This document shows positions 1-44,538 of a stretch of 44,538 nucleotides of DNA, in pieces; the stretch's first letter is position 1, and each line of letters opens with the position of its first letter. This DNA is from Candidatus Woesearchaeota archaeon (lineage in GTDB: Archaea; Nanobdellota; Nanobdellia; Woesearchaeales; WJKL01), in NCBI GenBank assembly GCA_014729675.1, contig WJJM01000068.1, positions 1 to 44,538 of the forward strand, read 5' to 3'. The notes below the pieces were generated by a model. It saw nothing but the letters and a program-made list of their open reading frames with translations. It did not search any database and was not told the DNA's origin. Made by a program: the position numbers and the translations under genes.

Positions 1-110
1 ATACATGGACAGATGAAGATGCAGTTCCTGAGTTTTCAACAGTAGGCCTTATACTTGCTGTGGCAATAGCAGGACTGGGAATAGCACTGATAGTAAAAAG
101 AAAGAAGTGA
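1..110 (+). CDS. C-terminal end of a surface protein with PEFS-type sorting tail (partial)
   Basis: This reading frame enters from the left edge (first full codon at base 3) and stops with TGA at 108-110. It ends in a VPEFS motif, a hydrophobic helix of about 20 residues rich in G/A/L/I, and a short basic tail (VKRKK). That tripartite layout matches archaeal PEF-CTERM-like signals, which are thought to be processed by archaeosortases. Two complete proteins in this window (12793-13638 and 15692-17077) end the same way. The extracellular part lies outside the window, so its function cannot be stated. Confidence 0.75.
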   Translation, partial: TWTDEDAVPEFSTVGLILAVAIAGLGIALIVKRKK

Positions 111-143
111 TTCTTTTTCTTTTTTTATTTTCTTTTTTTCATT
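111..143 (+). terminator. T-rich run, likely archaeal terminator
   Basis: Immediately after the TGA of the PEFS protein there are several runs of five to seven T separated by single C or A. This is the usual form of an intrinsic archaeal terminator. It lies before the nop5 promoter, so it would separate the two units. Confidence 0.6.
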
Positions 144-152
144 ATCATAAGC

Positions 153-160
153 TTTAAATA
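153..160 (+). promoter_or_regulatory. TATA box for nop5 (leaderless)
   Basis: TTTAAATA is centred about 26-27 bp upstream of the ATG at 183. The transcript would therefore begin at or next to the start codon. No Shine-Dalgarno sequence is present, which fits a leaderless message. Confidence 0.55.
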
Positions 161-182
161 ATAACCTGATTAACATGTTTCT

Positions 183-896
183 ATGAACAACAAATTTAAG
201 GATTTTTACAGCCTCAATATGAAGGAGACAAAGCAGAAGATAAAGGAATCTGTAAGTGATGAGAATTTCATACTGCAGACTATAAACTATATTGGTGAAT
301 TGGATAGGATATTCAATATACTTATGAAGCGGCTCAGGGAATGGTATGAGCTGTATAATCCTGAGTTTTCACGAAGAGTGCAGGACCATGCTAAGTTTGT
401 TGAACTGATACTTGAAGGAAATGACGAAAAAGAGAATGATTCCATGGGTGCTGATATTGATAAGAAAGACCTGAAAGAGATAAAGGATATCGCGTTGAGA
501 GCAAAAGATATATTTTCTGAAAGAAAATCCAAGGAAGAGTATCTGGAGAAACTTATGAAAGAAGTATGCCCTAATCTTACTGCTGTTGCAGGAGTCACTA
601 TAGGAGCAAAACTTATCTCTTTAGCAGGTGATCTTAAAAGACTGATGCTGTTTCCTTCTTCTACTGTGCAATTGCTCGGAGCTGAGAAAGCATTGTTCAG
701 GCATATGAAGACAGGGGCTAGATCCCCTAAGCATGGAATTATCCACGAGCACCCTCTTGTTGCTTCTGCCAAAGATAAGGGAAAGGCTGCTAGAGCTGTA
801 GCTGATAAGATAAGCTTAGCTGTCAAGGTTGATTATTTCAAAGGAGAATTTATAGGTGGTAAGCTGAGGAAGGAGCTGGAGGAAAGATTGAAGTGA
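183..896 (+). CDS. nop5: Nop5/Nop56-58 family C/D-box RNP core protein, short form
   Basis: Nop5 bridges L7Ae-bound C/D guide RNA to fibrillarin in the archaeal 2'-O-methylation complex. Seen here: a coiled-coil region from about residue 28 (RLREWYELYNPEF) and the Nop domain from about 130 to 215, with the signature GAEKALFRHMKTGARSPKHG followed by IIHEHPLV. The protein has 237 residues. Archaeal homologues are often 260-400 residues and carry an N-terminal domain that binds fibrillarin. Only about 27 residues precede the coiled coil here, so that domain appears to be missing or minimal. The start at 183 agrees with the TATA spacing. The fibrillarin gene is two genes downstream, after an inserted HNH-type gene; the two genes are normally adjacent in archaea. 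Family assignment is firm. The meaning of the short N-terminus is inference. Confidence 0.92.
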   Translation: MNNKFKDFYSLNMKETKQKIKESVSDENFILQTINYIGELDRIFNILMKRLREWYELYNPEFSRRVQDHAKFVELILEGNDEKENDSMGADIDKKDLKEIKDIALRAKDIFSERKSKEEYLEKLMKEVCPNLTAVAGVTIGAKLISLAGDLKRLMLFPSSTVQLLGAEKALFRHMKTGARSPKHGIIHEHPLVASAKDKGKAARAVADKISLAVKVDYFKGEFIGGKLRKELEERLK

Positions 897-1330
897 TAAA
901 AAAAGAAAATATTTTTATTGATTCCAAAGGGTATCCAAGATTTAAAGATAGTAAAAGATTAGTCCATAGGTTTGTTGCAGAAAAATATATATGGAAAAAA
1001 AATAAAAAGAAATTTCCATTTCCTTTTGAAGAATATCAAGTACATCATATTGATAAAGATAAAAAGAACTATCGTTCAGATAATTTAAAACTTTTAACAG
1101 TGAGAGAGCATGAAATAGAACATAATCTTGTACGAGCAGAAACATTAGTGATTAAGGCTTTATTTGTGTTGTTTTGTATGATGGGTGTTTTGAATATTGC
1201 AGGATTTATTATGAGAGATTACATTATAAGTCAAAATATAAGACTTTTTATTGGAATTTTTATCATTACTCTCTCATTTTTAATAATCTATTTAATAACA
1301 AGAAAGAAAAAAGACCAAAAAATAATCTAA
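893..1330 (+). CDS. HNH-type nuclease with two C-terminal membrane helices
   Basis: The protein has 145 residues. The GTG start overlaps the nop5 stop (GTGA), suggesting translational coupling. Residues about 48-80 hold an HNH-like core: YQVHHIDKDKKNYRSDNL followed by HEIEHN. This is the histidine pair and Asn-rich loop seen in HNH endonucleases of homing and phage type. The N-terminal stretch (GYPRFKDSKRLVHRFVAEKY) resembles the substrate-contact part of such enzymes. From about residue 88 there are two strongly hydrophobic helices separated by a short loop, and then a basic tail. A nuclease core joined to two transmembrane segments is unusual. The gene is more AT-rich in appearance than nop5 and fibrillarin, consistent with insertion into that pair. 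Nuclease activity is inferred from the motif only; the cleavage target is unknown. Confidence 0.72.
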   Translation: MIKKENIFIDSKGYPRFKDSKRLVHRFVAEKYIWKKNKKKFPFPFEEYQVHHIDKDKKNYRSDNLKLLTVREHEIEHNLVRAETLVIKALFVLFCMMGVLNIAGFIMRDYIISQNIRLFIGIFIITLSFLIIYLITRKKKDQKII

Positions 1331-1332
1331 AA

Positions 1333-2007
1333 ATGAAACAAACTAAATTCCATGGAGTCTTTGAGAAAAGGCAGGGAAAGAGAAAGCAGATATTGACTAA
1401 GAACATTGCTCCTGGAAAGATTGTTTATGATGAAAAACTTATAAGGGATAAAGGAGAGGAGTACAGGACATGGGATCCCAGGAAATCCAAGCTGGCTGCT
1501 GCTATCTTGAAGGGCGTTAAAGAGATAGGTATCAGGCCCGGGAGTGTTGTGCTTTATCTTGGGGCAAGTTATGGAACAACGCCTTCTCACGTTTCTGATA
1601 TTGTTGGAAAAGAAGGATTTGTCTTTGCGCTTGATTTTGCTCCCAGAGTTGTCAGAGAACTGGTTTTTGTATGCGAAGAAAGGAAAAACATGGCCCCTAT
1701 GATGTTTGATGCCAACCAGCCACAAGAGTATAAAAAGAAGATAATCAGGCCTGTTGATGTTGTATATCAGGATATTGCGCAAAGAGAGCAGGCAGAGATA
1801 TTTCTTAAGAACTGCGAGAGATTTCTGGACAAGAAAGGAATAGGGGTATTAGCTGTCAAAGCAAGAAGCGTCGATGTAACAAAAAAGCCAGGAGCAATAT
1901 TTGATCAGGTTAAGCAGAAGCTGGAAAAGCATATGATAGTTATAGATTTCAAGAGATTAGACCCTTATGAGAAAGACCATTGCATTTTTATATGCAGAAG
2001 AAAATAA
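1333..2007 (+). CDS. flpA: Fibrillarin-like rRNA/tRNA 2'-O-methyltransferase
   Basis: Fibrillarin is the SAM-dependent methyltransferase of C/D-box RNPs. The 224-residue protein from ATG 1333 shows the archaeal pattern: an N-terminal beta region with HGVFEKR, then YRTWDPRKSKLAAAIL, then the SAM-binding motif VLYLGASYGTTPSHVSD, then VFALDFAPRVVREL, VDVVYQDIAQ and LAVKARSVD. The ORF track extends the frame to 1174. Those extra codons overlap the HNH gene in another frame and do not resemble fibrillarin, so I reject them. ATG 1333 lies 2 nt after the HNH gene stop. Transcription is probably shared with nop5. The length is normal for archaeal fibrillarin. Confidence 0.95.
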   Translation: MKQTKFHGVFEKRQGKRKQILTKNIAPGKIVYDEKLIRDKGEEYRTWDPRKSKLAAAILKGVKEIGIRPGSVVLYLGASYGTTPSHVSDIVGKEGFVFALDFAPRVVRELVFVCEERKNMAPMMFDANQPQEYKKKIIRPVDVVYQDIAQREQAEIFLKNCERFLDKKGIGVLAVKARSVDVTKKPGAIFDQVKQKLEKHMIVIDFKRLDPYEKDHCIFICRRK

Positions 2008-2424
2008 TTACCTTACAAAAAATTCATGCTTTTTTAAATCTTCAACAACCCTCACTTCCCCTAATTTCTTGCTTCTTTTAATCAAGTCTTCTATTAGCTT
2101 CTGCGATATCGCTTTTTGTTTAGTAGTGTGTTTAATATTGTGCCCATTTTCCAGGCTGCTGTTTCCGAAAACCACTGCATCAACTTCTCTTTCTTTTATC
2201 TCAATATGTGTAGATACAAGATGACCTATATTTTTTTGGTCCAGTTTATTCACTTCAGATATACTAAAACCAAGATGAACAGCAGCTGCCTGCTCATGAT
2301 TAAGGCCTGCAGGGACATGATATATCTTTCCTTTTTTTGTATCTATCAATAACTGGAGGAGATTTCCCATCATATCATTTAATTCATGGTCATTCAGATC
2401 TTTAACTTCTTTTAATGAAGACAT
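2008..2424 (-). CDS. Hypothetical protein
   Basis: A 138-residue soluble protein that I do not recognise. It starts with an acidic helix-rich segment (EVKDLNDHELNDMMGNLLQLL). Residues 30-100 are mixed alpha/beta (GKIYHVPAGLNHEQAA, then THIEIKEREVDAVVFGNSSLE). A basic helical C-terminus follows. There is no signal peptide or membrane segment. A TATA-like AAATAT box at 2448-2455 is centred about 28 bp upstream of ATG 2424, fitting a leaderless start. The gene converges on fibrillarin with no gap: its stop abuts the fibrillarin stop. Confidence 0.7.
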   Translation of the reverse strand: MSSLKEVKDLNDHELNDMMGNLLQLLIDTKKGKIYHVPAGLNHEQAAAVHLGFSISEVNKLDQKNIGHLVSTHIEIKEREVDAVVFGNSSLENGHNIKHTTKQKAISQKLIEDLIKRSKKLGEVRVVEDLKKHEFFVR

Positions 2425-2447
2425 GATTCAATTAAGAAAGCTGTTTT

Positions 2448-2455
2448 TTAAATAT
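2448..2455 (-). promoter_or_regulatory. TATA box for the 2008-2424 gene
   Basis: On the minus strand this reads ATATTTAA, centred about 28 bp from ATG 2424. That is the same spacing seen at other leaderless genes here. Confidence 0.45.
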
Positions 2456-2483
2456 CTTTTTAAAATTAAGACAAGATATATGC

Positions 2484-2712
2484 AAAAATATTTATACTAG
2501 TTCTGCTTTATAGCTTATAATGTACTCTGATATGTCTATCGGACATAGGATCTTTAAGTTTCTGATAGCTACAACAGGGTGCTACAAACCATTTATGTGG
2601 TGAGTCCCAAATCATAATCCTGGGTTCATGCACATAATTTCTTTCTACTGTTGTTATAAAAAAAGAAAAATTTGTGCCTGAACCTAGAGAAAAATAAAAA
2701 CAGGTGAGGTGA
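2484..2712 (+). other. Structured untranslated stretch upstream of the zinc-finger gene (possible ncRNA or long leader)
   Basis: No convincing ORF lies here. A TATA-like ATATTTATAC near 2485 could start a transcript at about 2512. Two inverted repeats follow. One is a perfect 6-bp hairpin TATGTC/GACATA at 2531-2547 with a 5-nt loop. The other is GGTTCATGCACA at 2623-2634, which pairs with TGTGCCTGAACC at 2673-2684 (11 of 12 positions). A second TATA-like box (GTTATAAAA, about 2653) may serve the downstream gene directly. The right arm of the large hairpin ends 28 nt before ATG 2713. I could not match it to tRNA, 5S, SRP or RNase P RNA by eye. Confidence 0.4.
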
Positions 2713-3036
2713 ATGAAAGCACAAATACAAGAAGGAGACGCGAAATGCGTAATATGCCAAGAGGCAATAACAAACCCAACATGCCCTGAATGTCTGGGCA
2801 CAGAAGTTATAACCTGGCTGAAGGAGAGGATACCATCTCTGGCTGACGAGATAACATGGCCTGCATTTGGATGCAAGACAGGAGTAAACTGCATCAAATG
2901 CGGAAAGGAGATGGGTATTTGTGCACATTGTTATACAAGAGAGATATATGGTTATTTCAGGGACCTGACTCCTATATTAGCAAATGATTTTGCAGAAACA
3001 TTTGACTTTGGACTGAGAGAAGAAATATTCAACTAG
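2713..3036 (+). CDS. Small zinc-finger protein
   Basis: The protein has 107 residues. Two paired Cys clusters suggest two zinc sites: CVIC with CPEC near the N-terminus (residues about 12-27) and CIKC with CAHC in the middle (about 61-75). Further cysteines lie between and after them. The two halves are separated by an amphipathic segment (TWLKERIPSLADEI). The C-terminus is acidic. A G-rich ribosome-binding-like sequence (AGGTGAGGTGA) precedes the ATG, unlike the leaderless genes nearby, so this message probably has a leader. Specific function is unknown; nucleic-acid or protein binding is only a guess. It converges on iscU. Confidence 0.75.
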   Translation: MKAQIQEGDAKCVICQEAITNPTCPECLGTEVITWLKERIPSLADEITWPAFGCKTGVNCIKCGKEMGICAHCYTREIYGYFRDLTPILANDFAETFDFGLREEIFN

Positions 3037-3037
3037 C

Positions 3038-3424
3038 TTATTTTTCTTTTTTATTTTTATATTCTTCTATAGCTTCCTTAAGAGCTTTTTGCGCTAAGAC
3101 AGAGCAGTGAAGCTTTATTGCAGGGACAGAACCCATCTTTTTTACAACATCTTTTGAAGTTATCTTCAATGCCTTTTCCAATGTTTTCCCTTTAGCTATC
3201 TCGCATAGGTAGTCTGTTGAGGCTATAGCTGCAACGCAGCCATATGTCAGAAAAGAGATGTCTTTGATTATTTCATCTCCGTTTTTATCTGTTTTTACCT
3301 TGATGAAAATTTCCATTATATCGCCGCATTTAGTGTTTCCAACCTTCCCTTTGCTGGAAGGATCCTTCATCTTTTTTGCAAATTTTGGCTTTTGAAACCT
3401 TTGCAATACTTTTTTTGAATACAT
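3038..3424 (-). CDS. iscU: Fe-S cluster scaffold protein IscU/NifU-N family
   Basis: IscU receives sulfur from IscS and assembles Fe-S clusters. The 128-residue protein has the three conserved cysteines in order: the CGD motif (NTKCGDIM), the GC motif (FLTYGCVAAIAS) and the LHC motif (AIKLHCSVLA). The Asp beside the first Cys is present. The second motif is GCVAAIAS rather than the more usual GCGSAIAS. The gene follows iscS by only 2 nt on the same strand, so the pair is co-transcribed and probably forms the IscS-IscU complex. The last residues are a Lys/Glu-rich tail. Confidence 0.95.
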   Translation of the reverse strand: MYSKKVLQRFQKPKFAKKMKDPSSKGKVGNTKCGDIMEIFIKVKTDKNGDEIIKDISFLTYGCVAAIASTDYLCEIAKGKTLEKALKITSKDVVKKMGSVPAIKLHCSVLAQKALKEAIEEYKNKKEK

Positions 3425-3426
3425 AT

Positions 3427-4557
3427 TTACACCCTTGCAAGAGGACTCAATCTCCTCAGTTTTTTTACTGTTTTTTTAATCTCAGCCAGAGTATAATCTA
3501 TATCTTCTTTTTTAGTATATTTGCTTAAGGTAAATCTTATAGAGCCATGGGCTCTTTCGTGGTTGTCTTCCAAGGCCATCAAAACATGAGACGGCTCTAA
3601 TGAATGAGATGAGCAAGCAGAGCCTGTTGATGTGCAGATGCCTTTTGCATCCAGAAATGAGCCCAGGGATTCTCCTTCTATGTATCTGAAAGAGATATTT
3701 ATGTTGTTGCAGAGCCTATTTTTTTCTGGGCCGTTAAGCTGTGTTTTTGGTATCTTTAGAATCTCTTTTATCATATAGTCTCTTAACTTAGCCATATATC
3801 TTACATGTCTTTTTTTTGCGATCTGTACTGCTTTTGCAAATCCGACTATTCCTGGAACATTTACTGTTCCTGATCTTAATCCTTCTTCATGATTTCCTCC
3901 ATGTGCTAAGGGAGTTATCTTTATACCTTTTCTTATGTACAATGCTCCCACTCCTTTTGGGCCATGGATCTTATGGGCGTTCAATGTGATAAGGTCTGCG
4001 TGCTTTGCTGACAAATCTGTTTTTGTATAAGACTGGCATGCATCTGTATGGAAAATGACATTATGTTTTTTGCAGATATTGTATATTTGTTTTAAGTCCT
4101 GAATAGTCCCGATCTCATTGTTTCCATGGATTATTGAAACTAGGAAAGTATCTTCTGTTATAGCTTTTTCTAATTCTTCTAAAGAGATAAATCCTTCTTT
4201 GTCTGTATCTAAGTATGTAACCTTGAATTCTTGTGTTTCAAGCCATTTGCATGCATTTAATACGCAGTTGTGCTCTATCTTTGTGGTGATTATATGTTTT
4301 TTATTGTCTGCAAATGCAAGGCCTTTTATAGCTAGATTGTTTGATTCTGTTCCACCTGATGTGAATATTATCTCATTGTCCTTTGCTTTTATAGATTTGG
4401 CAATAACATGCCTTGCTTCTTCTAATGCTCTTTTTGCTTCTATACCAATAGAATGAGTTGATGCAGGATTTCCATAAGGGGCATTTTTTATAGTTTCATC
4501 TACTTTAGGGTCTAATGCTGTCGTTGCTCCATTGTCTAAGTAGATTGTTTTTGCCAT
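3427..4557 (-). CDS. iscS: Cysteine desulfurase
   Basis: A PLP-dependent enzyme that removes sulfur from cysteine for Fe-S assembly and other thiol chemistry. The 376 residues match the family length. Visible: the N-terminal YLDNGATTALDP, the HNEIG-like segment HGNNEIGTIQDL, the PLP lysine in NAHKIHGPKG, the RSGTVNVPGIVG motif, and the catalytic Cys loop CTSTGSACSSHS before EPSHVL. The Cys-loop form is that of group I (IscS/NifS-like) desulfurases. The gene sits between a small zinc ribbon and iscU in a minus-strand operon led by an ArsR-like regulator. Confidence 0.96.
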   Translation of the reverse strand: MAKTIYLDNGATTALDPKVDETIKNAPYGNPASTHSIGIEAKRALEEARHVIAKSIKAKDNEIIFTSGGTESNNLAIKGLAFADNKKHIITTKIEHNCVLNACKWLETQEFKVTYLDTDKEGFISLEELEKAITEDTFLVSIIHGNNEIGTIQDLKQIYNICKKHNVIFHTDACQSYTKTDLSAKHADLITLNAHKIHGPKGVGALYIRKGIKITPLAHGGNHEEGLRSGTVNVPGIVGFAKAVQIAKKRHVRYMAKLRDYMIKEILKIPKTQLNGPEKNRLCNNINISFRYIEGESLGSFLDAKGICTSTGSACSSHSLEPSHVLMALEDNHERAHGSIRFTLSKYTKKEDIDYTLAEIKKTVKKLRRLSPLARV

Positions 4558-4565
4558 TTTAAGTC

Positions 4566-4724
4566 TTATTTCTTCAACAATCTTGGATCTATACTGCAGC
4601 AGTCATTCCATGCTTCGCATCTAGGGCATCTCTTTTTTTCTGCAGGCATTGGCTTTCTGCATCTTATGCAGCAGTATTCTTTTTCTGTATCGATTCCAAG
4701 TTTTTTTAGTATTTTTTTTATCAT
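4566..4724 (-). CDS. Small zinc-ribbon protein in the isc operon
   Basis: The track starts this ORF at 4748. ATG 4724 overlaps the arsR stop as ATGA, so I prefer it: 52 residues beginning MIKKILKKLG. Two CxxC knuckles (CIRC and CPRC), plus a nearby C and a DCC motif, give six cysteines in about 50 residues. That is enough for one zinc or Fe-S site. The protein lies between the regulator and iscS, with an 8-nt gap to iscS, so a role in metal handling or in the desulfurase complex is possible. No family is recognised. Confidence 0.65.
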   Translation of the reverse strand: MIKKILKKLGIDTEKEYCCIRCRKPMPAEKKRCPRCEAWNDCCSIDPRLLKK

Positions 4725-5032
4725 CTTTTTGAATCTTTTATTATGCATTTTTTGCAGCAGTATTTTTTTACGTGCTTGTCTACCAGTTTTATCAAGGGAA
4801 GTATAGTGTCTTTATTCAATGAATATATCCTTTTCTTTCCCTGTCTTTTAACATCTAAAAAATGGCAGTCTGCAAGGCATTTTAAGTTATGGCTTATCTT
4901 TGACTGTTCTTCTTTCAGACAGGAGCAGATTTCAGTTACAGACATGGGCCTGGATTGAAGGCATTCAAGTATCTTCAGCCTTGTTCTGCTGCCTATCGTT
5001 TCAAAAAACTTATTATATGAAAAGCATTTCAT
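4721..5032 (-). CDS. ArsR-family HTH regulator with Cys-rich C-terminus, candidate isc regulator
   Basis: The protein has 103 residues with a winged-helix DNA-binding fold typical of ArsR: RTRLKILECLQSRPMSVTEI, then KEEQSKISHNLKCLADCHFL as the recognition helix, then a wing with RQGKKRIYSL. Cysteines occur in the core (ECL, ICSC, KCLADC). A C-terminal cluster KYCCKKC could bind metal or an Fe-S cluster. The gene is first in an operon with a zinc ribbon, iscS and iscU, so it likely senses iron, Fe-S status or a metal and regulates the operon. A 12-bp palindrome covers its TATA box. Regulation is inferred from position; ligand and DNA binding are unproven. Confidence 0.85.
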   Translation of the reverse strand: MKCFSYNKFFETIGSRTRLKILECLQSRPMSVTEICSCLKEEQSKISHNLKCLADCHFLDVKRQGKKRIYSLNKDTILPLIKLVDKHVKKYCCKKCIIKDSKR

Positions 5033-5052
5033 ATGAATAATAAATCATATAT

Positions 5053-5064
5053 ACTTTATAAAGT
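5053..5064 (-). promoter_or_regulatory. TATA box inside a perfect palindrome upstream of arsR-isc operon
   Basis: ACTTTATAAAGT is a perfect 12-bp palindrome containing the TATA element. It is centred about 27 bp upstream of ATG 5032, fitting a leaderless start. A repressor bound here would block TBP. A further inverted repeat ATATGAAA-agca-TTTCATAT spans the first codons of arsR. Either could be the ArsR operator. Confidence 0.5.
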
Positions 5065-5078
5065 TTTTGGTTTAGAAA

Positions 5079-5267
5079 TCATTCTTCTTCATTATTGCAT
5101 TCGCAGCATTCTTCGCATTTATGACAGTAGGGGCACATGATGCCAATCTCAGAGCCGCAATCGATACATCTTGTTTCTTCCTCTTCGCATTCGCAGCAGT
5201 CAAAACATTTATCACATTCACTACAAAGCTCTTCAACTTCCTCTCCGCATTTAGGGCATGTAAACAT
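5079..5267 (-). CDS. Very Cys-rich acidic mini-protein
   Basis: The protein has 62 residues with about 16 cysteines. It reads as two similar halves: CPKC-CSEC-CFDCCEC, then CIDC-CPYC-CEECCEC, each followed by an acidic stretch. The repeated arrangement suggests two zinc-ribbon-like or metallothionein-like metal sites made by duplication. A TATA-like ACTTATATATC is centred about 27 bp upstream of ATG 5267 (leaderless). It lies just upstream of, and in the same direction as, the Cys-rich ArsR/isc operon, so a role in metal storage or delivery is a reasonable guess. Confidence 0.7.
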   Translation of the reverse strand: MFTCPKCGEEVEELCSECDKCFDCCECEEEETRCIDCGSEIGIMCPYCHKCEECCECNNEEE

Positions 5268-5426
5268 AATATTGAAAATGTATTTTAGATATATAAGTTT
5301 ATCTATAGATTTATAAAGCTAAAAATAGAAATAATTAAAAACTAAGGAGTAAAATTTAAAATTCCTAATTTATATTCTTGCGGACCAATAAAAAGATTTT
5401 TATCTTCATCAAGTATCTCTATTAAA
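5268..5426. other. Intergenic region between the Cys-rich gene and the homing endonuclease
   Basis: Holds a minus-strand TATA for the Cys-rich gene (about 5289-5299). Near 5340-5351 it holds AACTAAGGAGTA, a 12-nt word also found upstream of the 19951 metalloprotease promoter. A plus-strand AT-rich box about 27 bp before ATG 5427 could serve the homing endonuclease. Nothing else is recognisable. Confidence 0.4.
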
Positions 5427-6407
5427 ATGAATAAAAAATCAATATTGCTCCGATTAAAGAATAGAAATAAATTAGAGTTTAAAAATGATAAACTTTATTT
5501 AAAATTCAAGGATTTCGTTCTTTTTGAAATAGAAGAGGCCTCTTTCAAGAAAATTGATTCTGACAATCTCTTAATATTGAAAAGTAAAGATACTCATTTT
5601 GAATATTGGCTGGACCAGGATATCCTTATACCTCCTTGGCAGACTCATTGGTTTCAACTTAAAAACAGTTTTCTTTTGAAGTTAAAAGAAAATATTCTCA
5701 AATCCCTTATAAAAAAAGGAGTCACTAAGGCAGGAAATCTTAATAAATTATGCAGGAGTCTGAGCATGAGCACACCTGCTTTTTATAATCTTTATAAAAA
5801 TAATATTGAGATGATTTCAGTATTAAAACTTAAAAGATTATTAAATTACTTAGATGCTTCTTATATGGACTTTAACAATAAGATTGAGTATACTAAAAAA
5901 GGATCTAGAATTTCTATAAATAATCTTAAATTTCCAATTGATCTAAATTCCAAATATGGAGCTTTACTTTTAGGTTATATTGTTTCTGATGGATGCATAT
6001 ACATTGATAAAAAAGGAAGGAATGTAATAAGAACAAAATATTCAACCAATGAAGAAGAATCAATAGATTCTTTTACAAATTGCATCTCTAAGATTTATGG
6101 AAAAGTGCATTTTAATCAGGAGACTATCCGAAATTGCACTATACTTAGAATTGGTTCTTCTATAATAGGAAATTCATTACTAAAGGCAGGAGCAATAATG
6201 GGGCATAAGGCTAAAAATGATGGAGAGGTGCCTTGGTTGATACGATTCAATCAAAATCTAAGAGAACATTATCTTAGAGCGACATTTAGCGATGAAGCTA
6301 GCGTTTATATGGGCAAAATAAACTATATCGTAATATCAAGGCATAAACATATCAGAGATTTGAACAAAAGGCAATTAGAGATTTTGAAGAAACTGAGAAT
6401 AAAATGA
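5427..6407 (+). CDS. LAGLIDADG-type homing endonuclease (N-terminal and catalytic part)
   Basis: The protein has 326 residues. The N-terminal half is basic and contains an XRE-like helix-turn-helix (about residues 105-145: AGNLNKLCRSLSMSTPAFY). The C-terminal half has two LAGLIDADG-like helices ending in an acidic residue: GALLLGYIVSDGCIY (about 178-192) and REHYLRATFSDEASVY (about 285-300). LAGLIDADG enzymes cut long DNA sites, usually within introns, inteins or conserved genes, to spread their own gene. This gene stands directly upstream of an interrupted cysS. The frame ends at a TGA that overlaps a second ORF by ATGA. That second ORF looks like the missing C-terminal part, so the gene may be frameshifted. 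Activity cannot be judged from sequence. Confidence 0.82.
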   Translation: MNKKSILLRLKNRNKLEFKNDKLYLKFKDFVLFEIEEASFKKIDSDNLLILKSKDTHFEYWLDQDILIPPWQTHWFQLKNSFLLKLKENILKSLIKKGVTKAGNLNKLCRSLSMSTPAFYNLYKNNIEMISVLKLKRLLNYLDASYMDFNNKIEYTKKGSRISINNLKFPIDLNSKYGALLLGYIVSDGCIYIDKKGRNVIRTKYSTNEEESIDSFTNCISKIYGKVHFNQETIRNCTILRIGSSIIGNSLLKAGAIMGHKAKNDGEVPWLIRFNQNLREHYLRATFSDEASVYMGKINYIVISRHKHIRDLNKRQLEILKKLRIK

Positions 6408-6730
6408 AATCCCATAGATTTCCAACAGGGCATATCGCTAAGAGCATAACAGTGAAAAAAGCTCTAGAAATCATAAATGACCATGAATTGAAATCTAAGA
6501 TCAAATCAGTTCCCAATCTCTTGCTCGGAGAGTCTAATATATTAGAATCATTTGACATTGAGCATAGAATCTGGAATAGATCCTTAAACAAAACACATCT
6601 TGGAAATTATAGCCTTTGTTGTGATATATTTATCAATAAAAAAGAAAGTTTGATGAAATTTTATAACAAAGTTGGTTTTGATTTGGGCAGTAAACAGGAA
6701 AAGCTTATAAAGATAATAAAAAATATGTGA
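6404..6730 (+). CDS. Probable C-terminal fragment of the homing endonuclease (frameshift or coupled ORF)
   Basis: A 108-residue ORF in another frame whose ATG overlaps the preceding stop (ATGA). The C-terminal stretch [18 protein letters not shown] is like the final helix-turn region of archaeal LAGLIDADG proteins. This frame is open for several codons before the ATG (QKAIRDFEETENK), so the two ORFs may be one gene split by a recent frameshift. The alternative is two translationally coupled subunits. A TATA box near the 3' end of this ORF (6704-6712) seems to drive cysS. The ORF stops 4 nt before the cysS ATG. Confidence 0.6.
6704..6712 (+). promoter_or_regulatory. TATA box for cysS, inside the homing-endonuclease ORF
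   Basis: CTTATAAAG is centred about 27 bp upstream of ATG 6735. That matches the leaderless spacing at other genes here. It independently supports 6735, rather than the GTG at 6876 chosen by the ORF track, as the cysS start. Confidence 0.6.
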
Positions 6731-6734
6731 TAAT

Positions 6735-8162
6735 ATGGCGCTAAGGTTTTATAATACCTTAACTAGGAAAAAGGAAATGTTTAAGCCCATAAAAAAGGAT
6801 TCAGTGAGCATGTATACATGCGGGCCAAACAATCGATTGCAATTGTAATCTTTTGGGCAAGCCGTCTATAATTATGTGCACATTGGAAATCTAAGGGCTA
6901 TGGTTGTCTATGATTTAGTTAGAAGGTATCTTAAGTATAAAGGATATAAGTTAAAACATGTCATGAACATAACTGATGTTGATGATAAGACTATCCGTGA
7001 TAGTCAAAAAGAAGGGAAATCATTGAAAGAATTTACTGAATTCTATACTGAAGCTTTTCTTAATGACCTTAAAACTTTGAATATTGAGATTGCAGAGATA
7101 ATGCCAAAAGCCACTGAAGAGATAGATGGAATGGTTGAGCTTATAGAGATCTTGCTTGATAAAGGGATAGCATATAAGACCGATTCAGGAGATATTTATT
7201 TTTCTATATCAAAATTTAAAGATTATGGGAAGTTAGCTCTTTTAGATGCAGATAATCTCAAACAGAATGCAGATGCAAGGCTAGATTCTTCAGATGAATA
7301 TGAAAAAGATGATGTGAGGGATTTTGCACTGTGGAAAGCTTATGATGAAGCTGATGGAGATGTTTTTTGGGATACTTCTTTAGGAAAAGGAAGGCCTGGA
7401 TGGCATATTGAATGTTCTGTCATGTCTTCAAAGTATCTAGGACAGCCTTTTGACATCCATATAGGTGGTGTCGATCTTATTTTTCCGCATCATACAAATG
7501 AGATAGCTCAATCAGAAGCTGCATATGAGAAAAAGTTCTGCAACTATTGGCTGCATAATGATCATCTTTTGGTAAATGGAGAGAAGATGAGCAAAAGTTT
7601 AGGCAATTTTTATACTTTGAAGGATCTGCTTGATAAAGGTTATGATGCAAAGGCAATAAGATATGAGCTTTTATCAACCCATTACAGGTCAAAATTAGAT
7701 TTTAGAGAAGATAATCTGAAGAAGATTCCAGATACTTTGCAGAAATTCTATGATTTTTTGGATAAGTTGGATTCTGTAAATGGAGAAGGTCATGATGTTT
7801 CTAAGTTAGTTGATAGGGCTAAGAAAGATTTTGAGAAAGCTATGGATGATGACTTTAACATCTCTGGAGGATTAGCTGCTGTGTTTGATCTTATGAATGC
7901 TGTGAATAAAGTTATGGATAAGTTGAGTTCTAAGGATGCTAAGGCTGTTAAAAAAGCTATGGAAGGATTTGATTCTGTTTTAGGAGTGATGGAACATGAG
8001 AAGCTAGAGATTGATTCTTCAATACAGGCTCTTGTTAATAAAAGAGAAGAGGCTCGTGCTGCTAAAGACTTTAAGACTGCTGATTCTATCAGAGATGAAC
8101 TGAAAGAAAAAGGAATAATTCTTGAAGATACTCCAAATGGAGTTAGATGGAAGAAAGCTTAG
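6735..8162 (+). CDS. cysS: Cysteinyl-tRNA synthetase, interrupted by a 33-nt putative intron
   Basis: CysRS charges tRNA-Cys. From ATG 6735 the first 31 residues read as a normal CysRS start ([11 protein letters not shown]...SMYTCGP), including the zinc-binding Cys. After a 33-nt insert the frame resumes as [17 protein letters not shown], which contains the HIGH motif (HIGN). Later motifs: [29 protein letters not shown] in [11 protein letters not shown], and the C-terminal anticodon region. The insert (about 6829-6861) keeps the frame but carries TAA at 6846-6848. Unspliced translation would therefore stop after 37 residues. Starting at GTG 6876 would lose the zinc Cys and the first part of the catalytic fold. 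With the insert removed the protein is 464 residues, normal for the family, and reads CGP-T-VYNY. The end overlaps the next, convergent gene by 4 nt. Confidence 0.93.
6829..6861 (+). other. Putative mini-intron in cysS with bulge-helix-bulge-like fold
   Basis: These 33 nt separate codons for CGP and VYNY and include an in-frame TAA. By hand folding, exon GCGG (6820-6823) pairs with CCGT (6862-6865). A central GCC (6824-6826) pairs with GGC (6856-6858). AAA (6827-6829) and AAG (6859-6861) form 3-nt bulges on opposite strands. An inner CAA/TTG helix leads to a GATTGC/GTAATC hairpin with an AATT loop. The archaeal tRNA splicing endonuclease recognises such bulge-helix-bulge motifs, canonically with a 4-bp centre; here it is 3 bp. 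Cutting after 6828 and before 6862 restores CCA-ACC-GTC (P-T-V). Exact ends are ambiguous by a nucleotide or so. Confidence 0.6.
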
Positions 8163-8458
8163 TTAAGAAATTTTGTTATAGAATGTTCTTCATAATGTTC
8201 ATCTTCTTCATTAAAGTTTTCTAAAGAATCAAGTCTTGATGCCAGTTTAAATCCTGAATCGCTGTATTGTCTTTTTTCAAGAATTTTTATCATCTTTTCA
8301 TAGCCTTTTTCAGTGTATGTATCGACTATCTTTTTAATAGGCTCTTCAAAATGCTGGCTAAGAGCATATACTGTTATTGCCTTTCCTTTAGTTAGCTTGT
8401 ATTCTGATTGGATTTCCCTTATTTCCGTCTCAACATCTTCTTTTGTTATTTGTTCCAT
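8159..8458 (-). CDS. Hypothetical acidic helical protein
   Basis: The track starts this at 8473. A TATA box (TTTATAAA, 8480-8487) is centred 26 bp from the internal ATG at 8458, matching the leaderless rule in this window. I therefore prefer 99 residues beginning MEQITKEDVE. The protein is mostly helical and charged (EIREIQSEYKLTKGKAITVY, then QHFEEPIKKIVDTYTEKGYE), with an acidic C-terminus. There is no signal peptide, membrane segment or recognised family. It converges on cysS with a 4-nt overlap. Confidence 0.6.
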   Translation of the reverse strand: MEQITKEDVETEIREIQSEYKLTKGKAITVYALSQHFEEPIKKIVDTYTEKGYEKMIKILEKRQYSDSGFKLASRLDSLENFNEEDEHYEEHSITKFLN

Positions 8459-8549
8459 ATTTTTTGGAATCATAGGTTTTTTATAAATTTATCTAAAATC
8501 AAAATATTTATATATAATCCTCTTATTATCTAGATAAAAGGGTGTTTAG

Positions 8550-10175
8550 ATGTTGAAAAGGGGTAAAATATCATTGTTGATTGCTGTATTCTTACTGTTG
8601 CCTATTGTATATGCTGCTCCGCAGGGCCATTCTGCTTCTGAGATATTGGCTGGAACTTTTGCTTCGGGAGCTTTTATTTTTCCTGGTGGAGTTACTATAG
8701 GAACTGGATCTACTTTATCTGGGCAGAGCTGGAGCATTGCTTCTGACGGGGCTACAACAGGGTTTCAGATAGATTCTGGACAGCTGCCTGCTTCAACATC
8801 TTTTTTAGGAAATTCTATATCTTCAGGAGAGGTCGATTTCAATTATGCTGGTTCAAGCTCTAAAGGAGGAGCTGCCAGTGATGTGGGTTGTTCAAATTGT
8901 GTTGCTTTGGGATCTGAAACTTCTGGAAGCTATGACTCAACTGCTGACACTATAGCAGATGATGGTGTTATAAGTTCAGGAGAGGTCAATTTTAACTATG
9001 CTGCAGGAGCTTCTAAAGGCGGAGCAGCAACATCAGGGGATTCTGCGACATCTTTCTTTTCATCTGGAACTATTGAAAGTGGGAGATTGCCAGGAACAAT
9101 ATCTTATCTTGGATCTTCAATAAGCTCAGGAGAAGTTAGTTTCAATTATGCTGGAAGTTCTTCAAAGGGAGGAGCTGCTTCCAATCTAGCTTGCACAGCA
9201 TGTGTAGCAGAAGGAGAGATATCTCAAAACACATTAGACGATTCAGAGATACAGGACAACAGCCTTACAGCTGGAAGCTTAGCTGCAAATTCAGTAGGCT
9301 CGAGTGAATTAGCGGATAATTCAGTAGACAGCGCAGCCATAATCAACGGAGCAGTCGCATCAGGTGATGTTGGATTCAACTACGCAGGCTCAAGCTCAAA
9401 AGGAGGAGCTGCAAGCAATGTAGGCTGTTCTAATTGCGTAGCTTTAGGATCTGAGACTACTGGGAATTATGCTGGCTCAAGTTCTGAAGGAGGAAAAGCG
9501 AATGATGCAGATAAATTAGATAATATTGATTCTACTGGATTCTGTCAGAGTGATGGGACTAATTGTCCTTCCAGTGCTCCTTTAGTGAATATAAGGACTA
9601 CTTCTATAAGGGTTTCTTCTTTAGCTCCAGATTCAACTAAAGATAGTCAGTGCTCTTCAGAATTTGGTTCTGATTATTCTGCAGCAACTCCAAAGGAATT
9701 TCAGACTTATCTAAGGATAACAATAAAATCAGATTATACTGTCCATGAAGGGGTTGTTGTTGCAGGCCATTCAGACACTTGTGATTTTTATGATGCTTAT
9801 CCAGCTACATCTTTGACCGCTTTAAATTGCGGTTCTATATCGGGTACGCAACCAGTAGTATGTATCTATGATTATGCTCCAATAAGATTCACAAGATCAA
9901 CTATATCAGATGAAGCATCAGAAGCCTCTAAAGATAGTTTATGTGTGTCTGAATTTGGTTCTGATTATGTTGCAGCAACCATGCAAGAAGTCGCACAATT
10001 TGAATCTAATGTTCTTTTTAGAGATTCAAATTCAGACGCTATAAAGCAGTTTACTGTTGCTCAAGATGCATGGTGCGTGCATGAATATGATGGATCCAAT
10101 CCATCTTATAATCAGTTGCAATGTTATAGATATCAACCTACAAGCAGTTTTATACTTGCATGTATAAGAGAATAA
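8550..10175 (+). CDS. Secreted repeat protein resembling phage tail-fibre/adhesin repeats
   Basis: The 541-residue protein has a clear signal peptide (basic start, hydrophobic core, cleavage near VYAA). From about residue 90 to 330 it carries at least four copies of a unit containing SSGEVxFNYAGSSSKGGAAS. Some copies are followed by a CxxC element (GCSNCVALGSET or ACTACVAEGE). A stretch of DNSLTAGSLAANSVGSSELA type sits between copies. Such YAGSSSKGGAA and DNS-x-T/S repeats are common in phage tail fibres and bacterial beta-rich adhesins. The C-terminal part (about 350-541) has two copies of a Cys domain with EFGSDYxAAT. There is no C-terminal anchor, so it may be released or bound by partners. 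A surface adhesin role is inference. A TATA near 8508 and GGGTG before the ATG suggest a short leader. Confidence 0.7.
   Translation: MLKRGKISLLIAVFLLLPIVYAAPQGHSASEILAGTFASGAFIFPGGVTIGTGSTLSGQSWSIASDGATTGFQIDSGQLPASTSFLGNSISSGEVDFNYAGSSSKGGAASDVGCSNCVALGSETSGSYDSTADTIADDGVISSGEVNFNYAAGASKGGAATSGDSATSFFSSGTIESGRLPGTISYLGSSISSGEVSFNYAGSSSKGGAASNLACTACVAEGEISQNTLDDSEIQDNSLTAGSLAANSVGSSELADNSVDSAAIINGAVASGDVGFNYAGSSSKGGAASNVGCSNCVALGSETTGNYAGSSSEGGKANDADKLDNIDSTGFCQSDGTNCPSSAPLVNIRTTSIRVSSLAPDSTKDSQCSSEFGSDYSAATPKEFQTYLRITIKSDYTVHEGVVVAGHSDTCDFYDAYPATSLTALNCGSISGTQPVVCIYDYAPIRFTRSTISDEASEASKDSLCVSEFGSDYVAATMQEVAQFESNVLFRDSNSDAIKQFTVAQDAWCVHEYDGSNPSYNQLQCYRYQPTSSFILACIRE
8820..9500 (+). repeat. 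In-frame coding repeats of the secreted tail-fibre-like protein
   Basis: Copies of a unit encoding SGEV-FNYAGSSSKGGAAS begin near 8822, 8977, 9125 and 9358, with a partial copy near 9468. The units are diverged at DNA level and spaced unevenly (about 110-230 nt). They are a protein repeat, not a CRISPR or mobile element. Confidence 0.75.
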
Positions 10176-10186
10176 TTTAAAAAATA

Positions 10187-12697
10187 TTAAATTTCTATTC
10201 CAACTTTAACTTCTTCAGAAATAACAATATCTGTTTTGCCTTCAAAGAGAATATCCTTAGCATGAGTTACTGCTTTTAGGTCATCCAGGAATGGCCCGAA
10301 ATCCTTGCTGTCTTTGCTTTCGATAACCAATGATTTCAGCTCTTCTTTCATGGAAAGCTTGTTTTCAGCCTTGAATTTCCTTACTGCTGCGATAATTTCA
10401 ATTAGAGTATCTCCTGCATGTTCTGTATTTTTGTCAGTCAATTCTTTATTAAATTCAGGCCAATCAGAGATATGTATTGATTTTTTATTTTCTTTTTTTG
10501 AGAAGTATAGGTGATATATCTCTTCTGTAAAATGGGGAGTGAATGGAGCCATCAATTTTAAGCAGGTTAATAGTCCAGTGTATAATGCATATTGGGCTGA
10601 TGTCCTTGATTCTTCTCCTCTTTTGTCTGGATTATATAATCTGTCTTTTACTATCTCAAGATAATTGTCGCAAAGAGTATGCCAGAAAAACTTTTCTGTG
10701 TCTGCTTTGCATCTTGAAAATTCGTAAATTTCAAAAGAGTCTGTTGAGCTTTTGATTATGTTATTTAGTTTAGATAAGAGCCATTTGTCAAAAGCTTCTA
10801 GTTTAGCAGGTTCTTTCAGTTTGTAATCTTCTAAATGTATCGAAGAATCATTTCGTGATTTTCGGGACATTTCCAAGCCTTTGAAGTCTTGCAAATGCAT
10901 TATTGCGAATTTTGAAGCGTTCCAGAACTTTGTTATGAACTTTTGGCCTGTCAGGAGGTCTTTTTCAGGGAAAGGCAAGTCTTCTCCTAATTTAACTCCC
11001 CCAGCCATGAACCTTAAAGCATCTGCTGAATATTTCTCTATCATAGCCTGAGGCTCTATTATATTTCCTTTTGACTTGCTCATCTTCTTTCCTTTTGGAT
11101 CAAGCATCCACCCGTTTATGAAGCAGTCATTCCAGGGCTTCATATCATAATGCAGCTTGCTTTTGATAACTGTATTGAAAAGCCAGAATGATATTATGTC
11201 ATGGCCCTGAGGTCTTAAATTCATAGGATTGTCTTTAAGCTTATTGTAGACAGGCTTATCTTTGAAAAGTTCAATTACTATAGTTGGAGTTAAAGAGGAC
11301 GTTGCCCATGTATTTATTATGTCTTGTTCTGGGACTATGTTTTTTGAATCACATTCAGGGCATTTATCTACTGGAGGCTTGTCTTCTACAGGATCAACAG
11401 GCAAATCTTTTTCTTTAGCTAGAATAACCTCTTCACAGTCTTTGCAGTACCAGACTGGAAAAGGAATACCAAAAGGCAGCTGTCTTGAGATAAGCCAATC
11501 CCAAGCTAATCCTTTGACCCAGTTATCATACCTGTTTTTCATGTGCTTAGGAAACCAGTTGAGATCATTTCCCCATTTAAGCATATCATCTTTTAAGTCT
11601 AGATATTTTACAAACCATTGTTTTGAATGGATGAATTCTATCTGAGTTCCGCACCTTTCATGAACATTTACTGCATGAGTTATAGGCTCTTGAGATAATA
11701 ATAATCTTTGATCTTTCATGTCTTCTATCATGAGCTTTCTTGCTGTTTCAATAGACATGCCTTGATATTTTTTTGCCAATGAAGTCATCTTTCCTTCTTT
11801 GTTTATGGCTTCTTTTATAGGAAGGTTATGGGCTTTCTGCCATTCTACATCTGTAGAGTCTCCAAAAGTACAGCACATGACTATTCCTGTACCTTTTTCA
11901 GGATCTGCTCTTTCATCTTCTAATATCGGAACTTCAAAGTCAAATAAGGGAACAACAGCTTTTTTATCTTTTAGATGCTGATATCTTTTATCATCTGGAT
12001 GATAGAATACTGCAACACAGGCAGGCAATAGTTCAGGACGGGTTGTGGCTATTATGAGTTCTTCCTCTTTTCCATCATTTTTTACTTTAAATACAATATC
12101 ATTGAAAAATGAAGAGACATTTGCATCCTCACATTCAACCTGAGAGATGGCTGTCTGGCATTTAGGGCAGTACATCGCAGGAGCTTCTTTTCTGTATTGC
12201 CTGCCTTTCTTATGTAGATCAAGAAAGGATTTTTGTGATATCTTTTGGGAATGGGGGTCGATTGTTGAATATGTAACATCAAAATCGCAGCTTATGCCCA
12301 ATCTTTTCCAATCCTGAGTATATTTTGGCTTTAGTTCTTTTTCCAGAGTGTCCAGGCATAATTTTCTGAATTCTTTTCTGTCCATCATAGATGCCTTTAC
12401 TTTTTTTTCTTTTTCTATGAGCAATTTAGTGGGAAGGCCGTTGTCATCAGTTCCAAAAGGCTGCAGAACATTGAAGCCGTTCATTCGCTTAAATCTAGCT
12501 ACGAAATCCTGCTGAGAATTGCCGAAAGCATGGCCCATGTGCATCTTTCCAGAAACTGTTGGAGGGGGAGTGTCTATAGAAAATATCTCTTTTTCTGTAT
12601 TATTAGGATCAAAAGAGTAAATATTGTTTTCTTCCCAATATTTCTGCCATCTTGGCTCTGCTTCTTTTGGATCGTAATTTTTTGGCAATTGTTTCAT
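10187..12697 (-). CDS. valS: Valyl-tRNA synthetase
   Basis: A class I synthetase charging tRNA-Val. The 836 residues match archaeal ValRS. Visible: PPPTVSGKMHMGHA (HIGH motif), zinc-ribbon cysteines CPKC (about residue 175), the CP1 editing domain with ATTRPELLPACVAV, a second zinc ribbon (CKDC with CPEC), GHDIISFWLFNTV, the KMSKS motif (KGKKMSKSKGN), and the helical anticodon-binding domain at the C-terminus. The editing site TTRPE is intact. A TATA-like element about 30 bp upstream leaves almost no leader before ATG 12697. The gene is monocistronic and convergent with the secreted repeat protein. Confidence 0.96.
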   Translation of the reverse strand: MKQLPKNYDPKEAEPRWQKYWEENNIYSFDPNNTEKEIFSIDTPPPTVSGKMHMGHAFGNSQQDFVARFKRMNGFNVLQPFGTDDNGLPTKLLIEKEKKVKASMMDRKEFRKLCLDTLEKELKPKYTQDWKRLGISCDFDVTYSTIDPHSQKISQKSFLDLHKKGRQYRKEAPAMYCPKCQTAISQVECEDANVSSFFNDIVFKVKNDGKEEELIIATTRPELLPACVAVFYHPDDKRYQHLKDKKAVVPLFDFEVPILEDERADPEKGTGIVMCCTFGDSTDVEWQKAHNLPIKEAINKEGKMTSLAKKYQGMSIETARKLMIEDMKDQRLLLSQEPITHAVNVHERCGTQIEFIHSKQWFVKYLDLKDDMLKWGNDLNWFPKHMKNRYDNWVKGLAWDWLISRQLPFGIPFPVWYCKDCEEVILAKEKDLPVDPVEDKPPVDKCPECDSKNIVPEQDIINTWATSSLTPTIVIELFKDKPVYNKLKDNPMNLRPQGHDIISFWLFNTVIKSKLHYDMKPWNDCFINGWMLDPKGKKMSKSKGNIIEPQAMIEKYSADALRFMAGGVKLGEDLPFPEKDLLTGQKFITKFWNASKFAIMHLQDFKGLEMSRKSRNDSSIHLEDYKLKEPAKLEAFDKWLLSKLNNIIKSSTDSFEIYEFSRCKADTEKFFWHTLCDNYLEIVKDRLYNPDKRGEESRTSAQYALYTGLLTCLKLMAPFTPHFTEEIYHLYFSKKENKKSIHISDWPEFNKELTDKNTEHAGDTLIEIIAAVRKFKAENKLSMKEELKSLVIESKDSKDFGPFLDDLKAVTHAKDILFEGKTDIVISEEVKVGIEI

Positions 12698-12760
12698 AAT
12701 CTATGTGAATTTGGTTGGTTGTTTTTAAATATTTTGAAAATATCTGTTATTTTGGAAAGA

Positions 12761-12768
12761 TTTAAAAA
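12761..12768 (+). promoter_or_regulatory. TATA box deciding the start of the Cys-rich surface protein
   Basis: TTTAAAAA is centred about 27-28 bp upstream of ATG 12793. This supports a leaderless start there and not at 12772, which would lie upstream of the predicted transcript end. Confidence 0.5.
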
Positions 12769-12792
12769 TCTATGCAAGTTTATCCATATATT

Positions 12793-13638
12793 ATGAAAAA
12801 GTTGATTATATATTTGATTGGGATTTTGATCTTTAGTTTTGTTGTTTGTGCTTGCAGTACTGATGATGACTGTGCTACTTGTAAAATATGTGGTGAGGAA
12901 GGTTGGTGCGTATTTAGCGCAGATGATCCAAGATGTACTTCAGGGTCTTGTGGTAATCAATGCGTATGGGTTGCAGATCCTAACAACCCTGGACATATTA
13001 TTAGTCATTGCGGTTGTATAACTGATTGTGATTGCTATGAAGGGTGTATATGCAGTAATTTTGAATGTGTTGATGGTTCTGATGTTGACTTTTGTACTCC
13101 TGAAACTGTTGAAGAAGACTGTCCTGATCTTCCTTGTCATAATAAAGTTTGTGAAGGTTATGATGCAGATGATTGTGAGCTTGGGCATTGTGCTTATGAA
13201 GAAGATGACACTTTAACCTGTGATGATGGTTATTATTGTACTATAGGAGATAATTGTGAAGATGGTGAATGTGTTGGAGAAGAAAGTATTGCTCAGTGTT
13301 TTGTTGATGAGCATTGCAGTAGTGATGATGCTTGCCTTGATTGTATTTGTAATGAAGAAACAGACTCATGCGTAGAAACTGAAAAAGATTGCGGTGGTTG
13401 CTGTGATTGTGATGAAGGAACAGGTCTTTGCACTAATCCTAATCCTAGTAATTGTCCTTCTTGTGATGAAGGATGCACCCCTACTTGTTCAGGAAGCGGA
13501 GGATTATCATCTTGTTCCTGTGGTTGTGATTGTCCTGTCCCAGAATTTTCAAAAACAGGGATAGTCATATCATTGATAGTCATATTGTCTCTAGGGACTT
13601 ATATAATTAAAAGAAGAAAAAGAAAATCATCTGTTTAG
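12793..13638 (+). CDS. Cys-rich secreted surface protein with PEFS C-terminal tail
   Basis: The 281 residues start at ATG 12793; the longer track start is rejected on promoter spacing and because MKKLIIYLIGILIF forms a clean signal peptide. The mature part is extremely rich in cysteine and acidic residues, with spaced patterns such as CDDGYYCTIGDNCEDGEC. These resemble disulfide-stabilised EGF- or dickkopf-like modules. It ends with VPEFS, a hydrophobic helix and a basic KRRKRKSS tail, the same arrangement as two other proteins here. It is probably anchored or sorted at the cell surface by an archaeosortase-like route. The membrane thioredoxin gene converges on it with a 12-nt overlap and could serve its disulfides. 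Ligand unknown. Confidence 0.8.
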   Translation: MKKLIIYLIGILIFSFVVCACSTDDDCATCKICGEEGWCVFSADDPRCTSGSCGNQCVWVADPNNPGHIISHCGCITDCDCYEGCICSNFECVDGSDVDFCTPETVEEDCPDLPCHNKVCEGYDADDCELGHCAYEEDDTLTCDDGYYCTIGDNCEDGECVGEESIAQCFVDEHCSSDDACLDCICNEETDSCVETEKDCGGCCDCDEGTGLCTNPNPSNCPSCDEGCTPTCSGSGGLSSCSCGCDCPVPEFSKTGIVISLIVILSLGTYIIKRRKRKSSV

Positions 13639-14325
13639 GTAATGTTCTGAAATCTTATCTTCAAGTTTATTTAATCTTCCACCGATAAACCTATCTATTT
13701 CAACTCCATCTTTAATATAGATTGTGCATGGTATTGATTTTATTTTTTTTGATAACACACCTTTTTTTATAAGATCCGATATTGTTCCTCTGTTTTTATC
13801 TAAGTTCATCTTTGCAAAATATATATCTTGATCCTTGTATTTTTCAGCTGTTTTTGCAAATGGTGCTGAATATTTTATACATGGACCACACCAAGGTGCC
13901 CATATATCTATTACTGTATTTCCTGTAAATATTGTTTCAATGTTATCTTTTGTCAATTCAGGAACTTGATAGTGTTTAGATTCAGTTTTAGCAATTGGTT
14001 TAATAGTTGGTTTTCCCAGCGTATCTCCTATTGTTTGATTATTGTCAGTGTTTCTATAGATTTTTGTTTTCTTTCTACCCATTATTTCATAAAATTTTTT
14101 ACGATTAACTGATTTATTTCTGTAACTTGTTGTCTGATTTTTTGAAGAATGTATTTCTGGATTAGTAGTTATTTTTTTATCTATGGAATCGGTGTTTTTA
14201 AGATATGAGCCTATAATCAATGATAAACCAAGTCCAATGCTTATAATAGGGGTAGCTATTTTATAGTTTATAACTGGTTTATTTTTTTGTATATATCTCT
14301 TTTTTTCAGCGTTTTTTGTTGTCAT
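13627..14325 (-). CDS. Membrane-anchored thioredoxin-like protein
   Basis: The protein has 232 residues. A basic N-terminus is followed by one transmembrane helix (about 24-42), then a low-complexity Lys/Thr/Asn linker of about 80 residues, then a thioredoxin domain (about 125-230). The active site is WAPWCGPC, and the cis-Pro loop KSIPCTIYIKDG is present with Cys instead of Thr/Val after the cis-Pro. The final beta-strand reads IDRFIGG. A single N-terminal anchor would place the redox domain outside the membrane, where many Cys-rich proteins encoded nearby would be substrates. The start at 14325 is leaderless (TATA 14348-14355). Its upstream region is nearly identical to that of the metalloprotease operon. 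Confidence 0.85.
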   Translation of the reverse strand: MTTKNAEKKRYIQKNKPVINYKIATPIISIGLGLSLIIGSYLKNTDSIDKKITTNPEIHSSKNQTTSYRNKSVNRKKFYEIMGRKKTKIYRNTDNNQTIGDTLGKPTIKPIAKTESKHYQVPELTKDNIETIFTGNTVIDIWAPWCGPCIKYSAPFAKTAEKYKDQDIYFAKMNLDKNRGTISDLIKKGVLSKKIKSIPCTIYIKDGVEIDRFIGGRLNKLEDKISEHYLNR

Positions 14326-14333
14326 AATTAATA

Positions 14334-14384
14334 TTAAGTATTAATCCTTTATAAATCTTTCGGTTTTAGTCCCTAAATAGTGGT
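14334..14384 (-). promoter_or_regulatory. Conserved promoter module A (thioredoxin gene)
   Basis: 51 nt covering BRE/TATA and flanks, matching 19959-20009 at 43 of 51 positions with no gaps. In the gene direction it includes CGAAAG, then TTTATAAA, then GATTAATACTTAA. The shared block ends 7-8 nt before each ATG. It probably binds a common regulator or marks a shared duplication. Confidence 0.6.
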
Positions 14385-14403
14385 AAATTAAATACTAAGA
14401 AAT

Positions 14404-14411
14404 ATTTAAAT
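14404..14411 (+). promoter_or_regulatory. TATA box for rfcL (leaderless)
   Basis: ATTTAAAT is centred about 27 bp upstream of ATG 14435. No ribosome-binding site is seen. Confidence 0.5.
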
Positions 14412-14434
14412 AATAATGGTCATTCTCTTTCTTT

Positions 14435-15643
14435 ATGGGGGCAAAGAACTGGATAGATAAGTATTCTCCTTTGGATGTAAAGGACGTGTATGGTCAGGAC
14501 AAGGCATTGTACAGCCTTAAGCAGTTTATAGCTGATTTTAAGAACCAAAAGAAGAAAGCTTTGCTATTTTATGGGCCAAGCGGGGTTGGAAAGACTTCTA
14601 GCGTGTATGCACTGGCAAATCAAAATAATCTTGAGGTTGTTGAGATGAATGCTTCTGATTTTAGAGATAAGAAAAATATTAATTCTGTTATAGGTGCAGC
14701 TTCAAAACAGATGAGCCTTTTTTCAAAGCAGAAAGTGATATTGATAGATGAAGTAGATGGCATAAGCGGAAGAAAGGATTATGGTGGGGCTGCGGCTTTG
14801 GTCAAGCTGATCAAGGAGAGCAGTTTTCCCATAATAATGACTGCGAACAATCCTTTTGACAACAAGTTCAGCAAATTAAGAAGAAAAGCAGAGCTTGTAC
14901 AGTTCAATCCTCTTGATACTGATGCTATGTTCAATGTGCTTAAGAACATCTGCGAGAAAGAAGGGATAAAGTATGAAGCTACGGCTTTGAAGACACTTGC
15001 AAGAAGGAGTGCAGGTGATGCAAGGGGTGCTGTAAATGACCTGCAGATAATAGCTTCTGAAAATGATGAAGTCTCTAAAGAAGCGATAGATGAGCTTTCT
15101 GAGAGAAATAAACTGGATACTATGATGAATGCTCTGACAAAGATATTCAAGACTAAAGATGAAAAGATAGCTTTAAGCGCATTTGATTCTGTTGCTGAGG
15201 ATTTTGACCAGAGGTTTCTGTGGCTGGATGCCAACCTTCCTAAGGAGTATGAAGGGGAGGATCTGGCAAGGGCTTATGACAAGCTTTCAAGAGCAGATGT
15301 TTTCAAAGGAAGGATAAGAAGATGGCAGCACTGGAGGTTTTTATCTTATGTCAATAATTTGATTACAGCAGGGATAGCTGTTTCTAAAGATGAGAAGAGC
15401 AAAGGATTTGTGCAGTACAAGCCAACCGGAAGACTATTGAAGATATGGTGGGCAAACCAGAAAGCTGCAAAGAAAAAGGCGATAGCTGAGAAGATAGCTT
15501 TAAAGACGCACAGTTCTAAAAAAGAAATTATGAAGAACATTGAATATTTTAAAGCAATATTTAAGAATGATTCTGAAATGGCTGAAGATATAGCTGAATA
15601 TGCTGATCTTGACAAGGAAGAGGTTGAGTGGCTGAAGAAATGA
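14435..15643 (+). CDS. rfcL: Replication factor C large subunit (clamp loader)
   Basis: RfcL and RfcS load the PCNA clamp. The 402-residue AAA+ protein shows Walker A GPSGVGKTSSVYAL, Walker B ILIDEVDGI, a sensor 1 region IIMTANNPFDNK, and sensor 2 SAGDARGAVNDLQ. The N-terminal WIDKYSPLDVKDVYGQ is the RFC box region. Archaeal large subunits are often longer and end in a Lys-rich tail with a PCNA-interacting QxxLxxFF-type motif. This one stops after EVEWLKK with no such motif that I can see. The gene stands alone on the plus strand with a leaderless promoter. Confidence 0.94.
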   Translation: MGAKNWIDKYSPLDVKDVYGQDKALYSLKQFIADFKNQKKKALLFYGPSGVGKTSSVYALANQNNLEVVEMNASDFRDKKNINSVIGAASKQMSLFSKQKVILIDEVDGISGRKDYGGAAALVKLIKESSFPIIMTANNPFDNKFSKLRRKAELVQFNPLDTDAMFNVLKNICEKEGIKYEATALKTLARRSAGDARGAVNDLQIIASENDEVSKEAIDELSERNKLDTMMNALTKIFKTKDEKIALSAFDSVAEDFDQRFLWLDANLPKEYEGEDLARAYDKLSRADVFKGRIRRWQHWRFLSYVNNLITAGIAVSKDEKSKGFVQYKPTGRLLKIWWANQKAAKKKAIAEKIALKTHSSKKEIMKNIEYFKAIFKNDSEMAEDIAEYADLDKEEVEWLKK

Positions 15644-15661
15644 TTCTTGAAAAAAGAAAAG

Positions 15662-15669
15662 TTTAAATA
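15662..15669 (+). promoter_or_regulatory. TATA box for the 15692 surface-protein operon
   Basis: TTTAAATA is centred 26 bp upstream of ATG 15692, as at the other leaderless genes. Confidence 0.5.
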
Positions 15670-15691
15670 ACATATATATAATCCTTAATCT

Positions 15692-17077
15692 ATGGGATTT
15701 AAAAAAGGGTGTTTATTGGTTATTTTAACAATTGCTTTTGTATTGTTTTCTATAAGTGTTTTTGGAGATATAAATACATTTACTCTTGACAATGGAGATA
15801 CTGCGTTTAATACAACAGGGTTTGACCTTAGATCTTGTGAAACTTCTGATGGTGGAGAAGTTTTTGTTGAAGCGGATTTTTCCAATGATGGGGGATATTC
15901 AACTATGTATTATTATAAGTTTGATTCAAATGACAATGTTGTCGTGAGTAAAAAACTGATCCAGAAGTTTGATGGATGGGATTTCTATGACTTTGATCTT
16001 GAATGCGAAGGCAATGAAGCTTATTTGGTGTCTTCTTTAAATAATGGAACATTAGATTCTAATAATCTGACTGTTAACATAACGGGATATTCAACTATCC
16101 AGACAATACATCTTGATTCTAGTGGTAATGCTAATGTGTTATCAGAACATCTAAAAGATTATGTTGTTTTTCAAGTAGATTTAGAAGTGGGAGATGATCT
16201 TCAAGTTTTAGTTTCAACTTATGATGAACTTAATGAAGATATAAACTCATCAGAAACATATGACATCTCTAAATCAGGATTGAATTATATCACCTTAGAT
16301 AAATCAAATGGGAATTTACTGAGCGAGGATGTTTTATTTGATGAATTAATCAGTTATTTTAGTGTAGCAAAAGATTCTTCAGATAACCTTTCTTTGATAT
16401 ATCTAAATTATACTGGTTCCAGCAATTCTGATATATATGTAACTAAAATAAATACTTCGGGAGATATTATCTTTTCTCCAGTCATGTTGAATGACGAATC
16501 AGTCCATTATACGGACTTTAAAAGCTTAAATGATATTATAGTCGATTCTTCTAATAATATCCATTCTGTTTGGGTTGAGGAAGATTCAAGCGAAGATTTT
16601 CAGACAAGGTATGCAAAATTAGATTCTGACGGTAGTATTTTGGTCAATAGCAAAGATCTAACTAGTCTTTCAAATAATGAATATGATTTTACTGTTTTTA
16701 TGGAAAATAAACAAGATTCCATCTATATTTATTATGGTGCAACTGAGCAGAAATTATGGGGAGAAGGAGGAATATCCCTCAATTATAAGGTTGATTGGAT
16801 AAATATTTCTTTTGCAGGAAATGTTTTGAATTCCCAAACATTATTGACAGACCATATTTTATATCATCTTGGTCAAGTTTGTGTGGGTGAAGAGCCTACA
16901 GGAACAGGAGACCCTGATGGGGATGGAGAGCCTTGTCAAAATTGTGGTGGCACTTGCACTGATGATGATAATCCTTCAGTTCCGGAATTTTCAAGTTTTG
17001 GAATTATAATCTCCTTGATGTTAATAGCTTTAATTGGAATGTTTATAATCAAAAGAAATGGAGTTGGTAAAATATGA
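15692..17077 (+). CDS. Large secreted surface protein with PEFS C-terminal tail
   Basis: The protein has 461 residues with a signal peptide (about 1-25, ending near SVFG). The mature part is Ser/Asn/Asp-rich and beta-strand-like, with repeated blocks of the kind YYKFDSNDNVV, TIHLDSSGNANV, YVTKINTSGDI, YAKLDSDGSIL. These look like beta-propeller blades of about 50-60 residues. Near the C-terminus there is a Cys-containing acidic linker (GDPDGDGEPCQNCGGTC) that could bind calcium. VPEFS, a hydrophobic helix and a short basic tail follow. It should be exported and anchored at the surface. The next gene overlaps by 4 nt (ATGA). Propeller assignment is inference. Confidence 0.78.
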   Translation: MGFKKGCLLVILTIAFVLFSISVFGDINTFTLDNGDTAFNTTGFDLRSCETSDGGEVFVEADFSNDGGYSTMYYYKFDSNDNVVVSKKLIQKFDGWDFYDFDLECEGNEAYLVSSLNNGTLDSNNLTVNITGYSTIQTIHLDSSGNANVLSEHLKDYVVFQVDLEVGDDLQVLVSTYDELNEDINSSETYDISKSGLNYITLDKSNGNLLSEDVLFDELISYFSVAKDSSDNLSLIYLNYTGSSNSDIYVTKINTSGDIIFSPVMLNDESVHYTDFKSLNDIIVDSSNNIHSVWVEEDSSEDFQTRYAKLDSDGSILVNSKDLTSLSNNEYDFTVFMENKQDSIYIYYGATEQKLWGEGGISLNYKVDWINISFAGNVLNSQTLLTDHILYHLGQVCVGEEPTGTGDPDGDGEPCQNCGGTCTDDDNPSVPEFSSFGIIISLMLIALIGMFIIKRNGVGKI

Positions 17078-17310
17078 GAAAAAAACATTTGATTGTTATG
17101 ATTGCATTAGTTATCTTGATCCTATGTGCTGTGATGGTACAAGCAGGATTTTGGAGTTGGTTCACGGCTACAAGTTGCGGTTCATGTGTACCTTCTGGTA
17201 AATTTGGATCTACTGCTAGAATTTGCGCTAGAGGAGGGGTTGGAAGTTCACATACACAAAGAGTAGCAAATTGTGCTTCTACTCCTGGTTGTTATTGGAG
17301 ATATCCATAA
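17074..17310 (+). CDS. Small secreted peptide precursor with four cysteines
   Basis: A 78-residue precursor whose ATG overlaps the stop of the upstream surface-protein gene (ATGA). Residues 1-24 form a signal peptide (MRKKHLIVMIALVILILCAV...QA). The mature peptide would be about 54 residues starting GFWSWF. It has four cysteines that could form two disulfides (SCGSC near the start, two more near the end), is Gly/Ser-rich, has several basic residues and ends in CYWRYP. I recognise no family. Size, export and disulfides are compatible with a secreted toxin, a bacteriocin-like peptide, or a small partner of the co-expressed surface protein. Confidence 0.7.
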   Translation: MRKKHLIVMIALVILILCAVMVQAGFWSWFTATSCGSCVPSGKFGSTARICARGGVGSSHTQRVANCASTPGCYWRYP

Positions 17311-17330
17311 TTTATTTTTTTATTTAAAAT
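17308..17330 (+). terminator. T-rich terminator between convergent genes
   Basis: After the stop of the small peptide gene comes TTTATTTTTTTATTTA, a T-run suitable for ending transcription of the plus-strand pair. It overlaps the end of the convergent metalloprotease gene. Confidence 0.5.
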
Positions 17331-18618
17331 AATTGATGTATGTGTTTATCTTTTTTTGCATCCATTTATCTCTTTTTTTCTTGTTCATCTCTGTCATACC
17401 ATCTATAAATAATCTTAAATCTTCATCTTTCTTCTCTTTAACAGCATAATCGAGACAATCTGAGAGATGATATTTATTTATTCCTTTTATTTTTCCTTGT
17501 TCAAGATCCTTTTTGATCAGTTTTTTCTTGAAATTGTATTTTTCTTCGGGATTATCTAAAAATGTTAGATCTTCCAATATTGACCTTTCAAGATTATCCT
17601 TTATTATATCAGGATGATCTTTCTCATAAAATTCTAGTTTTTTCTTAAGCTTTTCCTGAACTTTTTCTTTTCCGATGGACTTTTTTGAATATACAGAATC
17701 AGTTGTGCCGTATTTAAAATAATCTTCTAATCTTTCATATTTTTCATTGAAATCTTTTCTATTTTTGAACCTTCTTGTGAATATATCAAGAATTCCTGAA
17801 TATATCTCAGAGACTAATTCAGCCTTATCTTTGCCTTTTGTATGCTGTTTTATTATCTGTTCAACTTCTTCTTCAGAAGCATACTCTTCCTTTATCTTAA
17901 GATCGCCTCTCTTGGCACATCTTAGCCTGTTGATTTCAGCAGCATCCTGCCATTGATTTCCTTTGCAATCAAACAGATAATCCTGATACATATCCTTATT
18001 CAAGACATCTGAATAGAAACAATAACCAAGATCAGGATCAAGATACATTAATGCTATAGCAGAATCTAAAACATTCCTTTCAGCTATCGGTTCTGTGTTA
18101 TTATAAAATCCTTCAAATAGATGCTTGATCTGTCCAGCATATGAATCTCTGACAGTATGACCCATCTCATGGAAAGCAGCCTTTAAGAAATCCATAATAT
18201 CATTTTTTTTGACATATAAATCTCCGTTCCCCCAACTTAATCCTTCTATCGGAGCATTGCAGATCTCAGCAGCGATAAGTCTTTTAAATTCATATCTTTC
18301 AAAGAGGTTAAATCTATAAAGATCTTCTATCTTCTTTCCTGTGTTAAGATGGTAGACTTCAGCTAAAAGATCTTCAACCTGGGAGATGTCTTTTATACAA
18401 TCCATATTTAAGAACATAGAATGATATTTTTCTGAATCAATCTTTCCGTCCAAGTTTCCTCTTATAACCTGGCCTTGTCTTTTGAAGAAAAAGTGTCCTC
18501 CAGTCAAAGCTCCTGAAAGAAATACAGCTCCAGCAGCTAAACCAATCTTCTTAAGATTTCTTCTAAAAAAGCCTTTTTTAACTTCTTTTTCAGCTATATT
18601 TTCAAGTTTATCTTCCAT
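17320..18618 (-). CDS. Membrane-anchored HExxH metalloprotease-like protein, copy 2
   Basis: The protein has 432 residues. The N-terminus is cytoplasmic (ENIAEKEVKKGFFRRNLKKIG), followed by one transmembrane helix (about 24-44). The soluble part has the zinc-binding helix AAFHEMGHTVRDSY, and about 30 residues later NTEPIAERNVLDS, where the Glu could be the third zinc ligand of a gluzincin-type peptidase. The C-terminal half is highly charged and helical. It is a close paralogue of the next gene upstream (442 residues, 18623-19951), with near-identical blocks around the N-terminus, SQVEDLLAEVYHLNTGKKIE and GKEKVQEKLKKKLEFYEKDHP. Only 4 nt separate the two. Protease activity is inferred from motifs; substrates are unknown. 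Confidence 0.75.
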   Translation of the reverse strand: MEDKLENIAEKEVKKGFFRRNLKKIGLAAGAVFLSGALTGGHFFFKRQGQVIRGNLDGKIDSEKYHSMFLNMDCIKDISQVEDLLAEVYHLNTGKKIEDLYRFNLFERYEFKRLIAAEICNAPIEGLSWGNGDLYVKKNDIMDFLKAAFHEMGHTVRDSYAGQIKHLFEGFYNNTEPIAERNVLDSAIALMYLDPDLGYCFYSDVLNKDMYQDYLFDCKGNQWQDAAEINRLRCAKRGDLKIKEEYASEEEVEQIIKQHTKGKDKAELVSEIYSGILDIFTRRFKNRKDFNEKYERLEDYFKYGTTDSVYSKKSIGKEKVQEKLKKKLEFYEKDHPDIIKDNLERSILEDLTFLDNPEEKYNFKKKLIKKDLEQGKIKGINKYHLSDCLDYAVKEKKDEDLRLFIDGMTEMNKKKRDKWMQKKINTYINYFK

Positions 18619-18622
18619 TTTT

Positions 18623-19951
18623 TTATTCTAAATAAGCTTCATAAGTTTCTATCTTTGATTTGATGAAATTACATCTTTGTTTTTTTTCAGCTTTTTTTAA
18701 GATATCAAATAACAAACTGATGTCTTCTTTTTTGTTTTCTTTTATCGCATAGTCAAGGCAGGAGGAAGTTTTGAACATATTTATCTTATCCCATTTCTTA
18801 TTATCTGCTTTCTTTTTTATGATTTTTTTCTTAAAATTGTAATCTCCTTCAAAATCTTTTAAGAACAAATGATCAGATGTTATTGAATCTTCAAGGTTCA
18901 CCTTTATCAGTTCAGGATGATCTTTCTCATAAAATTCTAGTTTTTTCTTAAGCTTTTCTTGAACTTTTTCTTTTCCGATAAATGTTTTTGAATATAGGGA
19001 ATCAGAATCTCCATATTCAAAATAATTTTTTAGCTTATCATATTTTTCCTGAAAATCTTTTCTATCCTGAAATCTTTTCTTAAAAGAATGAAGTATGCCT
19101 GAATAAATATCAGAGATAAGATTATTAGCTTTTTTTTCCTCGATATTTTTCTTTATTATCTCTTCAACCTCTTTTTCAGAAGCGTATTCTTTTTTTATCT
19201 TGATTTTACCTTTTTTAACAAGATTTAACATATTTATCTTTTCTGCATCTCTCCATTTGCTTTTTTTACATGAAAATAGAGAATTATGATTCATATCTTT
19301 GCCTAATGTATCTATATAAACAGAATATCCTAAGTCTGGATCAAGATACATTAAAGAGATCATAGAATCAATTACATTTTTTTCAGCTATTGGCTCAGTG
19401 TTTCTAGGAGTGCCTGTTATATAGTCAGTTAAATATCTTAACGCTCTCTTTGTTTGAGAAATATATGAATCTTTATTTTCATGACCTAATTCATGAAAAG
19501 CTACTTTTAAGAAATCAGCTATACAATTCTTTTTTACATAAAGGTCACCATTACCCCAGCTCATCCCTATAGGTTTACCTCCAAGAAATTCAGAAATCTT
19601 TATCCTTAAGAACTCATCTTTTTTGAAGATATTAAATCTATAAAGATCTTCTATCTTCTTTCCTGTGTTAAGATGATAGACTTCAGCAAGAAGATCTTCA
19701 ACCTGAGAGATGTCTTTTATGTAGTCCATATCTAAGAACATAGACTGATATTTTTCTGAATCAATCTTTCCGTCTAATGTCCCTTTTATAACTTGGCCCT
19801 GTCTTTTGAAGAACAGATGGCTCCCAGCTAATGCTGTTAGAAGTACAGCTGAGCCTGCTGCCAAACCAATCTTCTTAAGATTTCTTCTGAAAAAACCTTT
19901 TTTAACTTCTTTTTCAGCTATATTTTCAAGTGATTCAGGCTTATCTTCCAT
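18623..19951 (-). CDS. Membrane-anchored HExxH metalloprotease-like protein, copy 1
   Basis: The protein has 442 residues and is first gene of the tandem pair. It has the same layout as its paralogue: a short basic N-terminus, one transmembrane helix (about 27-47), an HELGH zinc motif in VAFHELGHENKDSY, and NTEPIAEKNVIDS downstream as candidate third ligand. It has a slightly longer insert between them (YLTDYITGTPR). Its charged helical C-terminus differs more from the paralogue than the N-terminal half does, suggesting relaxed or shifted specificity after duplication. ATG 19951 lies 26 bp from the TATA box (19973-19980), and the surrounding promoter block is shared with the membrane thioredoxin gene. 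A role in surface-protein maturation is possible. Confidence 0.76.
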   Translation of the reverse strand: MEDKPESLENIAEKEVKKGFFRRNLKKIGLAAGSAVLLTALAGSHLFFKRQGQVIKGTLDGKIDSEKYQSMFLDMDYIKDISQVEDLLAEVYHLNTGKKIEDLYRFNIFKKDEFLRIKISEFLGGKPIGMSWGNGDLYVKKNCIADFLKVAFHELGHENKDSYISQTKRALRYLTDYITGTPRNTEPIAEKNVIDSMISLMYLDPDLGYSVYIDTLGKDMNHNSLFSCKKSKWRDAEKINMLNLVKKGKIKIKKEYASEKEVEEIIKKNIEEKKANNLISDIYSGILHSFKKRFQDRKDFQEKYDKLKNYFEYGDSDSLYSKTFIGKEKVQEKLKKKLEFYEKDHPELIKVNLEDSITSDHLFLKDFEGDYNFKKKIIKKKADNKKWDKINMFKTSSCLDYAIKENKKEDISLLFDILKKAEKKQRCNFIKSKIETYEAYLE

Positions 19952-19958
19952 AGTATAT

Positions 19959-20009
19959 TTAAGTATTAATCATTTATAAACCTTTCGTTTTTAGTAACTA
20001 AGGAGTAGT
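19959..20009 (-). promoter_or_regulatory. Conserved promoter module B (metalloprotease operon)
   Basis: Matches module A at 14334-14384 at 43 of 51 positions, including CGAAAG, TTTATAAA and GATTAATACTTAA in the gene direction. The match extends upstream of TATA through ACTAAAA-like sequence, beyond what a basal promoter needs. This suggests a common upstream factor. Confidence 0.6.
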
Positions 20010-20067
20010 TAAAAATAAACAAGATTTAACAGCAAATTATTTATATGATATTTCATATAAAAATCAT

Positions 20068-20424
20068 ATGACCAACCTTATAACTTTTATCGGATCTGGA
20101 AAAGGGACTTGGGCTCATGTACAGGAAGTTATAAAGAATGAAGAATGGGAAAAGATATTCATAATAACTGATGAGTTTGGAGCTAAGAATTTTCAGGCAG
20201 AGAAGGAAGTTGAGTTTATACTTGTAAATCCAAAAAGATATCTTAAGGATCTGAGCTTGGATATAAAAAAGAATCTTGAAGGAAAGATAATGGATACAGA
20301 AGTTGCTATTAATTTTATAAGTGGAAACGGAAAAGAGCATATGGCGCTGCTTTCTGCAATATTAAAGCTTGGATTAGGGATGAGGTTTGTAGCTTTAACG
20401 CCCAAGGGAGTAAAAGAGATATAA
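20068..20424 (+). CDS. Small Rossmann-like protein, distantly CARF-like
   Basis: A 118-residue alpha/beta protein. It starts with a beta-strand and Gly-rich loop (LITFIGSGKGTWAHV), then IFIITDEFGAKNF, EFILVNPKRYL, a central AINFISGNGKEHMALLSAIL and a final strand GMRFVALTPKGVKEI. The order of strand-loop-helix and the (S/G)GNGKEHMALLSA segment resemble the nucleotide-sensing CARF/Csa3-N type fold. There is no HTH and no CRISPR context here. It begins 25 bp after a TATA-like TTTATATG (leaderless) and ends 6 nt before a convergent gene. Function unknown; the fold idea is tentative. Confidence 0.65.
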   Translation: MTNLITFIGSGKGTWAHVQEVIKNEEWEKIFIITDEFGAKNFQAEKEVEFILVNPKRYLKDLSLDIKKNLEGKIMDTEVAINFISGNGKEHMALLSAILKLGLGMRFVALTPKGVKEI

Positions 20425-20430
20425 TATATC

Positions 20431-21129
20431 CTAGAAAACACCATACCAGTAAAGAAGCAGCCTGTCTGTTGCTTTTACAACATCCCAATCTTCTCCTTGG
20501 ATTGTTATGCAGTTATTATCTAATATGACTAAAGGGGTCTTTGATTCTTTTATGTATATTACTGGCTTGTCAGAATTGCTGCAGGTTATTATTGGCCTGT
20601 CTATACAGGCATCTGTCTCATTATTTATACATGCAGCTATAGGTATCTTTAATATCCCTTTTGCAAGATTAAGGCTAAGCTCTGCACTTGACAATGCAGT
20701 GTACTGCATCTGCTTATTTAAAGGATCAAATGTTACAAAGACTTCTTTGTTCTGATTGAATGTATCATCCAAGGAGCCTTTAACATCTATGTTTTCAAGA
20801 TCTTTAGGCCCAAAATGAAGAGGGACATCTATAAGTTTGTCTCCGGGCTTTACCCTTGTATACCATAGGCCGTCTGCAAATACAAATGAAAATCCATTGT
20901 AAAGATAATTGTTCTCCCCTGATTCTCCATTAAGATTTTTTTCATGGAGATCATCTATAGTGATAACTTCTTTTGATGAATTTCCTGTGGACTGGACTAT
21001 CAAAAGAACCAAAGCAAATACAGCAATCACAACTCCTATCATGATAAGGAGCTTTTTTGTATCTGATTTAGGATCTTCTTTTACAACATTTTCAGTTTCT
21101 TTCTGTTTCTCTTCATTCTTCTGTTCCAT
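20431..21129 (-). CDS. Single-pass membrane protein, paralogue of the 21789 gene
   Basis: The track begins at 21153. ATG 21129 gives a shorter overlap with the upstream gene and a typical acidic/basic cytoplasmic start (MEQKNEEKQKETEN), so I prefer 232 residues. One transmembrane helix lies at about 27-47. The outside domain has NGFSFVFADGLWYT, a Cys pair (CINNETDAC), then IITC, PVIYIK, NNCITI and a terminal DRLLLYWY. The same order of elements is found in the protein encoded at 21789-22355, so the two are divergent paralogues. It is the last gene of a three-gene minus-strand operon. No known family. Confidence 0.72.
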   Translation of the reverse strand: MEQKNEEKQKETENVVKEDPKSDTKKLLIMIGVVIAVFALVLLIVQSTGNSSKEVITIDDLHEKNLNGESGENNYLYNGFSFVFADGLWYTRVKPGDKLIDVPLHFGPKDLENIDVKGSLDDTFNQNKEVFVTFDPLNKQMQYTALSSAELSLNLAKGILKIPIAACINNETDACIDRPIITCSNSDKPVIYIKESKTPLVILDNNCITIQGEDWDVVKATDRLLLYWYGVF

Positions 21130-21787
21130 TTTGTCTAGGATTAAGCAGGTCATCTAAGAGATTCTTTCCAATATCTTTTAAACTTTTCTCTATTTTGACA
21201 AGAAAAGGGCTTACTAGCTTTGTCTCTTTTTCATAAAAGTCCTCTTTTTTATCCTCTTCATCATTATGATCTTCTTTTTCTTCTTCAACATCTTGTTCAT
21301 CTTTTTCAGGAGAGCCAAACATATTCAGAAGATTATCTTTAGCTTCTTTTTCATAATCTATATCTTTTGGCTCTTTCTTTGCTTTAGCTGTCTTATCTTC
21401 CTTATCCATATATTTTACAGCTTCCCCTGTAACAAGAGAATCATCGTCAGACTTTAATGCAATGAAAAGTATCAAAAATATGCCAATAACAACTGCAACT
21501 ATAGCAATAAGCATCTTAATTTCTTTTTTTGAATCTTTGGGCTCTTCTTCTTCTTTTTTCTCTTCTTCACCAGACTCCTCCTGGTTTTCTTCAGAATCAG
21601 TTATCTCAATGTTTTCTTTGCTATCTTCCTTGTCCATATCAATGATGGACCTTATGGCATCAAGCTTCTTTTCTATAAGCTTCTCTTTGGAGGATGATTC
21701 TTCATGCATGGATTCAGAATTATTCTCTTGTTTTTCTTCTTCAGACTGCGTTTCTTCCTCAGAATTATTCTCTTCTTCTTCAGGCAT
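21113..21787 (-). CDS. Acidic single-pass membrane protein
   Basis: The protein has 224 residues. The first ~90 are extremely Glu/Ser/Asn-rich and probably disordered. One transmembrane helix follows at about 91-111 (MLIAIVAVVIGIFLILFIAL). A second charged Asp/Glu/Lys segment leads to an amphipathic helix at the end (LVSPFLVKIEKSLKDIGKNL). It starts just 1 nt after the stop of the upstream paralogue gene and overlaps the downstream paralogue by 17 nt. The three products are probably one membrane complex, with this protein as connector or scaffold. No family recognised. Confidence 0.68.
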   Translation of the reverse strand: MPEEEENNSEEETQSEEEKQENNSESMHEESSSKEKLIEKKLDAIRSIIDMDKEDSKENIEITDSEENQEESGEEEKKEEEEPKDSKKEIKMLIAIVAVVIGIFLILFIALKSDDDSLVTGEAVKYMDKEDKTAKAKKEPKDIDYEKEAKDNLLNMFGSPEKDEQDVEEEKEDHNDEEDKKEDFYEKETKLVSPFLVKIEKSLKDIGKNLLDDLLNPRQNGTEE

Positions 21788-21788
21788 T

Positions 21789-22355
21789 TTAATTCATAAT
21801 ATCTAATATCTCATACAATAATCTGTCTTTAATCTTGATAAAACCCTCACTATCTTCGGATACTGCTATTATGCAGTTTTTTTCTATACTTATCTTAGTA
21901 TTATTTGCATCCTTAAAATATATTACAGGTACGTTTTCTGTAGCAGAGGTACAGTCTATTACCGGAAGCCCATAGGTGTTGTTGGCTGTAAAACCTATCC
22001 TTGTGTAAGTATCTGACCTTTTTTTAAGAGAACTGGCAAGAGTATATTCTGAATAAGCTATCTCTTCAGGGAACAGTGAATCTTCTTCAGATGTCATATC
22101 TACCTGGAATGCATCAAGATCAAGGCCTTTGCTTATGTTTATATGTTCAACCTGCTGAGGCAGATAATCAAATTCGTATCTTTTGTCTTCAATCTCTGTT
22201 CCCCACTTGAACTCATCCCTTTGAAAAGATATGCCTTTATATTCAAAAGTTTCTGACTCTCCAGAGGACCTGCTGAATATGAACCCTATTACACTTGAAA
22301 CCATGATGGTTATTATAAATATAGATACAAGGCTTTTTTTCATGTTTTCTTTCAT
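21789..22355 (-). CDS. Exported membrane protein, first gene of the three-gene operon
   Basis: The protein has 188 residues. An N-terminal hydrophobic anchor (about 8-28) is followed by an extracellular domain starting FEYKGISFQRDEFKWGT. Later elements are VIDC, PVIYFK, EKNCIIAVSE and IKDRLLYEIL, in the same order as in the 20431-21129 product. ATG 22355 is about 29 bp from a minus-strand TATA (TTTAAAT, 22380-22386). A later Met (22343) is possible. The shared C...NCI...DRLLY pattern suggests one disulfide. Function unknown. Confidence 0.7.
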   Translation of the reverse strand: MKENMKKSLVSIFIITIMVSSVIGFIFSRSSGESETFEYKGISFQRDEFKWGTEIEDKRYEFDYLPQQVEHINISKGLDLDAFQVDMTSEEDSLFPEEIAYSEYTLASSLKKRSDTYTRIGFTANNTYGLPVIDCTSATENVPVIYFKDANNTKISIEKNCIIAVSEDSEGFIKIKDRLLYEILDIMN

Positions 22356-22454
22356 ATTATTCCTGAAAAAAGTTTTTCTTTTAAATAATTTCCTAAAAAT
22401 CCATTATTTTGATGCAGGCATTTTAGAAAGATTTATATAAGACATCATTTATAT

Positions 22455-22474
22455 CTTTTAATAATCATTAAAAG
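22455..22474 (+). promoter_or_regulatory. Perfect dyad abutting the TATA box of the GbsR-ABC operon
   Basis: CTTTTAAT-aatc-ATTAAAAG is an exact 8+4+8 inverted repeat. Its last base touches the TATA-like TTTAAAAA at 22475-22482, so it covers the BRE position. ACATTAAA repeats follow at about 22484-22500. This is a good candidate operator for the HTH protein encoded first in the operon. Confidence 0.55.
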
Positions 22475-22509
22475 TTTAAAAAACATTAAATACATTAAAA
22501 TTGATAAAA

Positions 22510-23010
22510 ATGAATGAAATTGAAAAGCGGTTTACAGGCTTTATACAGAATGCAGGCACTGCACAGGGAATAAATGACAGCCTTTTTCTGAAGCTTTTTG
22601 CATTGCTCTACATTGAGCCTGAAGAGATTTCAATGGATGAGCTTGCTGAGAAGACAGGATACAGCCTTGCATCTGTGAGCAACAAGATAAAGCAGATAGA
22701 GTCTTTGTTCGGAAATATGCTGGACTTGAGAAGGATGAACAAGCCGGGAACAAGAAAGATATACCTTTACATGGAAAAGGATTTTGATCCTGTGAAAATG
22801 ATAAAAGATACACTTTCTAAAAAGTACAAATATGTAATAAAAGCAGCAGAATCAGAACTTCCAGAAGTGATAGATAAAGGGAATAACAGCTCAGACAAGA
22901 GGACAAAAGAGCAAGCTAAGAATCTTCAGAAATATTATAATAATGTTCAGAAACTGGAGAAAGTTATAGGAAAATTGTTAGATTACATGGATGATATTGA
23001 AAATGGTTAA
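22510..23010 (+). CDS. GbsR/MarR-like winged-helix regulator
   Basis: The track uses TTG 22501; ATG 22510 (MNEIEKRF) is the better start. The 166 residues have a winged helix: LFLKLFALLYIEPEEISMDELAEKTGYSLASVSNKIKQIE as helix-turn-helix, then a wing with MNKPGTRKIYLYME. A C-terminal coiled-coil (about 120-165) probably mediates dimerisation. The layout matches GbsR-type regulators that control transport genes in archaea and bacteria. It overlaps the start of the ABC ATPase gene, so it probably regulates this operon, perhaps through the dyad at its own promoter. Confidence 0.82.
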   Translation: MNEIEKRFTGFIQNAGTAQGINDSLFLKLFALLYIEPEEISMDELAEKTGYSLASVSNKIKQIESLFGNMLDLRRMNKPGTRKIYLYMEKDFDPVKMIKDTLSKKYKYVIKAAESELPEVIDKGNNSSDKRTKEQAKNLQKYYNNVQKLEKVIGKLLDYMDDIENG

Positions 23011-23692
23011 GAGAGATAAACATATAATCAGGATAGTGGAAGCTTGGAAGACCTATAAGATGGGAGATGTAGATGTGCATGCTCTTAGAGGTATGAATTT
23101 TGAGGTTGAATACGGAGAATTTGTAGCTATAATGGGGCCTTCTGGATCAGGGAAATCTACAGCAGTAAATATGGTCGGCTGTCTGGATGTTCCGACAAAA
23201 GGGGATATATATCTTGAAGGCAAGAACATATCTACATTAAGCGAGTCACAGCTTGCTCAGATAAGAGGAAAGAAGATAGGATTTATCTTCCAGCAGTTCA
23301 ACCTGATATCTACACTTACAGCAAAAAGGAACGTTACACTGCCGATGGTCTTTCAGGGAGTAGGATACAGGAAAAGAGTAAGAAGGGCTGAGAAACTTTT
23401 GAAGATGGTAGGTTTGGGAGAAAGGATGCAGCACAAGCCGACAGAGCTTTCAGGAGGACAGCAGCAGAGGGTTGCCATAGCAAGAGCTTTGGCAAATGAC
23501 CCGGATGTTATACTTGCTGACGAGCCAACTGGAAATCTTGACTCAAAAACCGGAAAAGAGATGATGGATTTCTTATGCAATCTGCACAAGAAGGAGAAAA
23601 AGACAATAGTTATGGTAACCCATGATCCAAGATTAGCTAAGTTTGCAGAGAGGATAGCTCATCTTAGGGATGGATCAATAGTGAAAAGATAA
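23003..23692 (+). CDS. ABC transporter ATPase, LolD/MacB type
   Basis: From ATG 23003 (MVKRDKH) there are 229 residues; ATG 22991 is an alternative. All ABC motifs are present: Walker [11 protein letters not shown]-loop FIFQQFNLI, signature [15 protein letters not shown], Walker [14 protein letters not shown] and the switch His in MVTHD. The PTGNLDS after Walker B is typical of the LolD/MacB/FtsE group, which powers mechanotransmission rather than classic uptake. It overlaps the regulator gene by 8 nt and precedes an ectoprotein and two FtsX/MacB-type permeases. Confidence 0.95.
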
Positions 23693-23729
23693 CATTATTA
23701 TATGATAATAAAAAAATAAAGGTGATACA

Positions 23730-24965
23730 ATGAAAATCAAGAAAAATATAGGAATTATCCTACTTGCTTTATTATTTTCAGCAGCATATGTATATGCAGG
23801 ATCTGCCGGAGCAAATATAGGCATAAGCCTGATAAGCCAGGAGCCTGATCCTGCTGATCCTGGAGAAGTAATAGATCTGAGATTTAGGGTAGAGAATGAA
23901 GGATGGGAAACAACAGATGATATAATCGTAGAATTTGTGGAAAAGTATCCTTTTACTGTCTATGATGGAGAGAATGTAAAAGAAGTGGGAAACCTTCAAG
24001 GACTTCAGACAAGCAATGAAGGGGTTATACTTCTCTATAAGGTGAAGGTTGATGAAGATGCTGTACAGGGAACACAGTATGTAGACATAAGATATAAGGA
24101 AGGAGGTAAAGGACACTGGATAAAGATAGAAGACTTTCCTGTAAGGGTAAGGACAAGAGATCTTGTCTTGTCTGTGGATTCCATAAGATCTGAGCCAGAG
24201 CTTGTATCTCCTGGCCAGGATTTTGAGCTCAACCTTAACATAAAGAACAATGCAGATTCATTGATAAGGGACATCACTGTTGCATTGGATGTGTCAGACG
24301 ATGACATGCCATTTGCACCTTCAACATCTATATCTGAAAAGCAGGTGTACCAGATAAACTCAAATTCAGAGAAGATACTCTCTTTTGATATGGTCGCTCT
24401 GCCGGATGCTGAAGGCGGAATATACAAAGTTCCAATAGATATCTCATATACAGACGAGACAGGGACATCATATTCTAAATCAGACATAATAAGCCTGAAG
24501 ATAGCGTCATCTCCTGATCTTCTTGTCAACATAGACAATTCTGAGATAACCAATGATAAAAAATCAGGGGAAATTGCGATAAGGATAGTCAACAAAGGGC
24601 TGACAAACATAAAACTCCTTACTGCAAAAATTCAAGGTGACGATAAATTTGAAGTTCTTTCTCAGGAGGAAGCATATGTTGGGAATGTGGATTCTGATGA
24701 TTATGAGACTGCAGAATTTGAGATAAGGGTAAAAAGCTATGACCCTTTGATAAATCTGCCTTTAGAGCTTAGCTATATGGATTCTACAAACAAAGAACAC
24801 GAACAAAAAGTAGACCTTGAGCTTAAGACTCACAGCAGCAGCCTTGCTGTAAGCATAATCTCTGAGATAATCAAAGGCGTACTGATAATAGCTGTCATAG
24901 TCGGAGGAGGACTGTTCTTATATAGATGGTATAAGAAGAGAAAGAAGAAGAAAAGAACAGAATGA
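23730..24965 (+). CDS. CARDB/S-layer-like ectoprotein of the ABC operon
   Basis: The 411-residue protein has a signal peptide (about 1-24, ending near YAGSAG). It has several Ig-like beta domains of CARDB/COG1361 type: DPGEVIDLRFRVENEGWETTDD, VSPGQDFELNLNIKNNAD and SGEIAIRIVNKGLTN are the strand pairs at the start of successive modules. A C-terminal transmembrane helix (about 378-400) precedes a very basic KKRKKKKR tail. GGTGAT lies before the ATG, acting as a ribosome-binding site. The ATGA overlap with the next gene implies coupling. It likely forms the extracellular part of the MacB-like machine or binds its substrate. Confidence 0.85.
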   Translation: MKIKKNIGIILLALLFSAAYVYAGSAGANIGISLISQEPDPADPGEVIDLRFRVENEGWETTDDIIVEFVEKYPFTVYDGENVKEVGNLQGLQTSNEGVILLYKVKVDEDAVQGTQYVDIRYKEGGKGHWIKIEDFPVRVRTRDLVLSVDSIRSEPELVSPGQDFELNLNIKNNADSLIRDITVALDVSDDDMPFAPSTSISEKQVYQINSNSEKILSFDMVALPDAEGGIYKVPIDISYTDETGTSYSKSDIISLKIASSPDLLVNIDNSEITNDKKSGEIAIRIVNKGLTNIKLLTAKIQGDDKFEVLSQEEAYVGNVDSDDYETAEFEIRVKSYDPLINLPLELSYMDSTNKEHEQKVDLELKTHSSSLAVSIISEIIKGVLIIAVIVGGGLFLYRWYKKRKKKKRTE

Positions 24966-26185
24966 AAAGCTATTATTTTAAGTTTGTTCTTACAAGCCTA
25001 AAAAGCAGAAGGATAAGATCCTGGCTTACTATGATAGGAATATTCATAGGGATAGCTGCTGTTGTAGCCCTGATAGGGCTTGGAGAGGGCCTGAGAGAAG
25101 CTATAAATTCTCAATTTGGTTTTCTTGGGACAGATATATTGAGCATAACAGCTTCAGGAGGATTTGGGCCTCCGGGGACTGGGGTTGTAGATCCTTTGAC
25201 TGATAAGGAATTGGATGCGGCAAGAAAGGTTCCAGGTGTAGAAGGTGTTGCAGGGAGGATACTTGAATCAGGAAAGTTGGTGTTCAACAAGAAAGTTGCA
25301 TTTGGATATTCTGCGAGTATGGCTGACGGAAAGAGCAGAGACATACTGGAGCATATACTAAATATGGATGTTGCAAGGGGCAGGCTTCTTGAAGACGGAG
25401 ATTCAGGCAGAGTTGTCCTGGGATATGATTTCTATGAGGATGATGAACTTTTTGGAGAACCTATAGATGCAGGAGACAAGGTAGAGATCCTGGATAAAGA
25501 GTTTGAAGTTATTGGAATATTAGAGAAGAAAGGCAATTTTCAGATAGACAGGACAGTATTTATCAATGAAGATGACCTGAGAGATCTTGTAGGCAGACCA
25601 GATGACGAGTATGATATAATAGGTGTTCAGGTTGTAGAGAATGCAGATATAGAAAAGATACAGGCGAGCATAGAGAAGGAATTAAGGAAGATAAGAGATG
25701 TTGACGAGGGGGAGGAAGATTTTTCAGTTGAAACCCCTGCAAATGTTGTAGAGAGTGTAAATTCAATCCTTCTTGGAGTCCAGGTTTTTGTGTATGTGAT
25801 AGCAAGCATATCTCTTCTTGTGGGAGGTATAGGCATAATGAACACGATGTATACTGCAGTTATAGAAAGGACGAGAGATATAGGCATAATGAAATCAATA
25901 GGAGCCAAGAATTCAACAATATTTGTCCTGTTCTTTATAGAGTCAGGACTGTTGGGGTCAGTAGGCGGCATAATCGGAGCGCTATTAGGATTTGCCTCTG
26001 CAAAAGGCTTTGCTTTTATAGGGAAACTAGTTTTAGGCTCTAATCTTATATCTGCACAAATATCCCCTCAACTGATAATAGGAGCATTATTGTTCTCTTT
26101 TGTTGTAGGGTCTTTTTTTGGAACCCTGCCTGCAGTCCGGGCTTCAAAATTAAATCCAGTAGATGCATTGAGTCAGAGAAAATGA
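24962..26185 (+). CDS. MacB/FtsX-type ABC permease 1
   Basis: The 407-residue permease has an N-terminal transmembrane helix (RRIRSWLTMIGIFIGIAAVVALIG), a large extracytoplasmic domain (about 50-275), and three C-terminal transmembrane helices with the family motif ERTRDIGIMKSIGAKN between helices 2 and 3 and a final PAVRASKLNPVDAL. This is the MacB-PCD plus FtsX arrangement. Overlaps by 4 nt with both neighbours show tight coupling. With permease 2 it probably makes a heterodimer driven by the ATPase at 23003. The transported or extracted substrate is unknown. Confidence 0.93.
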   Translation: MKSYYFKFVLTSLKSRRIRSWLTMIGIFIGIAAVVALIGLGEGLREAINSQFGFLGTDILSITASGGFGPPGTGVVDPLTDKELDAARKVPGVEGVAGRILESGKLVFNKKVAFGYSASMADGKSRDILEHILNMDVARGRLLEDGDSGRVVLGYDFYEDDELFGEPIDAGDKVEILDKEFEVIGILEKKGNFQIDRTVFINEDDLRDLVGRPDDEYDIIGVQVVENADIEKIQASIEKELRKIRDVDEGEEDFSVETPANVVESVNSILLGVQVFVYVIASISLLVGGIGIMNTMYTAVIERTRDIGIMKSIGAKNSTIFVLFFIESGLLGSVGGIIGALLGFASAKGFAFIGKLVLGSNLISAQISPQLIIGALLFSFVVGSFFGTLPAVRASKLNPVDALSQRK

Positions 26186-27402
26186 TAAAAGATATACTAA
26201 AATATTCACTTTCAAATCTTTGGAACAGGAAACTGCGTAGTTTTCTTACTATGCTTTCTATACTGATAGGTATAACAGCAATATTTGCCCTGATAAGTTT
26301 TGGGCAAGGGTTGAACTCCTGGATAGACGGTTTTGCACAGGAGATGGGAACTGACAAGGTGTTTATCATGCCAGGTGGCGGATTATCCAATGCTCCAGGA
26401 ACAAGCAACATAAAATTTAATGAAGAAGATCTTGACTTTATAAGGAAGATAAAAGGAGTAGATGAAGCTACTGCCATGATGGCTATCTCTGGAAAAGTAG
26501 GTTATAAAGACTACAGGGATGTATATCCTTTTATAATAGGATTGTCTACTGAAAGCAATGAGATGAGACTTATAGAGGAGATGTTTGGAGGGATAGGCAT
26601 TATGGAAGGAAGAGGCCTTAAGAAAGGAGATGTACTTAAGGCGACAGCAGGATATAGCTATACTGTCCCTAACCGGCTTTTTAAGAGAGAGTTGTCTATT
26701 GGAAGCAAGGTAGCTATAAATGATGTTGAAGTTGAGATAGTTGGATTTTATGAAGAAGTTGGCAGTCCGACAGATGATGCACAATTATATCTTTCTCAAG
26801 AAGGTTTTGAAGAAATATTTGATATTGAGGAATTTGAATACATCTATATGAGGGTTGCTCCAGGGGAAGATCCCTCTATGATTGCTGACAGGATAAAAGA
26901 AAAATTCAGGAAATATAAAGGGCAGAAAGAAGGTGAGGAAGATTTTACTGTACAGACTTTTGAAGATATACTTGAAACATTTACAAGCATACTTCTTGTT
27001 TTAAATGGGGTTTTAGTCATAATCGCATTGATATCTGTCGTTGTTGCGGCTGTAAATATCATGAATACTATGTATACTTCTATATTAGAGAGGACAAAAG
27101 AGATAGGGGTTATGAAGTCTATAGGAGCCAGAAATGAATTTATCCTGTTGGTCTTTGTAACTGAGTCAGGCGTCCTTGGATTTTTAGGAGGATTGATAGG
27201 TGTTATCCTGGGAGCAGGGTTTGCAAAAATAGGCGGGATGGCTGCATCTGCTTTCGGCCTTACTATGATACAGCCTGATTTTCCATGTTGGCTTATAGCA
27301 GGATGCCTTATTTTTGCTTTTTTAGTTGGTTCTTTATCAGGACTTATTCCAGCTATACAGGCTTCAAAATTAAATCCAGTGGATGCGCTTAGATATGAGT
27401 AG
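26182..27402 (+). CDS. MacB/FtsX-type ABC permease 2
   Basis: A 406-residue paralogue of the preceding permease with the same layout: N-terminal helix (RKLRSFLTMLSILIGITAIFAL), periplasm-like domain, then three helices with ERTKEIGVMKSIGARN and a final PAIQASKLNPVDAL. The two differ strongly in the external domain but share the membrane core, consistent with a heteromeric transporter. The gene ends the operon. It overlaps permease 1 by ATGA. Confidence 0.93.
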   Translation: MIKDILKYSLSNLWNRKLRSFLTMLSILIGITAIFALISFGQGLNSWIDGFAQEMGTDKVFIMPGGGLSNAPGTSNIKFNEEDLDFIRKIKGVDEATAMMAISGKVGYKDYRDVYPFIIGLSTESNEMRLIEEMFGGIGIMEGRGLKKGDVLKATAGYSYTVPNRLFKRELSIGSKVAINDVEVEIVGFYEEVGSPTDDAQLYLSQEGFEEIFDIEEFEYIYMRVAPGEDPSMIADRIKEKFRKYKGQKEGEEDFTVQTFEDILETFTSILLVLNGVLVIIALISVVVAAVNIMNTMYTSILERTKEIGVMKSIGARNEFILLVFVTESGVLGFLGGLIGVILGAGFAKIGGMAASAFGLTMIQPDFPCWLIAGCLIFAFLVGSLSGLIPAIQASKLNPVDALRYE

Positions 27403-27456
27403 TATCTCAAATTCCAAAAACCTTTGTTTTTCCAAGGCTTTCAAATATGAATAATC

Positions 27457-28395
27457 TTATTCTCTGTAGAATTCAGCTGCTTTTTCTGGGGAGATTGAAT
27501 TTATAGTGTCATCTGAAAGGGCTTCGAAACCGCCAAGTATTGCGAGTTTAGGAGTTATTTCTATGTGGAAATGCATGTTTTCTTTTTCAGGAGAATAGAA
27601 CAGTTCCAGGTTGTATGCTGCATCTATAGTTTTGAGCTTTTGAAGTATCTTTTTAAGCATCCTGGCAAGATCAGTCAGATGTTTGTTATCCATCTTTGTT
27701 ATGTTTTTTATGTGTTTCTTAGGGAATATCCATATCTCATAATGGTATCTTGATGCATATGGTGTGAATGAGATAAAAGAATCATTCTCAAAGCAGGCTC
27801 TTTTGGAGTTTTTCTCTTTTTTTATTATACTGCAATAAGGACATCTTGAGTATTTTTTTGATGCTTTAATCTTTTCTTTTACAAGCTTAGGGATCCTGTT
27901 GTAGGCTATGACCTGAGAGTGAGAATGTATCAAAGAGGTTCCTGCCTGTTTTCCGTGGTTCTTGAATATACATACATATCTTATCCCCTTCACTTTGCTC
28001 AGTTTTTGTATCCTGTCTATATATGCCCCGAATACATCTTTTATCTGGGGGACAGAAAGGTCTTCCATCTGTTTCTCATGGTCGGGCGTTTCTGCTATAA
28101 CTTCATGGCTGCCGTAGGCTGAGGATGATGTGAAGAATCTATTTTCTCTTTTGAATGAATGAGAGCCTTCCAGCTCAACTGCAGAGAACTTGTTCGGAAA
28201 CCATCTCACTTTCCATTGTTTTTTTGTCCCTATCCTTCCTATCTCTGGAGGGGTAAGGTGTTCGTTTCCAGGGCAGAAAAAACATGTTTTTGATTCTTTT
28301 ATGTCTGACTTTTTCTTGAATTCAAATGGCCTTTTTCCGCGGCCTTCAGAAACAATAACATATCTATCTAAGATATAATCTTTTCTTATTTCCAT
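27457..28395 (-). CDS. galT: Galactose-1-phosphate uridylyltransferase-like (GalT, HIT superfamily)
   Basis: GalT moves UMP between UDP-glucose and galactose-1-P. The 312-residue protein has the N-terminal CFFCPGNEHLTPPE (CxxC zinc site), WFPNKFSAVE, GSHEVIAETPDH, the catalytic HxHxQ as SLIHSHSQVIA, then CPYC as a second CxxC, and a C-terminal HFHIEI with LGGFE. The active-site motif is HSHSQ rather than the usual HPHxQ; the two His and the Gln remain. Related nucleotidyltransferases such as the ADP-glucose type cannot be excluded. TATA at 28430-28437 leaves a short leader. Confidence 0.85.
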   Translation of the reverse strand: MEIRKDYILDRYVIVSEGRGKRPFEFKKKSDIKESKTCFFCPGNEHLTPPEIGRIGTKKQWKVRWFPNKFSAVELEGSHSFKRENRFFTSSSAYGSHEVIAETPDHEKQMEDLSVPQIKDVFGAYIDRIQKLSKVKGIRYVCIFKNHGKQAGTSLIHSHSQVIAYNRIPKLVKEKIKASKKYSRCPYCSIIKKEKNSKRACFENDSFISFTPYASRYHYEIWIFPKKHIKNITKMDNKHLTDLARMLKKILQKLKTIDAAYNLELFYSPEKENMHFHIEITPKLAILGGFEALSDDTINSISPEKAAEFYRE

Positions 28396-28457
28396 AGCAT
28401 CCTCTTTTTATGAGATAGAGAACTTATAGTTTATAAATCTTTATTTTTGAGAAAAAA

Positions 28458-28787
28458 TCATCTGACTTTTGCAAGTTTCTTAAGATAAGCAAGCCTTTGA
28501 TTGACTTTATTTATTGTTGTGCCTTTTGTCTTTATCCTTTTCAGGACTTTTGCAAGAGTGCAGTCGCCAACTGTTTCTTCTATCCATTCAGCAAGGTCAT
28601 TTTTACGGTCATTTACATGATATTTGAATGTGTTATCATCTATGAATCTTAGAACTTCAGGAAGATCAAAAAGGCTCTTTACAATGGGTCCGTTGTTTAT
28701 CCAGAAATACTGATTAGAATCAACCTCTTCCAGTATCTTTTTTGCTTCTTCTATGCTTATCCTTGGCAATTGTATCACCTTTGACAA
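28458..28787 (-). CDS. DUF5752-like protein
   Basis: The protein has 109 residues. The segment YFWINNGPIVKSLFDLPEVL, followed by DNTFKYHVNDRKNDLAEWIEETVGDCTLA, has the pattern I associate with DUF5752 (a display name-only family found with glycosyl and sugar enzymes). The predicted start is TTG 28787, 24 bp from a TATA box (28807-28814). GTG 28778 is another possibility. The protein is small, soluble and helical. Neighbouring galT may be coincidence. Confidence 0.62.
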   Translation of the reverse strand: MSKVIQLPRISIEEAKKILEEVDSNQYFWINNGPIVKSLFDLPEVLRFIDDNTFKYHVNDRKNDLAEWIEETVGDCTLAKVLKRIKTKGTTINKVNQRLAYLKKLAKVR

Positions 28788-28865
28788 TCGCTGAAAAAGT
28801 AGTGTATTTATAAAGCTTATGGTTGTAATTATTCTGAAGTAGTGATTAGGCTTTTTAACAAAAAA

Positions 28866-29810
28866 TCATCTTTTTTTCATCTGTTTAAGGGAAATTTTCA
28901 GTTTTTCCTTTATTTGTTGATTTAATTCAACACTTATATCAAGATTATCGACTTCTTTGTTCCAATCAATGTTTGGGAGAGAAGTTAATGTAGATATAAA
29001 TTCCCTGCCTGCTTGTTTTATGAGCTTTTCTATCAACTTTGCTTTTTCTGAGTTAAATTGGGATATTGCAGGGAATTTAGTTATTCCGTCTGCTCCTGCT
29101 TTTAAGATATCTTTTACATAATCAACTTTTTTGGGAGTAAGGCCCGCCATTATCTCCATATCTGGAAAGGCTTTTTTTGTCTCTTTGATCCACCAGGAAT
29201 AATTTTCAATATCGGGAGATGAGATGTTTTCAAAATCTGTTCCTTTTACTGGCTTTAATGCATAGAATGTTATTCTATCTAATCTATGCTCTTTTATGAA
29301 TCTTAACAGATCTTTTAGGTCCTGTTTTGTTTCTCCCAGTCCAATAACTATAGTTATGCTTGTTTTGAAGCCTTTGTTTTTTGCCAGTTTAAGCATTTCA
29401 GAATAAGGCTGGATTGGTTTGTCAGGGCATAATTTATTGTGCAGTTTTATATTTGTAGTTTCTATGGAAGCACAGATACCATCTACATAGGGTTTTAATA
29501 TATTCATATCTTTTTCATCTAATATCCCTAAATTAACCCATATCTTTTCTTTGTAGACTTCTGAGATATGCTTTGATATATCTTTTATGTCTTCTATATC
29601 TCTGTTTGCATAGCCTCCTGTTAAGTATTCGAATTTCCAGCCAAGATTTTTGCCTATTATAGCATCAGCTATCATAGAAGCCATACTTCTTCTTGCTTTT
29701 TTAGCGTGCTTCTTCTTGTGGCTTGTGGTGGAGCGGTAGCAGAACTTGCATGTTCCTTTTTCACAATACCATCCTATAAAGACACATCTTCCAAACCATG
29801 TTTTTTTCAT
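28866..29810 (-). CDS. Radical SAM protein with CX4CX2C cluster motif
   Basis: The protein has 314 residues. The N-terminus reads GWYCEKGTCKFCYRST, where cysteines are spaced C-x4-C-x2-C rather than the usual C-x3-C-x2-C. Downstream parts fit a radical SAM TIM barrel: EYLTGGYANRD (the GGE-like strand), VNLGILD, GICASIETTN, ITIVIGLGETKQDL and ITFYALKPVKGT. The layout is BioB/lipoyl-synthase-like, including the GLGET motif. Some family members with unusual Cys spacing act in cofactor or lipoyl synthesis, but I cannot name the reaction. The start ATG 29810 begins MKKTWFGRC. Confidence 0.85.
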   Translation of the reverse strand: MKKTWFGRCVFIGWYCEKGTCKFCYRSTTSHKKKHAKKARRSMASMIADAIIGKNLGWKFEYLTGGYANRDIEDIKDISKHISEVYKEKIWVNLGILDEKDMNILKPYVDGICASIETTNIKLHNKLCPDKPIQPYSEMLKLAKNKGFKTSITIVIGLGETKQDLKDLLRFIKEHRLDRITFYALKPVKGTDFENISSPDIENYSWWIKETKKAFPDMEIMAGLTPKKVDYVKDILKAGADGITKFPAISQFNSEKAKLIEKLIKQAGREFISTLTSLPNIDWNKEVDNLDISVELNQQIKEKLKISLKQMKKR

Positions 29811-29843
29811 AAGATATTATGCAGAAAATAAGAATATAAAAAG

Positions 29844-30380
29844 CTAGTGTTTAATCTTTGAATAGATGCTGGAGATAGCATTGTTTATCTTTTTCAAAAG
29901 GCTTTCTTCCTGTTTAAAGAGTTTACTGCTCATTATATGAAGATATAATCTTCCCCAATAACTTCCAGGAGGAATCTTTTCAGGCAATGCTATAATCTTT
30001 TTTTCCTTTAGATAATCATTATATTCTTTTTCGGTCTTTTTGATAAGATCTTCCTGATCCACTTTTTCTTGAGTCTTTATGTATGTTCTTCTGCTTTCAG
30101 AAGTTTTTCTTAGTTTTTCTTTTTCTTCACTTTCATCAGTTAGAGATATCTCATATTTGTTTAGACCTGGACTTTTTTTCAATCTTTTTAGAAATTCTTT
30201 CCTGTCTACACCTTTAGGGAATCTTGAGTATACTGCAAAGAAAAGAGCAGTCTTGCTATCATAAAGCCTGCTTAGATCAGATACTTTGCCTTTGTGTCCA
30301 GGCAGTTTTACGTCATTTTCTTCAACTATAGAATCTATGAATTTGTTCTGTATTTCTGATATCTGAGATATTGGATCCAT
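29844..30380 (-). CDS. Hypothetical protein
   Basis: The protein has 178 residues, soluble and very charged, with a central Lys/Glu/Arg coiled-coil-like section (about 80-130). The first third holds a helix with VKLPGHKGKVSDLSRLYD and TALFFAVYSRFPKGVDRKEF, which might be a small helical domain. The C-terminus has PPGSYWGRLYLHIMSSKLF. No family recognised. A TATA box at about 30409-30416 fits ATG 30380 with almost no leader. Confidence 0.65.
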   Translation of the reverse strand: MDPISQISEIQNKFIDSIVEENDVKLPGHKGKVSDLSRLYDSKTALFFAVYSRFPKGVDRKEFLKRLKKSPGLNKYEISLTDESEEKEKLRKTSESRRTYIKTQEKVDQEDLIKKTEKEYNDYLKEKKIIALPEKIPPGSYWGRLYLHIMSSKLFKQEESLLKKINNAISSIYSKIKH

Positions 30381-30439
30381 AATGCCTATAAAGACATATA
30401 TGTTTATAAAGTTTGTATATATAAAGAATATAGTATAGA

Positions 30440-30598
30440 TTAACTAATCTCTTTTAGGATATTTTCTTTTGTATTTAGCCTTTTTTGGCATTCAGAACAG
30501 ATATAATGCTGTTTTCCTTTTTCATCTTTTATTATTGTTCCTAAGGGTTTTTTAAGGAAGGTTTCTTTGATATTTTTACTGCATATAGCACATTTCAT
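30440..30598 (-). CDS. Small zinc-ribbon protein, below ORF-track length
   Basis: A 52-residue ORF not in the track. It begins MKCAICSKNI and has a second CxxC (YICSEC) about 28 residues later, giving one four-Cys zinc ribbon with a beta hairpin between. The tail is basic and helical. TATA (TTTATAAA, 30622-30629) is centred about 28 bp upstream of ATG 30598, as for the other leaderless genes. That supports it as a real gene. Function unknown. Confidence 0.65.
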   Translation of the reverse strand: MKCAICSKNIKETFLKKPLGTIIKDEKGKQHYICSECQKRLNTKENILKEIS

Positions 30599-30652
30599 AT
30601 ATTAACGATAAGAAATATTTGTTTATAAAACTATTGGATTTAAAACAAAAAT

Positions 30653-30660
30653 ATTTTAAA
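30653..30660 (+). promoter_or_regulatory. TATA box for glyS
   Basis: ATTTTAAA is centred 25-26 bp upstream of ATG 30682. Confidence 0.45.
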
Positions 30661-30681
30661 TGAGCAGAGAAATAAGAGATT

Positions 30682-32136
30682 ATGGCTGATAAAATAAATA
30701 TTGAAGAGATGAATATCTTCTGCAAGAAAAAAGGATTTGTATATTCCAATTCTGAGATTTATGGAGGTATAGCTGGATTCTTTGATTACGGCCCTTTAGG
30801 AGTTGAACTTAAGAACAATATCAAACAGGACTGGTGGAGAAGATTTGTTAAGAGCAGAGAAGATGTCGTAGGGATAGACGGCGCTATAATCTCGCATCCA
30901 AAAGTTTGGGAGGCATCCGGCCATGTTGAGAATTTTAATGATGTATATGTCAAATGCAAGAAGTGCAAGAAGCCGAACAAGATAGATAAGAATGAAGTTG
31001 GAAAGATCAAATGTGAATGCAGCGGAGAGTATGATGTTATCGGAGACGTCAATCTTATGTTTAAGACAAATGTTGGGCCAGTAGAGGGAAATATCGCTTA
31101 TCTAAGACCTGAGACTGCACAGCTTATTTTTACAAATTTTAAGATAGTTTCAGAAACTTCAAGAGCAAAACTTCCTTTTGGGATTGCGCAGCAGGGAAGA
31201 GCTTTCAGAAATGAGATATCTCCAAGAGATTTTCTTTTTAGATGCAGGGAGTTTGAGCAGATGGAGATAGAGTTCTTTATCCATCCTGATGAGAAGAAAT
31301 GTCCTTTGTTAAAAAAAGAAGATATTGATTTTGAATTTCAACTTCTTTCTGAAAAAGATCAGGAAAAAGATGATGGCTGTGAATTAAAGATAACTCTTGG
31401 AGACATGCTTAAGAAGAAGATGTTGGGAGAGTGGCATGCATATTGGCTTAAGGAAAATTATCAATGGTTTTTGGATCTTGGGATAGCAGAAAAAGATCTT
31501 CGGTTAAGGGAACATATGAAAGATGAGCTTGCCCATTATAGTTCTGCATGTTTTGATATAGAATATAGATATCCTTTTGGATGGAAAGAAGTCCATGGAA
31601 ATGCAGACAGGGGACAATATGACCTTGGAAAGCATCAGGAAGTAAGCAAGAAATCAATGGAGCTTTTTGACGAGGAAAGCAAGAAGAAAGTAATCCCAAG
31701 AGTTGTAGAGCCATCACAGGGAGTGGACAGGGCTTTTTTGACTGTGTTGTTTGATGCTTATGAGGATGACAAGGAAAGAGGAAACATTGTCCTTAAACTG
31801 CATCCAAAACTTGCTCCTGTTAAAGTTGGAGTATTTCCTCTTGTGAACAAGCTAAATGATGATGCAAGAAAGGTCTATGATATATTGAAAGATGATTTTG
31901 CATGCCAGTTTGATTCTTCTGGAAGTGTGGGAAGAAGATATGCAAGAGCTGATGAGGCAGGGGTTCCATATTGTATTACTTTTGACTTTGATTCTTTGGA
32001 AGATAAATCAGTTACTGTTCGTGATAGAGATTCTACAAAACAAGTAAGGGTTGAGATTGAGAAGCTTAATCAGGTTATTTCTGGGCTGCTTGATTCTAAA
32101 ATAGAGTTTGATAAATCTGGAAAGCTTGTAGAGTGA
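30682..32136 (+). CDS. glyS: Glycyl-tRNA synthetase
   Basis: A class II, eukaryote/archaeal-type GlyRS. The 484 residues show GFVYSNSEIYGGIAGFFDYGPLG near the start and a zinc-ribbon-like insert CKKCKKPN with CECS. Motif 2 reads FRNEISPRDFLFRCREFEQMEIEFF, preceded by YLRPETAQLIFTNF. Motif 3 reads VVEPSQGVDRAFLTVL, and the C-terminal anticodon-binding domain has KLAPVKVGVFPLV. Motifs are intact. The gene stands alone and is followed by the repeat-rich leader of the AbrB/giant-protease unit. Confidence 0.96.
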   Translation: MADKINIEEMNIFCKKKGFVYSNSEIYGGIAGFFDYGPLGVELKNNIKQDWWRRFVKSREDVVGIDGAIISHPKVWEASGHVENFNDVYVKCKKCKKPNKIDKNEVGKIKCECSGEYDVIGDVNLMFKTNVGPVEGNIAYLRPETAQLIFTNFKIVSETSRAKLPFGIAQQGRAFRNEISPRDFLFRCREFEQMEIEFFIHPDEKKCPLLKKEDIDFEFQLLSEKDQEKDDGCELKITLGDMLKKKMLGEWHAYWLKENYQWFLDLGIAEKDLRLREHMKDELAHYSSACFDIEYRYPFGWKEVHGNADRGQYDLGKHQEVSKKSMELFDEESKKKVIPRVVEPSQGVDRAFLTVLFDAYEDDKERGNIVLKLHPKLAPVKVGVFPLVNKLNDDARKVYDILKDDFACQFDSSGSVGRRYARADEAGVPYCITFDFDSLEDKSVTVRDRDSTKQVRVEIEKLNQVISGLLDSKIEFDKSGKLVE

Positions 32137-32362
32137 ATGATGTTTTGTTTTTATGCGAAAAATCTTTCATCAAATAAATAAGTATAAATATAAGTATAAA
32201 TATAAGTTTAATCCTAGTTGTGGTTTTTGTATACTGGTTTGGCTATCTTCGAGGAGCAAATAGAAACATTTATAAAAAATAAGTATTTTTATATGTAAAT
32301 ATTAAAGTAATTTTATATCCATCCAAATAAGTAAAAAATTAAGGCAAATAGAGACCAGTATA
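32137..32362 (+). promoter_or_regulatory. Leader/promoter region of the AbrB-giant protease unit, with direct and inverted repeats
   Basis: AAGTATAAATAT occurs twice in tandem (32180-32203), plus a partial third copy. TATACTGGT at 32230-32238 is the exact reverse complement of ACCAGTATA at 32354-32362, which ends directly before the ATG. GCAAATAGAAAC (about 32257) and GCAAATAGAGAC (about 32345) are near-identical direct repeats. TATA candidates lie in the tandem repeats and at about 32270. If transcription starts after the upstream one, the leader could fold so that the start codon is masked. Confidence 0.45.
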
Positions 32363-32545
32363 ATGAAGGAACTCAAAAGAAAACTTTACAAAAGAGGCAG
32401 TAGTGTAGAGGTAACTATACCTATGCCTTTGCTTTTTTCTATAGACAAATCAAAGAAACATGATGTTATTTTCAAGTTTGATGAAGAGAAAAAGAAATGG
32501 TATATTGAGATGGATAAGAGAGAGTCCTCAGAAGAAGAGCAATGA
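32363..32545 (+). CDS. AbrB/SpoVT-like small DNA-binding protein
   Basis: The protein has 60 residues. The N-terminal half, KRKLYKRGSSVEVTIPMPLLFSI, has the swapped-hairpin beta strand pattern of AbrB/MazE-type DNA-binding proteins. It continues with a strand pair (HDVIFKFDEEKKKWYIEM) and a charged tail. The stop overlaps the start of the giant protease gene by ATGA, so the two are translationally coupled. It probably regulates that gene or its own promoter; the repeats upstream are candidate sites. Not tested. Confidence 0.75.
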   Translation: MKELKRKLYKRGSSVEVTIPMPLLFSIDKSKKHDVIFKFDEEKKKWYIEMDKRESSEEEQ

Positions 32546-35500
32546 TAGCAGAGGAAAAAGGGGGAAAAGGTACGGTAATCCTGTTTTTGTTAGCTTTAGT
32601 TTCACTTGCATTTCTACTTTATGTTGAATTTAATGGGCTCGAGGATATAACAGGGAGAAACGTTCTTGATTTTAGTAATGTATCTTTGGATGGATACAAT
32701 GATTCTATAATTGTTGAATTTAATGCTTCTGGAGAGAAAATAGTGTATATAGAACTTGAGGAAAGAACTTATTCTTTAGCAAGGATGGATATAGTTGGAA
32801 GAAATGAAACAGGAGAATATCCTTATATTCCCAGGGTGGATGTTCTTGATGATGGAGAATTTGAATGGGCAAATACCGGAAGGTTTGATTCTGCTGAAGA
32901 GACTGATGATTTCAGCTCTGATCTGAACTTGTATATCTCTAATTGCGGAGAATACCCTTGCCCTGTGCCTATCAAAGTATATTCAGATTCAGCTGGAATT
33001 ATAGAGTTGAAAAATTTATATTTAGTTTTTGGTGGAGAGGCTGAACAACCACTACCCCCAGCTTCTTCACCGATTTCTTCTTTAGAGCCTGCAAAGATAG
33101 ATTCTGGGATTGAAGAAGAGATTCAGGAGAAGAGCGAAGCTAAAGTTATTGTTGTGCTTAAGGATGAGCCTGTTGAAACAGGGATGACAGGGATAACTGG
33201 GCAGCCTGTGAAAGAAATAAGGAAAGATATATTCAAGGAGAAGAAAGCTGAAAGACTGGAAAAGATAAAGCAGAAAGTTAAAGAAAAACAGGAGAAGGTG
33301 CTTTCTGAGCTTGAGCTTGAAGATAAGACAGAAAGGGGGATACTTGGGATTGCTCAGGAGAAGAAGGCTGAGTTTAAGCTTGAGAGGAAATATTCTACTG
33401 TAAATGCTTTTTCAGGGAAAGTAACTGAAGAAGGGCTTAGGAAGCTTGAAGATAATCCTGATGTTGAAGCTGTTTATCTTGTCCCTACTTTGCATATATC
33501 CTTGGATGATACTGTTCCTTTAATACAAGCTGACCATATGCATAATTATTCTGTTGATGGAGAGAATATAACCGGAAAAGGCCAGACTATCTGTATAATA
33601 GATACAGGAATACAGACAGATCATCCTGATTTTCAGAACAGGGTTATTGATGAATATTGTTATTGCACTGCCAGTGATTATGGAAACGGAGGATGCTGCC
33701 ATGACAATACAAATGAATCAGATGTTGGGGATGATGACAATGACCATGGAACACATTGCGCAGGAATAGCTGCTGCAGATGGAACTGTGGTTGGTGTTGC
33801 TCCTGAATCTAATTTAATAGCTATTAAAGTGTGTGATTCTTCTGGAGACTGTGACGGGGACGATATGATGGCTGGAATGGACTGGTGCATTGCGAATTCT
33901 ACAAGATACAATATCTCTGTGATTTCAATGAGTCTTGGAGATTGGAATCCTCATTCTCCTGGAAATTGTCCTGACTGGATGGATTCAAGCATAAATAATG
34001 CACATGATAGTGATATCCTATTTGTTTCTGCTTCTGGAAATACAGGAAATACAACTGGAATTGATTATCCTGCATGCAGCCAGAATACTACTGGAATAGG
34101 GGCTGTAACTAAATCTGATGTCATATGGACAGGTACAAGCAGGCATCCTGATCTTCTTGATATATTGGCTCCAGGAGCAGGTGTTTATTCAACAGTTCCT
34201 ACAGATAATTATGCTACTAATACAGGAACTTCAATGGCAACTCCACATGCTGCCGGAGCTGCAGCTTTGATATATCAGTATGCTGAGCTGGAGGGGTTGA
34301 GCTTTAGTGTGGATGATGTTGTTGAACTTATGATCGATAATGGTAAGACTATTGGAGACTATTCAAGAGTTGACTTTAGCGGAATATTTCTTAAGCTTGA
34401 GGAGAATATAACTGCTAACTTAACTGCATATTCTTTGGGGAAGGAAGGAATAGGAAAGATAGGCTTCTATAACTATACTGAGTTCGGGAATATCCTTGAT
34501 AGGATAAACATAAGCTATAATTATGCTGAGATAGATGCAAGTTCAGCTTTGGAGTATAACAAGTCAGCTATAATAACATTAGATGGATTGAACTTTGATT
34601 CTCCTTTTGTTGAATATTTCAACGGAACTGAATTTGAGGAATGCAATTCAACTACTGATCCAGCATGCATAAACATAAGCTATAATGGAAGCAGGTTTGT
34701 GTTTAATGTCAGCCATTTTACCGGATTTAGGGCTGCTGAGGGAGGAAATGATTCTGGAGAGGGTGTAGAGAGCGCAACAATAACAAAGACTGCTTTAAAC
34801 GAGTCTGTCATCAATGGAAGTATTATCCAGTTTATAGTCAATATTACAAATACAGGCATAACTGATTTTACCAATTATGAGCTTACAGACAGATTTAACA
34901 AGAGCTATATCAATTATACAGGAGCTAATCGAACACCTGATGATATCAGATATGATGGTGGCGAGATAGAGTGGCTTATTAATCTTAGTGCAGGAGAAAG
35001 TGAGATATTTCTTATTAATTTCACAACTTATACTGTCGGAAACACCACTAACATCATTGATATGGAGAACAGCACAGGATCTTCAATAGGGTATGATAAT
35101 GAGAGTATAGAGGTACTAGAAGAAGAGGAAGAAGAAACAAGACTTTATGATCTTGGGGATGCTCCTGATTCATGCAACCATTTCTATACAGACATGGAGA
35201 CTGACCCGAGCATGTTTAGCAGCGGGATAACTGCTGATTATCCGACTGTGCATAATACAACACTTAAAGACAACTGCGGAAAGACATATGGGCCATGCCA
35301 TGAGAATTATTTCCTGATACTGGGAAGAAATATAACCTTTGAGGATGAGGCTGATGTTGGGAATGATGAAGATTTTCCAGATAACAACATAAAACCAAAT
35401 GCAAATGAGTCTGATTTTGATTCTGTTATCGGAACCAGTTTTGGTATGGATGACGGTCTTGGAAGCACAGGCATAAACTACACTAATGATATGTTTAATT

Positions 35501-38500
35501 GGGAGCACTGCCAAAATGTTTCTATTCCCATAGATATAAACATTTCAGGAGGGCCTTATGCAGCTGACTGGAACGCTACATTGAACATCTGGATAGATTA
35601 TAATAAGGATGGGAACTGGGCTGATTCTCCATGGTCTCAAGATACTGTGATGTGCGGCATGCAATCGGTTTCTGAATGGGTTGTCCAAAATGATGTTGCT
35701 GCGCAGCTGAACTTTGGAGGTTTTGGTCCTGGACAGATAATACATTATGCAAATTTTACTGCTTTTTCAAACATATCAGGTTATACATGGATGAGAGTGC
35801 AGGTAACTCCAGGCCCTATAAATTCTATGCAGTATGCAGACGGTTCAGGCCCTGCTGTGTGTTATGAAGATGGAGAGACTGAAGATTATTATGTGAATAT
35901 AACTTATCTTGAAGAAGAGGAAGAAGGATATTTCCAGAATCTAAGCATATCAAAAACATCTTTAGATGACAATGTAACTAATGGAAGCACTGCTGAATTT
36001 TTGATAAACATAACAAATACAGGAAATATCAATTTTTCATCTGTTGAATTAAATGATAGCTATGATATTAATTTCTTAAATTACAGCAGTTCAAGCAAAG
36101 CCTATGAAGATAATGCATATGATGGAGATATAATATGGGTTGTTCATGACCTTGCTTCTGACAGTTCTTCTTTGATATATGTAAATTTCACTGCTCTTGA
36201 TGTTGGAAATACAACCAACCATATTTTTGCTGAGAACAGCACAGGCTCTTTAATGGGGTATGATAATGAAAGTATTGAAATCTTAGGGGAAGGAGAGGAA
36301 GAAGTTCAGGAAAACGTGACAAACCTAAGCTGCGAGGTGACAACAAACTGTACATATACAAAAGTTCTTGGGTTGTCTTCTTTGACAAATGCGCATGCTG
36401 AATTAGCTAATGAATCTAACTATAATTATAGCATATGCTGCAGAGATATAAGCAATACTGTAAATATAGTCAATGATTCAGGAACAGTTTTTATCAGGCT
36501 GAGTGATTCTACAAATGCGCACGTAGAGCTTCCAAGCGAGGGGAATTATGCTCATGACGCTTATATAGGCACTGATTCTTTATCAAATTCAGTAGAATGC
36601 AGTTATCTAAACACAAGCGGAGCATGCTCTGAAAATACAACTTGTCTGATGACTCTCCCTACAAATATCAGCGGAAATACAAATCTCCAGCCAGGAGATT
36701 GCGTCACTAATCCTTATCTTACTTCTGTATGCTGCGGAATTGTCGAAGACAGCGCTCCTATTGTCACGCTATTATCTCCTGCAGACAATCATTACAATGA
36801 CAGCGCAGAGCCTGAAGAGATATTGTTCAACTGCTCTGCAACTGATGACAAGCTTGTAGATAATATCTCAATGTATCTGACTGATAAAGATGATACAAAC
36901 TTTAAGATAAATTATAGCTGCGATATAGATGCTGCAAAAGGAAGCTGCAGCAAAAGGCTTAACCTTACAAACGGAAACTATACATGGAACTGCGCTGCTT
37001 ATGATAACATAAGCCAGGAGACATGGGGAAATAACAGGACAATAGTGGTAAATTATACTGCATGCATACCAGAACTTGTTAATACAACATGGACAGAATG
37101 GATAAATATAAGTTGTGTATCTGGCAAGATGAACCAAAGTAGAAATAGAACACAGTACGATAATAATAGCTGTGGAATAATAGCTAACCAGACATTCTAT
37201 GAATATCAGCTTGTAGGTCCGGATTATGAAAATACAACCTGGGGCGACTGGATGAACCTTACATGTGTCGGCAGCCAGATGAACCAAAGCAGAAACAGAA
37301 CACAGTATGATGAATATGGCTGCGCTCCAAGTATAACTCACTATGATTACCAGCTTGTAGGCCCTAATTATGAAAATACCTCTTGGTCAGACTGGATCAA
37401 CATCTCCTGTTTGCCTGATGATACCATGAACCAAAGCAGAAACAGAACACAGTATGATGAATATGGCTGCGCTGCCAACCAGACATTTATAGAATACAGG
37501 CATACAGAATTCTGTGATTATTGCACCCCTAACATGACAAACACTTCATGGAGAGCATATTATAATATAAGCCCGTGTTATGAGAATGACACTATAGAGC
37601 AGGAAAGGAACAGGACGCAGTATGATTCAACCTATTGCGGGGAAGTGGGAAATACAACTTTCTTTGAACAGCAGATTATAGCATGCATAAATCCCCCTTC
37701 AAGTGTTACAGGCTTGGTGAATATCTCTTCAACAAACGAGACAATAAACTGGACATGGACAAATCCATCAGAAGCTGACTTTAACTCAACAATCCTTTAT
37801 CTCAATGGAAGCAACATCATCAACCTTTCAAGCACGATAGATTCATATAAGGCGGCAGGGCTGCAGCCTAATTCATCTTATAATCTTACTGTGCATACAA
37901 AAGATCATAATGGCAATATAAACTATACTGATGTGAGCAATATTGCACAAACAACCAGAAATCCAATACTTCCTATTGCTGATAACTTCAGCGGAGAGTA
38001 TGGGACAACCAATTTCTCAGATGTGTCAGATATCACAAATGTAAAAAATCTTACCTTAGCAAGAGCAGGAGGAAGAATAAAATTCCCTGGATCTTATGGG
38101 GTTGATGCTGAAGCAGAAAATTATGATCTGAATGTTTTAATAGGGGATGGTTTTGTAAGCGTGAATACTTCTGCATTGGATACCAGCTTCAATGCTTCTG
38201 CTGAGATTACTATAAACAATGTAAGCTGTCCTTCTACTGTGTATTATGGTGGAGGATTGTATAGTTCTTCTCAAGAGATTGTAGGAGAAGGCAACGTATG
38301 TGATGCTGGAACTGATCCAAGCTGTACAAATGTAACCTGTATGGGGAACATATTAACATTTACAACAAGCCATTTCACAGGATTTGCATCTGCTGCAACA
38401 GCTAACCTCACTATATGGGATGAAACTGATAATACTGTAAAAGCTCCAGATGAACAGATAAGATTCTTTGCTAACTATACAAATTCAACAGGAGAGATAG

Positions 38501-41500
38501 AAGGGGCGAACTGCACTATCAATTTTAATTCCAGCCTGAACAATAATATGGGCTGGAACGCAACTTCAAGACTGTATGAATACAACAGAAGCTTTTCAAG
38601 CACTGGAATGTATGGCTGGAATGCAACATGCAACAAGACCGGTTATGATACATTGACTGCTTCAGACACTGTTATTGTCATGTATAATAATACAGTTCCA
38701 GGCATGGATATGATAAGCCTTAATCCAAATACAGGAATGAACAATACTGCTGTAAATGTAACTTCTATAGGTGCAAATGATACTGACGGACAGCAGTTAA
38801 GATTAGAATGCGGGGATTCAACAGGAAATTATAATCTTTGTACTGGAAATTATGGAAGCCCTGAAAGAAGCTGCATATTCAACAGCCCATGGGATGATGA
38901 TTCCACACATCAAGTGTATTGTGCTGTATATGACGGAGTAAACTATTCTATAGAAAGAAATAATCAGTTTTTTGCAGACAATACTGCTCCTGTAACTTTG
39001 GCTGTGCATAATATTGAGGGAGACAGTACAACAAAATATTGGGATTCTGTAGAGGATAACAAGACACTGATACAGGTAATACTTAATGAAAGCGAAGTTA
39101 ACTGTAGATGGAGCATAGTAGATGCAAAATATGATGATATATCTTCAGCTAATGAATGTGCTGTGCAGGGAAGTCTTGCAAGCTGCAATGTTACGCCTTC
39201 ATCCCAGATCAATGAGACTAATGTCACTATATCCTGCGAAGACAAATATGGAAATGACCAGAATGTTTCACAGAATCTAGAAGTTATATATGGTGTTGAC
39301 TGGACAAAGCCGACAGTATATACCACAAACAATGGCATGATAAATCCTCCTGGATACTCAATAACATTTGTAGAAACAGATGTGCCTGCAGGAACAGAGA
39401 TAATGACATGGTACTGCAACGATACATCTGACAACTGCACACCTTCAACCAGTATAGACAACGGCTCAACAGTGTCTTATTATGGAAGAGGAAATTGGTA
39501 TGTAAAATGGAATGCCACAGATGAAGCTGGAAACGTGAACATGTCTGGACAGACAGTTGTAATGATAAACATACTTCCAGATGTGACAATGCATTGGTAT
39601 GAAGATCTGGTGAATCACACTTTCAATGTATATATAAATGCTTCAGACATTGATAATTCACAGAACTTAAGCTGCCAGATATTCCACAGGCATGCTGCAG
39701 GAGGAGCATGGAATATAACCAACATGAGCCTTTACAGCGGAACACTGACAAACGGATCATTTATGGGGAATATATCTGAAGCTGACGGATATACAGGGCT
39801 GGATAATATAGAATCATTTGTTAACTGTACAGACGGAGTTGAATATTATAATTCAAGCCCGAGCACACATATACTGCCTAACTATCTTCCAACAAGGCCA
39901 GTTGTTGACCTTATTCCAGACAATGCAACAACAACTAACAATCTTATATGCAATATCACTAATACAAGCACAGATATTGACGGAGATGATATCAATTATA
40001 CTTATGAGTGGTATAGGGATGGAATCCTAAACAGGACAGTCTATTATACTAATGACACATATAATGTACTTTCAGCAGACAACACTACAAAGCATGAGAA
40101 CTGGAACTGTACTGTAATCCCTTACGACAATTATGAGAATGGAACTTCTGACAGTGATGATATAACTATAGCCAATACTCCTCCTGCCCAGCCTACAGTA
40201 AATATAATTCCTGGGCTGCCGATAACAACAGATGATCTCAATTGCAGTGTTACAGGAACTGATGCTGATAATGACAGCCTTAACTATACATATAGATGGT
40301 ATAAGGATGGAGACTTCAATTACAGTGTTTATACAAACAAGACAAGCATCATACTTGGAAAGAGCAACACTACAAAAGGAGAAGAGTGGAACTGCAGTGT
40401 AATTGCTTATGACGGAGAAGAAAACGGGAGCATGAGCTCTGATTCTACAGTAATACAGAATGCCCCCCCTAGTGCTGCTTCTGGATTTAATCCAAGAAAG
40501 TTCCACAACCTTACCCAAAAGGTCAAGTGGACAGAAGGTATCGATCCTGACGGAGACAGCGTAAGTTCTTATCTTTGTGTTTCAACAAATTCAACATGGA
40601 GAGATGCAGATGTTTGTGATGTTGTAAATCTTGCGCTTACAGCAACTCCAGATTATACATTTAATCTGGGAGAACTGCAGCATATAGGAGAATCAAGGAC
40701 ATATTATGTAAGGATAATAGAGACAGACGGGCTGCTTAACAGTGTAGATTATGACACTAACTTCAACCTGACGAACTTAAGGCCAAATGCTACTGCTGTT
40801 GATGTTATGCCTAATATGCCTAACAGTCTGGATACATTAATATGCAACTATTCTTTTAATGACGGAGATGAGGATGGAGAGAATGTTAGTGGTGCAGAAT
40901 TTAAATGGTATGTGCAAGATGAAGGAGCAGGGGCATTTGTTGAGCAGGCAGGACAGACAAATAAGACATTGGATACTGGGTTTGACAGGGATGATGTTGT
41001 CAAGTGCGCTGCTTTGGTTGAAGATGAATACGGGCTTAATGATTCAGCATACAGGAATGGATCAACAGAGCTGATATTGAACGCTCCTCCAAATATTGCA
41101 ATAGATCTGGTTCCAGACAATGCATCCTCTTCAGATAATCTTATATGCAATGTCACTTCATCATATGATGTTGACGGAGATAACCTGAACTATACTTATG
41201 AGTGGTATAAAGATGATATATTTAACAGGAGCATATATACAAACCAGACCTTTGATATTATCGGAGCCGGGAATACAAGTGATTATGAGAAATGGCTCTG
41301 CAATGTGACTCCTTATGATGGTATTGTAAATGGAACTGCTATAAGTGATTATGTTGTTGTTGGAAATGCCCCTCCTAGTTTTGTATCTGCTGTGGATGAT
41401 GCTGATATAATAAAGGGTGGAGATAATGTAACTGTATCTACAGAATCATCTGATGAAAATGGAGATATGATCTGGCTTTATGTATGCAATTCAACAAGCG

Positions 41501-44500
41501 TATCAAGTGCAGGATGCAATGACAAGCAGTACTGCAGCAATCTGACTTCTTTAGCAAATGCTTCATGCAGTTTTGCTTCTGAGATAGACAATAATCTGCA
41601 CAAATGGTATGCATATCTTTATGATAACAGGACAGTGCAAGCAGTGAATGATTTTGAAGGCAACTATACTACTGATTCAGATGCTCCTATAACAGATGAT
41701 GACAGTGTGAGTGATACGACATGGTATAGCAGTTATGTGAATATCTCCCTGAATGCAACTGATAATATTGCAGGAGTTAACAGGACATATTATTGTGTCT
41801 ATGATGCAGGGGAGGCAGCATGCACTCCAAATATCTTAAGCTATAATAATCCAAGATCTGTAGAGATAAACTGTTCAGGAGAAGAGAGCTGCCAGCAGAT
41901 CATAAGATATTATTCAGCAGATAATGTTGAAAATGTTGAGGGTGTGAAAGAGAGCTTTAAGGTAAACATCGCTGTAGGTAGCACTGTAAACAATACAAAT
42001 GCTACAAACAGCACTATCATCAATAGCACCATCATCAATTCTACTATAATCAACTCAACGATCATAAATTCAACAGTTATCAATTCAACGATACTTAACA
42101 GCACAAAAGTAAACTGTACTATAATCGACAGTATCATAGAGAATTCAGTCAATTATAATTGTGAGTTGCGAGATGTAGGAGAATATGGTTCCAGGATAAA
42201 TGACAGTGATTTCAACCAGAGCTTTGTGAATGAGTCAACTATATGGAATCTTTCTGGATTTGGAGATATAAGATATGATAATGTATATGGCGGCAATCTT
42301 AGCTATAATAATTATACCTATGCTGTAAATTCAACCCTTCCTAGCCCTTGGAGCCTGCAGAACATATATGCCCAGTGCGGCGACGGAGTGTGTGCTGGAG
42401 AAAATGTTTGCGGACCTGACAACAATTACCCTAACTGCAACTATGACTGCGGACCATGTCCTGGAACTGCAACAGCACCATCTGGAGGCGGAGGCGGAGC
42501 ATCCAGGAGATCTATATGTGTTGAGCAATGGCAATGCAGACCATGGGGTATATGCTATCCTAATGGTACTCAATATAGGGAATGCTGGGACATGAACAGA
42601 TGCGATGATCTCTATAATCAAAGGATAGTTACAAGAATCAACAAGACACAAAAGCCAGCAACGTACAGGGCTTGCAGTTATGTAAAAGAATGTTATCCTG
42701 AGAACAACTTATTTGGTCCTTTAACATTAAACAGGACATTCAAAACTTATGATGACTCATACCCTGGATCAGAACATCTCCCTGAAAACTATATCCTGTA
42801 TATAGGCAATACTCTTTTTGGAAATGTGGTTTCCGATGAACCTATAAAAGACATAAGGAAGTATAACTATAACTTTGATGCAACTCCTGGAGAATATCTT
42901 CTTTATGTGGGCAACAATGATGATGCTTCTGTTATAATCGAGATAAATGGAAGAGGGGTGGTAAATCCCTATGATTTCAATCCATCTGTTCATGTAATCA
43001 CAAGGAAGATCAATCTAAGCAGCCAAAACAAGATAGATATAGAGCTAAGAAGCAAACCTGGTTCAAGCATAGTGGTGTGGATAGGGGAATTATGTTCTTG
43101 CAGTGTAGATTCACAGTGCAATGGAGAATCATTTGAATGCGATAATGAGGGCATATGCGTAAGCAAACCTTCTTGCGAAGATGGAATAAAGAATCAGGAT
43201 GAGACTGGCATCGACTGCGGAGGAAGTATGTGCGAAGCGTGTGTTGAGATGCCTGCAGCAATAATCCCAAGGATGACACCTTATGAGCATATCATGAATT
43301 TTGCTGTAGAAAATATTGTCTGGCCTATAAGTGATTTTGTAAGATATGCTTATATGCCTTTTGTTAGGGATACAATAACTGCAACAGGAAAAGCATTCTA
43401 TGGAATCGCGAGTGGAACATATAGTGCTGTCATTTCTCTGTATGGCGAAGTTTCATCTTATCTTATTGAGAAATATATCCCTGCAAGCATGAGACTTCTG
43501 GAAACTATCTATGATTCTGCATCTTCTTTCATAGTTGAAGACTATATCCCTTTCAGCATGTCCGTATTAGGCGGACTCTGGAATGGTGTGAGAATATTGA
43601 CCAATAGTCTTGGATCCTTAGTTACAGATATAATAATCCCTTTTGCATCATATATAGTGAAGGAGACATATGATTATGTGGCAAATGTGTACATTCCATG
43701 GAGCATGCAGATAATAGGCAATGTTTCATCCATTACAGGGGACGCATTGGATGCTTTGACTGATACAATATATAGATCTGCAAAAGATACTGCGAGATGG
43801 AGCTGGGAGACAGGCATTGATATGCTTAACTCTACCAAAGATGGACTGGTTAATGCAGGATCATTTGTCAAAGAAGAATATATCCCGTGGTCTTTAGACA
43901 TTATAGGTGACAATCTTATCGGATTCTTGATGACTCTTATCCTTGTTGCAGCTGTAATTCTTGTAGTGTATGGATCAAGGAACTACGAGACTATAGAGAT
44001 GTACAGAAGATATACTAATGTAAAGATAAAGAGAGGGCTTGAAGAAAGAAGGAAGAGGCTTGAGAAACAGAAGAAAGCAAGGGATGAAGCTGAGAAAAAG
44101 AAAATGCTTCGGGAGAAGAAAGAAAAAGAAAAAGAACAGAGGCTGGAAAGAGAGAAAAAGATCAAACAAGAAAAAGAGAAAGAAAAAGCCTATATATCAT
44201 CTGAGCTTGAGAGAAGGTTTGAAAAAGAGAAAAAAAGGATAGAAGAGGAAAGAAAGAAGAAAGCAGAAGAAGAAGCAAAAGAAGAGAAAAAGAAATTTGA
44301 TGAAAGACAAAGAAGACTAGAGCATAAGAAGAGATTACAGGAAGCAAAAGAAAAACACAGGAAAGAGATTGAAGAAGAAAAAGAGAAAGAAAAAGCCTAT
44401 ATCCAGCAAGAGCTTGAAAGAAGGTTCAGGGCTGAGAAGAAAAGGATTGCTGAAGAGAAAGTCAGGAAAGACATTAAAGAGAAAAAGCTGACAAAAAAAC

Positions 44501-44538
44501 AGATAAAAGATATAGAAAAGCAAAGGCAAAAAAATATA
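32542..44538 (+). CDS. Giant multidomain subtilisin-family surface protein (open at right edge)
   Basis: One uninterrupted frame of 3999 codons to the window end, absent from the ORF track. I read it codon by codon and saw no stop. Order: membrane anchor (about 12-31); beta domain; propeptide-like region (about 195-320); S8 protease with Asp354 (IIDTGIQ), His402 (DHGTHCAG), Asn500 (SASGNTGN) and Ser564 (GTSMATPHAAG). Then come DUF11/CARDB-like repeats, a GEVED-like domain (ending GETEDYYV), four thrombospondin-like W..W..C..QSRNRTQ repeats (37072-37680), an FN3-like domain, Ig/PKD-like repeats (39890-41370) and a ladder of eight N-glycosylation sequons (42007-42126). Cys-rich modules, amphipathic YIPxSM repeats (43351-43900), a transmembrane helix (3794-3813) and a cytoplasmic Lys/Glu coiled coil follow. 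It has anchors at both ends and is probably a giant surface protease or adhesin. The true C-terminus is outside. Confidence 0.88.
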   Translation, partial: MIAEEKGGKGTVILFLLALVSLAFLLYVEFNGLEDITGRNVLDFSNVSLDGYNDSIIVEFNASGEKIVYIELEERTYSLARMDIVGRNETGEYPYIPRVDVLDDGEFEWANTGRFDSAEETDDFSSDLNLYISNCGEYPCPVPIKVYSDSAGIIELKNLYLVFGGEAEQPLPPASSPISSLEPAKIDSGIEEEIQEKSEAKVIVVLKDEPVETGMTGITGQPVKEIRKDIFKEKKAERLEKIKQKVKEKQEKVLSELELEDKTERGILGIAQEKKAEFKLERKYSTVNAFSGKVTEEGLRKLEDNPDVEAVYLVPTLHISLDDTVPLIQADHMHNYSVDGENITGKGQTICIIDTGIQTDHPDFQNRVIDEYCYCTASDYGNGGCCHDNTNESDVGDDDNDHGTHCAGIAAADGTVVGVAPESNLIAIKVCDSSGDCDGDDMMAGMDWCIANSTRYNISVISMSLGDWNPHSPGNCPDWMDSSINNAHDSDILFVSASGNTGNTTGIDYPACSQNTTGIGAVTKSDVIWTGTSRHPDLLDILAPGAGVYSTVPTDNYATNTGTSMATPHAAGAAALIYQYAELEGLSFSVDDVVELMIDNGKTIGDYSRVDFSGIFLKLEENITANLTAYSLGKEGIGKIGFYNYTEFGNILDRINISYNYAEIDASSALEYNKSAIITLDGLNFDSPFVEYFNGTEFEECNSTTDPACINISYNGSRFVFNVSHFTGFRAAEGGNDSGEGVESATITKTALNESVINGSIIQFIVNITNTGITDFTNYELTDRFNKSYINYTGANRTPDDIRYDGGEIEWLINLSAGESEIFLINFTTYTVGNTTNIIDMENSTGSSIGYDNESIEVLEEEEEETRLYDLGDAPDSCNHFYTDMETDPSMFSSGITADYPTVHNTTLKDNCGKTYGPCHENYFLILGRNITFEDEADVGNDEDFPDNNIKPNANESDFDSVIGTSFGMDDGLGSTGINYTNDMFNWEHCQNVSIPIDINISGGPYAADWNATLNIWIDYNKDGNWADSPWSQDTVMCGMQSVSEWVVQNDVAAQLNFGGFGPGQIIHYANFTAFSNISGYTWMRVQVTPGPINSMQYADGSGPAVCYEDGETEDYYVNITYLEEEEEGYFQNLSISKTSLDDNVTNGSTAEFLINITNTGNINFSSVELNDSYDINFLNYSSSSKAYEDNAYDGDIIWVVHDLASDSSSLIYVNFTALDVGNTTNHIFAENSTGSLMGYDNESIEILGEGEEEVQENVTNLSCEVTTNCTYTKVLGLSSLTNAHAELANESNYNYSICCRDISNTVNIVNDSGTVFIRLSDSTNAHVELPSEGNYAHDAYIGTDSLSNSVECSYLNTSGACSENTTCLMTLPTNISGNTNLQPGDCVTNPYLTSVCCGIVEDSAPIVTLLSPADNHYNDSAEPEEILFNCSATDDKLVDNISMYLTDKDDTNFKINYSCDIDAAKGSCSKRLNLTNGNYTWNCAAYDNISQETWGNNRTIVVNYTACIPELVNTTWTEWINISCVSGKMNQSRNRTQYDNNSCGIIANQTFYEYQLVGPDYENTTWGDWMNLTCVGSQMNQSRNRTQYDEYGCAPSITHYDYQLVGPNYENTSWSDWINISCLPDDTMNQSRNRTQYDEYGCAANQTFIEYRHTEFCDYCTPNMTNTSWRAYYNISPCYENDTIEQERNRTQYDSTYCGEVGNTTFFEQQIIACINPPSSVTGLVNISSTNETINWTWTNPSEADFNSTILYLNGSNIINLSSTIDSYKAAGLQPNSSYNLTVHTKDHNGNINYTDVSNIAQTTRNPILPIADNFSGEYGTTNFSDVSDITNVKNLTLARAGGRIKFPGSYGVDAEAENYDLNVLIGDGFVSVNTSALDTSFNASAEITINNVSCPSTVYYGGGLYSSSQEIVGEGNVCDAGTDPSCTNVTCMGNILTFTTSHFTGFASAATANLTIWDETDNTVKAPDEQIRFFANYTNSTGEIEGANCTINFNSSLNNNMGWNATSRLYEYNRSFSSTGMYGWNATCNKTGYDTLTASDTVIVMYNNTVPGMDMISLNPNTGMNNTAVNVTSIGANDTDGQQLRLECGDSTGNYNLCTGNYGSPERSCIFNSPWDDDSTHQVYCAVYDGVNYSIERNNQFFADNTAPVTLAVHNIEGDSTTKYWDSVEDNKTLIQVILNESEVNCRWSIVDAKYDDISSANECAVQGSLASCNVTPSSQINETNVTISCEDKYGNDQNVSQNLEVIYGVDWTKPTVYTTNNGMINPPGYSITFVETDVPAGTEIMTWYCNDTSDNCTPSTSIDNGSTVSYYGRGNWYVKWNATDEAGNVNMSGQTVVMINILPDVTMHWYEDLVNHTFNVYINASDIDNSQNLSCQIFHRHAAGGAWNITNMSLYSGTLTNGSFMGNISEADGYTGLDNIESFVNCTDGVEYYNSSPSTHILPNYLPTRPVVDLIPDNATTTNNLICNITNTSTDIDGDDINYTYEWYRDGILNRTVYYTNDTYNVLSADNTTKHENWNCTVIPYDNYENGTSDSDDITIANTPPAQPTVNIIPGLPITTDDLNCSVTGTDADNDSLNYTYRWYKDGDFNYSVYTNKTSIILGKSNTTKGEEWNCSVIAYDGEENGSMSSDSTVIQNAPPSAASGFNPRKFHNLTQKVKWTEGIDPDGDSVSSYLCVSTNSTWRDADVCDVVNLALTATPDYTFNLGELQHIGESRTYYVRIIETDGLLNSVDYDTNFNLTNLRPNATAVDVMPNMPNSLDTLICNYSFNDGDEDGENVSGAEFKWYVQDEGAGAFVEQAGQTNKTLDTGFDRDDVVKCAALVEDEYGLNDSAYRNGSTELILNAPPNIAIDLVPDNASSSDNLICNVTSSYDVDGDNLNYTYEWYKDDIFNRSIYTNQTFDIIGAGNTSDYEKWLCNVTPYDGIVNGTAISDYVVVGNAPPSFVSAVDDADIIKGGDNVTVSTESSDENGDMIWLYVCNSTSVSSAGCNDKQYCSNLTSLANASCSFASEIDNNLHKWYAYLYDNRTVQAVNDFEGNYTTDSDAPITDDDSVSDTTWYSSYVNISLNATDNIAGVNRTYYCVYDAGEAACTPNILSYNNPRSVEINCSGEESCQQIIRYYSADNVENVEGVKESFKVNIAVGSTVNNTNATNSTIINSTIINSTIINSTIINSTVINSTILNSTKVNCTIIDSIIENSVNYNCELRDVGEYGSRINDSDFNQSFVNESTIWNLSGFGDIRYDNVYGGNLSYNNYTYAVNSTLPSPWSLQNIYAQCGDGVCAGENVCGPDNNYPNCNYDCGPCPGTATAPSGGGGGASRRSICVEQWQCRPWGICYPNGTQYRECWDMNRCDDLYNQRIVTRINKTQKPATYRACSYVKECYPENNLFGPLTLNRTFKTYDDSYPGSEHLPENYILYIGNTLFGNVVSDEPIKDIRKYNYNFDATPGEYLLYVGNNDDASVIIEINGRGVVNPYDFNPSVHVITRKINLSSQNKIDIELRSKPGSSIVVWIGELCSCSVDSQCNGESFECDNEGICVSKPSCEDGIKNQDETGIDCGGSMCEACVEMPAAIIPRMTPYEHIMNFAVENIVWPISDFVRYAYMPFVRDTITATGKAFYGIASGTYSAVISLYGEVSSYLIEKYIPASMRLLETIYDSASSFIVEDYIPFSMSVLGGLWNGVRILTNSLGSLVTDIIIPFASYIVKETYDYVANVYIPWSMQIIGNVSSITGDALDALTDTIYRSAKDTARWSWETGIDMLNSTKDGLVNAGSFVKEEYIPWSLDIIGDNLIGFLMTLILVAAVILVVYGSRNYETIEMYRRYTNVKIKRGLEERRKRLEKQKKARDEAEKKKMLREKKEKEKEQRLEREKKIKQEKEKEKAYISSELERRFEKEKKRIEEERKKKAEEEAKEEKKKFDERQRRLEHKKRLQEAKEKHRKEIEEEKEKEKAYIQQELERRFRAEKKRIAEEKVRKDIKEKKLTKKQIKDIEKQRQKNI
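37072..37680 (+). repeat. Four tandem thrombospondin-like repeats in the giant protein
   Basis: Each unit has NTxW-x2-W at the start, a Cys, then MNQSRNRTQYD (or EQERNRTQYD) and a second Cys about 30 residues on. The WxxW, Gln and Arg spacing resembles thrombospondin type 1 repeats. Units are about 46-55 residues. DNA identity between units is high, suggesting recent duplication. Confidence 0.75.
42007..42126 (+). repeat. Pentapeptide NST-I-I ladder within the giant protein
   Basis: Eight consecutive 15-nt units: seven encode N-S-T-x-x and the last N-C-T. Codons for the same residues differ from unit to unit, so the pattern is held at protein level. Each unit carries an N-glycosylation sequon at a 5-residue period, the geometry of a right-handed beta helix turn. 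Confidence 0.85.
43921..44538 (+). repeat. C-terminal transmembrane helix and cytoplasmic charged coiled-coil repeats
   Basis: GFLMTLILVAAVILVVYGSR is the membrane helix. After it all residues are Lys/Glu/Arg-rich heptad-like sequence. The block EKEKEKAYIxxELERRFxxE occurs twice with a 210-nt (70-residue) period, at about 44170 and 44380. The frame runs off the window. Confidence 0.75.

Follow-up and report, generated by a model that had tools for sequence, protein, structure and literature searches.

The window, that is, the whole 44,538-nucleotide stretch that was analysed, is one entire contig (G000:C57, exactly 44538 bp) of a genome assembled in 72 contigs (1.44 Mb, 92% complete). Its last part is occupied by a giant ORF (32542..44538), which starts with the ATG at 32542 and comprises 3999 codons without a stop or an N before it runs off the window end. 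At the given base composition, an open frame this long has a chance of ~10^-132; the remaining five frames of the region contain 138-438 stops, and GC3 along the gene is steady (0.28-0.34). The ORF is therefore a real gene and, as the window is the entire contig, its absent stop is an assembly edge. The initial annotation had described a continuous frame of at least 3999 codons filling 27% of the window, and both statements hold; yet the gene makes up 0.8% of the 1.44-Mb genome. That the ORF track had missed it is also correct, but merely because such listings normally leave out open-ended ORFs.

The upstream neighbour is a glycyl-tRNA synthetase-like gene (30682..32136; Pfam HGTP_anticodon/tRNA-synt_2b), and a similar gene precedes a related giant in another genome (G001:C82, L052 354-1889, with the N-module described below at 4365). 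Next comes a 60-aa ORF (32363..32545) that overlaps the start of the giant by 4 nt (ATGA). It looks AbrB-like by eye only, and no significant Pfam match confirmed this identity. Here as well as in the related genomes G001, G002, and G003, the start of the giant is closely preceded by a small ORF: the one at the equivalent position in G001:C163 is 48% identical to the 60-aa ORF, and those of G002 and G003 (59-61 aa) are ribbon-helix-helix-like with weak Pfam support. In G001:C163, the tail of one giant, an ORF of the 60-aa type, and the start of the next giant follow one another in a tandem arrangement (L050 3900-4506). Elsewhere in the window (22991-27402), an ABC ATPase, a CARDB-domain protein, and two MacB/FtsX-like permeases are encoded consecutively. 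The two upstream neighbours and all features of the giant listed below are on the forward strand.

Domain organization of the giant protein

The N-terminus carries a predicted TM helix (residues 12-30; 32575..32631), probably a signal-anchor, which could instead be a cleaved signal peptide, followed by an invariant TG motif (residues 37-38). The same [ILMF]TG motif is found straight after the N-terminal helix in the window (32647-32655) and in L046, L048, L050-L052, and L074; it recurs across many surface proteins of these genomes and is a possible sorting or processing signal. The beta-rich N-module (residues 33-165; 32638..33036), delimited by alignments with relatives, has the motif NCxxxPCPV. 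Its structure model reached a pLDDT of 67.7, and a sequence search against the PDB gave no match. Its Foldseek matches were to viral capsid jelly rolls and GOLD domains, but all had E values over 1e-3 and most had low TM-scores, so that the module is given no fold name.

An Inhibitor_I9 propeptide (residues 202-312; 33145..33477; Pfam E 8.6e-6, above cut-off) precedes the Peptidase_S8 domain (residues 345-599; 33574..34338; PF00082, E 3.8e-48). The catalytic set is intact, as had been claimed, with the triad D354/H402/S564 and the oxyanion N500. Subtilisins of the PDB match the domain at E down to 8.8e-32, and the Asp/His/Ser triad, the oxyanion Asn, and the upstream I9 propeptide place it in peptidase family S8 (subtilases). 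Proteins of this type are frequent in the order, the N-terminal 663 aa having a match at E<=1e-20 in 65 of 100 related genomes. The source genome encodes two other S8 proteins (L011 1-5532 and L010 2-4702), one strongly depleted in sequons (0.18x) and the other enriched (2.05x).

For the middle of the protein, the Pfam matches above curated cut-offs, besides S8 and I9, are GEVED (residues 1014-1119; 35581..35898; E 1.4e-6) and DUF11 in two stretches, the better copy being at residues 1134-1233 (35941..36240; E 1.8e-8). Four W-x2-W-x3-C ... RNRTQYD repeats (~residues 1500-1690; 37039..37611) show a TSP1-like motif only (TSP1_2, E 0.67). An FN3-like stretch (residues 1718-1795; 37693..37926) is sub-threshold (E 0.02), and Ig-like repeats (~residues 2420-2960; 39799..41421) match Ig_7 in two stretches below cut-off (E 5e-4); the PKD (E 0.07) and Big_7 matches are below cut-off too. 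The FN3, Ig_7, PKD, and TSP1 stretches are plausible beta modules whose names are not secure. A further beta-module block (residues 2055-2612; 38704..40377) is 38-42% identical to blocks at a different position in giants of G001. Of the modules listed by the initial annotation, GEVED, the glycosylated ladder (as a pentapeptide beta-helix, see below), and the Cys-rich block thus stood, while the FN3, Ig, PKD, and TSP1 names fell below curated cut-offs.

The sequon-bearing ladder (residues 3148-3210; 41983..42171) has N-S-T at five-residue spacing from 3156 to 3191, the last copy being N-C-T. AlphaFold2, run on the single sequence, placed ladder strands every 5 residues with a pLDDT of ~80-85 over most of the ladder, and Foldseek retrieved the SV2 luminal domain, MfpA, and QnrB. 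In the G003 ortholog, the ladder is longer and matches Pentapeptide_4 at E 8.3e-8, under the curated score cut-off. With its five-residue period and modelled strands, the ladder is most likely a pentapeptide beta-helix.

Downstream, a Cys-rich block (~residues 3250-3595; 42289..43326) combines a TSP1-like W-x-C-x2-W with a DCGG cysteine motif, and is followed by a juxtamembrane region (43327..43911) with five copies of Y-[IM]-P-[WFA]. The second membrane helix and cytoplasmic coiled coil of the initial annotation were borne out: a predicted TM helix (residues 3792-3810; 43915..43971) leads into a K/E/R-rich coil (43972..44538) that lacks sequons and continues past the contig.

The ectodomain contains 210 N-x-S/T sequons, versus 65 expected from shuffling and 65 reversed motifs. 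This 3.2-fold excess, the zero sequons of the tail, and the STT3/AglB-type oligosaccharyltransferase encoded in the source genome support a middle outside the cell and a tail in the cytoplasm; no sequon excess was seen in cytosolic control proteins. The giant is hence predicted to be a heavily N-glycosylated surface protein. The description as a giant subtilisin surface protein is supported.

The probable 3′ end was located on a second contig of the source genome. In G003, the C-half of the ortholog (L047 8947-12678) has a complete C-terminus, in which the coil is followed by a short predicted-helical stretch with GWPKKF and a stop. Genes for a type IV pilus/archaellum-like ATPase and a membrane protein, recognized by eye, lie near this C-half (L047 2644-7165). 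Searching the source genome with the G003 tail gave a single strong match, right at the beginning of contig G000:C66 (2-520, 172 aa, E 2.2e-10). Elsewhere in the family, copies of the tail domain with a visible 5′ side are fused to TM-coil surface proteins, and two further copies sit near contig edges. From the tail match and these fusions, the start of C66 is probably the 3′ end of the giant, in which case the protein would have at least ~4,170 aa. No sequence overlap was found between the window end and C66, and an SD-like GAGGTGATC ahead of an ATG near the start of C66 means that it could be a separate gene. The Pfam/NCBIfam search of the tail and of C66 gave no domain, the bases between the window end and C66 being unseen. 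A restriction-enzyme tail, initially proposed for SPEARE proteins and suggested here by the coil plus PD-(D/E)XK-like protein of G000:C48, was rejected because the complete C-ends of relatives do not have one. By eye, a protein of the source genome (L012 7999-9138, reverse strand) has a PD-(D/E)XK-like domain after a K/E/R coil. Directly after the probable 3′ end on C66, genes resembling a P-type ATPase and a cation exchanger were recognized by eye (L060 568-4279).

Relatives with conserved ends

The alignment search with the N-module identified three MAGs, DPANNHV_H2.bin.19 and Bin_187 (both Woesearchaeota) and DeMMO1_7, and the named relatives support the archaeal origin; a scan of genome contigs with the full-length protein gave no match. 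We then compared the giant by BLAST with the proteins of G001, G002, and G003. The N-bookend, which includes S8 (residues 1-~610), is 41-42% identical to the N-halves G002:C23 and G003:C54. Residues ~17-164 (to 239 in C82) match three G001 proteins (C163, C187, and C82), in which the N-module is followed by cadherin-like, LamG, Ig-like, or unnamed modules. No S8 match was found in these three within the 471-1,392 aa before the contigs end; as all three N-ends run off their contigs at these lengths, S8 may lie further along. The middle blocks 1919-2046 and 2055-2612 recur elsewhere along G001 proteins with 38-51% identity. The C-bookend (ladder, Cys-rich block, juxtamembrane Y-x-P, TM helix, and coil) recurs in G003:C38, G001:C74, and G001:C60, and G002:C102 has it from the Cys-rich block onward.

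Across three related genera, we therefore observe a family in which both ends are constant and the middles differ. The pairing of N- and C-halves in the relatives is inferred, since the halves are on separate contigs. The protease, too, is apparently swapped between relatives, and the paralogs in which non-protease modules follow the N-module suggest a conserved core made up of the stalk rather than of proteolysis. The N-module model matches 48 of 282 genomes of the phylum, including frames of 8692, 5535, and 4214 aa. The C-terminal segment, used in a single-sequence search among 292 genomes of the order, matched G003 only, which points to a family-level, fast-evolving C-bookend. The 8692-aa surface-type frame with an N-module match (G086:C2, L082/L083) belongs to the same order and is larger than the giant; the same stretch has a long frame with a K/E/R coiled coil at its end, and no S8 motif was seen in the part read.

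No description of this family was found in the open-access literature, and articles on YN1, on the parasitic nanohaloarchaeon, and on cryo-tomography contained nothing about such proteins. As far as this literature goes, giants with constant ends and swapped middles are a previously undescribed family. Woesearchaeota are widespread and largely uncultured. For this group, the bookend family gives concrete targets (antibody and proteomic markers, and an enzyme to assay), with the N-module motif, the GWPKKF tail, and the sequon ladder as sequence markers for finding more giants. New here is also the recovery, on another contig, of the probable missing 3′ end. The significance would be greater if the swapping of the bookend family and the display of the protease at a tip were shown.

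Comparison with known surface proteins

The SPEARE giants of Nanohaloarchaeota were read in 2019 as having a cytoplasmic restriction enzyme (PMC6642349), and were reanalysed in 2023 as having a VirB4-like ATPase and a coiled coil, with the protease and nuclease domains disputed and probably no protease (PMC10266531). Like them, the present protein is a giant DPANN surface protein with adhesion-like ectodomain modules, a C-terminal TM helix, and a cytoplasmic coiled coil, and it shares their size and topology, with several thousand, mostly extracytoplasmic residues. SPEARE giants have at least one laminin-G domain; no LamG match was obtained in the giant at E<=0.1 (Pfam), but LamG is present in family members of G003 and G001. 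The VirB4-like ATPase and restriction-type domains are absent from the tail of the giant and from C66 by Pfam/NCBIfam, the intervening bases again being unseen, and also from the G003:C38 ortholog, whose C-end is complete. Unlike SPEARE proteins, the giant has a certain S8 domain and shows neither an ATPase nor a nuclease; it is therefore not a member of that group, though it may work similarly. It also demonstrates that DPANN giants can carry genuine subtilisin domains, which has been disputed in the SPEARE case.

In Staphylothermus marinus, STABLE is a separate protease bound to the tetrameric coiled-coil stalk tetrabrachion (PMC5744192). In both cases a glycoprotein stalk, predicted for the giant, keeps a subtilisin at a distance from an archaeal membrane, but in the giant the protease and the stalk are a single chain. 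STABLE on tetrabrachion is the closest functional picture, although the giant is no member of that system.

Gram-positive cell-envelope proteinases (lactocepin, C5a peptidase) have a propeptide-S8 unit, a long Ig/FN3-like stalk, and C-terminal surface attachment through a sortase LPXTG anchor, together with a PA domain. The giant resembles them in its N-terminal propeptide-S8, long stalk, and C-terminal attachment, but differs in its pair of TM helices and its cytoplasmic coil; its C-end is a TM helix with a basic coil, and no LPXTG anchor of the lactocepin type was found there. Other Woesearchaeota likewise have S8 in multi-thousand-residue secreted proteins (frames of 3386 aa in G022, 3245 aa in G088, and 3115 aa in G096). 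No giant-type C-bookend was detected in these by single-sequence search, and the G096 protein ends in many TM helices.

Proposed maturation and function

Subtilases with I9 propeptides normally cleave the I9-S8 junction. By analogy, the precursor would be exported while its two ends stay cytoplasmic, its ectodomain would be N-glycosylated, I9 would chaperone the folding of S8, and S8 would then cut the I9-S8 junction. As this junction lies between the two helices, autocleavage would free the N-terminal part with its anchor, leaving a long stalk held by the C-terminal helix with an active subtilisin at its free tip. The 'two-anchor' protein of the initial annotation would thus be right for the precursor (helices 12-30 and 3792-3810), but only that state, the C-terminal anchor alone being expected after autoprocessing. 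The tip protease would digest proteins on the cell surface or further out, be it a neighbour or host envelope or a nutrient protein, and the cytoplasmic coil would tether or report. On the present evidence we favour, with some reserve, this reading of a surface-display giant with conserved ends that becomes a tip-protease stalk. More tentatively, the whole family may pair bookends that stay constant with ectodomains that can be exchanged, be expressed together with a small coupled regulator, and rely on an optional subtilisin to turn a double-anchored loop into such a stalk, used at cell contact.

What the protease would act on can be read in several ways. A host- or prey-contact device, as the initial annotation had suggested, would bind a partner cell by its beta modules and open the S-layer by its protease, as proposed for SPEARE giants. 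This is possible but doubtful: the size, adhesion-like modules, and C-terminal anchor are like those of the giants of host-dependent DPANN archaea, and nano-sized bacteria presumed to be symbiotic or predatory often have giant ORFs, whereas the giant shows neither a VirB4-like ATPase nor a secure lectin/LamG domain, and the three G001 paralogs with an N-module show no protease as far as sequenced. A nutritional protease releasing peptides for uptake, like the cell-envelope proteinases or STABLE, has a documented precedent in a stalk-bound archaeal subtilisin with such a suggested role (PMC5744192) and would suit the abundance of S8 proteins in the order; it appears rather unlikely, as it explains neither the G001 N-ends with no visible protease nor why the stalk exceeds 3,000 aa. 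Still less probable is a role chiefly in self-maturation or S-layer processing, with the protease cutting its own chain or neighbouring envelope proteins. I9-S8 units do self-process, and STABLE has been proposed to cut the tetrabrachion precursor (PMC5744192), but self-cutting alone does not need the giant stalk. That the giant is an assembly artefact or a chimera of separate genes is hardly credible: the contig comes from a MAG and several relatives are split at contig edges, but the single frame crosses 12 kb with steady GC3 and no N, the N- and C-bookends are each conserved among relatives, and the sequon excess spans the whole ectodomain.
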